DNA from: Xestospongia bergquistia
Lineage: Eukaryota; Porifera; Demospongiae; Haplosclerida; Petrosiidae
Length of the DNA stretch: 64,000 bases
Reading direction: 5' to 3'
NCBI GenBank assembly: GCA_963965975.1
Contig: OZ014420.1
Span: forward strand, 1,700,001 to 1,764,000
In this document: positions 1 to 64,000 of the stretch, one piece after another
Numbering within the stretch: the first letter of the stretch is position 1
How the letters are laid out: each line of letters opens with the position of its first letter
Program-made: the position numbers and the translations under genes
The notes under the pieces: model-generated
Told to the model about the DNA's origin: nothing
Database searches by the model: none
The model's input: the letters and a program-made list of their open reading frames with translations, nothing else

Positions 1-1252
1 CCATGATGTATTGCAAATATTGCAATATGAAAGTATTATGTCTACATTATATTCCTACTTTGTTTCAAAACCCTTAGAATTATCATTCCTATTATACATT
101 ATCAATAGTTTAATAATGATTACTATTATATTTGATATATTTTTGTTATAGTAATAGACTAGTGTTTTTTATTCTTTTAGGTACTTAGAATTGGTACTGT
201 GGCAGGTAGGTTCTTATTGAGTAAAGTGCCATCCAATAACAGAGTTCTTTCAACTAACTCTTCACTATTCATGTAGCATTGTATTTGCGTAACATAACTT
301 ATTATTCAACATTACACCTAATACACACATATACCAGTCCCAACAATGTAATGACTACATGGCATGTATATTTTGAGGCAGTAAAAGCAGTAATTTAGGA
401 ATGTTATGTACTGTGTTCTGCGCAAACCCCCAGATTCAAATTAAGTTCATTGCTTAATATCCATATTTGTCTGAAATGATCTACCATACTTTAGAGATTG
501 ACATGTGAAATTATGCAAATTACATTGCTATTAATGTTGTCTTAGTTTGTTTTTGTTTTTTTTTAATTATAATTAGTTATAATTAGGTTTTGGCCCTTGA
601 ACAATGTCTTTAGTTAGTTAGAGTTGTTAGTCATTTCCTGCATTATAAAAGTTTTGGTTATTGTTTATGGTTTTAGTTATAATGTAAATAAGTGCTGGAC
701 AATATCACATGATGAATAGTCTAATGCTAATATATTGTTCACAATGCTTCTAGACTATACACCAAGTTAAACTGTGTACTAAATAAAGTAAACTTTATTG
801 ACATGTGCTAATGGAAAGAGAAATTAATAGAATGAAATAGAAATGAATGTATTACCAAAAGAAAGTCTTGAACAATAGCTAGTTTTGTACGCCTTTCTAG
901 ATATTTCAATTTAGCATACTACCCTCTACATAGTTATATTATGACCTTTGACCTTTCTATAAATCAATTAGCTAGCATAGTTTAGTTACTTGTAGTTAGT
1001 TTTGCTCTCTCAGATAATTTTAGTTAATTTTACATATTTTAGAATAATTTTAGTAAGTTATTATTAGTTAACTAAAACAACAGTAATTGTAACCAATGGA
1101 TATTATTTGAAGCTTTGAGTTAGACATTAGTGATCAAGGCAAGAAGAGCAACTTCTAATAGCTCAGTCTTAAAATTAGCAAAAACCTCTTTACAGCAACA
1201 ACAGTATCATAAAAATCTTTATATGATTTTTACAATTATAATCTTGTTATAG
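1..1252. other. AT-rich upstream region without a supported gene
   Basis: No open frame of useful length and no recognised protein motif is visible. A 25-bp segment at about 181-205 has an acceptor-like ttttag before it and a donor-like gtaggt after it, so it could be a tiny exon, but nothing else supports it. The Roco frame to the right stays open up to an acceptor-like AG at 1251-1252, so 5' exons of that gene may lie here or beyond the window. Confidence 0.5.
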
Positions 1253-1287
1253 ATAGTGTATATCAAAATGCTCTAGCCAAAGGAGAA

Positions 1288-4116
1288 ATGGACGTAGCAT
1301 ATGCCAGAATCATGTTTCTAGGAGCAGCTGGTGTTGGAAAGACATGCTTCAAGCGATCACTCATGAAAGAACCTTGGAACTCTCGTCTTGATAGCACCAT
1401 TGTCTCTGATGTCCTATCTCTACGACCAATTGGACGCGAGTGGCAAACACTAGGTAATGAAAAAGAAGAAAAGTGGAGAGAAGTCACAGAAGAAGATGAG
1501 CTAAATGAGTTAGCAGAATTAATGGTTGCCGTACTTCAGAATCGTTCTAGTATGAATGAGTTTAGTAGCAAAGTAATTGAAGCTACCAAGTTGTTTACAG
1601 TTTCTCGTATGCTTGAAACCTCTTCAATTTCAGAAGAAAAAGTTAAAGAATTTGAGAAATCTCATGTTCAATCTGTTCTTTCAAAAGCTATTGCTCGTGC
1701 TAGTTCTATACAGAGGAACTCAGCAAGAAATATCACACCACAACCATTTCTTCATATTTGGGATTGTGGGGGTCAGCCTATTTTTCTAGAAATTCTCCCA
1801 GCCTTTCTTACATCTCGTACTATGTTCCTTCTCCTTTATGATGCCTCTAAGAATTTTAAGGAAAGGCGTCAATCTGTACAAATAGTACAAGGAGAGAGAA
1901 GGGTTGAAGAAGATCTTTGTATTACCACTATTGACCTCCTTCTCAATTGGCTGTCCAATATTCACATTCATCTCGCTAAGCATGATGAGAAAGGAGCACT
2001 CTTAAATTATCCTCGTGTACTATGCATTGGTACACATGGTGACAAGCTCAAAGAAAAGGGCCAAACATATGACAAAAAGATACAAGAAATTGAGTCATAT
2101 TGCCAAGGAAAACCATTTGAAGTTCTTATTGATGGTTTTCACATTGTTGATAATACCACTGCTGGGAGAGGTGAAGGTGAAGATGTCAGCTTCTCTGAAG
2201 TACGAAGAGCAATACGTGATTTCACCTATAAGGAGCTCATTGTCAAAACACCAATTAGCTGGGTACTCTTTCGAAAAGTCATTCAAGCTCTCAAAGAAAA
2301 TGTTATTAGTCTTGAAGAAGCTCATGCCATTGGTATAGCATGCAAAATACCCAGTGATGTTGTTCCCAAAGTACTCCTTTTTTACCATGACCTAGGAGTA
2401 CTTCTGTTCTACCCTCATATCATTGGTCTAGAAAATGTAGTTATTCTTAATCCCAGATGGTTTGTTGATGTTCTTGGAAAAGTGTTAACCCTAAAAGGAA
2501 GAGAAGAACACAAAACACGACTTCTATGGGAACTGCTACGAAATAAAGGAATACTTGTTCAGCCTCTCTATTTAGCTGCATGGAAGGATGTTGAAGGTCT
2601 TGACCCTGAATCGTTGATAAAATTACTGGTTTCTTTCCGCCTTGCTGCTGAAGTGAAGACAGATCACTATTTTGATCCCAGTGTCAAGCAATACTTTTTG
2701 CCTTTAGTATTGCCTTCAGTCAAAGAAGCGTCAGTTCTATCAACAGGATTCCGTCTAAGAGCTACTCCTATGCATCTCACATTTAGAACTGGGTTTGTAC
2801 CACCAGGTTTTTTTACTCGTTTTATTGCAACCATTGCAAACTCACCATTATGTCATACCAACTTTGATAAAGGTGTGTATCGCAATCGAATAAGTATTAA
2901 ATTTGGAAATCCTCCAATTGATCAGGTAGTTTTATGTGAACTATTTCATGCTATCCAAGTTGATGTCCTTAGATACGCACCAGATGATGGTCTTGACAAG
3001 TTTACTAATGTTTGCCAAGAGTTACATGGCTTTCTTGTAAGAGTAGCTAAAGATGTTGATACATGCCTGTATGATAGCCTGGGAAATAAAGAAAATGAGA
3101 ATGAGTCTGAGTCTGGTAAAGTATTTAGAGAAGTTCGGTTTGTATGTTCTGGATCAGAGTGTCAGTCTCCTGTAGGTTGTCATTATTTGAAACATGTGAG
3201 AGACCAGACCTGTGATTTATCTCTCTATTGTGAGAGAAGTGATAAGTATCGTAAAATTTTACCTGAAGAAGGCCTCTGGTTTCCCGACAAGAGACTTACA
3301 TCCAAGGTATGAATGTTTATGTTATCAATCCTATTTTGTATGTTTTTAGAAATCCAACATATTGCAACAAAAAGAGTTGCTACTTATCAGCCAAAAGATT
3401 CCAAATGAAAAGAAATTATGTGAGCTTGCCGCCCATTGGGAAATGACATCAAATCTCAACACTATTTTGCGAGACCATACTAAAAGCCAACTACCTGGCT
3501 TTAATCTACTGTATGAGTGGATAAATCATAAAGGAGGTGTGCGTGATGAACTAGTGGAGGTTTTTATAGAAATAGGTTTACTACAACTTGCTGACATGTA
3601 AGACACTATATATACTGAACACTAACAATAACACTTTGTTCTATTAATCTATTAGGGTGAAGGAATCTGAGTATATTCCTGAGAATTTACATACAAAGGA
3701 AAGTCAAAAGGTTATTGTACTAATACATATATTTTTAATTTTCCTCCTACACTATACAGAGTCCATTAGAAAACCCAATCAGTATGCCTCCTGCCAGTTC
3801 TGGAGCTCCCACACCTAAGTCTTTTCCTTTAAGCACACCTACAGCTCCCCTGATACCTGATGCTGATCTTATACGATGTACTCGTCATGTCCATGGAAAT
3901 GTTTCAATTCTTGCTGGTTCTCTTGGTATAACTTCTGAACATTTAAAGAAGATTGAACACGACTACAGAGAAATAGAGACACAAGCTTATTGGGTATTGA
4001 AGAAATGGCAAGAAAATCACCCTAACATGGCCCGTCAAGATCTTCATGACACATTACAAGCTTTAGGATTTGACAAAGCTGCTGAAAGGTATTATTGTTT
4101 GTACATGAACCTCTAA
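1288..4116 (+). CDS. Roco-family GTPase with two C-terminal death-type domains
   Basis: Four exons (1288-3306, 3350-3597, 3656-3710, 3760-4116) join in frame to 892 residues. Residues 12-19 (GAAGVGKT) are the P-loop, WDCGGQP near 157 is the switch II DxGG motif, and GTHGDK near 247 is the base-recognition motif, so this is a Ras-of-complex (Roc) domain. A COR-like winged-helix region follows at about 330-450, with a typical NPRWFVDVL segment. The second and fourth exons each encode a helical block resembling a death domain; the last is the clearer one. Such proteins are thought to be cytosolic signalling switches in innate immunity or cell death, an inference from the family. The frame is open upstream of ATG 1288 (KGEMDVAYAR context) to an acceptor at 1251-1252, so the true N-terminus may be longer. 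The last exon has a possible donor near 4088, so the very C-terminus is uncertain. Confidence 0.8.
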
Positions 4117-4438
4117 GTGTTATCATGTCTTTATCAACAGTTTGATGAATCTTGATCATACGTCAAGTAATTATAGATGCTGCATTATGTAAGCATAACT
4201 CTATCATAACTAATGAAGAGTATAATACATAGTATATATATAGATATAATTGTAATGTATTTTTGATGTTTGGTTTATAATTAAAGTATTATTTATAGAC
4301 ATTGTAATTATATTAATATGTTTAAGCCAGCTGATCTAAAGGAGATTGACAAAGCATGATTACACACGCCCCAGCAATATTCATGTATAATAGGACTTGA
4401 CCACACAATTAATGAAGTATAACACATTGAAATTATAA
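4117..4438. other. Tail-to-tail intergenic gap
   Basis: This AT-rich spacer of 322 bp separates the convergent Roco (+) and NBAS (-) genes and should hold both 3' UTRs. No other structure was seen. Confidence 0.6.
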
Positions 4439-7400
4439 TCAACTAAAAAATCCTTTTAATGAACGGAATGCACTTGTAACATCTAACAAAGAGGATCGTC
4501 CACTTCTCTGAGTAGCTGATTCAAGAAGTGACCCAGCCTCATCATGAAAATTGGCCTTTTGAAGTTGTTCAGCAGCTTTTTCAACCCGCTTACTCATGAA
4601 ATTAAAACCTAGTTCTTCAAACAAGTCATCTTTGTTGCATCCAACTAGTCTCACAAGAAGAGGTACATTGTAAATGCTTTCTAGATCAGCTTTATGGGTT
4701 ATTGGTGGGTTACTAAGATATGAGCAGAATAGAGGATAAATGGGTGTGGTTAAAATCTCAGGGACACGCCCATTATAAAGTACTAATTCTAAAGCAGTGC
4801 TTGTAACCAGATCTGCTACTTCTTTCTCTGTCATCTAATACAGAGACAATGGTACATTATGTAGCAAATAAAAGATTTTACTATACCTGTTTTATAGACT
4901 CTATGATTGTTGTAAGTAGTGTTGTGTTAGTTGTTGATAACAATGCTAATTGTAATGCTGAACGTTTGTCTCTCTTTAATAATAGTTTAAACAACTCTTC
5001 ATCAACCTAATGTACACAATGTACATAGCTAAATATAGTAACATATTTTATAATGATGTAATTATATGTAGTAACTATTTTCAATAACAGATGTATTTTA
5101 CAAGTGTTGTTACTAAAATAGCAACAACAACTATACATAACAATGTTATTAAAAATAGTAACTTGCCAATGTTACTAAATATAGTAACATTACTATGCAT
5201 ACCAGGACTCACCTTGTCATCAATATCAAATAATCCTGCTCTTATAGTCACCACCTTTTGTCCACAATTTCTCTCAGGATACTTACCAATAGCTACAAGC
5301 ACTTTTAACCAACACTCTGAGAATAACTCACCACTAAAATACACAGAGTTATTATGATATTAGTAAATATACATACTTAGAGTTAGGCCACTCTTCAAGT
5401 AATCTTGCTAAAGTTTCTAACTGTTTTAATGATGATGATTGTTCCAACAGAGAGAGATAAAAGTGACTTTGTCTCTCAGGAGTAGCTAAGTCTCCAGCTG
5501 TTACCTACAAAGGTTGTACATGTATATTTACTATACAAATGAATAGTACCTTGCATTTAAAATGAGGGGAAAGTGTTGTTTGAGTTTGATAGAGTAACAA
5601 GAGCTGATGATCCTCTTGAGATAAGGAGATATACTATAGGAGATATAAAAATAATACACCTCTCTCTCTTTCCCTCTCTCAATATACCTTATTGACATAG
5701 TATATTAGTATGTATTTTAATTTAAGAGATTGATTCTGGTCAGCATAAACAGGTTTGAGAACAGTCAATACTTCAGAACATTGCATTAATTTTCCACTAT
5801 ATCAATATACAAATATATCAATGAATACATTAAGAGGTTGTTATAAAATGTTACCCTTTTTGTTCATGGTCAGATATTGCAGCAAGTATGTTCTCAATTT
5901 TACCCTCTATATCTTCCAAACTAACAATACAAGAAACGTTATAATCAATTGAGTATATTACATAATACAGTGATTACCTTGGATTAGTCACTATAGTTTG
6001 AAGACATTCCATGATAATGTCTCTAACTGTTAACTTGTTAGATCTCACTGATGAGGCTTGAATTATGATATGATCTATACAGACCAATGGTAGACCTAAC
6101 ATACACATATCTTGTGTTAACTGGTGTATCTAGAGGAGGAAGGAAGGAGGGGAAAGGAAGGTAGAAGAAGAGAGGAAAAAAGGAAGAAGAGAGGGAGAGA
6201 GGGAAGGAGGGAGGAGAAAATGAGGGAAGGAAGGAGGAGGAAGAGAGGGAAGAGAGAGGGGGAAAGTACAATTGATAAAAATAGTTGGTAAAAATTCAAT
6301 CAATCCCGGTTAATATACCTTGTCTGGTATAGCCATAGAGAGGTCATATTTCTTAACTACACTTCTCCATATACTCTATTGTTAAGATATAACAAAAAAC
6401 AGTTAAATATAAGAGGATTTGTTTCTCTCTTACTTACCTGTTCAATACCAGATGGTGTGTCCATAATGGAGGTTTTAAGTATTTTCAAGTGATGTTGATA
6501 GCAATGTAGTTCTTTTAAGAGACCAGCAAATGTCAAACTGTAACAGAAAAGTAAAAAAAATAAAAATCATCTGAAAAAAACGTTCTATTATAAAAATAGT
6601 TGACAATTATATTATCAACTCACATATTAGATGATATTCCTTCAGTTATTTTTCTCTCAGAGCAGATATCCACAAAATTTGCTAACAATGTCTCTCTAGT
6701 TTCTATTGACATCAACTAATAACACAAACGATTAATACTTTTGTTAAATGTAGTTTATAACAACTAACATTAAGTGAATTATCACTGAACACTATCTCTA
6801 CTACTAAATGTTGTAATTGTTCAGCATCAAGTCTTTGAACACAGTCACGACAACTATCAAACTTGTTTAACCAGCCAGACTAGAAAAAATGACAGCAGTA
6901 CAATCCTCATACTGATGACCAACAGTCTGAGACTCATACTTACAGTGGTATAGGAATGTTGTTTGTCACTTTGCCAGAACAATTTTCCAGCATATGCTCT
7001 ATAAACCATCTTAGAAGTCACGTGACCTTGATCCTTTTTAAAGAAAAGATTTTAAAATGTATTGCTATGAATTTGACTGACTTTTAAAGGTATTCCTTTA
7101 ACTAGTTTAGCCACAACATGAATATTATGATCTCCTAGTGCAGGGAGAAGAACAGAGAGAGGGTCCTCTCCTGACATTAACTGACGATAATTAACCTCTA
7201 TAAAGAAGACATAGGAGAGAAAAAATATGACGACTCTATAAATCACACACACACACAAACAAACCTCTAATTGTTGTTTTAAACTTCTTCAATAGTCTTA
7301 AATGTGTGTCAATACTGACTTTTTCCTATATAAAGAGGACACAATTCAGTAGTAATCATTAGTACTGCTTACAGTAACAGTAGCTCCTTCATCAACACAT

Positions 7401-9069
7401 TGCTGTAGAAATATGAAATATGTATACAATAAACTGTATCTAGTGGCTGGAATATTAGGATATGTCTTCTCATTCAGAGTATCAGCAGTCTATAGTAGTA
7501 AGTACAATAAACTATAAGTTCATAGAATTGTGTGCAGATATGTAATATGGACATGTACTAAGTTAATATTATCTTAATAACTTAACAATTTAATAAGTAT
7601 ACCTATATATTAGATGATGTTATAATTAATAGTTTATATATTATAGCTTTAATATTAATTTATTATTACTTTTTGAGGGTCTTGTAGTAACACTTTCATA
7701 ACTTTGCCATTTTCTACTCTTCTAGTCACTTCATCAGCAAGAAATCTAGAGTATAGGGTCTGGTAATATTAAATGAGAGGGTTCACAAACCCAGACTCTG
7801 TCAATAACCAGTCTAAATGTGACATGTACAGATTCCAGTCTTCAATATTATGATGATGACAAAGCGACAGAGCAATCTGGAATACAGGAGCTTGTCCTTG
7901 TCTGTAGTAGTTAGTAAATGCACCTATATTATAGACTGGACTGTATTCTAACCTGGCTAGTGAAAGGATAGCCTCCTTTTTATAAGAGCTGTCATAAATG
8001 AACTTTGATATATCAATATCTAAATGAGACAACATACTAATAGCAACATTAATAGCTCATGTAGTATGTGTGCTCTTATAACTGCTGTATGATAATATGA
8101 AGAGATCCTTCTCTATGTCATATATTCAATATTTAACTAGTATTATCTTTACCTGAGTTAAATTCTAGTAGCTTTTGAGCTTGCATATAGTCATATAATA
8201 GTTCTTTAGATGTGTGTAGTAGTTCTAGATAGGGATGACATGTTTCTGGCCAATCAGATTGCTTCAAATTAGTGACATATGACATCACATGATTTATTAT
8301 ATCAATTGGATTGTGAGTATATGGATGAGGACTAGAGGAGAGAGAGAGAGGGAAGGAGAAAGAAATGGAGAAGATACAATAAGGGATTATTCAGTTATTA
8401 TACACATACCTAGAGTGCATTATTTCATTATTTCTAACATATAGTTCCAAACAGCAGTAATACATTGTCAACTGATACAAGAAGGCACTAGGAACAACTT
8501 GAGATTGTAAAGTGGTAATCTCCTCTGTATTCTAAAAAATAACAATATTGTCTAATATTTTGTAAATATTATTTATAAATTATAATTATGCCTTTTAGAG
8601 TCATACCTTGTTTAAATTTATAAGGTAACCCAGAAATAAATGAACATCTTTATCAATTTGATCTCTAGCTAATTGTAGTAACAGTTTATGAGACGATACA
8701 AGACCACACCCCTCATTATCTCCTTCATCCATACCACAAAGATTACTATAAACTTGGTAAATAGCTTGAGGAAGAAACAGTTCTAAATGACCAGTTATCT
8801 CCTGCCAATTAAAATATGTAGATGACTGCTAAAGTAAAGAAAGCCCCTGTAATAATCCGGTCTACATTAAAGTTTAATTACTTACAGCTGGTGATATGGA
8901 GCCAGTAGTTGAAGTTGGATGTGTATAAAATGGATGATAATTGAGTGTCACACAAAGAGAAGATGACATTGGCTTGCTTTTAGCATTTTGTATCTCAATC
9001 AATTCACTTAAACAACCTTTAAGAATTTCTTGATGACTTTTACCAGAAAATCTAGAAGATTCAAGATTT

Positions 9070-9163
<94 letters not shown>

Positions 9164-9781
9164 TTTAATAAACCACCTATCAATACTTTTGTCTCATTAA
9201 TTGTTGCATTGTTCCAGTTCCCTTTGAGACAAGACTCTGAACAGTAAAAGAACTCCTCTCAATCAACTGTCGAACAGCCCCGCCCTCTAATTGCACTCTC
9301 CTATGACATTCCTCACACAAATACTACAAAATAACAAAATATACAGATACTAAATATTACCATAGCAACAACACAGTACTCTTTACCTGAGCTTCAATAA
9401 CCTTCCTCTCTCTTAGAACAATCTGTATCTCTTCCAGAGGACAATAGCAGAGAGCAAAATTAATAAGATCTAATCGAGCCTCTAAATCAGTAAAATGAGA
9501 AGTAGTAGCTAGTTTTCTAACAAAAAAAATCAGACAATATGTTAAAAAAAGATTTATTCTCTTACTTGCATACTTCCCAAGAGTGAGGGAACCCACATTT
9601 CATAAGAATTACACATAATTTATATGTTGATTTATAGTCTTTATTCTGAAGTGCTGATAATGCTATAGCTATTGTAGTATACCCTCGACCTGAAGACATC
9701 TGATTCCATGAAGACATACTGTGAAGTGATGTGTCTGGTTCAGAACTAAGACCAAGAAAATAAGAGAGTTTGAAGAGCTAA

Positions 9782-9817
<36 letters not shown>

Positions 9818-11004
9818 TTGTAAGACACCACATCTTTGATCCACATTTTAATTACTATTTATAACATTCTTCATACTTTATCATATTTCTTGTATGCAGT
9901 AGGTGAGGTGTCCAGTGCTTGTCTAATAAAGTCTAACTTATTTTCACACAGTCTCACTACAGGATAATACAATATGACACAGAGCATAGACCATATATAA
10001 CATATAATACAATATGACATAGACTATATAGGTTACCATGACAACTATATAGGGTACTATGATAGAGACTATATAGGGTAGTATGACATAGTAGGTACTA
10101 AGACATACCTTGTATAGGTAACTGTTTGATATTGAATTCAGTGAGAATATCTAGTGACGAAATTAGATTCATCTCAGACAAGATGACAGGAGGTAAGGGG
10201 TCATCTTTGACCAAACCAATACATAACCTAAAGAAAGAAATCATTAGCTTAACAACAGTTTCAGACATTAATAGATCACTTCTACCTCGCTAAGTCTATC
10301 TCTTTGTCTCTAGGTCCAGCAGCTGAATTAAAATACTCTTGTGTTGCCTTAACAACCACTTCTAGAGACACATCATAAGGTAATTTGTAAGAAAAGGCAG
10401 CATTGCTGGTAGAAGTACTCCGAACTGATTTTAATGAATGTTGAGGAGAAAGTGGATTAACAGTTAATACTTCACTGGCTAAGAAGATATTATCAATACT
10501 ACCAGAACAGAGCAAACTCTCAGTAAATATCTATTATGAAGAGAGGACATGTGTATGTGTGCCTCTGATGTTGTCTTACTTCATAACAGATATCCAATTC
10601 AATGCAGTGAAATACTCGAGATTTAAGAGTTACTAAATGTTGCAGTAGTCCTCTCCATCCTTTCTCAGTTAATGGAGGATATCTAGTGAATAAAGAAATG
10701 GGAGACAATAGACACAATACTATGGACAGTCTAATGATCAGTGTGATAAATCAATGAAATAACTCTCTAATAAAGTAACCGAGCTAACAGACAAATAATT
10801 GAAATGATATTATTTTACTTTCTGCTTGCTGCTCTAGTTAGTCTTCTCATCAGTTGTTCAGCTTCTGTAGTATTGTCCTAGAGAGAGCATGTAGGTAATA
10901 TAAGTGTGTCTATAATGTAGAATACCTTAATATCTTTGATGTATTTGATAGGTTTGAGTATATCATAGGTCTTAAGGATATCAGCAGCACTAGAGGAGAG
11001 GGAG

Positions 11005-11082
<78 letters not shown>

Positions 11083-14000
11083 AGGGAGGAGGAATGACTA
11101 ACATGGTAAGCTACATATATCACTTACTATATGAAGTGGTCTAAATCAGCTAGTTGTTGAGATAAATCTGATGATAATCTAAGAGAGAGAACATATAATC
11201 CTCATCATGGTTCCAGTATTTTAGAGATTCTAACTACAAGATACTTACTCTGATATTGGAAGTTGACTCATAATAGCATCCACCTCATCAAGCTGATCAG
11301 TTCTAATAAGTAAAGATATAGGTATGTTGTATAAGAAGGATTAAGAACTACAGCAATAATTATTGTAATATTCTTACAATTATAGCCACATTAATCACTG
11401 ACCTTTCACAGACATATATACATTTCAATGCTAGTGATATCTTGACCTCTGTTGTTAATGAAGACAAGGAGACCCCTAGTGCAGTCTGAAATAATTAAAA
11501 TAATAATAAACAGTTATAATTTGACAGTTACCCTTTCTTTAGAACTTTGTAAAAGATGAACACAAGGTCTAAGATCATTCTATAGAGATATGATATTATC
11601 TATTATCTTAATGATATAACTGGTTGAGTTACCTTTGAGGCAATTACCATAAACTCCTCTAACAGGTTTGTACGACTGGTCATGCCTAGTTTGATTAGTC
11701 TGGTCACAAATGGCATTGCATGAAGTGAAAAATGTGACACAAACTGTTCTCCTGTAACCTATAGATCAAATAACAATATCTACCTGTCCATTCATCATCA
11801 GTCTATCTATCTATCCATACATCCATCAGTCTATCCATCCATCCATTCACCCATACATCCATCAGTATTTCCATCCATCTGTCCATTTATTTGTCCATCT
11901 GTCCATTAATCCATTCATACACTTACATCTCCCATCATCAGCTGTAATATCTCAAGGTGAGAGAGTGTTTCAAGTTTAGTTAAATTCAAGTGTACATCAA
12001 CATTACACTAGAGATCAGATAACACATTATATCATATAAAATTCTCAGTATACTAACATGATAAATGAGAGAGCTCAGGGTCTGAAGATGATGTTGTAAT
12101 GTTTCCAGACCCTATAAGAGACAAACATAAGACAAGGAATCAAATATGACTTACTTCAACTTCTTTCTTAATACCATAATTTACTAGATAAAGTGCATTG
12201 TCAACCTAATAAGATTAATATGGAAGATAGTAATGGATAAATGGATAGATGAGTGAATGGATGGATGAATGAGTGAATGGATGGATCAGTGAGTAAATGG
12301 ATGGATGAATGAATGGATGGATGGGTCAATGAGTAAATGGATAGATGAATCAATGAGTGAATGGATGAATGAATGAGTGAATGGATGGATGAATGAGTGA
12401 ATGGATGAGCGAATGGATGGATCAGTGAGTAAATGGATGGATGAATGAATGGATGGATGAGCGAATGGATGGATGAATGAATGAATGGATGAATGAATGA
12501 GTGAATAAATGGATCAATGAGTGAATGGTGAATGGATTGATGAATGATTGACATACCTGTCCACTGAACTCTTCAATTTCAGTTGCTCTATTGCTATACC
12601 AACATGTCAATTGATTAGCAGTAACAGGAGATCTATACAAGATAATCACATGTTGTATATGTACATTACTTACTGTAGGTATTCCCGAAGGTCAGGATTC
12701 TCTTCATAGATAAAGTCACCATAAGATAACTGTCTTCCTAAAGAATACATTTTCCTGAAATGTATAATAAGGCTATTAGATTAATAAGTTTTTTATCTCA
12801 TACTTAATAGAAGGGTGTTGAACCCAATCCATTTCTCTAATAACCTCTTCTTCCCAGTCTTTCATCACACCATCACTGAGAGAGATAGAGAGAGATGCCA
12901 ACGTTTCAAAAATAACAGGTGATCTCATACCAAACAGAAGGTAGAAGACGGCTGTACTCTTTGGGAGAAGTAGTCTCAGGAAAATTTGACAATATAGCCA
13001 GTCTAGTATCCACTATAATAATACATTACTGCTAACAATTATTGCTAACCTATGTGGTAATACTGTGTCACCATGACGATCAAATAATGCCTTCACAGCC
13101 CTCCAGTTGCCATCCTAGTAAATCATATGACTATCGTGTGACTGTCATATGATGTGCACTCACTTGTGCAAATTCAATAGCAGATCGAACCAAGTTCTTG
13201 GTTCGGAACTCTTTGAAAAACTCAGCATCATAGAATTCAAATGTAGCAGCTGGACCACCTAATATTACCTAGGAAAGTACCGTTATAGTTACTATACCAA
13301 CCAACTCCTCTACCTCATATGTATTGAGTCTGTTAAGATATTCCAAAAGAGTCTCACGACATTGACAGAGAAATAATTGTTCTTCTGATAAACTAAAAAT
13401 TGTTACAAGTAGAGAGAACTTTGTCAAACAATATAAATACCTTCTCCAATTAGATATGATACTTATTGGATCTTTCCTTGTGTCCCCTTCTTCTTCTTCT
13501 TCTTCAAGAGCTTGCCAATCATCTTCAGATCTGAGAGCATTTAACTCCCTAAAGATGAAGGTATATCCAAGTTAACTGCTTGATATCTCTCCTTCCTTCT
13601 CCCTCCTTCTCATCCTCTCCCTTGTCCATCCCTCCCTTTCTTCTTCCTTTCAATTTCTCTCTCTCCCTCCTTCCTTCTCTTCCTCACTTACTTAAATGTA
13701 GTACAATGAAGTGCATACAAATACAATTCATTCATTGTTAGAAAGTCTGGAGCTACACAATGTAGACATTCTTGCAGTACCCACGATCTTTTACTGACAC
13801 GTGACAAGTAGTCCTGTATAGCTGCTACAGTTACTGGATACGACAGCTGCCACTGACGTTGGTAGACTAGATCACAATCAAGTCCATATCTTTGTGCTAG
13901 TTCTAACGCTTCACCATATTCTTCATTCTCCATCTTAAATTTTAAAGAATTAATGTAAAATGTAGTACAATAATCAAACAATGATACGAATATTGGTAAG

Positions 14001-17000
14001 TTTTAAAAGAGAATTATGGCAATTTATTACTGAATATTTGAACTCACTTTTCTTTGATAGCATTCCTCAGGAGCCAACGACTCTAGACACACAAGACTAT
14101 ACTGGGTGCATAATTCCCTAGTAAAAGTATGAATTTATAAAAATTGGTGCATTAGCAAAAAGCTAAGTATAGAAATCTGAGAATGAGCAAATAGTACAAA
14201 TATATTAACCAATATTGTATTGATAACAGCTAGAAGTGTGTAAGTTCTTACTTTTGTTTCTCTTTAGGAGGTTTGAATTGCTCTCTCTCTGTCAAAAAAT
14301 AAAGGATTTGCTTTGCAACTAAAGACATTTTCTTTTGGAATGATGACTCATCTTCTCTATCATCACTCTCTCCCTTCCCTTCTGTCCCATCCTCCTCCTC
14401 CTCTTCCTCCTCTAGCTTGTTATCATCATCTTCACCATCAACATCTTCAGACAAAGATGGAAGCAGTTTTTTTCGTTTCAAAACACGAGTATATACTTTA
14501 CTCTAAACAAACTCCAGTATCAACATATCATATAATACTAATATTTACCTCTAACATTAATAGCTGTCCTGAACATCCTGGAGTGATAGAAGCTCCTGGT
14601 TCTGGATATGCTCCAAGAAGATTACACAGTGTTTTAGCTGAGAGTATAGTCATTTTGAAATGAGAATTAACTAATATTAAAGACTAGAGAACTAAATGAT
14701 CAAATGAATTGAATAATAAGTATGTACCTCATTAGACCACCATGTTACTTCTAAAGGGACTACTTTCCCAGCTGTGGTGAGTGTGTGTGTGTGTATGTGT
14801 GCGTGTGTGAGAGAGAGGGAGATATATCATCCATTTTAATTAATCAGTAAAGCATTATGTTCAGGGCTGTACTATACAAACTATTTATTTATTGTCATTA
14901 AATTACAAGAAACTTGTTTTTCATCAACCAATCAAATCGATCAGTAGGAAATAAAAAGCACATTTCAATCGCCCCTGACAGTACAAGTCCAACATCAACA
15001 GTAGACAAGAAGAACCTGCGCTCTGATCATGGCAACACTAGAAGCTAAACAAGTAAACATCAAGAGACACTTTTATTACTCCCATCTATTCTCTATATCT
15101 CTTTAGGTTACCCTGAGATCCAAACCAGATGTTCAGTTTAAAAAACCAATAACTCGACCTCATACTAGACAATACCTCAAAAATATCTCAAACAATCAGA
15201 CAACATCAGACAACACCACATCCATAAAGCATGATCAAATAACTAAAGATAAGGTACTAACTATTGGACAACAGCACAGGGAACCTACAATGGTAGTAGA
15301 ACCAGAAGACAATGGCCTAAAACAAGAAGAGAGTCCAATGGAAGTCGCAGATATAGCTCAGAGTTTCTCTCAAAAGTTGATCATATCAGCAGAAGTTGAT
15401 GAAGAAGAAAGACACAATCCTTTGACATGCTATGATTATATTCATGATATCTATCACTACCTCAAGGAAATTGAAGTAAGTTAGCACTACACACACTAAC
15501 CTATTATGTTTATAATACTATTTATAGCAAAATCCACACAAGTACAGTATATGTGAGCTTTAGGTTGTATAGAATTAGCTTTGTAAGGAAGACCTCTAAA
15601 CTATAGCTACCCTATTCTAATTAGTTATTACTGTCCTCAAAAAAAGTTATAGATCTCTCCCTTTCCTGCTAGATTCAATATCAATCTGATCCTAACTACA
15701 TGAAGAGACAACCTCATCTTAACTTTAAAATGAGGACAATTCTAATTGATTGGCTAGTCCAGGTTCACCAACGTTTCACTCTCACTCAAGAAACACTCTT
15801 TCTCACTATCTCTTACATTGATAGATACCTCACTGTAAGGATGAATGGATAGATGGATGGGTTGATGAAGTAGATGGGGACAATCACACAAATCAATGAA
15901 ATAACCTGTTCTCTCATATTTTCTAGTTTAAAGAGGTAGCAAGAGACAGGTTACAGTTAGTTGGTACAACAGCAATGTTCTTGGCTAGTAAATATGAAGA
16001 GATCTATCCACCAACTATTACTGATTTTGTCTTCATCACAGCTGACTCATATAGTATTGATGAAATAAAGGAAATGGAAAAAGATATGCTGAAAACATTC
16101 AACTACAAACTAGGATGTCCAATTCCAATACACTTCCTTCGAAGGTTCTCAAAAATTGCAAAGGTAACCATCCAAATTTTAACTTATTAAAGCACTAATG
16201 GCACAAAATTTTAGGTAACACCAGAGATGCATACAATGGCAAAGTATTTTCTTGAAATAATTGTTATGGATGCTACAATGTTGCCATATCGACCATCTCT
16301 ATGTGCTGCATCAGCAACGTATCTGACTATGAAACTACTTGATAGCACTAGTGACAGAAGCTGGGTAATGAGGTAGTATAGGAATGAGGTAGTATAGGAA
16401 TAAGAATTACAAGAGAAATGGAAATGAGGTTTTCCTGCAAATAATACTTAGCCACCAACAATTACATTAATGTAACTTTTCCATTTTTATTATATAGAAT
16501 GGCCTCCTAGTATATGTTAGTGGATATACTGAACAAGAGCTCTGTCCTATGGTCCAAAAACTTGCCAAACTGGTTTTACGAGTGCCCACTCAAAAACAAA
16601 AGGCAATACAAGAGAAGTATTCCACGAAACAGTTCCTGAAGATTGCCACACATCCATGTCTCTATGGCGATGAGATCAAGCAACTTGCAGCCTTGTATAT
16701 ATAATAGTTAGGATTTTAACACACAGTTAGGAGTATTTTAACCCTTTGTTCACAACTTTTTCTTACATTGGTTGCATACTCACCTTTACTCATTAATGTT
16801 TCAAACTCAAATGATGTCATAGTCATGTGACTCTCATGTGATCCAGGCTATTAAAATATATAAAAATAATACACATACAGAAATAGTTAGTATTGCTTAC
16901 TAATTCTTCTGGTAGCCATTTTGATTTCAAATGACACGATGGCAGGTCCCAGATACAAAGTTGACCAGAGAGACTTAAAGATGCAAGAGATGCTTCATTA

Positions 17001-19122
17001 GGACTAACAGCCATTGTGAATATCCAGTTCTATTAACAGTAGTATAGAATGTAGTAAGAATTACTAACTACTACTAATAACTATAGTACTTAGTACAACT
17101 AGTGAACATACTTCATTGAATTTCCTTCTATCAACAAAAGATCGCAAGCTACCTCTTTTTAACTGAAAGAAAACAAAATAATATTTGAAATGTAGTATTC
17201 ATGTTGCAATGAATTACCTTCTTCATTTCATTACCAGGAGCAGGAATTAAATAAGGTGACTCTGTGTCTAATCTCCAACAACTAACTAATGGAATATCTA
17301 AATAGACATAACAAAATCAAGTAGTATCTATAGACTACAATATATTTTAATGGATAAAACATAATATGGCCTACTCCCAAAGTATACATTTAACACACAC
17401 AAGTTATTAGCATTATAGTTAGTGTACTTACCATGTTCTTCTTGGTCATCACACCATCCTGCTATTATTAATAGATTGTGTTGTGAGATGTATTGAATAG
17501 CTCCAATACCATACGGACAATAGTTTAATAGACTCACTGAATGCAACATCATGTGACTATCATGTGACCTAAAAGAAGTGGCATTTACATTAGAAACTAT
17601 GCTAAACAATTCCAGTATAAATAGCCCGAGATTGTAGTCTGTAGTTTTTATTATTGCAGATATTCTTACTTTATTATATATGTTGTTACATTAGCTTGAT
17701 ATGTGGTTACCACTAGTAGTAAACTACCAGGTGGATCAGTATTGGAAGGAGGTATAAAGATCATTCCAGAGACAGCAGTCATTAACAATGACACATCAGT
17801 TGTTGGACTCATATTACTAACATCAGATAATGTATGTAAGAGACTCCCATAACAATCATAGATAAAGATTTGACCTTTGCTGTAAAAGAGAAAAGAAGGA
17901 TAATTTTGAAGTTACTCCAAAATATACTACTGTCTGTGTGTCTTTCTGACTACATTGTTTATCAATCTATCCATTCATCCATCTAGCTGTCCATCCATCC
18001 ATTTAGTTGTCCATCCATCCATCCATCTAGGATTATGTGTCAATTCATTCTACCTATTTGCATAAGCTAGTATTTTTCCTTGAGGATCCCAAACAGCTTT
18101 ACGCCATTGAGGTTGAGAATCTAAAGATACTAGACATACAACAAAAGGAACATATATATATATATATAGTACTAATATTACTATTGTTATTAAAGGAGCT
18201 AGAACAATAGACTTATATAGTAATATACAATAGTGTAGTACCTTTAATAGTTCCCTTAATTGAAGTAAATCCATCAAAATTAGATCTGAAATATATAGAC
18301 AAATGGATGAATGGGTACTTGAATGGATTTAGGGACAAACAGATGGATGAAATAATGGATTAATAGATACACAGAATAGTAATAGACAAACAGATACACA
18401 TACATATAAATGGACAGCTTTTTTAGATGATATACCTTATCTCAATTTGGTCATCTTGAAGGACAGCTAAATGGTATCCATTGTTACTCAATATAAGTTG
18501 CCATGGCAACCGACTACCCACTAAGTCTGACAAAACAGAAGGAGGTTGAGTTGATAGACTCAGTAGCCTACAAAATGAACAAATTAAAAACTAGTTTTAC
18601 AAGTCAAACTGGTTTTCACCGGGTGGGACTCTTGATTAATGTCACAATAAACCAACCAATAGCTAGAATATAGGATGGCGGGGGCAAGATAGAGAGAGAG
18701 AGAGAAACACACACAGAGAAATATTCAAATTAACATACATACATAAATTATTATAATAATTGCATACCTTGTAGTAACATTGTTATCATCTTCCACAATG
18801 ACTTGTAATTGTTGTCACTCTAAATTAAAACAAAATAAAGCATATCTACTTAATCCAATAACTAACAGTGCAATTAATATAGTAATATATATAGTAATAA
18901 TTATTATGATCATATCTGTTACGAGTATGTTATCAACATGTCATATTTCCTGCACTTAAAGTAATTTCCACGTGTAAGTCAATGTATTGTAGTTAGTATA
19001 GTCAGTACTCTTACCAGTAATGTAGCTGTCTCTGGCCATTCTTGTGGGATAGAAAGATCATAGAGGATACGGTCCTCTTCCTTTGGTATGTTATCTTTCT
19101 CCTTCTCGTCTTTATCTGCCAT
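4439..19122 (-). CDS. NBAS: NBAS: WD40-like N-terminus plus Sec39 domain, NRZ tethering complex subunit
   Basis: NBAS is a subunit of the NRZ (NBAS-RINT1-ZW10) tether for Golgi-to-ER transport and also acts in nonsense-mediated decay. The start at 19122 gives [10 protein letters not shown], then [17 protein letters not shown], which matches the human N-terminus. Collinear matches continue: [18 protein letters not shown] (WD-like region), [10 protein letters not shown], an acidic stretch at 14248-14481, [72 protein letters not shown] and a C-terminus with [11 protein letters not shown] ending in GFFS. It is split into dozens of short exons with introns mostly of 40-100 bp. The one large intron (14772-16783) contains the cyclin B gene on the other strand; joining its flanks restores [15 protein letters not shown] in frame. 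Exon edges were read by eye, and some small exons were not resolved. ULK3 ends 108 bp upstream. Confidence 0.9.
6127..6265. repeat. GA-rich tract (CT-rich on the NBAS strand)
   Basis: This impure purine tract made of gga, aga and gag units lies in an NBAS intron. On the NBAS strand it is a long pyrimidine run ending in ctag, directly before an exon, so it is the enlarged polypyrimidine tract of that acceptor. Confidence 0.8.
9070..9161. repeat. (AG)n microsatellite abutting an NBAS 3' splice site
   Basis: About 45 nearly perfect AG repeats. On the NBAS strand they read (CT)n followed by the acceptor cag at the exon edge, with exon sequence beginning AAATCTTGAATC. Confidence 0.9.
9785..9815. 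repeat. (AG)n microsatellite before an NBAS acceptor
   Basis: A short pure AG array. On the NBAS strand it reads (CT)n, then ttacttag at the exon edge, so it serves as the polypyrimidine tract. Confidence 0.8.
11003..11082. repeat. (AG)n microsatellite before an NBAS acceptor
   Basis: A pure AG array of about 70 bp followed on the NBAS strand by pyrimidine-rich sequence and ctag at the exon edge near 10990. It is the same arrangement as at 9070 and 9785. Confidence 0.85.
11790..11930. repeat. Degenerate (CCAT)n/(CTAT)n intronic repeat
   Basis: Imperfect tetranucleotide repeats of the catc/ccat type inside an NBAS intron. They are related in sequence to the arrays at 12226, 17955, 19625 and 23465. 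Confidence 0.75.
12226..12545. repeat. (GGAT/GAAT)n tetranucleotide array in an NBAS intron
   Basis: About 320 bp of imperfect ggat, gaat and gagt units with higher-order repetition. It begins directly after the donor of an NBAS exon (gtatgtcaat on the gene strand) and ends shortly before the next acceptor, so it makes up almost the whole intron. The long open frames seen through it are repeat artefacts. Confidence 0.9.
15029..16704 (+). CDS. G2/mitotic B-type cyclin, nested in an NBAS intron
   Basis: Six exons (15029-15052, 15107-15475, 15673-15834, 15927-16163, 16215-16364, 16498-16704) all join in phase 0 to 382 residues. B-type cyclins activate CDK1 for entry into mitosis. The N-terminal region holds RQYLKNISN, a full RxxLxxIxN destruction box for APC/C-driven degradation. 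The cyclin box is clear: [45 protein letters not shown] and [15 protein letters not shown]. The C-terminal cyclin fold includes [16 protein letters not shown]. Length is near that of animal cyclin B. A CCAAT motif lies about 100 bp upstream of the ATG, as is common for mitotic cyclin promoters; that it works here is inference. The gene lies wholly within NBAS intron 14772-16783 on the opposite strand. It could be cyclin B or B3; the MRTILIDWL motif and D-box favour cyclin B. Confidence 0.92.
17955..18035. repeat. (CCAT)n-type intronic repeat
   Basis: Imperfect ccatccat units in an NBAS intron; the same family as the arrays at 11790 and 19625. Confidence 0.7.
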
Positions 19123-19230
19123 TTTGAATTAGCGTGATTATGAATATTACAAAGAGTTAAATAATGTTCACGCCCACAGTAATAATTACTATTATTGAAT
19201 AAAAACAATATAATATGTTGATGGTATGGT
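19123..19230 (-). promoter_or_regulatory. ULK3-NBAS intergenic gap, likely NBAS promoter
   Basis: Only 108 bp separate the ULK3 stop from the NBAS start on the same strand. A CACGCCCAC box at about 19162-19170 is the only GC-rich element. The NBAS promoter must lie here, or overlap the ULK3 3' end, or the two genes are co-transcribed. Confidence 0.45.
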
Positions 19231-22200
19231 TTATTGAACTTGACATTCTGAAATATTTAAAATAAATAAATAAATAAAATATGATCATTTAAATAATATT
19301 AACTTACTATCAGTGACTGTACTCTTAAAACTATTACCAGAATTACTAGATGAATGATTAAATTGAGGGACTCGTTTCTATAATAATAAACTTAATATAA
19401 ATACAGCGGTCTTATGATTACGAATATTATAATTAAAGGGTCTGGACCCTATATACCCACCTCAATTAATACATTTAGCTCTTCTGCTCTTTGTAAATAA
19501 ACTTGTATCTATAATCAGATAATAAACACTTCATTATAATAATAGTAATGACTTCATTTACCTCTGATGCTATTAACTTCCTTCTCTCTACAATTTCAGT
19601 TGCTAAAAATATTGAAGAGTTTTTATATTATCAGTATGTCTATCAATCCACTCAACTCAACATCCACTTATCCAGTTATCCATCCATTTAACCAAGTATC
19701 CATTTATCCAGTCATCCATACATTCAACTCAGTATCCATTTATCCAGTCATCCATACATTCAACCAAACATCCATTTATCGTCATCCATCCATTCAACCC
19801 AGCATCCATTTATCTATTTATTTATCATTCATACTTTCTATTAAAGGTAATAACTTTTCTACAGCTTGTTTATATATTTCTAATGCTCTGTTATATAAGT
19901 GACGTTGTTCATATCTATCTGCTCTTCCTGCTAGTTCTAAAGCTTCTTGTAAAGCAGGACAATCTTCTTGCATCTCATCTAAAGAAAAAAATAACAGTTA
20001 GAGAAAGAGAGAGAGAGAGTAGATAGACTATATTATAGCATACCTAATACTTTCTTGGTGCCTTCTCCTGATTCACGTAATGATGGTCTGTGAGATTTCA
20101 ACATAACTTTTAACTGTTCAGCTCTCTCAATATATTGTTCCATCTTATTAAACAATAAATTAGTTTATTGGATGTAAACTAATAGTAAATAAATCACCAT
20201 TTGTTTCAATCTTTCTCTCTTCTCATGATTCTCTTCATCTACATATAAAAATAAGTACATAACATTCCTAATGTGAACTATCACACAGACACACAGACAC
20301 ACACACACACACACACATACATACACACAGACACACACACATTCTAGAGCAGGTAAAAAATAGTCAAGAGCTTGACAGTAATAATTAACAGCAGAACTGA
20401 TTTTTCCTTCAGAGTCTTTGACAACAGCTTGTTTTACTAACTCCCTCTACAATAACACAAAATGTTGTTATATATCATATAATATACAATACAATAACAC
20501 AAGATGTTATATATCATATAATATACAATACAATAACACAAAATGTTGTTATATATCATATAATATACAATACAATAACACAAGATGTTATATATCATAT
20601 AATATACAATACAATAACACACAATGTTGTTATATATCATATAATATATCATATAATATACAATACAATAACACAATATGTTATATATCATATAATATAT
20701 CATATAATATACAATACAATAACACAATATGTTATATATCATATAATATACAATACAATAACACACAATGTTGTTATATATCATAAAATATATCATATAA
20801 TATACAATACAATAACACAATATGTTATATATCATATAATATACAATACAATAACACAAGATGTTATATATCATATCATATAATACATACTGCTTTGTGT
20901 AGTGAGTCAGGTGCAGGCATATGTTCAAGATCAATATAAGGATGATTAAAAAAGTCATCAAATGATATTCTACAAGCTGGATCTCGTTGTAATAATCCCT
21001 CCAATATTTGTCGACATTGTAACGATATCTCTGGTACTGGAGGAATCTAGAACAATGAAAATATAATAAAGAGAATTATATGAGTTAAGGACAGTTATTA
21101 CAAGTATAGGAGCTTCTTCTAAAACTTTTAAATGAAGTTCTTCAAGTGTGTCGGATGCAAATGGTGCAACACCAAATAGAGCCTCTAATAGAAAGGAGAG
21201 TACAAAATGCATTGATCTTTAGAACATGCTCTTTATGATGTAAACTATCACAATTTACCATATAAAATGATGCCTACAGACCACAGGTCAACTTTAGCAT
21301 CATAAGGTTTACCCAGCATGATCTCTGGTGCCTTAAGAAATCAACTTGATCACATGATAACCACATGATATCTTAATACCATGTATAAAGGAGAACCTCT
21401 GAAATTTGCAGCGCTGTCTTCACTTTGCATTAGCTGAGCCATACCAAAGTCTGATGAGTTATAATTTCATAGTCTTAAAAGGTAATACACTTACCTCCAA
21501 TCTTGAGGATGGGCTTTGGAGGAGCTGTCAACAATAAGTTCTGTGGTTTTAAGTCCATGTGCGCAATTCCTTTAGATCTTAAAAATTGGAGAGCAAGTGC
21601 TACAATAAAGATCATCATTAAGTCAATGCTAATCATATGACTATCATGTGATTGAGATATCAATAGTAAAATGATTTTTACCTAATTGTCTCAGAAATCG
21701 TCTCGCTGTAGTTTCTTTGAGAGTTTGTCGTGAGTGAATAAAATTAGAGAGATCTCCACCGCCACAATACTCCATTATAAGAAATATGTGATCAGAATTC
21801 CACTAGACAGAGGGTTAAATAATGACTCTAACTATATAATTTACTATTTTCAGGCCTTTTACTGTACATAAGCTATACAGACTTCATATTACCACAAATA
21901 TATATACCTCAAAGTCTAAGAGTCGAACAATATGTCTGTGTTCAAGCTCCTTCATGACTTTAATTTCAGTGAACAAATTCTCTGCAGATCGAGATGTCAG
22001 TCTCTTCCTCTCAATACATTTTACAGCTACAATCTCTCTATTGTCCTAAAACGAGGGAGCAGTGAGCCTTAGTAATTGAAATCATAGATAGTAGATACTA
22101 TCTATGTTGAAATGAACTCATGAAATTATAACTGTCTACCTTTTTGATGGCTTTGTAGACTGTAGCATATGATCCTGACCCTAATGCTTCTGAAAGAATC

Positions 22201-22286
22201 AAGCTCTCTGGACGTGGTAATGTATCTTTTGGACCACCCTTTGAAGTAATGGGTCGTATTGATGCAGATGCCATCCTTGTCGCCAT
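19231..22286 (-). CDS. ULK3: ULK3-like serine/threonine kinase with MIT domains
   Basis: ULK3 is a kinase of the ULK/ATG1 family acting in Hedgehog signalling, autophagy and the abscission checkpoint; its MIT domains bind ESCRT-III. The start [10 protein letters not shown] at 22286 leads to the glycine loop [12 protein letters not shown], the VAVKC lysine motif, [13 protein letters not shown] (catalytic loop, Met where HRD kinases have Arg; human ULK3 also lacks this Arg), DFGMAQ and GSPLYM with an APE-type segment. The end of the kinase domain reads [18 protein letters not shown], as in human ULK3. An MIT-type repeat ([21 protein letters not shown]) follows, then a second MIT-like region and a short tail TDKCQVQ, like the human SSCTLQ end. 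Introns are short except for repeat-filled ones at 19625 and 20450. The gene is divergent from its neighbour at 22389. Confidence 0.9.
19625..19830. repeat. Higher-order (ATCC)n-type repeat in a ULK3 intron
   Basis: Blocks of about 39 bp (atccatttatccagtcatccatacattcaac type) repeat four to five times, built from ccat/cca units. Confidence 0.75.
20282..20342. repeat. (CA)n microsatellite
   Basis: An imperfect acacac/acag/acat run in a ULK3 intron. Confidence 0.8.
20450..20888. repeat. Tandem repeat of about 37-50 bp filling a ULK3 intron
   Basis: The unit combines atatcatataatatacaat, acaataacacaa and atgttgtt segments and occurs about ten times with length variants. The array starts at the acceptor of the MIT exon (20449) and runs to the donor of the kinase-end exon, so nearly the whole intron is repeat. 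The open frames of 122 and 174 codons across it are artefacts of repeat periodicity. Confidence 0.9.
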
Positions 22287-22388
22287 TACAAGTCCTATGA
22301 CTTGTATGCCGAGTCAGCCACGCTTTGGCCACGCCCATTAATATTATTTTGGTAATTATAGGGTTATCCTCTAGTTAGGTGTCTAACA
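22287..22388. promoter_or_regulatory. Head-to-head promoter of ULK3 (-) and the Lys/Ser-rich gene (+)
   Basis: Start codons of the two divergent genes lie 102 bp apart. The gap contains GGCCACGCCCATTAATA at about 22328, a KLF/Sp1-like box joined to an AT-rich motif. The core CGCCCATTAATA also occurs beside the SEPHS2 start (about 47758-47769). Confidence 0.6.
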
Positions 22389-25300
22389 ATGGATGAACCC
22401 TCGTTGGCAATAAGGATTTTTGTAGATCACAGCAACAGGAAGTTTATAGTGCGTTCTGATACTTGTGAATGCAACCAAAAATAATTTTCCTTGTTTATGT
22501 AGGTCATCATTCAAACTTGCAAGACAATACTTGAATTGAAGAAAGAAATTATTAAGGTTTTCAGATCCATTGCTAAGGACAATCCTCATAGTTCCACTTC
22601 CAGGTAACAGTTAAATTGTGTATGGAAATGAACAATGTGATTTTTTTGGTGAAAGCTTAATTGACCAATCACTAACATATATACCAAGTATTATATAAGA
22701 ACTATGTGGACTTTAAATGTTTTAAGTGGTCTCTTTAATACCTGATATTGATTAATTAGAATGTATCACTTATTGTAGCATTTAAATATTCTAGCTTAAA
22801 TTTTGTGGTAAATTAATAATTTGATAATAACAATTCTACATTATAAATATAAACATTTTTTCCTATAGTTTTGATATCCAGTCCTTGCACTTGTATTTTG
22901 TTAACTATTATGAATTATGCGATGAGTATTATGTATCAGATGTTCTCTATGATGGAGCTACCGTGACTACAACCCCACCTCCTAGTACAACTGAAGCTGA
23001 CCGATATTCACAAACATCATACATAAATCAATGGGCTTTAAGGTATGCTTTAAAATGTACTGCCATTTATGTGTAATCTGTTTAACATTATATAATATAC
23101 ATACATTGTCATTTAGTCTTAGAATGCATATAATAAACTCTGTTGTGCATTTATTCATTATGTATTTCCAACACATTTTATTGCTGGAATCTAGTGGAAT
23201 CTTATTAGCCCAAACTTGATATAACTCTTTAATTCTATTCACCATTATCATGATGTAATGACTCCTATTACATATTAAATTTACTAATTCTATTACTCTA
23301 TTGTTTAAGTCATCTGACTAGGATACAGTTTTACATTTTAAAGTTAATATTTAATATGCATACATTATACATGGGCAGATTATGCTGGAATAATTTTTGG
23401 AATAATAGGGAAGTATGGGAACTAAGAATTATTGTGACAGATACTAATCAATGCATGCCATACATTGATTATTATCTGTCTCATTGATTCATTTATCATT
23501 GATCCATTCATCCATTAATTGATTCATTTATCCTATTAATTAATTCCTTTATTGATTAATTGATCCATTCATTCATTAATTGATCCATTCATCCATTAAT
23601 TGATCCATTCATCCATTAATTGATCCATTCATCTATTAATTGATTCACCTATTTATTTATGTAGGCCAATACCATTTCAATATTTTCCATTAAATATGGG
23701 GGCATCATCACTATATAATCCATATGTACATACCAAATTATTGCCAGTAGGTTCATAAAATACAACTATTATATTAATGATAACTTGTGTCTAGACATCA
23801 ACTTTATCATCCTATGATACAATGGGGACATCAGCTCTAAGACAACCAGAAGAAAGTGCACAAAATTCTGGAACTATTAATAACTATGTAATTTCTCATA
23901 TTACTGATAGCAACAGCTTATCAACACAACATGTTGATACTTCTCAGGATTTAATCTCCTCTAACACACACCAATCTACATCTGAGGCCACTGACCACCA
24001 AGAGAATGCTATCAGACCATCTGTCACTATAAATTCAGGAGAAACTCTTACTGATGTACCATTATCCTCTATATTGACTTCTCCTCCTACTATATCTACC
24101 AATGAGGAAGTTTATGTTAATGTAACAGGCACAGATGATGACCCTTTTCTATCTTCTTCTGATGACATCAATCCACCACTCTCTAAAAGACAAAAAACAG
24201 AAGATAATTCCACAACAAAAAGCGCAAATCCCTCCAAACCAGATGACAATGAGAAGTCCTCTAAAGTTAGCTCAAAACCAAAAGAAATAAAATCATCAAA
24301 AATTAAAGACAAGTCATTAAAGGATATTCCTTCAAAAAAAGAGAAGTCAAAACACAAAACAAAACAACCAAAGAAAAGCAAAAAAACTAAAACCCAAACT
24401 AGCAAGACTCAACTTAAAAGGAAAGAGAAGGAAGAGTCAAAAGAGTCCAAAACTGATCAACGAGTAAAACAAAAAAAGAAAATACATTTTCAGTCTGATT
24501 CCCATACTGCTTCTTTAGACACTGCTGGGAATGAGACCGGTGCTGCACAATCTATTGTTGGTAAAGCTGACTCAAGTAGTCATGAGATTTCAACTGCTGC
24601 TACCCCTACTGTGACTCCACCCACTCAAACAGTACTATCATCATCAGATTGGCTTAGCAGTGATGAAGAAGAGGCCCAAGAAAATAATAAAAGGAGCAAA
24701 TCTATTAGCAAATCTAGTTTGAAAGTAACAGCTACTAAATCCACATCTAAAATAGCAAAACCTTCATCAACTGTTAGTCCTAAAATGACATTATCATCTG
24801 ATAGTAGCAGTGATGATGACGATATTCAACAAACTTTTACTACTGCTATCCCTATTATGACTCCACCCACTCAGACAGTACTATCATCATCAGATTGGGT
24901 TAGTAGTGATGAAGAGGCTCAAGAAAATAATAAAAGGAGCAAATCTACTAGTGAATCTAGTTTGAAAGTAACAGCTGCTAAATCCACATCTAAAATAGCA
25001 AAACCATCATCAACTGTTAGTCCTAAAATGACACTATCATCTGATAATAGCAGTGATGATGACGATATTCAACTAAATAATAACAAACCTACAACAAAAC
25101 CCTCTAATACTCATTCAACTGTCAGCAATAACAAAAAAACAGTAACACAAAAGAAGAAACCAGTTGCTAAACCAACATCTTCAAAAAATCCTCAAACAGC
25201 TGCTTTAACACCTGCTTTTATCTCTGACTCCTCCTGGGTCAGTAGTAATGATGATGAAAAATCAGTTCCTGCTAATGAATCAGTGAGTCAAGATAAGAAC

Positions 25301-27336
25301 ATAGATAATAATGATAGTGAAAGTGATAAAAGTGATGACCTCACTTTTAACACTGCTAGCCACATCTCTTCAAAAACTTCAACTGTACATGTTCCAGTAC
25401 ACCAGAATCCTAATAACTACTTATCATCTCCAGATTCTGACTTTGAAGGTGATACTGTATTATCATCAAACGAGACTAGTACCCAGTGCACACTGTCAAC
25501 AATAGATCCTCAATCTAAGAATATATCTACTAATGACCTGAAACAACAAGTGTCAAAGTCTTTAACTGTTCCAGTACTTTCATGCCCTACAGCTTCAGAG
25601 ATAGAGTTAACTACTACTACTACTACTGAACCTAATAATCCCATTATACAAGATTTTGTTGAAGTTGTTGCTTTCGCACAAGATCCAATTCCTCCTGATA
25701 ATCAAGGTAGATGCTGTAAATGAACATTAATAATGATTTTATTTTGAATTAATTATTATCATGTGAACAATTCATATTGATATATAGAAACTAACTTGTA
25801 TGTTTATACAAGATAATTGTTATATTGAATGTTTTACTAAATGATAGTTCTCTATGTATTCTTACTTAGAGGAAGGTCATGCAGTAGAGGATTTGATAGG
25901 ACTAAAGAAACAAGATGGCTTAGATGAAGACCACTCATGCAGTGAAGATATTCCACTTCTAGGTGACTTACCTATGGAAACATCAGATAAAGATATATCA
26001 GGTGACTTACCTATGGAAACATCAGATAAAGATATATCAGATGACTTATTACCTATGGAAACATCAGATAAAGATATACCTGAGAAGACAACAATTGAGA
26101 ATGAAAAAAAATTAACTCGAAAGATGACTGCAGCTGAAAAAAGCAAGAGAAAGAGAATGAAAATAACTAAGAGAAAGAGAGGCAGTATCAATTCACATGT
26201 GAGCTATTTGCTGTAATGCACTATATCAGTATATGATTTGTGTTTAATGAGTATAGTGTTAAATTGGTAATACAATTTGTTCATTTTACAGATTAAACGT
26301 GCAGTATTAAAAGTAACTCCAGTAAACATCAAAACACTTAAGCATAAAAATGGAAAGAAAACATCAAAATCAAGAACTACCAAGAAAGATGTGTTTAGCT
26401 ATCCAAGCAGTGAAGAAGAACCTTCAATTTTGCAGACAAAACACTCCAAAGTAAATTCATCATATCAAAAAGCCAAAAAGCTGACTCACAATAACAAGGA
26501 CAATGAAATAACTAAAGAAATTCCTAATGAGGACATTGAGCGGAGAGACAATAATCAGACTATATTGTCAAACCCATTGAATAGAACCACATCTACAACA
26601 CAGTCAATTGAATCTAAGAATACAATAGAAATTACACCTAGTAATTCTGATACTGAAGGAGAAGATATTGACAAAACTCATCAACAAAATATAATAGACA
26701 AACATACTAGTCCTAAGAATCAAGCACACTCTATTACTAATACCTTTACACCTAATCAGACAACGCCCACTAACAAAGTAATTGAAGGTACATTGATAAC
26801 ATTGCTAAATAGTTATTATTGATATACTTTCTTCAACAGAAGAAGAGGAAGATGGCTCATCAACTGACTGTAGCAGTACAATTGATGATAGCTATGAGCA
26901 AATTAATTCTAGGAGACACTCTTTATCTCTTCAAGGGTTAGCTACAGATGGTAAGCTGATTCGGACAATGATAAATGACAATGACTTACTTATTCTACTT
27001 TTATTTTTTATATCTGCCAATTTGATGTACAAGAAAGCCAGTACAATGGTTCCACCTACTGCTAAAATTCATCAAAGACTCACCAAAAGTATGATACCAA
27101 CAAAAGTCACTCCGATCCTCTCTGATAAGACTCGGAAGAAAATCCAACAAAAGGGATCAACTCCCTTCTCCTCTACCCACGTAAAGAAATCATTGGGGCA
27201 CAAGAGTGGACATAAGAAGTCACTACCAGTAACAGCAATAGAGTCAATATCAAAAGAAGAAGAAGAGCTCGCTTTAAATTTATCACAAGAAGGTTCTAAT
27301 TTGTCTGAGATTTTGCAGAATGAAAAATATTGGTGA
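22389..27336 (+). CDS. Lys/Ser/Asp-rich disordered protein with a possible coilin/ubiquitin-like N-terminus
   Basis: The start MDEPSLAIRIFVDHSNRKFI is joined by a phase-0 intron to VIIQTCKTILELKKEIIKVF, then an exon rich in Tyr/Asp ending DVLYDGATVTT. The strand-strand-helix-strand pattern looks like a ubiquitin fold, such as the coilin N-terminus; this is inference. A large exon (about 23792-25706) encodes low-complexity sequence with KKSKKTKT-type basic runs and two near-identical repeats of roughly 80 residues around TVLSSSDW and SSDEE, resembling CK2 acidic-serine motifs. Later exons hold three copies of METSDKDI, KRKRMKITKRKRGS (nuclear-localisation-like), and a tail ending in LQNEKYW. 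A nuclear or nucleolar scaffold is plausible; the function is unknown. The 3' two-thirds of this gene was duplicated twice to the right. Confidence 0.7.
23465..23662. repeat. Tandem (attgatccattcatccatta)-type repeat in an intron
   Basis: About nine imperfect units of roughly 20 bp occur just before the acceptor of the exon starting near 23666. Confidence 0.8.
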
Positions 27337-27577
27337 TGACTCGTATGTTTGTAGTTTTAAATGCTTTTTTCATGTTTCGTTTCTACTAGTCAAAAATACA
27401 TTATAATTAAAGTGAAAGTATGGAGCAAAATAATTTAATATCTTCAAGCATCAACTTTCAAGATCTTTAATAAAGCAGACAGTCAAGTTAGAACAAAAGG
27501 AGGGAATGGTTAGGTGTGCAATATTTATTTGTGCACTGCATGTTTAGCAGTTATATTTTGTCATAGCATTTTATAAT

Positions 27578-28911
27578 TTATTTAATGTAAAGTTCTAGTT
27601 GATCAAATCCAACATCTTCATCATTCTTAGCGGTAGCAGTACAAACTCTAAATTCAATATTGTCATTGGTTTTAGAAGGCAGTGCTTGATAGAACCATGG
27701 AAGACGATTCGATGAACAACATGGAGCCTCTTTCCAGAGACAATTCTTCCCATCCCACAATGGATCTGAATAAAATCCAGTAAGTGATGGATGCCAGTAA
27801 GAACCTGACTCACAATAGAAGTCATTGTAGCCAAGGAATTTAGGGAATTGAGAGGTCGCTCCAGTTTGACATGGACACTCAGAGGATGCCCAACATGAAC
27901 CACTTTCAGAACATCCAGATGCATATGTAAAGATATGATGACGAGGGTTGGTCCCATGAGTAAGAGATATTCCATCAACGTAGTTATTATCTGGAGTTAA
28001 AGATTGAGCATTACCACGACCAAAACTATCAGTTGTTCCTAGTTGATATCCCCTTACTTTGCCACAAACCATACTATAATTCTGACCTTGAACAGTCAGA
28101 TATGCTGATACACAGCCACCTTGATATTGGACACGTCTACATATCTTAGGCTTACCACTAGCAATGTAGATCTCAAAGTTATTACTTGGACAAGTATAAT
28201 AGTTTGTGTCATTTAAATCAATTTTGATGACCCTCATCCAACCTCCATGATTGTCACAGTTAGTACCTTGCATCTCACAGTACACTTGAACTGCAGTACC
28301 ACTGCCTGATCTAATCCAATACATTCCAGACTGCAAAGCAGAGTCATGTTGAAGGATACTTAGACAAGAATCAGCTGGATTGTCTTGTGACTTCCCATAA
28401 TGAATGTAGTGCCATTTTTCTTGTAAAACAGGTATCAAGGCATCCACATCAATAGGTGTACCACATGTTTGATTAGAACGATTAGTAGGGAATTCAGTTT
28501 TAACAGCACTTGATGCACAACTGTATGTACCATCAAGAAAACCTGAGGAAATATAGATTTATTTAAGATTTTGCATTATTGTAGAGTGCTTAGTTAAACA
28601 CATAAAGAGTATAGTCTCAAGTACTAACCAAGGTCATACTGGGAGTATATATCAAGAGACTGATCAATGAGAGTATCTTGCAGTGTCCATACAGTTACAT
28701 TAGTGGTATTGGTTGCATTAGTCCAGGTGTAATTACCAGATCCAACAGGTTCAACTTTATCAGTCTTGTTAGCCAGGAATACACCACAAGTGTCAGCTAG
28801 TTTGAATGGATATTCTCTAGCACAGAACACTCCTGGTGGACATGATGGTAGAGATTGAGCCCCTGCTTTTATAGCAAGGAAGAGTATCAAAATTGACCAA
28901 TATCTGAACAT
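27578..28911 (-). CDS. Secreted fibrinogen-related (FReD-like) protein, copy 1
   Basis: Two exons (28629-28911 and 27578-28542) join to 415 codons. A hydrophobic signal peptide (MFRYWSILILFLAIKAGAQS) precedes a Cys-containing segment with several N-glycosylation sites (NATNTTNVT). The C-terminal region has the fibrinogen/intelectin-like pattern of a large marine-invertebrate family: SGMYWIRSGSG, VQVYCEM, GGWMRV, VCGKVRGYQLG, NYVDGISLTHG, PRHHIFTYASG, CPCQTG, SDPLWDGKNC, APCCSS and an ending FDQLELYIK. It is probably an extracellular lectin or pattern-recognition molecule, inferred from the family. It is convergent with the Lys/Ser-rich gene (242 bp gap). Copies 2 and 3 at 36862 and 43601 have identical exon lengths. 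Confidence 0.85.
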
Positions 28912-29159
28912 CTTGGTTTAGTTTGATTTGTTGCTTTGGTGGGAAACTGAACAGTTATAATTATATTCAAATTTGTCATAAACTAGTTAACTCTGTTGGT
29001 AATACTGGTATGACCAGTTTCTATACCAACAAATGAGGTAATAAACTAACAATGAGCAGCGATAATTATAATATTGTACATATTACATTCACATTCTTTG
29101 GGGGTTCACCTAATTTCACTGATCTAGGAACATGTAGTTGACTTATGCTCTGAGCTGCA

Positions 29160-29240
29160 AAATCAATGTCATGACATCAACATATAATTGATTTTGTCAT
29201 GACATGTCAAAATCAATCAAGAGCATTAAGTCAAAAAATA
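29160..29240 (-). other. SECIS-like hairpin remnant of pseudogene SEPHS copy 1
   Basis: This matches the SECIS downstream of the intact SEPHS2 gene. The 10-bp helix (ATGTCATGAC with GTCATGACAT on the minus strand) is complete here, with AAA on the 5' side of the loop. The gene it served is a pseudogene. Confidence 0.55.
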
Positions 29241-31074
29241 TTACAAAAGTAACACTGTTGTTATATACAAAGAAATTAACACTCACAGTAATAAATAACA
29301 CACTGTATAACAAACTCTATGGAATAATTGTCTCGTTATCCACATCAATAACCTTGAGGTCTGGAGTTATCTCTGCAGTTCAACTGCCAGCAATAACATC
29401 ACCAATTATCCAAGAAGGCACACCATCAATATCCTAGTAAAACATCCATAGAATATCAAATAAAACTGTGTTATTAATTATACCTCAATTATTTTACAAA
29501 AGGAATTGGATTTATTTTTTGGAAGCAATACCAAGAGGCCACCTACATGAATTATGTTAATAATCAGTGTACTAACTAAACTGGTATTTAGTATACCTGC
29601 AGAGGTATCTGGTCAGAATCCATCTCTTAATTTAAAATTCAGTCCATTTTTAGCTGCTCTGGTTGCTACTTTATCCATGTGATTTAAAACTGAGTAATAG
29701 ACAAAACAAATAAACATATTATTATTCAAATGTATTTGGGAGAGTATGGAGGACAAAGGAGACTTCTTCTCGTTAGGTTTAAGCTAAATTCCAAGCATGG
29801 CCCAATATACCAAATCCACTCACATCAGTTGCCCCATGAGCACCTACATAGATATGTTCTAATTATTAGTAATGTTGGTTAAAAAAGCTTACAATATTTG
29901 TGTATGAGTTGTGCAGCATTTCTGTTCAGTCTGGCCATACAGTACATGGCAGCAGTATAAGCCTCAATGACTAATATAGTAATATCAATATACTATGAAT
30001 AATAGCCTTGGAGATAAAAGTTAAAGTATAAATCTTGAAAGTTGACACACACACCCACCCTCACCCATACACACACACTTAGTGTTGTTTTAGTTAATGG
30101 AAAATATATAATTAAAGTCATTATAGTAAGCTATATTTACTGATCCACACTCCCTAAAAACTAAACAATAACTTATACATAGCAAAGTAATAACCTTAGT
30201 GGACCCATAGGCAAATTGGTCTTAAGTGATGTTTGATGGGATTAAAAGTTGGTGATATTAGGATTATGCAATAATAGCTTTGAATTGTTGAAAACAATTA
30301 GCAAAACTTTCAAATTTGCCAGATGCCCCAAAAACTAAATTTATTGCCAAATTCTCTCATTAAATGTCTTATGAGTAAATCAAGATTTCTTCTTCTTCTT
30401 CAGTCACTAAATCTTTTATTTCATCCCATTTTGACTAAAGAATAGATGACATACATTATCATCACCATAATTAATAACTACCTATTATACCATTAATTAA
30501 TTAATAACTACCTATAATACCATTTCAATCCATTGTTTGGCATTAACAGCAATCTGAATATCTAAGGTTTTGTCAAGACTATGATATCACCCACTATGGC
30601 TTGATCTGGCCTGCAATTATAACAGTCACATGACTATCACATAATGTTTGTCTCATATAATGGACTCATTTTTGAACAGACACCAGAAGCCACGCCCCAA
30701 TGATAAACCAAGGATTAATAACTGACAAAGTGCCATTACAACCAGTCTCAGCTTCTCTACATAAATCTAAAAATACAGGGTCTCATAAATATTAATATAT
30801 AATTCACAAGGGGTCTTGATATCATTAATTCCTTGAATAACAGGATATTAGGATTATGCAATAATAGCTTTGAATTGTTCCAAACAATTAGCAAAACTGT
30901 CAAATTTGCCAAAAATTAAAATTGTTGCCAAACTTTCTAATTAAATATCTTTATTATTCATGAGTAAATCAAATGTCTCTGACTAAACATACCTTCTTTT
31001 TTAGTCACTAAATCTTTTGTTTCATCACATTTTGACTAAAGAACAGACAACATATATTATCATTACTAGTATAT

Positions 31075-31252
31075 TCACTCAATTAATAACTACCTATAAT
31101 ACCATTAGTTAATTAATTACCTACAATATCATTAATTAATTGGTAACTACCTGTAATACATTAATTAGTTAATAACTACCTCTAATCATTAATTAATAAA
31201 TAACTACATATAATAGTATTAATTAATTAATAACTACCAATAATACCATTTC
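31075..31252. repeat. Tandem (attaattaataactacctataatacc) repeat of about 26 bp
   Basis: Five to six imperfect units lie in a SEPHS pseudogene intron. The intact gene has only about three units at 46430-46512; the related copies at 30470-30520, 40650-40755 and 41300-41470 vary in number. Confidence 0.8.
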
Positions 31253-31314
31253 AATCCATTGTTTGGCATTAACAGCAATCTGAGTACCTAAACGTTTGTC
31301 AAGACTGTGACATC

Positions 31315-31601
31315 ATAGGCAGAGGAAGCAAAAAATGCCTGGGGGGGGGGGCAAATCATTTTGCTTTTCAACTACCCACTCAACTATGAAATTTTGTTGC
31401 TAGCATCAAAGTGTTTATGCGTACATGTACACTTAGTTTTGTTTTGAAGTAAATTAATTGTAAACACAGGTATAGTTATGTTGATTAAAATATGCCAAAA
31501 TAGATCTTTCTTCTGCGATTTTCCACATATCTGAGGGGGACAAATCCATCAAAAAACATTCTGGAGGGCCATGGCCCCCTGGCCCCTGTGCATCCTCCAC
31601 C
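31315..31601. mobile_element. MITE-like insert of about 290 bp in the SEPHS pseudogene
   Basis: Comparison with the intact gene (46570-46590) shows extra DNA between gacatca and cccactac. The insert begins TAGGCAGAGGAAGC and its other end, read in reverse complement, begins GGTGGAGGATGC, an imperfect terminal inverted repeat. The flanks share TCA, a possible 3-bp target duplication. It holds an 11-G run near 31341. A shortened copy sits at the same place in pseudogene copy 2. Confidence 0.6.
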
Positions 31602-32122
31602 TCACCCACTACAGCTTGATCTGGCGTGGAATTATAACAGTCACATGACTATCATATGATGTTTGTCTCACATAATGAACTCATTCTTTGAACAGACACC
31701 AGAAGCCACACCCCCAACGATAAACCAAGGATTAATAACTGACTGACCACCATTACAACTAGTCCCAGCTTCTACACATAAATTTAAAAATACAGAGTAT
31801 CATAAATATATAATTCACAAGGGGTCTAGATACCATTAAATCCTTGAATAACAAGTGTGTAACAACATCTCTCTGCACGATTGAGCATTTCACTGACTTC
31901 TAACAAAATAAGAATATTGTCACAGTGTTCTACTCCCATAGCATAGAGATCACTTAACACATTACCACAAGCTGTCTTTCCCTAAAAACAAAAAATAAAT
32001 ATAATAAATATATTTACAATAATAGAGGATGTGTCAATATTATTACTAGCCTGTATATAAGAATCTTCAACTAATGGATAAAAACTGATAATCATTTTGT
32101 TAAGTCACATGGCAACTGATAA

Positions 32123-32165
32123 TATGTTATCTAGACTCTTTGGAAGATTATATGGATTTACACAT
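32123..32165 (-). pseudogene. Short agmatinase fragment at the unit 1/unit 2 junction
   Basis: About 43 bp match the agmatinase coding sequence around 48597-48640. The minus strand reads VNPYNLPKSLDNI against [12 protein letters not shown] in the intact gene. It shows that the duplicated block once reached into the agmatinase gene beside SEPHS2. Confidence 0.75.
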
Positions 32166-32182
32166 CATATAAAGATGTACCG

Positions 32183-35100
32183 AGTGACTTATCTATGGAA
32201 ACATTAGATAAAGATATACCTGAGAAGACAACGATTAAGAAAGAGAATAAAGAAGAAATTTAACTGGAAAAATGACTGCAACTGAAAAAAAGCAAGAGAA
32301 AGAGAATGAAAATAACTAAGAGAAAGAGAGGCAGTATCAATTCACATGTGAGCTATTTGCTGTAATGCACTATATCAGTATATGATTTGTGTTTAATGAG
32401 CATAGTGTTAAATTGGTAATACAATTTATTCATTTTACAGATTAAACGTGCAGTATTAAAAGTAACTCCAGTAAACATCAAAACACTTAAACATAAAAAT
32501 GGAAAGAAAACGTCAAAACCAAGAACTACCAAGAAAGATGTGTTTAGCTATCCAAGCAGTGAAGAAGAACCTTCAATTTTGCAGACAAAACACTCCAAAG
32601 TAAATTCATCATATCAAAAAGCCAAAAAGCTGACTCACAATAACAAGGACAATGAAATAACTAAAGAAATTCCTAATCCCTCCAAGCCAGATGACAATGA
32701 GAAGTCCTCTAAAGTTAGCTCAAAACCAAAAGAAATAAAATCATCAAAAATTAAAGACAAGTCATTAAAGGATATTCCTTCAAAAAAAGAGAAGTCAAAA
32801 CACAAAACAAAACAACTAAAGAAAAGCAAAAAAACTAAAACCCAAACTAGCAAGACTCAACTTAAAAGGAAAGAGAAGGAAGAGTCAAAAAAGTCCAAAA
32901 CTGATCAACAAGTAAAACAAAAAAGAAAATACATTTTCAGTCTGATTCCCATACTGCTTCTTTAGACACTGCTGGGAATGAGACCGGTGCTGCACAATCT
33001 ATTGTTGGTAAAGCTGACTCAAGTAGTCATGAGATTTCAACTGCTGCTACCCCTACTGTGACTCCACCCACTCAAACAGTACTATCATCATCAGATTGGC
33101 TTAGCAGTGATGAAGAAGAGGCCCAAGAAAATAATAAAAGGAGCAAATCTACTAGTGAATCTAGTTTGAAAGTAACAGCTACTAAATCTACATCTAAAAT
33201 AGCAAAACCTTCATCAACTGTTAGTCCTAAAATGACATTATCGTCTGATAGTAGCAGTGATGATGACGATATTCAACAAACTTTTACTACTGCTACCCCT
33301 ACTATGACTCCACCCACTCAGACAGTACTATCATCATCAGATTGGGTTAGCAGTGATGAAGAAGCTCAAGAAAATAATAAAAGGAGCAAATCTACTAGTG
33401 AATCTAGTTTGAAAGTAACAGCTGCTAAATCCACATCTAAAATAGCAAAACCATCATCAACTGTTAGTCCTAAAATGACACTATCATCTGATAATAGCAG
33501 TGATGATGACGATATTCAACTAAATAATAACAAACCTACAACAAAACCCTCTAATACTCATTCAACTGTCAGCAATAACAAAAAAACAGTAACACAAAAG
33601 AAGAAACCAGTTGCTAAACCAACATCTTCAAAAAATCCTCAAACAGCTGCTTTAACACCTGCTTTTATCTCTGACTCCTCCTGGGTCAGTAGTAATGATG
33701 ATGAAAAAACCACAGGGATAAAACCAAAAGCTTTAGCTCCTTCTACTTCTAATAATAAATCAATTCCTGCTAATGAATCAGTGAGTCAAGATAAGAACAT
33801 AGATAATAATGATAGTGAAAGTGATAAAAGTGATGACCTCACTTTTAACACTGCTAGCCACATCTCTCCAAAAACTTCAACTGTACATGTTCCAGTACAC
33901 CAGAATCCTAATAACTACTTATCATCTCCAGATTCTGACTTTGAAGGTGATACTGTATTATCATCAAATGAGACTAGTACCCAGTGCACACTGTCAACAA
34001 TAGATCCTCAATCTAAGAATATATCTACTAATGACCTGAAACAACAAGTGTCAAAGTCTTTAACTGTTCCAGTACTTTCATGCCCTACAGCTTCAGAGAT
34101 AGAGTTAACTACTACTACTACTACTGAACCTAATAATCCCATTATACAAGATTTTGTTGAAGTTGTTGCTTTCGCACAAGATCCAATTCCTCCTGATAAT
34201 CAAGGTAGATGCTGTAAATGAACATTAATAATGATGTTATTTTGAATTAATTATTATCATGTGAACAATTCATATTAATATATAGAAACTAACTTGTATG
34301 TTTATACAAGATAATTGTTATATTGAATGTTTTACTAAATGATAGTTCTTTATGTATTCTTACTTAGAGGAAGGTCATGCAGTAGAGGATTTGATGGAGA
34401 TCACAATAGGACTAAAGAAACAAGATGGCTTAGATGAAGACCACTCATGCAGTGAAGATATTCCACTTCTAGGTGACTTACCTATGGAAACATCAGATAA
34501 AGATATATCAGGTGACTTATTACCTATGGAAACATCAGATAAAGATATATCAGATGACTTATTACCTATGGAAACATCAGATAAAGATATACCTGAGAAG
34601 ACAACAATTGAGAATGAAAAAAAATTAACTCGAAAGATGACTGCAGCTGAAAAAAGCAAGAGAAAGAGAATGAAAATAACTAAGAAAAAGAGAGGCAGTA
34701 TCAATTCACATGTGAGCTATTTGCTGTAATGCACTATATCAGTATATGATTTGTGTTTAATGAGCATAGTGTTAAATTGGTAATACAATTTTTTCATTTT
34801 ACAGATTAAACGTGCAGTATTAAAAGTAACTCCAGTAAACATCAAAACACTTAAACATAAAAATGGAAAGAAAACGTCAAAACCAAGAACTACCAAGAAA
34901 GATATGTTTAGCTATCCAAGCAGTGAAGAAGAACCTTCAATTTTGCAGACAAAACACTCCAAAGTAAATTCATTATATCAAAAAGCCAAAAAGCTGACTC
35001 ACAATAACAAGGACAGTGAAACAGCTAAAGAAATTCCTAATGAAGACATTGAGCGGAGAGACAATAATCAGACTATATTGTCAAAGCCATTGAATAGAAC

Positions 35101-35849
35101 CACATCTACAACACAGTCAATTGAATCTAAGAATACAATAGAAATTACACCTAGTAATTCTGATACTGAAGGAGAAGATATTGATAAAACTCATCAACAA
35201 AATATAATAGACAAACATACTAGTCCTAAGAATCAAGCACACTCTATTACTACTACCTTTACACCTAATCAGACAACGCCCACTAACAAAGTAATTGAAG
35301 GTACATTGATAACATTGCTAAATAGTTATTATTGATATACTTTCTTCAACAGAAGAAGAGGAAGATGGCTCATCAACTGACTGTAGCAGTACAATTGATG
35401 ATAGCTATGAGCAAATTAATTCTAGGAGACACTCTTTATCTCTTCAAGGGTTAGCTACAGATGGTAAGCTGATTCGGACAATGATAAATAACAATGACTT
35501 ACTTATTCTACTTTTATTTTTTATATCTGCCAATTTGATGTACAAGAAAGCCAGTACAATGGTTCCACCTACTGCTAAAATTCATCAAAGACTCACCAAA
35601 AGTATGATACCAACAAAAGTCACTCCGATCCTCCCTGATAAGACTCGGAAGAAAATCCAACAAAAGGGATCAACTCCCTTCTCCTCTACCCACGTAAAGA
35701 AATCATTGGGACACAAGAGTGGACATAAGAAGTCACTACTAGTAACAGCATTAGAGTCAATATCAAAAGAAGAAGAGGAGCTCGCTTTAAATTTATCACA
35801 AGAAGGTTCTAATTTGTCTGAAATTTTGCAGAATGAAAAATATTGGTGA
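32183..35849 (+). pseudogene. Rearranged partial copy 2 of the Lys/Ser-rich gene
   Basis: This starts in the middle of the METSDKDI exon, right after the agmatinase fragment. The next exon (IKRAVLKVT, from about 32441) runs to KEIPN and at 32676 switches without a gap into PSKPDDNEK, which belongs to the large upstream exon, so exon 7-like and exon 5-like sequences are fused. One A fewer in the A-run near 32920 shifts the frame at KQKRKYIF. The frame resumes through 33058-34221 (with 17 extra codons TTGIKPKALAPSTSNNK relative to copy 1), 34352-34729, 34904-35335 and the last exon ending 35849. No N-terminal exons are present. It could still be transcribed, but not as the full protein. Confidence 0.8.
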
Positions 35850-36012
35850 TGACTCGTATGTTTGTAGTTTTAAATACTTTTTTCATGTTTCATTTCTACA
35901 AGTCAAAAATATTTTATAATTAAAGTGAAATTATGGCACAAAATAATGTCAATATATATTTCTCAACCAAAACAAGTTGACATTGTTACAACTAATTGGC
36001 ATTTATTTAAAT

Positions 36013-36797
36013 CAGTGTTGTTTTGGTATATCAAAATTAAAACTAAAAATACTTTTAGTGAGCCATTTGACTTTTGGTAAACTAAACTAAAACTATCTTC
36101 CTAAACTAATACTGATACTAAAAGTTTAGCTCTTATTAACCTTGCTTTTAGTTTAGTATATTCAGACATGTACCTGTTGAATTTCACACATAAGTAGACA
36201 TGAATGAATGCTATGCATGCACTCTCATTATAGTTGACATTTGATTGTAAATCATTGCTACTGTTGGAAGACCCAGGGACAGGATGAAGAAGATAATAGT
36301 GTATGCTTGGTAACTTTGGGTGATGGTGAGCATGGTTAATGTGGTCATTCTATCAAAGGAAACTACTCTAAATCAAAAGATGTACCCTCTCCTTTGTAAT
36401 GTAGCTTTTGACCTACTGTGTACACCAGCATCAACAACTCCTGTGGAACGAGTGTTCTCAACAGGAAGTGAATCAACTTCAAGAAAATGCATTGGCTCAC
36501 AGATTCCAACTTAGAAAGAGAAACTTTACTTAGACAGTACGAGAAGTATTTACAGTTAGTATAGCAGTAACATAGTTATAGGAAACATTGCTACATTGGT
36601 GTGGTTACATGTATTTAATTAATACTAAAACTTTCTTTAAAACTAAAACTATAACCAAAATGCTTCACATTATAGTAACTCAAACTATAACAAAAAATAA
36701 AACACCAGAATCTACTATAACTAAAACTAAAACAAAATTAGACTTACTACTAAAACTAATACTAATACTAAAATTATTTTCATACCAAAAAACAGAA
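36013..36797 (+). mobile_element. hAT-family DNA transposon fragment
   Basis: A short open stretch at 36375-36530 encodes LLCTPASTTPVERVFSTGS, the conserved hAT C-terminal dimerisation motif, followed by an in-frame stop; the rest of the transposase is absent. The ends look like imperfect inverted repeats (left TGTTGTTTTGGTAT; right, in reverse complement, CTGTTTTTTGGTAT) next to arrays of aaaactaaaact type. It sits between the Lys/Ser-rich copy 2 and FReD copy 2 and is absent from the corresponding place in units 1 and 3, so it inserted after the duplication. Confidence 0.7.
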
Positions 36798-36861
36798 GGG
36801 AATTATTTTCAAAGAGATGTGCATTGTTTAGCAGTTATATTTTGTCATAGCATTTTATAAT

Positions 36862-38198
36862 CTATTTAATGTAAAGTTCTAGTTGATCAAATCCAATATC
36901 TTCATCATTCTTATTGCCATAAGTACAAACTCTAAATTCAATATTGTCGTTGGTTTTAGAAGGCAGTGCTCGATAGAACCATGGAAGACGATTTGATGAA
37001 CAACATGGAGCCTCATTCCAGTGACAATTCTTCCCATCCCACAATGGATCTGTATAGAATCCAGTATGTGATGGAAACAAAAAAGAGCCTGACTCACAAT
37101 AGAAGTCATTGTAGCCAAGAAATTTAGGGAGGTGAGAGGTCCCTCCAGTTTGACATGGACACTCAGAGGATGGCCAACATAAACCAATTTCAGAACATCC
37201 AGATGCATATGTAAAAATATGATGACGAGGGTTGGTCCCATGAGTAAGAGATATTCCATCAACGTAGTTATCATCTGGAGTTGAAGATTGAGGATTACTA
37301 TGAGCAAAACTATCAGTTGTTCCCAGTTGATATCCCCTTACTTTGCCACAAACCATACTATAATTCTGACCTTGGACATTCAGATATGCTGATACACAGC
37401 CACCTTCATATTGGACACGTCTACATATCTTAGGCTTACCACTAGCATTGTAGATCTCAAAGTTATTATTTGGACAATTAGAATAGTTTGCGTCATTTAA
37501 ATCAATTTTGATGACCCTCATCCAACCTCCATGATTGTCACAGTTAGTACCTTGCATCTCACAATACACTTGAACTGCAGTACCATTGCCTGATCTAATC
37601 CAATACATTCCAGACTGCAAAGCAGAGTCATGTTGAAGGATACTTAGACAAGAATCGGCTGGATTGTCTTGTGACTTCCCATAATGAATGTAGTGCCATT
37701 TTTCTTGTAAAATAGGTATCAAGGCATCCACATCAATAGGTGTACCACATGTTTGATTAGAACGATTAGTAGGGAATTCAGTTTTAACAGCACTTGATGC
37801 ACAACTGTATGTACCATCAAGAAAACCTGAGGAAATAAAAATAGAGTATTTAAGATTTTGCATTATTGTAGAGTGTTTAGTTAAACATATAAAGAGTATA
37901 GTCTCAAATACTAACCAAGGTCATACTGGGAGTATATATCAAGAGACTGATCAATGAGAGTATCTTGCAGTGTCCATACAGTTACATTAGTGGTATTGGT
38001 TGCATTAGTCCAGGTGTAATTACCAGATCCAACAGGTTCAACTTTGTCAGTCTTGTTAGCCAGGAATACACCACAAGTGTCAGCTAGTTTGAATGGATAT
38101 TCTCTAGCACAGAACACTCCTGGTGGACATGACTGTAGAGATTGAGCCCCTGCTTTTATAGCAAGGAAGAGTACCAGAATTGACCAATATCTGTACAT
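36862..38198 (-). CDS. Secreted fibrinogen-related (FReD-like) protein, copy 2
   Basis: Exons 37916-38198 and 36862-37826 have exactly the lengths of copy 1 (283 and 965 bp), giving 415 codons with no break. The signal peptide is MYRYWSILVLFLAIKAGAQS. The Cys pattern and the core motifs (GGWMRV, GYQLGTTDSF, DPLWDGKNC, APCCSS) are kept. It is the most divergent of the three copies; many changes lie in the C-terminal half: IGLCWPSSE, GGTSHLPKF, SFLFPSHTGFYTDP and VCTYGNKND. This pattern would suit a changed binding surface, but that is inference. Confidence 0.85.
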
Positions 38199-38635
38199 CT
38201 TGGTTATTTCATTTGGTGCTTTGGTGTGAAACTGAACAGTTATAATTACATTCAAATTTGTCATAAACTAGTTAACTCTGTTGGTAATACTGGTATGACC
38301 AGTTTCTATACCAACAAATGAGGTAATAAACTAACAATGAGCAGCGATAATTATAATATTATATCATATTACATTCACATTCTTTGGGGGTTCACCTAAT
38401 TTCACTGATCTAGGAACATGTAGTTGACTTATGCTCTGAGCTACAAAATCAATGTCATGACATCAACATATCATTGATTTTGTCATGAGATTTCAAAATC
38501 AATCAAGAGCATTAAGTCAAAAAATATTACAAAAGTAACACTGTTGTTATATACAAAGAAATTAACACTCACAGTAATAAATAACACACTGTATAACAAA
38601 CTCTATGGAATAATTGTCTCGTTATCCACATCAAT

Positions 38636-39093
38636 AGGTGTACCACATGTTTGATTAGAACGATTAGTAGGGAATTCAGTTTTAACAGCACTTGATGCAC
38701 AACTGTATGTACCATCAAGAAAACCTGAGGAAATAAACATTTATTTAAGATTTTGCATTATTGTAGAGTGTTTAGTTAAACACATAAAGAGTATAGTCTC
38801 AAATACTAACCAAGGTCATACTGGGAGTATATATCAAGAGACTGATCAATGAGAGTATCTTGCAGTGTCCATACAGTTACATTAGTGGTATTGGTTGCAT
38901 TAGTCCAGGTGTAATTACCAGATCCAACAGGTTCAACTTTGTCAGTCTTGTTAGCCAGGAATACACCACAAGTGTCAGCTAGTTTGAATGGATATTCTCT
39001 AGCACAGAACACTCCTCGTGGACATGACTGTAGAGATTGAGCCCCTGCTTTTATAGCAAGGAAGAGTACCAGAATTGACCAATATCTGTACAT
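38636..39093 (-). pseudogene. Partial tandem duplicate of the FReD 5' end
   Basis: Exon 1 (signal peptide through YSQYDLG) and about 105 bp of exon 2 are repeated 895 bp to the right of copy 2. Exon 2 then stops at the sequence atccacatcaat, where it joins the 3' flank of the SEPHS pseudogene. It therefore encodes only a signal peptide and N-terminal region. The promoter region upstream of exon 1 is duplicated with it, so a short transcript is possible. Confidence 0.85.
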
Positions 39094-39497
39094 CTTGGCT
39101 ATTTCATTTGTTGCTTTGGTGTGAAACTGAACAGTTATAATTACATTCAAATTTGTCATAAACTAGTTAACTCTGTTGGTAATACTGGTATGACCAGTTT
39201 CTATACCAACAAATGAGGTAATAAACTAACAATGAGCAGCGATAATTATAATATTATATCATATTACATTCACATTCTTTGGGGGTTCACCTAATTTCAC
39301 TGATATAGGAACATGTAGTTGACTTATGCTCTGAGCTGCAAAATCAATGTCATGACATCAACATATCATTGATTTTGTCATGAGATGTCAAAATCAATCA
39401 AGAGCATTAAGTCAAAAAATATTACAAAAGTAACACTGTTGTTATATACAAAGAAATTAACACTCACAGTAATAAATAACACACTGTATAACAAACT

Positions 39498-41880
39498 CTA
39501 TGGAATAATTGTCTCGTTATCCACATCAATAACCTTGAGGTCTGGAGTTATCTCTGTAGTTCAACTGCCAGCAATGACATCACCAATTATCCAAGAAGGC
39601 ACACCATCAATATCCTAGTAAAACATCCATAGAATATCAAATAAAACTGTGTTATTAATTATACCTCAATTTCTTTACAAAAGGAATTGGCTTTAATTTT
39701 TGGAAGCAATACCAAGAGGCCACCTACATGAATTATGTTAATAATCAGTGTACTAACTAAACTGGTATTTAGTATACCTGCAGAGGTATCCGGTCAGAAT
39801 CCATCTCTTAATTTAAAATTCAGTCCATTTTTAGCTGCTCTGGTTGCTACTTTATCCATGTGATTTAAAACTGAGTAATAGACAAAACAAATAAACATAT
39901 TATTATTCAAATGTATTTAGGAGAGTATGAGAGACAAAGGAGACTTCTTCTCGTTAGGTTTAAGCTAAATTCCAAGCATGGCCCAATATACCAAATCCAC
40001 TCACATCAGTTGCCCCATGAGCACCTACATAGATATGTTCTAATTATTAGTAATGTTGGTTAAAAAGCTTACAATATTTGTGCATGAGTTGTGTAGCAGT
40101 TCTGTTCAGTCTGGCCATACAGTACATGGCAGCAGTATAAGCCTCAATAACTAATATAGTAATATCAATATACTATGAATAATAGCCTTGGAAATAAAAG
40201 TTAAAGTATAAATCTTGAAAGTTGACACACACACCCACCCTCACCCACACACATACACTAAGTGTTGTTTTAGTTAATGGAAAATATATAATTAAAGTCA
40301 TTATAGTAAGCTATATTTACTGATCCACACCCCCTAAAAACTAAACATTAACTTATACATAGCAAAGTATAACCTTGGTGGACCCATAGGCAAATTGGTC
40401 TTAAGTGATGTTTGATGGGATTAAAAGTTGGTGATATTAGGATTATGCAATAATAGCTTTGAATTGTTGAAAACAATTAGTAAAACTTTCAAATTTGCCA
40501 GATGCCCCCAAAACTAAATTTATTGCCAAATTCTCTCATTAAATGTCTTATGAGTAAATCAAGATTTCTTTGACTAAACATACCTTCTTCTTTAGTCACA
40601 AAATTTTTATTTTTACTAAAGAACAAAGTATATTATCAATACTATAATTAATAACTACCTATAAAACCATTAATTAATTAATAGATACCTATAATACCAA
40701 TAATTAATTAATAACTACCTATAATACCATTAATTAATTAATAACTACCAATAATACCATTTCAATCCATTGTTTGGCATTAACAGCAATCTGAATATCT
40801 AAGGTTTTGTCAAGACTATAACATCACCCACTATGGCTTGATCTGGCCTGCAATTATAACAGTGACATGACTATTACATAATGTTTGTCTCACATAATGA
40901 ACTCATTTTTTGAACAGACACCAGAACCACACCCCAACGATAAACCAAGGACAGAGTGCCATTACAAACAGTCTCAGCTTCTCTATATACGTAAATCTAA
41001 AAATGCAGGGTCTCATAAATATTAATATATAATTCACAAGGGGTCTGGATATCATTAAATCCTTGAATAACAAGATATTAGGATTATGCAATAATAGCTT
41101 TGAATTGTTCCAAACAATTAGCAAAACTGTCAAATTTGCCAAAAATTAAAATTGTTGCCAAACTTTCTTATTGAATATCTTTATTATTCATGAGTAAATC
41201 AAATGTCTCCGACTAAACATACATTCTTTATTAGTCATTTATTTCATCACATTTTGACTAAAGAACAGACAACATATATTATCATTACTAGTATATTCAC
41301 TCAATTAATAACTACCTATAATACTATTAATTAATTAATAACTACCTACAATATCATTAATTAATTGGTAACTACCTATAATACATTAATTAGTTAATAA
41401 CTACCTATAATCATTAATTAATAAATAACTACATATAATAGTATTAATTAATTAATAACTACCTATAATACCATTTCAATCCATTGTTTGGCATTAACAG
41501 CAATCTGAGTACCTAAACGTTTGTCAAGACTGTGACATCATAGGCAGAGGAAGCAAAAAATGCCTGGGGGGGGGGGGGGGAGCAAATCATTTTGCTTTTC
41601 AACTACCCACTCAACTATGAAATTTTGTTGCTAGCATCAGTGTTTATGCATACATGTACACTTAGTTTTGTTTTGAAGTAAATTAATTGTAAACACAGGT
41701 ATAGTTATGTTGATTAAAATATGCCAAAATAGATCTTTCTTCTACGATTTTCCACATCTGAGGGGGGCAAATCCATCAAAAATTTTCCACCTCACCCACT
41801 ACAGCTTGATCTGGCGTGGAATTATAACAGCCACATGACTATCACATAATGTTTGTCTCACATAATGAACTCACTCTGAT
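39498..41880 (-). pseudogene. Selenophosphate synthetase pseudogene, copy 2
   Basis: Same layout as copy 1: no N-terminal exons, in-frame TGA at 39561-39563 and 39793-39795, a doubled [15 protein letters not shown] exon (40760-40850 and 41480-41830) and the MITE-like insert in the second of these. The exons beyond 41870 that remain in copy 1 are deleted here. It was duplicated together with the surrounding unit. Confidence 0.85.
41541..41795. mobile_element. MITE-like insert, second copy (internally shortened)
   Basis: This is the same insert, at the same position, as 31315-31601, with a longer G run near 41567 and about 45 bp missing near the right end (after aaatccatcaaa). The shared position means it was copied with the unit rather than inserted twice. 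Confidence 0.6.
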
Positions 41881-41913
41881 AATCATTTTGTTAAGTCATA
41901 TGGCAACTGATAA

Positions 41914-41957
41914 TATGTTATCTAGACTCTTTGGAAGATTATATGGATTTACACATC
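41914..41957 (-). pseudogene. Short agmatinase fragment at the unit 2/unit 3 junction
   Basis: Same 43-bp agmatinase piece as at 32123, again followed directly by the truncated METSDKDI exon of the Lys/Ser-rich gene. Confidence 0.75.
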
Positions 41958-41975
41958 ATATAAAGATGTACCAAG

Positions 41976-43267
41976 TGGACTTATCTATGGAAACATCAGA
42001 TAAAGATATGCCTGAAAAGACAACGATTAAGAAAGTGAATAAGAAGAAATTTAACTGGAAAAATGACTGCAACTGAAAAAAAGCAAGAGAAAGAGAATGA
42101 AAATAACTAAGAGAAAGAGATCAATTCACATGTGAGTTATTTGCTGTAATGCACTATATCAGTATATGATTTGTGTTTCATGAGCATAGTGTTAAATGTG
42201 TAATACAATTTATTAATTTTACAGATTAAATGTGCAGTATTAAAAGTAACTCCAGTAAACATCAAAACACTTAAACATAAAAATGGAAAGAAAATGTCAA
42301 AACCAAGAACTACCAAGAAAGATGTGTTTAGCTATCCAAGCAGTGAAGAACTTTTCAATTTTGCAGACAAAACACTTCAAAGTAAATTCATCATATCAAA
42401 AAGCCAAAAAGCTGACTCACAATAACAAGGACAGTGAAACAGCTAAGGAAATTCCTAATGAAGACATTGAGCGGAGAGACAATAATCAGACTATATTGTC
42501 AAAGCCATTAAATAGCACCACATCTAAAGCACAGTCAATTGAATCTAAGAATACAATAGAAATTACACCTAGTAATTCTGATACTGAAGGAAAAGATATT
42601 GACAAAACTCATCAACAAAATATAATAGACAAACATACTAGTCCTAAGAATCAAGCACACTCTATTACTAATACCTTTACACCTAATCAGACAACGCCCA
42701 CTAACAAAGTAATTGAAGATACATTGATAACATTGCTAAATAGTTATTATTGATATACTTTCTTCAACAGAAGAAGAGGAAGATGGCTCATCAACTGACT
42801 ATAGCAGTACAATTGATGATAGCTATCAGCAAATTAATTCTAGGAGACACTCTTTATCTCTTCAAGGGTTAGCTACAGATGGTAAGCTGATTCAGACAAT
42901 GATAAATGACAATGACTTACTTATTCTACTTTTATTTTTTATATCTGCCAATTTGATGTACAAGAAAGCCAGTACAATGGTTCCACCTACTGCTAAAATT
43001 CATCAAAGACTCACCAAAAGTATGATACCAACAAAAGTCACTCCGATCCTCCCTGATAAGACTCGGAAGAAAATCCAACAAAGGGGATCAACTCCCTTCT
43101 CCTCTACCCACGTAAAGAAACCATTGGGACACAAGAGTGGACATAAGAATTCACTACCAGTAACAGCATTAGAGTCAATATCAAAAGAAGAAGAGGAGCT
43201 CGCTTTAAATTTATCACAAGAAGGTTCTAATTTGTCTGAAATTTTGCAGAATGAAAAATATTGGTGA
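41976..43267 (+). pseudogene. Truncated copy 3 of the Lys/Ser-rich gene
   Basis: This begins inside the METSDKDI exon, which is altered and ends early (FNWKNDCN then stop). The later exons match copies 1 and 2: IKCAVLKVT from about 42225, a long exon to 42753 with a changed start near the SSEE motif, the EEEDGSS exon and the final exon ending LQNEKYW at 43267. All N-terminal and most low-complexity coding sequence is missing. Confidence 0.8.
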
Positions 43268-43600
43268 TAACTCATATGTTTGTAGTTTTAAATACTTTTT
43301 TCATGTTTCATTTCTACAAGTCAAAAAAACTTTATAATTAAAGTGAAATTATATGGTGCAAAATAATGTCAACATATATTTCTTAAGCAAGCAATTTGAC
43401 AATATTACAATTTATTGGCATTTTAATATCTTCAAGCATCGACTTTCAAGATCTTTAATAAAGTAGACAATCAAAATAGTATATATTTAACTTTCAAAAT
43501 ACACTATGGGAGAACAAAAGGAGGGAATGGTTTTCAAAGGATGTGCAATATTTATGTGTGCTCTGTTTAGCAGTTATATTTTGTCATAGCATTTTGTGAT

Positions 43601-44934
43601 TTATTTAATGTAAAGTTCTAGTTGATCAAATCCAACATCTTCATCATTCTTAGGGCCAGCAGTACAAACTCTAAATTCAATATTGTCATTGGTTTTAGAG
43701 GGTAGTGCTTGATAGAACCATGGAAGACGATTCGATGAACAACATGGAGCCTCTTTCCATAGACAATTTTTCCCATCCCACAATGGATCTGTAAAGAATC
43801 CAGCACCCCATGGATGCCAGTAAGAACCTGACTCACAATAGAAGTCATTGTAGCCTAGGAATTTAGGAAATTGAGAGGTCGCTCCGGTTTGACATGGACA
43901 CTCGGAGATTGCCCAACATGAACCACTTTCAGAACATCCAGATGCATATGTAAAGATATGATGACGAGGGTTGGTCCCATGAGTAAGAGATATTCCATCA
44001 ACGTAGTTATCATCTGGAGTTAAGGATTGAGGATTACCACGAGCAAAACTATCAGTTGTTCCCAGTTGATATCCCCTTACTTTGCCACAAACCATACTAT
44101 AATTCTGACCTTGAACATTCAGATATGCTGATACACAGCCACCTTGATATTGGACACGTCTACATATCTTAGGCTTACCACTAGCAATGTAAATCTCAAA
44201 GTTATTACTTGGACAAGTATAATAGTTTGTGTCATTTAAATCAATTTTGATGACCCTCATCCAACCTCCATGATTGTCACAGTTAGTACCTTGCATCTCA
44301 CAATACACTTGAACTGCAGTACCACTGCCTGATCTAATCCAATACATTCCAGACTGCAAAGCAGAGTCATGTTGAAGGATACTCAGACAAGAGTCAGCTG
44401 GATTGTCCTGTGACTTCCCATAATGAATGTAGTGCCATTTTTCTTGTAAAACAGGTATCAAGGCATCCACATCAATAGGTGTACCACATGTTTGATTAGA
44501 ACGATTAGTAGGGAATTCAGTTTTAACAGCACTTGATGCACAACTGTATGTACCATCAAGAAAACCTGAGGAAATAAACATTTATTTAAGATTTTGCATT
44601 ATTGTAGAGTGTTTAGTTAAACACATAAAGAGTATAGTCTCAAATACTAACCAAGGTCATACTGGGAGTATATATCAAGAGACTGATCAATGAGAGTATC
44701 TTGCAGTGTCCATACAGTTACATTAGTGGTATTGGTTGCATTAGTCCAGGTGTAATTACCAGATCCAACAGGTTCGACTTTGTCAGTCTTGTTAGCCAGG
44801 AATACACCACAAGTGTCAGCTAGTTTGAATGGATATTCTCTAGCACAGAACACTCCTGGTGGACATGACTGTAGAGATTGAGCCCCTGCTTTTATAGCAA
44901 GGAAGAGTATCAAAATTGACCAATATCTGAACAT
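43601..44934 (-). CDS. Secreted fibrinogen-related (FReD-like) protein, copy 3
   Basis: Exons 44652-44934 and 43601-44565 again measure 283 and 965 bp (415 codons). The signal peptide MFRYWSILILFLAIKAGAQS is identical to copy 1, and most of exon 2 is close to copy 1. Local differences are SYWHPWGAGFFTDP and VCTAGPKND. The core Cys and FReD-like motifs are intact. It lies downstream of the intact SEPHS2 on the same strand, with about 400 bp between them. Confidence 0.85.
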
Positions 44935-45164
44935 CTTGGTTTAGTTTGATTTGTTGCTTTGGTGTGAAACTGAACAGTTATAATTACATTCAAATTTGTC
45001 AAACTAGAAAGCTTGGTTGGTAATACTGGTATGACCAGTTTCTATAGCAACAAATGAGGTAATAAACTGACAATGAATAAGAGCAGAATATTATATCATA
45101 TTACATTCACATTCTTATGAGGGTTCATCTAACTTCACCAATTTAATAATATATAGTTAACTTA

Positions 45165-45242
45165 TGCTCTGAGCTATAAAATCAATCTCATGACATCAAG
45201 AAATCCTTGATTTTGTCATGAGATGTCAAAAAATCAAGAGCA
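45165..45242 (-). promoter_or_regulatory. SECIS element in the SEPHS2 3' UTR
   Basis: On the minus strand, about 93 bases past the stop: helix I GCTCT/AGAGC, quartet strands TTGAC (45229-45225) and TGAT (45184-45181), a perfect 10-bp helix ATCTCATGAC/GTCATGAGAT, an AAA on the 5' side, then a 6-bp upper helix ATCAAG/CTTGAT with a 5-base loop. This is the layout of a type II SECIS, with UGA/GA quartet and AA(A) motif. The first quartet base is T where most have A or G. SECIS elements recruit SBP2 and direct UGA to selenocysteine. Confidence 0.8.
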
Positions 45243-45334
45243 CTAAGTCAAAATATATTACAAATGTAAGACTGTTTTTGTATAAAATTTAACACAGACA
45301 GCAGCAATATAACACACACATTGTATAACAAATT

Positions 45335-47744
45335 CTATGGAATAATTGTCTTGTTATCCACATCAATAACCTTGAAATCTGGAGCTATCTCTGCAGTTCG
45401 ACTGCCTGCAATGACATCACCAATTATCCAAGAAGGCACACCATCTATATCCTAGTAAGACATCTATAAAATACCTATAATAAAGCTATGCTATCAAATT
45501 CACCTCAATTTCTTTACAAAAGGACTCGGCTTTATTTTTTGGAAGCAATACCAAGAGCCCACCTACATGAATTATGTTAATAATAGTGTACCTACTAAAC
45601 TGGTATTTAGTATACCTGAGGTTTCTGCTGAGAATCCTTCCTTTAATTTAAAATTCAGTCCATTTTTAGCTGCTCTGGTTGCTACTTTATCCATGTGATT
45701 TAAAACTGAGTATTAGACAAAACAATGAAACATATCAATACTCAAACTTACTTGGGAGAGTATGGAGGACAAAGGAAACTTCTTCTCGTTGGGTTTGAGC
45801 TAAATTCCGTGCATGGCCCAATATACCAAATCCAGTCACGTCAGTTGCTCCATGAGCACCTATATAGATACCATAAATGTTCCAATTATCAGTAGTGTTA
45901 TTTGATAAAGCTTACCATATTTGTGCATGAGTTGTGCAGCAGTTCTATTCAGTCTGGCCATACAATACATAGCAGCAGTATAAGCCTCAATGACTAATAA
46001 AGTAATAACAATATACTATGAATAATAGCCTGAAAATAACAGTTAAAGTATAAATCTTGACAGTTGACACACATACACATACTATACTACTAAACTAGCA
46101 GGGAAATATTGGCAAAACTGATCATCACTCCCTAACAACTAAACATTGACTATACACAGCAAAGTATGACTTCTGCTGGACCTATAGGCGAATTGGTCTA
46201 GTGATGTTTGATAGGGTTAAAATTCATGATATTAGAATAATGTAATAATTGTTACAAACAATTATTGAAAACATCAAATTTGCTAAATCCCAAAAAATTA
46301 AAATTGTTGCCAAACTTTCTTATTAAATATCTTAATTAGTCATGAGTAATACCTTCTTCTTTAGTCACTAAATCTTTTATTTCATCCCATTTTGACTAAA
46401 GAATAGATGACACACATTATCATTACCATAATTAATAACTACCTATTATACCATTAATTAATTAATAACTACCTATTATACCATTAATTAATTAATAACT
46501 ACCTATAATACCATTTCAATCCATTGTTTGGCATTAACAGCAATCTGAGTACCTAAAGGTTTTGTCAAGACTATGACATCACCCACTACGGCTTGATCAG
46601 GCCTGGAATTATAACAGTCACATGACTATCATATGATGTTTGTCTCACATAATGAACTCATTCTTTGAACAGACACCAGAAGCCACACCCCCAACGATAA
46701 ACCAAGGATTAATAACTGACTGACCACCATTACAACTAGTCCCAGCTTCTCTACATAAATCTAAAAATACAGGGTATCATAAATATATAATTCACAAGGG
46801 GCCTGGATACCATTAAATCCTTGAATAACAAGTGGTGTAACAACATCTCTCTGTTTGCGATTAAGCATTTCACTGACTCCTAACAACATAAGAACATTAT
46901 CACAGTGTTCTACTCCCATAGCATAGAGATCACTTAACACATTAGCACAAGCTATCTTTCCCTAAAAACAAAACATAGAAGAAGAGGTAGAGGTAGAAGA
47001 GGTATCAATATTATTACTAACCTGCATATAAGGATCTTCAACTAATGGATAAAAACTATAATCATTTTGTTAAGTCAAATAATAACTGACTTGTTTTAAT
47101 ACTGACTACCTATTAATATAGTATCTGTTTAATAGTTTGATTATGGTGATATCATGGTATAACTAAGCAATACTATCATAAAGGTAGTGACTATTTGTCC
47201 AACATAAAGTCCATACTTTGCTATGTATTGTGATACTAATGTCCACTCCATAAACTTATACATAAAAAAGTATACAACAAAGAATGACCTTCTAGACAAA
47301 GAGCTACTGTCTATTATAAAGTGAGTCATGAGAGGATACAAGTCTGTGGTTTGAATCAAATAAATACCAGGATGTCTGGTTCTCATTACACAACTGTCCA
47401 ACCCAATACCCATCCCCTCCCCCTGGGGACGAGGGAGTCCTTTGAAAACGATGAGAGATAGTAATCAAATAATTTAAACCAATGTACCTTCCAGGAGTTT
47501 TAGAAGTTCCTCCTGGGGGACTTTACACCCTCATCCTTTCAGCTAAAGGAATACATAGCTGGTTAGTTGTGAATTAACTATATAATAAATGGATATCAAT
47601 CGTGTGGAATAGCTTACTCGAGTGTAGTTGGTCAGACGAAAGTCTTCTTCTAAACCATATTGTACAGGATTAAATGGAGGACGCTATTAAAACAATGAAC
47701 ATTAGTACACAACGTTAAAAACGTCATACCTTCACAACCTCCAT
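45335..47744 (-). CDS. SEPHS2: Selenophosphate synthetase 2, a selenoprotein
   Basis: This enzyme makes selenophosphate from selenide and ATP for selenocysteine synthesis. The start is MEVVK (47730-47744), then [22 protein letters not shown] (47618-47683). Exon 3 (47488-47542) reads [19 protein letters not shown]; the TGA is at the catalytic Cys/Sec position of the family. Further exons give [121 protein letters not shown] and a C-terminus NKTIIP. Apart from the TGA the frame is open throughout, and a SECIS lies in the 3' UTR. Agmatinase 1 stops 57 bp upstream on the same strand. Two broken copies lie to the left. Confidence 0.93.
47531..47533 (-). other. In-frame TGA read as selenocysteine in SEPHS2
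   Basis: The codon sits in KG-U-GCKVPQE, aligned with the Sec of animal SEPHS2 and the catalytic Cys of bacterial SelD. All other exons are intact. Confidence 0.9.
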
Positions 47745-47801
47745 CTTTACTAAGCCCCGCCCATTAATAACAACTACCAAAAAATAATGTTTAAAATCAG
47801 T
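47745..47801 (-). promoter_or_regulatory. 57-bp agmatinase 1-SEPHS2 gap with a GC box
   Basis: The gap contains GGGCGGGGC about 10 bp before the SEPHS2 ATG, an Sp1/KLF-type box. It contains no AATAAA, so the agmatinase 1 transcript should run into SEPHS2. A CTTAG acceptor-like site directly before the ATG means a 5' UTR intron or trans-splicing cannot be excluded. Confidence 0.45.
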
Positions 47802-49010
47802 TTATATATTGTAATATTTGACTTCAGGCAAAACACATAACATTTCAAAAAGTAGATGAGCTGCAGTAAAAGCAGTCCTTCCAGAATCATCATATAATGG
47901 ATTAACCTATTAACAAAATACAATAATATTAACAAGATCTTAGTGGTTGCATTACTGACTTCAACAACATCTACACCAACAAGATTGAGTCCTCTCAAAC
48001 CTCTAACAATCTCCAAAGCTTGTATAGATGTTAGACCACCAATCTCAGGAGTACCTATAATACATAGCATTCATGCTGGATAATACACTCCAATATACAC
48101 TGACCAGTCCCAGGGCAATATGCTGGATCAATACCATCAATGTCAAATGTAAAATACACAGGACGATGACTACCCATTTGCTCTCTAATAGAATCCATTA
48201 AAGGAATCAAGGACTTTTGAGAGCAATCATCAGCCATGATCATTCGAAAACCCTATAATCATAATGTTAATTGAAATCAACTACATGTTATTTACAAACC
48301 TGTTCTTTTGGCCAATTAAAATCATATGGAGAATATCCTCCTCCTCTTAATCCAATTTGTACCACATAATTAGGATCAATAAGTCCCTCTTCAACTGCTC
48401 GTCTCATTGGTGTTCCATGTGCTATCTTCTCTCCAAACATGGTATCATTCACATCTGCATGAGCATCAACCTGAATCATACCTACTGGACCATATTTTGC
48501 ACCTATGGCTCTCAAGACACCAAGAGCTAGAGTGTGATCTCCACCTATCCCTAGTGGTGTACAACCTACTGATAATATCTTCTTATAAACCTCAGTTATG
48601 TTATCTAGACTCTTTGAGAGATTGTATGGATTTACAGAGACATCCCCAATGTCAGCAACTTGTAAAGATTCAAATGGTGCTGCTCCAGTCATTCTGTTAT
48701 GTGGACCTAGTACAGTAGACTCATGTCGTATCATTCTAGGTCCATGTCGCGTCCCTGATCTCCATGAAGTACCGTTGTCCATTGGTATTCCCACAAAACA
48801 GGCATCTAGTCCTTCAGGATTGGCTGGTTGTAGTGGTAGTCTCATCATAGTAGCTATCCCGCCAAACTCAGGTACTACTGTTCCTGGTAAAGGGATGTTA
48901 AATCCTCCTGATCTGGTAAGAGTCGCAGTATGATGGATACTCCTTTTGAGAAGTGGAAGCCATCTCAATAATGATATAGTCTGTTTATTCATAATCGAGA
49001 TAGTAGCCAT
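47802..49010 (-). CDS. Mitochondrial guanidino-acid hydrolase/agmatinase 1
   Basis: Four exons give about 350 residues of the ureohydrolase family, which splits urea from agmatine or other guanidino acids using two Mn ions. The N-terminus ([20 protein letters not shown]) is basic and hydrophobic like a mitochondrial presequence. Metal ligands are all present: [13 protein letters not shown] and FDIDGIDP. Other family motifs are [44 protein letters not shown] and the C-terminus [11 protein letters not shown] with [14 protein letters not shown]. The start at 49010 (MATISIMNK) matches the copy at 63324; an upstream in-frame ATG at 49055 would overlap the agmatinase 2 gap. It most resembles agmatinase and guanidinobutyrase; the true substrate cannot be read from the sequence. 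Confidence 0.88.
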
Positions 49011-49088
49011 TTTGTTTATTATTAAAATATTTTCACTGCAAAACTGACGACACACCCTAATTAAAAATATTACACTGTTAGCAATAAT
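49011..49088 (-). promoter_or_regulatory. 78-bp gap between agmatinase 2 and agmatinase 1
   Basis: On the minus strand it contains AATAAA (in TAATAATAAACAAAATGG) only a few bases before the agmatinase 1 ATG. If this is the agmatinase 2 polyadenylation signal, that transcript ends inside agmatinase 1. Confidence 0.45.
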
Positions 49089-50348
49089 CTATTTAGTGTA
49101 TTTGACTCCAGGTAAAACACACAACATTTCAAAGAGCAGGTTAGCAGCAGTAAGTGCAGTTGCTCCAGAAGCATCATACAATGGATTAACCTATATATAG
49201 TAGAATATAATATAAAAACTTTATGAGTAAGTATCAACCTCAACAAGATCTGTTGCAACAAGATTAATTCCTCGCAAACCTCGGATGATCTCCAGTGCTT
49301 GCATAGATGTCAATCCTCCTACTTCTGGAGTACCTGTATATATGCATATGTATTTTATTATACATACATACATATATATATATATACAAAAGGTATTCTT
49401 ACCTGTTCCAGGACAAAAAGAAGGATCAATAGAGTCAATATCAAATGTGAGATATACAGGTCGATTCCCACCCATTTGTTCTCTTACAGATTTCATTAAA
49501 GGTACTAGAGATTTGTTCCAGCACTCAGTGGCCATAACCATACGGAAACCCTAAACAGAAAACTTTTTAATTGAGTTAACATCTCATAATAGATAACATA
49601 TAACTACTATTAAACTTTAATATGTTTCTTTCAATAACAATATTATTCACATGCAAGTGTCGTTTACCTGATCTTGTGGCCATTTATAGTCATCAGGTCC
49701 ATATCCTCCTCCTCGTAACCCAATTTGGACCACATAATTAGGATCAATAAGTCCTTCTTCAACTGCTCGTCTCATTGGTGTTCCGTGAGCTATCTTCTCT
49801 CCAAACATGGTATCATTCACATCTGCATGAGCATCAACCTGAATCATACCCACTGGACCGTATTTCTCACTGACAGCTCTCAGCACACCAAGAGCTAGAG
49901 TATGGTCTCCACCTATCCCAATTGGAATACATTTAGCATTGAGGATCTTCTTATAGAACTCAGTGATGTTATCAAGGCTCTTTGAGAGATTGTATGGGTT
50001 CACAGGAACATCACCAATATCGGCAACTTGCAAAGATTCAAATGGTGCAGCTCCAGTCACTCTGCTGTATGGACCAATCAAACTAGACTCATGTCGTATC
50101 ATTCTAGGTCCATGTCTTGTTCCTGATCTCCATGAAGTACCATTATCCATTGGTATTCCCACAAAACAGACATCTAATCCTTCAGGATCACCTTGTTGGA
50201 GAGGAAGTCTCATCATTGTAGCTGTCCCTCCAAATTCAGGAACCACAAATTCTGATAAAGGGAAATTGAATGACTTTTGAAGACCTGCAGCATAGTGGAC
50301 TCCTCTCCTGTTGAAAAGAGACAGACCAGACCTTAAAATATGATACAT
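49089..50348 (-). CDS. Mitochondrial guanidino-acid hydrolase/agmatinase 2
   Basis: A tandem paralogue of agmatinase 1 with the same four-exon plan. The N-terminus MYHILRSGLSLFNRRGVHYAAG looks like a mitochondrial presequence. Metal-binding motifs [13 protein letters not shown] and [11 protein letters not shown] are intact, as are [43 protein letters not shown] and the end [20 protein letters not shown] through VKYTK. Differences from copy 1 (SIDPSF for GIDPAY; PVNPYN for SVNPYN) suggest old divergence, possibly with different substrates. It shares high identity with copies at 60883 and 63406. Confidence 0.88.
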
Positions 50349-51084
50349 TTTAGCTATTGTCAGTAGCTACGAAATATTCGCAGATAAAACACTTAATATG
50401 CAAAATTTCCAATTATATAAAATTTAATAACTATCATATACTTAATAAACCATGCATTTATCACTTAAGTTGATTAATAAAGAAGTCAATTGAAGAAAAT
50501 ATAACAGTGACCCAAATACCTTCTGGAAGTCTGGAAGTCTTAATGGGATGTTGTGAAAGTCAAGATTTTAGCTCCTTCCCAAGTTAAGAAAGATTTGACA
50601 CTATTCTCCTAATCTTGTTTAGTCCACCTCTCCATACCAAGAAGACAAACGTTTTAAGTAGATAGTTATAATTAGGAGGCAGGAAAAGATCAAAGCAAAG
50701 ATTCGATTGGAAATTCCATTCAGGCTATCAATTAAAATATAGAACTATTATGGGTATTTTGTGCATATATTACTCAACAACATTAAATCTACCCACTTTA
50801 AAGCTATAATATTGATATATATAGTTATGCATGGCCTTCATGAAGAAGGCAATGGCCAAAATATTGTATGCTATATATTTGCATTCCAATTGATACAATA
50901 GCAGTATTGTATAAATTAAAATCAAGCATAATCATGTGATGTGTGACAGATAAGGCTATCATGTGACTTCTAGATACATGAACAAGTTTAACCCAGCTAT
51001 AATAGGTGGAATATAAGTTGGATAATCTTACTTATAATATAGTACATATAAATTGAACTTTAATAGAGATGTAATACCGCAGTA

Positions 51085-51811
51085 AAAATTGATTTATTGA
51101 TTTAACCAATATATCGTTATATAGGTTGCATGTAAAGTATACATTATACTGTCTTCATACCTAACACGTGTATCCTATTTACTAAACAGTCAATCTGATA
51201 GTATGTTAAAGATGTTTAGTGTTTAGTCATGATCAATGTGATAGCATGTTAGGAATGTTTAGTGGTTAGTCAATCTGATAGTACATTAGCAATGTTTGAT
51301 CAATCTGATAAATGTGTTAACAATATTTAGACATTCTGATAGTATGTTAACAATGTTTAGTCAATCTGATAGTATGTTAGTAATGTTTGATCAATCTGAT
51401 AATATGTTAACAATGTTTAGACATTCCAATAATACATTAAGAATGTTTAGCCAATCTGATAGTGCGTTAAGAATGTTTAGTCAATCTGATACTACGTGAG
51501 CAATGTTTAGTCAATCTGATAGTACGTTAGGGATGTTTAGTCAATCTGAGAATATGTGAGCAATGTTTAGTCAATCTGATAGTACGTTAGGAATGTTTAG
51601 TCGATAATACATGAGCAATGTTTAGTCAATCTGATAGTATGTTAGGAATGTTTAGTCAATTTGATAGCACATTAACAATGTTTAATCAGTCTGATAGTAC
51701 ATTAGGAACGTCTAGTCAATCTGATAGTACATTAGGGATGAAAAGAAATGATGTATACTTTACATGCAACCTGAAAAACCATATATTGGTTAAAGCAACC
51801 AATCAAATTTT
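51085..51811. mobile_element. TIR element with a minisatellite core
   Basis: The left end (51085-51146) and right end (51750-51811) are inverted repeats of about 60 bp, sharing TTTAACCAATATATSGTT and GGTTGCATGTAAAGTATACAT. Between them lies a 30-bp minisatellite. There is no transposase, so it is a non-autonomous DNA element. Clear target duplications were not seen. Confidence 0.65.
51190..51740. repeat. 30-bp minisatellite, about 18 units
   Basis: Consensus elements caatctgatagtacgttag and gaatgtttagt repeat at 30 bp with point variants and a few shortened units. The 66-67 codon open frames here arise because 30 is a multiple of three. Confidence 0.9.
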
Positions 51812-52403
51812 ATTATAGTTTGTACATGCACAACTCTTCTGAGAGAGTGGTCTGATTGATGACGACATTTGAGTGTTGACAGGACCTGCGTACAAAGTAC
51901 GATTGCTGACAGTACTTGTGAATGTTGATGATAAGTACTACTCTCTCTTAATTCTATAACAGCTAATAGCTATTACAAGGATAGAGTTATAACATCTATG
52001 ATGATTATCGCAAAGATAGTTACATGTCTACCCGAGCACTTGAGGTCTTATCAGCGCTCAAATTTTATAAACATGTTTGATAAAATCATATAGCACAGCT
52101 GCTGTGACTTTAGTCACTTTATTCATATAAACTTTGTACTCACACTAAACCACAACTAACACAGTGAAACTAGCTGTTATTTTATTTCAAGCTTTATCAC
52201 AATTGAATTAATTTTGATGCAAATATAGGATGTCTCTATTATTAGAACACATCGATCTATTTTTAGAATAGCGCCATTGACTTCCTGCAGTAGTATTGTT
52301 CTTTGCAAAGAGGTTTATCCAAGCAAAGAAGAAGATCCAAATATTACAGGTGAACGCTGCAGTGAACGTTTTTTATGACAGATTCATTTACTTTATCATA
52401 AAA

Positions 52404-54864
52404 ATGGCATCTCTTGAGAAGGTAAGTACTATCACAGCTTCAAATAGCATACGAATTTTAATACAGCTATTTTATTAAATTTATGTAGGAGAGCCTCAAT
52501 ATGATAAATATTCGTGAAGAGATCACTAACTTGTTTTGGGATGCTGTTCAGAAGACATTTCCTGATTTTTCTAGTTCCCAAACAAAAGCTATCATCCAAT
52601 CATCAGGTAATGATAAATTTGGAGATTACAAGTGTACAGTGGCTATGCCAATTGCTAAAGTATGTGAAATGTACAAATTGTATTCATTATATTATGTCAT
52701 TGTCTTTTACAAGTTATTAAAACAATCTGGAGAAAGCAAAAATCCAAAGGATATTGCTCAAAAGATATTGGAATGCCTTCCAAGCTCACCATTAATTGAA
52801 AAGGTTAGTATAATCAATTGACAGTGTTCATTGCATATTTCTACAAATTATTTGCAGTATGAAATAGCTGGACCTGGATTTGTCAATATATACCTCAAGC
52901 ATTCCTTTGTCTCTTCAACAATCTCAGACATTCTCAAAAATGGTGTACAACCTCCTCCTATTCTGCAAAAACATAGGATTGTGGTTGATTTCTCTTCACC
53001 AAATGTCGCCAAAGAAATGCATGTTGGTCATTTAAGATCTACCATCATTGGAGAAAGTATTTGTCGTCTGTTAGAGTTTGCTGGTCATGATGTTGTTAGG
53101 TCTGTAAATATTGATAATATGTTAACCAAGGATTTTCATTTCTTTACAAAAGGCTAAATCACATTGGTGACTGGGGTACTCAGTTTGGCATGCTGATTGC
53201 TCATTTAAAAGACAAATTTCCAGATTATACTACTGTTTCTCCACCTATTGGAGACCTACATTTATTTTATCAGGTATTACTTCATTCATATTGCTATTTA
53301 TCTAATCTAGTGACACAATATAGGAATCCAAGAAACGTTTTGATCAAGACAGTGAATTCAAAAAAAGGGCCTATGCTGATGTAGTTAGACTTCAACAAGG
53401 AGACACTGAAGTGCGCAAAGGTTGGAGTCTGATCTGTGATGTCTCTCGACAAGGTATACAAAACAAATACTTAATATTTTATGCTAATGACTTCTCAATT
53501 TTAGAGTTTAACATTATTTATGAGAGACTTGGAATAACATTAACTGAAAGAGGAGAATCATTTTATCAACCCTTTATGCCTGGAATAGTCAGTGACTTAG
53601 AAAGCAAAGGTAAAAAAATCAAATCAAATATTAAGCTAACATTCAGTCTCCTAATAATGTTAACCAGGACTTGTTAAATTGGATGAAGGACGCAAGGTTG
53701 TATTTGTTCCTGGTCAACAAGTTCCACTTACTGTGGAGAAATCAGATGGAGGATACACTTATGATACATCAGATATGGCAGCTTTGTGGCATCGTGTGAA
53801 GGAGGAAAAGGCTGACTGGATTATTTATGTGGTAGATTCTGGACAGGTATCTCTTCAAATGAACATACAAGTTTCTATGTTCACCTAATTGTTTAATAAT
53901 TGTAGTCTCTTCATTTCAAAACCGTATTTGAAGCTGGTAGGATGGCTGGCTATGCACCAGATCATGTGAGACTTGATCATGTTGGATTTGGTGTGGTTCT
54001 TGGAGAGGACAAGTAAGAAAATATTGTAATCGTTTATTACTTTTTCATGCATAATGACATGCAGGAAGAAGTTTAAGACCAGGTCTGGTGATACAGTTCG
54101 CTTACGGGATTTGCTAGATGAAGGCTTAGAGCATTCCTTAGCCCGTCTGAAAGAAAAGGGAAGAGATCAGGTATGACAATGCTTCAAAATTAATGATATT
54201 GTTGCCAAATTAAAATAAGGCTTTGACAAAAGATGAACTTGAAGCTGCTCAAAAATCAGTTGCTTATGGTTGTATAAAATATGCTGACTTGTGTCACAAC
54301 AGAAATAATGATTATGTCTTCTCCTTTGACAAGGTATATATATTTATGTGTGCATTGTGTTTGTTAATTATAAGCTCCAATGATATTGATTATCTATAGA
54401 TGTTGGATGATCGTGGCAATACTGCTGTTTATATGCTGTATGCCTACACTCGAATTAGGTATTTCAATATACACACAAAATAAAGAATTCCTTTACATTT
54501 GTGTAGGTCTATCATTCGATTGTCTGGAGTCACTGACACACAACTACAAGAAGCTATCTTTTCTGTTCCAATTGATGTTTCCCATGAGAAGGAGTTCAAA
54601 TTAGCTAAGTGTATTACTCGTTTTCCTGAGATTCTTACACAGATAATGGATGATCTTTGTCCCCATACTCTCTGTGATTACTTGTATGAGCTGTGTACTA
54701 CTATGACAGAGTTCTATGATGCTTGCTACTGTGTTGAAAAGGACAAAGAAACAGGTCATATCATACAAGTTAATATGAGTCGTATTCTTTTGTGTGAAGC
54801 TACTCGTCAGGTTCTTTACCAAGCACTCCATATTCTTGGGATTGAACCACTTGAGAAAATGTAG
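52404..54864 (+). CDS. RARS1: Cytosolic arginyl-tRNA synthetase
   Basis: A class Ia synthetase charging tRNA-Arg. The start MASLEK (52404) splices to [18 protein letters not shown]. The N-terminal additional domain contains [15 protein letters not shown]. The active site follows: [20 protein letters not shown] (HVGH is the HIGH motif), [64 protein letters not shown] (KMSKS-equivalent loop), and the anticodon-binding end with [20 protein letters not shown] and [12 protein letters not shown]. About a dozen exons have short introns; the junctions checked are in frame. The N-terminus lacks the long leucine-zipper extension that links vertebrate RARS1 to the multisynthetase complex, unless it lies in an unrecognised upstream exon. 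Confidence 0.93.
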
Positions 54865-55045
54865 CTTTTAGATTGTAACTGTTATAATACTAGTGTTGAT
54901 TTTAAGAATTAATATTTCATTAAGAAAGATTGAAAAAATCTAATTGTTATGAGTTAACACAACAACAAGAACTAGACAATATATACTAAAGGTTCAACCT
55001 AATAATTATTATACAGACCAGTCATTTTAATAGAATTCTCAATGT

Positions 55046-56093
55046 TCACTCTGGCCAATAATTTCTCGTATATGTCATAGCTGGCAGTAAGGTACAACTG
55101 TTAAGGAAGGCTCTCACCAATGCTGGAGCTAGACCACGATACATACCTCTTACTCCATCAGCTTTAATGATTTTAATAAAACAGTCCATAATTCCTTTAT
55201 AGTTTGGGTGATCAGGTAAACCAGAGCTCTGTATACGTGTTTTAACAACATCAATTGGATAATTAACAATCCAAGATATACAACCAGCTGTACCTCCAGC
55301 AATACTAGTTTGAATTAAAGAGAGATCCTTTACAGATCGATTTGGACCTGCCCACTGAGAACGTATTTGATCATATGAAGCTATGTAAGCTGCAAAACCA
55401 GTAGAGTCTCTGATCACTGTAGCTGTCAACCCCTTGCTAATACCTCGGACACCACTAGCTCTCCAAATGCGCTTAGACTGCTCCACAGGACCAACATAGT
55501 TTTGCTTTGCTGTCTTTTCTCCAACATTTTGATACTGCATGTGTATTTTAATCAATTCCATAGGACTACATACAAAAGATTGTGCTATTCCTCCAGCACC
55601 TCCGGCCAGAGCAGAAACAAGAAGACTATCTTCCATATTACTATTTCCATTAGAGAGCAACTCTTTTGCATATCCTTCAACGCAAAATACAATAGCATTG
55701 ACAGCTACCTGCCCCCCTAGAGGGTATGCCATACCCTTGTACAATCCTCTGATCTATAAAAGATATTGCAGACTATTAGAATACGTCATAAATCTATATT
55801 TCCTGACCCCTTCATACTTGAATGTCTTGATAAAACAGTCTGTAGGGCTCTTGTACTGTTTTGCTAGTTGATTATCTTGCATACGAGTCTAGAATATTCA
55901 CATATACAGTTAAAACTAATGCATCAAAATTGATGTACTTTGACTGTATCAAACGGATGACAAGATATAACTCCAACACATCCTGAAAACATTTTTTATA
56001 ATAATAATTAGTAGTAGTAGTAGGGCTATATATGTTTTATAGCTCACCTCCAACAGATCCTGCAGTTATATCTCGAAAAGCTGTGTTACCCAT
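55046..56093 (-). CDS. SLC25 mitochondrial carrier A (basic amino acid/acylcarnitine-like)
   Basis: Four exons give about 292 residues, the usual carrier length. The start MGNTAFRDITAGSVG joins GCVGVISCHPFDTVK, then TRMQDNQLAKQYKSPTDCF, then a long final exon. The three carrier signatures are PFDTVK, PMELIKIHMQ and PIDVVKTRIQ, each at the end of an odd transmembrane helix, with GLYKGM, GISKGL and GMYRGL at the even ones. The closest known pattern is the SLC25A29/A45/A48 and A20 group, which moves Arg, Lys, ornithine or acylcarnitines across the inner membrane. Exon 3 ends in a weak donor (gtcagg), whereas copy B has gtaagt. It is convergent with RARS (181-bp gap). Confidence 0.85.
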
Positions 56094-57066
56094 CTTTGAT
56101 ATCAAATGCACTATCTTCTTTGACTGGACTTATCGACAAATACGCTATATCGCTAGCTATAATAATTTGTGATATCATTTCTAATAATAGAATAGCTGAT
56201 AGTAGCTTCCTTGAAATTAAAATTATTACAATAATAGTTAATACATAGCATTTGATTTTTAAATCACGTGAAAGTTTAACGTACAGGAAGCGATCATGAA
56301 AATTAAATCAAGCGTGTAATTCTAAAGCGCGGGTTCTGGTACGCTAACGCATGTAATGCCTTTAGTACTTCATTCGGGAGATATCAAGTTAGAAACATCA
56401 TTTTGTAAATGATGAATTTGAACAGTCATATGAGACAATGCATAAATAGCCTAGGCCTGTATGAATTGAGAACATAATTTCATCTTGTATGACTCAATGC
56501 ATGCAGTGATCATGAGGTATAAATAAAATTAATTATTATTGCAAATTGATTGGTCTGTTGGTTTTAAAATAAGACCTGCTATGCCAGCATGATCTGATTT
56601 CTATTGAGGATACTCTATTTATATATAATGGAGTGGTAGATCAGTTTTGTTGTGTTAAAATCATTTTTCAAAGCTTCCAAGCACTATATATATATAGGCT
56701 ATGGAAATGCTGCCATATAAATAATCATCTTATAATCCAATAAAGAGACTACAGATCTGTTGCATAGATCATGTGCTTAAGAGAGACATGACAGTAGCTG
56801 GCAGTTCTCCAATTATATATAAAATCAGTCTGTTCTAGAAGTTATGCACCCTTGACCAAATTTTTCCAAACAAAGATTCACAATACTTGGAATACATACA
56901 ACCCAGAAGTTTTTCAGTCTTAAAGCTTCAAGATGTCATGGGCACAGAAAAAGATATCAAACAGAATTATACATGTTGTCAATCCATTCACTAAGATACA
57001 GCACATTATTACATTACAACTAGACTATATATATGCAGCACCTCTTTTTGTGAAGTGGACATACTG

Positions 57067-57105
<39 letters not shown>

Positions 57106-58171
57106 TAAACAGCTATGTTTACATTTGTATTTCTAATATATATATATATAATGGTATAATATAATAATTCATTAACATATTAAATCATTGATTCATTATA
57201 CTAAAACAATGTTAATGCTATCAATACTAGTACAACCAGTATTACCATGCATCAGTACCATCAATATACCAATACAACCAATAACACACTATCAATACCG
57301 TCAATATAATCAATAACATACCATCAATACTATCAATGCCATCAATACTACTGTATACAGCTGTTTGATTCATTAATTATATTACATATTGCTGTCATAG
57401 TGGTATTGATTGGTGATAATACTAATACTGATTATAGTGATATGACAGTATAGTGGTATTAATGATATAACAGGTTGTATTGGTATTGATGGCATGTTAT
57501 TGGTTGTATTGGCTACAACATGATTTACAAGATTGCTTTCATCATCTATGTTGATGTACATTCAAATCAACACCTGATTTAATCAATGTGTGTAGCAAAA
57601 TTATATGTTGTGTAAAGTAAACATCATACTATATTGATTACTAATTTATGTATTGTCTGTTTATGTAGATAATAATGATTGTATCTTTCTTCTTAGACAA
57701 AAAAGATGATAGCTGGTGCTAGGTTAGATCTGTTATTATGGATTCATATATACACCTTCATGTATTTTGTTGGGATCCATCCAATGAAATGATGTCCATG
57801 CATGAATCAATTGAAATGACTTATTTATTACAATAGTAATATAATCCAAAATTATATCATAGTAACTTTAAAATTATTATTATCCTTAATATAAAGATAA
57901 ACAGTCAAACTCATTAGTACATTAGTACATTAGTCAATCAAAACAATATGATGCTTACTTTTGCATCAAATAACTTTGCTACATACAACATGTATAACCA
58001 TATATTGATTAAATCAACCAATCAGTTTTTCCAAAAATAGTACAGCAGCTGTTACTGTCATGGATAGCACTAGTATTAATTGCATTAACTGTAATCCAGG
58101 CTACTTCTTTAACTTGACATTTCTAAAACTCTGTTATCATTCATTAATAGAGTTCTGAGCAGTTCTCATGT
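56094..58171. other. Intergenic region between the two SLC25 genes
   Basis: AT-rich, no recognised exon. It contains a TA microsatellite at 57070-57100, inverted arrays of atcaatacc/ggtattgat words at 57210-57515, and a TIR element at 57567-58040. Confidence 0.5.
57567..58040. mobile_element. Second TIR element, related to the one at 51085
   Basis: The left part (TGATTTAATCAATGTG, TGTAGCAAAATTAT, GTAAACATCATA) recurs inverted at the right end as TTGATTTAATCAATATATGG, TGTAGCAAAGTTAT and TAAGCATCATA. The terminal words GATTGGTTG and CAATATATGGTT match the element at 51085-51811. It has no minisatellite and no coding capacity. Confidence 0.5.
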
Positions 58172-59194
58172 TCACCTTGCCCAATAATTTCTTGTATATG
58201 TCATGGCTGGCAGTAGGGTACAACTGTTAAGGAAAGCTCTCACCAAAGCTGGAGCTAGACCACGATACATACCTCTTATTCCATCAGCTTTAATGATTTT
58301 AATAAAACAGTCCATAATTCCTTTATAGTTGGGTTGATTAGGTAAACCAGAGCTCTGTATACGTGTTTTAACAATATCAATTGGATAACTAATAATCCAA
58401 GATATACAACCAGCTGAACCTCCAGCAATACTAGTTTGAATTAAAGAGAGATCCCTTACAGATCGATTTGGACCTGCCCACTGAGAACGTATTTGATCAT
58501 ATGAAGCTATGTAAATTGTAAAACCAGGACAATCTCTGAATACTGTAGCTGTCAATCCCTTGCTCAGACCTCGAACACCACGTACTCGCCATATGTGTTT
58601 AGACTGTTCCACAGGACCAACGTATTTTTCCTTTGCCATCTTTTCTCCAACATTTTGATATTGCATGTGTATTTTAATCAATTCCATAGGACTACATACA
58701 ATAGACTGTGCTATTCCTCCAGCACCTCCAGCCAGAGCAGAAATAAGAATACTATCATCTGTATTGTTATTTCCTTTAGAGAGCAATTCCTTTACATATC
58801 CTTCAACACCAAATATAATAGCATTGACAGCTACTTGACCTCCTAAAGGATATGACATACCCTTGTACAAGCCTCTGATCTAGAAAGGCTGGTAATAGAG
58901 ATATGTAGTATATACACTATGTACTTACTCCTTCATATTTATAAGTCTTGATAAAACAGTTTACACTGCCTTTATAATTATTGATGAGTTCTTTGTTTTG
59001 CATGCGAGTCTATTTGAAAGTATGGCAAATATCATCTTTAATAGTATATAACATACTTTCACTGTATCAAATGGATGACAGCATATCAGTCCAACACATC
59101 CTGGATGAATTAGATCTATAATATGAAGCTCATGTCTTAAGTGAGATTTACCTCCTATTGAACCTGCTGTTATATCTCGAAAGGCTGTGCTCAT
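58172..59194 (-). CDS. SLC25 mitochondrial carrier B (paralogue of A)
   Basis: Same four-exon plan as carrier A: MSTAFRDITAGSIG, GCVGLICCHPFDTVK, TRMQNKELINNYKGSVNCF and the long last exon ending TRNYWAR. All three PxD/E-xx-K signatures are intact (PFDTVK, PMELIKIHMQ, PIDIVKTRIQ). It is very similar to A over the C-terminal half. Changes cluster in the loop after the second signature (FRDCPGFTIYIASYD against IRDSTGFAAYIASYD), a region that contributes to substrate contact in carriers. It arose by tandem duplication; transport specificity is unknown. Confidence 0.85.
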
Positions 59195-60882
59195 CTTTAA
59201 TGCTAAGAGCAGTCTTTAGTCTAACACAACAATGTGTATTGAAAGCAATTGATGATGTCATTTCTAAAAATAGAATGATTGTGAGCAACTTCCTTCCATG
59301 TCAGCCTATTGTCACAATAAACTAAAGCAGGAAATGTATTTTCTACAGACGATGCAGATAAGATTATAGTGTTATGCCACTATAGTTTTATAGATTTAAT
59401 TGTTTGTGGATATTAACTACAATAACTGTAATTTTAACTTTTGGTCAAAATAAAGTCATTTATAATCAAGCCAGCAGTGAGTCAATGGGATCGTGTATCA
59501 GTGTTATCATGATATCTTTTGAGTGGTAAAAATGACAATATATATATATATTACATTGTATATAAATAAAACAATTTTAATAAGGTAGATATACGTGTGT
59601 AGTTTGTATTGTACTAATAGAGATCAATCATGTAAGTATGTGCTAAATACTATACACACAATAAATATAATCAAATTCAGACTTTCAAGAATTAACCTCT
59701 TCATTGTACAAATTAATTATCTGCCACATGCATACAGACATCTGACTAGCACTGCATGTTTGGAATATTCGAATCATTTGTAGTATATCTATGAGACCAT
59801 GACTGAATACAATGAATGTCATATAAAGTAATAATAAATCCAGCAAGCCTGCCTGTGGCTACTGTATATGAAATCAATGAATTTTTAAATTAAATCTTCA
59901 GTTGTATTTCACACATATAGCAAACTCATTCTGCTGCACCATATTATGCTGCAGCAGTTACTTAGTACATTTTTCATCATGAAAATCTTTAAAAATATCA
60001 AAAATAGTTACACTGATCAAAAAAATTGTCAAAATAAACTCAAAATTGCTAAGAAAACTGAGAAGTAATTTAAAACCGTGACTTTGTATAGCAATCACTT
60101 GGAAAATCATTATCACGGCTAGAAACAAGGAAGATAAGAGGAATAGAATTTATTGTACCTGCCACACCTACACTTATGTCAGGAAGGACGTACTAACCAC
60201 TAATATTACATTCAAGCAGAACGGGTTTGTAATACCAGAACCGTAAGCGAAGGGCGGTGACATCAGACTAATTTAGTTTAAATAAACTTTTCCTCATGGT
60301 TTCGATTATTGAGCAATAAACTTCAAAGACTACTTTTTGGCTTCTGTTGACTTTATAAGTATTGAGTTATCTAAATGTTGGCTTTATGATAACTCAGTAT
60401 TGGGCTTACAATATATTAATGAAATTGTGGTAATAAAGACCTCGGGATGAAATGACAAAATGCTATTTAACTGTAATGATGACTTCATATAGTTGATGTT
60501 AGTAATATAGGAATATTATAGTCAAAAGGTAGAATATAGCTCAATTCATAACTGTGACATCATTTCATTTTATATTTAATAATAATAATAATTGTATGTG
60601 TATATATGTGTGTGTGTATATATATATTATATAATGCTTCATTCATTCAATTGGTTTTCTGCTGACCATTATAACAACATTCAGAGATCTGGTTGACACA
60701 TTCTTGAGAAGTCAGATTTCCTATTTACTGCTCCTACTGACAACCTGACAACTATATCATAATAGTTTATCAATGAATTTCCAAGCATTGCATAGAATGA
60801 TGTGTTAACTTTCAATATAAATAAAATGAAACCCCACCCCTAAACCATAGTTTAAGATTGACATTTGATGCCATCTAATCAG
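59195..60882. other. Intergenic region without a recognised gene
   Basis: AT-rich DNA between carrier B and agmatinase 3. A short less AT-rich patch at about 60130-60270 (with cgtaagcgaagggcggtgac) stands out in composition but has no recognised function. A small TA/TG repeat is at 60595-60630. Confidence 0.45.
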
Positions 60883-61171
60883 CTACTTCATGTATTTGAC
60901 TCCAGGTAATACACATAACATTTCAAAGAGCAGGTTAGCAGCAGTAAGGGCAGTTGCTCCAGAAGCATCATACAATGGATTAACCTATATATAGTAGAAT
61001 ATAATATAAAAACTTAATGAGCAAGTACTGACCTCAACAAGATCTGTTGCAACAAGATTAATTCCTCGCAAACCTCGGGTGATCTCCAGTGCTTGCATAG
61101 ATGTCAATCCTCCTACTTCTGGAGTACCTGTATATATGCATATGTATTTTATTATACATACATACATAGAT

Positions 61172-61208
<37 letters not shown>

Positions 61209-62185
61209 AGGTATTTTTACCTGTTCCAGGACAAAAAGAAGGATCAATAGAGTCAATATCAAATGTGAGATATACAGGTCGATTTCCACCCATTTGTTCT
61301 CTTACAGATTTCATTAAAGGTACTAGAGATTTGTTCCAGCACTCAGTGGCCATAACCATACGAAAACCCTAAACAGAAAACTCTTTTTAATTGAGTTAAC
61401 ATCTCATAATAGATAACATATAACTACTATTAAACATTAATATGTTTCTTTCAATAACAATATTATTCACGTGCACGTGTCGTTTACCTGATCTTGTGGC
61501 CATTTATAGTCATCAGGTCCATATCCTCCTCCTCGTAACCCAATTTGGACCACATAATTAGGATCAATAAGTCCTTCTTCAACTGCTCGTCTCATTGGTG
61601 TTCCGTGAGCTATCTTCTCTCCAAACATGGTATCATTCACATCTGCATGAGCATCAACATGAATCATACCCACTGGACCGTATTTGTCACTGACAGCACT
61701 CAGCACACCAAGAGCTAGAGTATGGTCTCCACGACTCCACCTATCCCAATTGGAATACATTTAGCATTGAGGATCTTCTTATAAAACTCAGTGATGTTAT
61801 TGAGGCTCTTTGAGAGATTGTACGGGTTCACAGGAACATCACCAATATCAGCAACTTGCAAAGACTCAAATGGTGCAGCTCCAGTCACTCTGCTGTATGG
61901 ACCAATCAAACTAGACTCATGTCGTATCATTCTAGGTCCATGTCTTGTTCCTGATCTCCACGAAGTACCATTATCCATTGGTATTCCCACAAAACAGACA
62001 TCTAATCCTTCAGGATCACCTTGTTGGAGAGGAAGTCTCATCATTGTAGCTATCCCTCCAAACTCAGGAACTACAGTCTCTGGTAAAGGAAAGTTGAATG
62101 GTTTCTGAAGAGCTATAGCATGGTGGACTCCTCTCCTGTTGAAAAGTGATAGACAAAGCCTTAAAGAATGGCAAATCTTAGCCAT
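60883..62185 (-). pseudogene. Agmatinase 3, frameshifted copy of agmatinase 2
   Basis: All four exons and splice sites of agmatinase 2 are recognisable, with the start MAKICHSLRLCLSLFNRRGV and the end VKYMK. An 8-bp tandem duplication (ccacgact/ccacctat context, about 61727-61742) breaks the frame exactly within the GGDHT metal-binding motif, giving IGIGGVVETIL and stop. Elsewhere few changes are seen ([16 protein letters not shown]), so the break is recent. An assembly error is possible. An intron holds a (CA)n run at 61174-61198. Confidence 0.75.
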
Positions 62186-62473
62186 AGTCAACAAGTTATA
62201 GTTAAATAGTGTTCATGCCAGGACAGCACTTTAATTCACGGGCGTTTATCAGGCATTACACTTCCCTTTTAAGGCGGGGCAGATTATACTTCCTAATAAG
62301 GTGTGGCTGTGCTACACTAGGGTAATTTTGGCAACGATGCGTGAATATTTTCTCCTCCAAGGTAATTATCGCATTGCTATAATTACCGTGTAGCGGCTAA
62401 TTTGGAAGAGAAAATTTCTAGCCCAACGAGTTACAGTATTACATTATTGTCAGTGATACAGCTGGGCAAGCTC
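62186..62473. promoter_or_regulatory. Promoter-like region upstream of agmatinase 3
   Basis: Not coding. It carries GGCGGGGC at about 62273 and GGTGTGGCTGTG near 62301, GC-box-like sites in otherwise AT-rich DNA. The right edge is the break point of the truncated agmatinase 4. Confidence 0.35.
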
Positions 62474-63324
62474 AGGACGATGACTACCCATTTGCTCTCT
62501 AATAGAATCCATTAAAGGAATCAAGGACTTTTGAGAGCAATCATCAGCCATGATCATTCGAAAACCCTATAATCATAACGTTAATTGAAATCGACTACAT
62601 TTTATTTACAAACCTGTTCTTTTGGCCAATTAAAATCATATGGAGAATATCCTCCTCCTCTTAATCCAATTTGTACCACATAATTAGGATCAATAAGTCC
62701 CTCTTCAACTGCTCGTCTGAACGGTGTTCCATGTGCTATCTTCTCTCCAAACATGGTATCATTCACATCTGCATGAGCATCAACCTGAATCATACCCACT
62801 GGACCATATTTTGCACCTATGGCTCTCAAGACACCAAGAGCTAGAGTGTGATCTCCACCTATCCCTAGTGGTGTACAACCTACTGATAATATCTTCTTAT
62901 AAACCTCAGTTATGTTATCTAGACTCTTTGAGAGATTGTATGGATTTACAGAGACATCCCCAATGTCAGCAACTTGTAAAGATTCAAATGGTGCTGCTCC
63001 AGTCATTCTGTTATGTGGACCTAGTACAGTAGACTCATGTTGTATCATTCTAGGTCCATGTCGGGTCCCTGATCTCCATGAAGTGCCGTTGTCCATTGGT
63101 ATTCCCACAAAACAGGCATCTAGTCCTTCAGGATTGGCTGGTTGTAGTGGTAGTCTCATCATAGTAGCTATCCCACCAAACTCAGGTACTACTGTTCCTG
63201 GAAAAGGGATGTTAAATCCTCCTGATCTGGTAAGAGTCGCAGTATGATGGATACTCCTTTTGAGAAGTGGAAGCCATCTCAATAATGATATAGTCTGTTT
63301 ATTCATAATCGAGATAGTAGCCAT
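62474..63324 (-). pseudogene. Agmatinase 4, 3'-truncated copy of agmatinase 1
   Basis: Exon 1 (62607-63324) is open and close to agmatinase 1, with [10 protein letters not shown] and [13 protein letters not shown] intact; one visible change is GTPFRRA for GTPMRRA. Exon 2 runs only to the words SIREQMGSH, where the match to agmatinase 1 ends at about 62474. The exons with [14 protein letters not shown] and the C-terminus are absent, so two metal ligands are missing and the enzyme cannot be complete. Confidence 0.85.
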
Positions 63325-63405
63325 TTTGTTTATTATTAATAAAATATTTTCACTGCAAAACTAACGACACACCCTAATTAAAAATATTACACTGTTAGCA
63401 ATAAT

Positions 63406-63676
63406 CTATTTAGTGTATTTGACTCCAGGTAATACACATAACATTTCAAAGAGCAGGTTAGCAGCAGTAAGGGCAGTTGCTCCAGAAGCATCATACAATG
63501 GATTAACCTATATATAGTAGAATATAATATAGAAACTTAATGAGCAAGTACTGACCTCAACAAGATCTGTTGCAACAAGATTAATTCCTCGTAAACCTCT
63601 GATGATCTCCAGTGCTTGCATAGATGTCAATCCTCCTACTTCTGGAGTACCTGTATATATGCATATGTATTTTATT

Positions 63677-63709
<33 letters not shown>

Positions 63710-63714
63710 TATAC

Positions 63715-63767
<53 letters not shown>

Positions 63768-64000
63768 CAAAAGGTATTCTTACCTGTTCCAGGACAAAAA
63801 GAAGGATCAATAGAGTCAATATCAAATGTGAGATATACAGGTCGATTCCCACCCATTTGTTCTCTTACAGATTTCATTAAAGGTACTAGAGATTTGTTCC
63901 AGCACTCAGTGGCCATAACCATACGAAAACCCTAAACAGAAAACTCTTTTTAATTGAGTTAACATCTCATAATAGATAACATATAACTATTATTAAACTT
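63406..64000 (-). CDS. Agmatinase 5, 3' part (runs off the window)
   Basis: The 3' exons match agmatinase 2: [52 protein letters not shown] and the end VKYTK. The stop is at 63406. The 5' exon lies beyond 64000. It stands to agmatinase 4 as agmatinase 2 does to agmatinase 1, about 14.3 kb away, so the pair was duplicated together. Confidence 0.8.
63686..63766. repeat. (CATA)n/(TA)n/(GT)n microsatellite in an agmatinase intron
   Basis: The (GT)n part has about 22 units. The same intron in agmatinase 2 has almost none and agmatinase 3 has a short (CA)n, so the array expanded after duplication. Confidence 0.85.

Follow-up and report, generated by a model that had tools for sequence, protein, structure and literature searches.

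The stretch of DNA analysed here, 64,000 nucleotides in length and referred to below as the window, appears to contain an intact animal selenophosphate synthetase (SPS) gene of the SPS2-Sec kind, in which the UGA codon of exon 3 encodes selenocysteine (Sec). We put the probability of this reading at about 95%; that the gene is transcribed, that Sec is inserted and that the enzyme is active we infer from the genomic sequence. From selenide and ATP, SelD enzymes make selenophosphate, which supplies the selenium for Sec. In the mechanism proposed, the exon 3 UGA would be decoded as Sec by tRNA-Sec(UCA), with a SECIS hairpin in the 3' UTR directing the insertion and a stem-loop past the UGA, lying across the junction of exons 3 and 4, probably helping the decoding. 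The enzyme would then produce selenophosphate with Sec31 and Lys34 in its active site. The initial annotation of the region had taken the TGA for selenocysteine rather than a nonsense mutation. That view is supported by the protein family, the active-site position of the codon, its status as lone internal stop, a SECIS-like hairpin, an SRE-like stem-loop, a tRNA-Sec gene and other selenoprotein-like loci.

Gene structure and protein family

The gene model, built from splice borders and homology, comprises 14 exons on the minus strand between positions 47744 and 45335 of the window, with GT-AG borders at all 13 introns. Exon 1 (47730..47744) would encode MEVVK, its start codon being predicted from the splice border and the frame. 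Exon 2 (47618..47683, 22 residues) is supported by the splice model and by alignment to solved structures. Exon 3 (47488..47542, 55 nt), supported by direct reading, splice model and alignment, carries the TGA which, from alignment and frame, is read as selenocysteine at codon 31 (47531..47533). The start of exon 4 (47340..47439) pairs with the end of exon 3 in the SRE-like stem-loop of the spliced mRNA. The remaining exons follow from the splice model, namely exons 5 (47022..47055), 6 (46811..46961), 7 (46649..46760), 8 (46512..46602), 9 (46353..46395), 10 (45916..45993), 11 (45752..45859), 12 (45616..45705), 13 (45504..45562) and 14 (45335..45451), the last including the terminal TAG.

Spliced together, the exons amount to 1119 nt and give a 372-codon frame in which the only in-frame stops are the TGA at codon 31 and the terminal TAG at codon 373. 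The placing of the TGA in exon 3 by the initial annotation was thus borne out by direct reading (47533-47531), as was its statement that every other exon is open and in frame. For a selenoprotein search it had proposed the stretch 44900-47800 on the minus strand; SPS itself ends at 45335, and 44900 is, by eye, about where the next gene starts. Upstream on the same strand lies an arginase-family gene whose stop codon is separated from the SPS start codon by about 57 bp (47745-47801). This compact spacing possibly reflects a shared promoter or co-transcription.

For protein searches with the spliced product, Cys was put in for the TGA residue. The NCBIfam selD model TIGR00476 (cut-off 125) is matched at 252.5 bits. 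Two narrower SelD models are also matched, each short of its own cut-off, and so are the Pfam families AIRS (44.2 bits) and AIRS_C (60.1 bits), both above cut-off. Among proteins of solved structure, human selenide, water dikinase 1 (SEPHS1; PDB 3fd5) ranks first, matched at 440 bits over residues 6-365. A second entry of the same name comes next, and then PDB 5l16 (321 bits), which we take to be a Leishmania protein, and bacterial-type enzymes. The initial annotation held that the SelD/SEPHS family has Cys or Sec at the TGA position. The alignment does give Cys in 5l16 and 2yye, while SEPHS1 has Thr where the sequence here has Sec. The motif is shared with 5l16, annotated as a putative selenophosphate synthetase, which reads LKGCSCKLPQ with Cys in place of the Sec found here. 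A lysine three residues past the TGA position is common to the aligned enzymes, and in the present protein U31 and K34 fall within LKGUGCK. These two residues correspond to the catalytic pair of SelD.

tRNA-Sec and selenoprotein-like loci in the genome

A tRNA-Sec gene is present on contig 5, scoring 78 bits against a cut-off of 47 and with the anticodon TCA according to ARAGORN; four more matches in the genome all lie below the cut-off. When the same search was applied to control genomes, matches appeared in 14 of 14 and exceeded the cut-off in five, and for this reason the 78-bit match alone was used.

Genome-wide, the Rfam SECIS_1 model gave at least two matches, one of them above the cut-off (133 of 3264 candidates scored). 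The matched loci, on contigs 2 and 8 (L026/L027), adjoin SelS-like and SelW-like exons. The SelS-like pieces score 26.0 and 15.6 bits against the Selenoprotein_S family, both below its cut-off of 29.8, and the SelW-like piece scores 29.1 bits against the Rdx/SelW family, where the cut-off is 22.6. By these sequence matches, the two loci are probably two further selenoprotein genes of the genome.

The predicted SECIS-like element past the stop codon

About 90 nt past the stop codon lies a type-II SECIS-like element (45164..45243, minus strand), recognized from its predicted fold, a descriptor and its copies elsewhere in the window. Neither this element nor the stem-loop following the UGA is mentioned in the initial annotation. 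The element has a lower helix of 7 bp and a quartet formed by UUGA (from 45229) and UGAU (from 45184); helix II is paired along all of its 10 bp, AAA bulges out on the 5' side, and a mini-stem of 6 bp forms the apex. The fold of 45335-45090 has a predicted energy of -61.9 kcal/mol (z -4.47), and none of 200 shuffled sequences was as stable. The spacers of the hairpin, at 11 nt and 29 nt, agree with the published SECISearch spacing NTGA-(10-13)-AA-(15-39)-GA, a rule which, as given in the available part of PMC2375036, allows any base before TGA.

Both strands of the 64 kb were scanned with a SECIS descriptor which was written once the hairpin had been seen. It gave six hits in the window: the SPS hairpin at 13.0, its three copies at 13.0, 10.5 and 10.5, and two others at 10.0 and 6.5. 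Thirty first-order randomised windows averaged 8.0 hits, against the six real ones, and their top score was 11.5, against 13.0. Since the randomised windows hold as many hits, the number of hits lends no support to the hairpin and its score alone speaks for it. As a check of the descriptor, the SelS-like and SelW-like SECIS loci were scored too; at 10.0 and 9.5 they fall inside the random range.

Rfam SECIS_1 did not match the hairpin, either over the window at the gathering cut-off or over 44700-45400 at E-values of up to 10. We judge the model to be insensitive in this genome, because its genome-wide run gave so few matches. The permissive search of 44700-45400 returned seven Rfam matches. 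None of them reached the gathering cut-off, the families are unrelated, and we took them as chance; the top one, snoR64 (E 0.61), overlaps the SECIS-like hairpin.

The base before a SECIS quartet is described as A or, less often, G in the available parts of PMC11227280 and PMC2375036. All four genomic copies of the present element have UUGA instead, outside the AUGA and GUGA contexts, while the cores of this genome's SelS-like and SelW-like SECIS loci read AUGA. The U before the quartet is the lone departure from the textbook found in the SPS gene, and a mild oddity. It seems reasonably likely that a working animal SECIS can have U directly before its non-Watson-Crick quartet (UUGA_AA). If so, UUGA would join AUGA and GUGA as a third context, occurring in the gene that all other synthesis of Sec relies upon, and would widen the SECIS rule slightly and in a way that can be tested. 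The word 'uuga' is absent from the main text of PMC3473315 and PMC11227280, as far as that text was available, and a whole-word search for papers that contain all of SECIS, UUGA and AUGA found none; UUGA SECIS elements may all the same have been described in print.

A stem-loop following the UGA

In the spliced SPS mRNA a stem-loop is predicted whose main stem begins about 9 nt past the UGA and closes across the junction of exons 3 and 4. The part of PMC4561486 available to us describes SPS2 genes as having Sec redefinition elements. For the 57-nt stretch starting at the UGA, none of 2000 synonymous recodings was as stable, in a control which starts at the TGA and draws its codons from the rest of the SPS gene, which is A+T-richer. 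Among sliding windows of the coding sequence, only one of 354 was more stable than the post-UGA stretch, and that one overlaps it. Dinucleotide shuffles gave weaker support for the stem-loop: for two segments, 12 of 1000 and 36 of 1000 shuffled sequences were at least as stable. The segments 'whole' and 'downstream57' of this analysis are offset by one base.

Copies of the gene and their origin

A search of the 146-Mb genome with the SPS protein, at E-values of up to 10, gave 29 matches, all of them in the window (19 candidates scored). Outside the window, this search with the full protein revealed no SPS among the 19 best candidates scored, a scope which a very divergent SPS may have escaped. 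A second intact, Cys-bearing SEPHS gene, which the initial annotation had said would count against its reading, was likewise not found in the genome search. Searching the genome for the AIRS family produced no match (0 of 1 genomes), which we read as insensitivity to short exons because the full protein matched the same genome.

The broken neighbouring copies mentioned in the initial annotation prove to be two truncated SPS pseudogenes and a stray 3' end, all on the minus strand. Copy B, at about 41.9-39.3 kb (39310..41930), has in-frame stops and a SECIS copy at 39406-39310; its exons 1-5 and most of exon 6 were not found. The stray 3' end, at 38.6-38.4 kb (38415..38636), has its own SECIS copy at 38511-38415. 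Copy C, at about 32.2-29.1 kb (29129..32170), again has in-frame stops and a SECIS copy, at 29225-29129; here exons 1-4 were not found. In both B and C the exon 7-9 region is repeated internally; both are without the Sec exon and, by eye, start with a fragment like the neighbouring arginase-family gene. Of 1367 aligned bases, B and C have 1326 in common (97.0%). Over the codons compared (209-365), stops at gene positions 270, 272, 310 and 352 are common to both, B having an extra one at 209. On our reading, an early truncated SPS duplicate was re-copied within a larger segmental duplication, and one copy alone, the intact gene, kept its constraint. We also considered whether B and C might represent a new non-Sec SPS1 duplicate; this was rejected, since they are without exons 1-4 and have four in-frame stops in common.

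The four SECIS copies can be aligned over 116 columns. Under the predicted structure, 97.8% of 92 cells in this alignment form standard pairs, compared with 45.7% at most when the partner is slid by 1-3 columns, and two pairs are altered on both sides. The covariation is not beyond that of shuffled columns, being reached in 106 of 500 column shuffles, so we claim no selection on the copied elements. With four sequences, the alignment is consistent with the predicted structure and is no proof of selection.

Nested segmental duplications of 1.8-5 kb and 88-96% identity are visible in the window (26019-30842 with 41953-46830; 24227-27441 with 32675-35955; 36818-38636 with 43557-45368). They hold SPS pieces together with a gene showing a weak COLFI match (PF01410, 22.4 bits, below the cut-off of 26.2), and the SPS pseudogenes probably arose through them. 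Elsewhere on the minus strand, 47802-50362 and 60877-64000 contain four related gene copies arranged as two tandem pairs. One exon of this four-copy region, 49010-48300, belongs to the arginase family (PF00491, 167 bits). Within it 48.2-49.6 kb matches 62.5-64.0 kb with 93.8% identity over 1528 bases, and 49.1-50.4 kb matches 60.9-62.2 kb with 92.6%. Between genes, at 51188-51740, short units (ACTATCAGATTGACTAAACATT..., minus strand) are repeated in tandem in degenerate form, as seen by eye and in the self-comparison.

Alternative readings of the UGA codon

Given that two adjacent SPS copies are pseudogenes, so that the locus does decay, the TGA could be regarded as a nonsense mutation and the SPS copy carrying it as a young pseudogene like its neighbours. 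This is very improbable. The lone internal stop in 372 codons falls exactly on the Sec site. Where the intact gene and the copies differ in amino acid over codons 209-365 (four gapped codons of B omitted), SEPHS1 agrees with the intact gene seven times in the comparison with B and eight times in that with C, with the copy only once in each, and with neither at 14 and 10 positions. Identity between the intact gene and the copies is 91.7% (B) and 92.9% (C) over exons 9-14, and 79.0% and 80.8% over the introns between these exons. Moreover no other SPS was found, yet the genome has tRNA-Sec and selenoprotein-like loci.

The strong stem-loop after the UGA might instead suggest readthrough with an ordinary amino acid, giving an SPS1-like product and no selenoprotein, as in the hymenopteran SPS1-UGA type; such elements occur in SPS1-UGA genes too (PMC4561486). 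The hymenopteran genes, however, are described in the available part of the same source as lacking SECIS elements and their hosts as having lost selenoproteins, while the gene here has a SECIS-like element and its genome tRNA-Sec and other selenoprotein-like loci. A genome using selenoproteins needs an SPS2, and we give this possibility as little credence as the nonsense mutation. Least probable of all is a transcript that omits exon 3 or takes a TGA-free exon, comparable to ascidian SPS-Gly, even though ascidian SPS genes do have alternative 5' exons (PMC4561486, available text). Skipping of exon 3, named in the initial annotation as an outcome that would speak against it, removes 55 nt and shifts the frame into stops, with termination after 44 residues; and the tblastn matches in the window, other than the gene itself, that extend into residues 28-46 do no better than chance (E of 4 or more), none of them reading LKG-x-GCKVPQ.

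Relation to known SPS genes

An intact Sec-bearing SPS is best seen as a new instance of a known gene, because such a gene is the inferred ancestral state in animals and has been reported from Amphimedon. The available text of a 2015 Genome Research study (PMC4561486) attributes a single Sec-bearing SPS to the last common animal ancestor; it assigns SPS1 a function other than selenophosphate synthesis and considers that undivided animal SPS2 genes probably do both. Its main text contains none of the words sponge, Amphimedon or Porifera. A 2012 BMC Genomics study (PMC3473315), in the part available, records a single SPS selenoprotein for every one of six invertebrates, among them the sponge Amphimedon queenslandica. 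Our search suggests that the animal has no other SPS; if so, the present gene would represent the ancestral, undivided form and not a one-to-one counterpart of vertebrate SEPHS2. The name 'SEPHS2' used in the initial annotation therefore holds in the functional sense of a Sec-bearing SPS2, but would not, for a lone SPS, imply a one-to-one relationship with SEPHS2 as against SEPHS1.

The gene extends by one the list of animals where a lone Sec-bearing SPS has been found, in agreement with the published inference of a single-SPS ancestor. It leaves the understanding of selenium metabolism unchanged, Sec-bearing SPS being already well known in animals. Its value is rather for annotation: a standard pipeline would probably truncate the SPS at codon 31 or split the gene, and two pseudogenes at the same locus make miscalling likely.

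Compared with metazoan SPS2 (SEPHS2 in vertebrates) as described in the accessible part of PMC4561486, the gene is alike in its SelD domain pair, active-site Sec-UGA, 3' UTR SECIS and UGA stem-loop. It differs in having U, not A or G, before the SECIS quartet and in that no separate SPS1 was found. Aq.SPS of Amphimedon queenslandica, as it appears in the part of PMC3473315 available, is likewise a single SPS selenoprotein gene with a SECIS in a non-bilaterian animal; compared by its listing, the SECIS of Aq.SPS is GUGA_AA, whereas that of the present gene is UUGA_AA.
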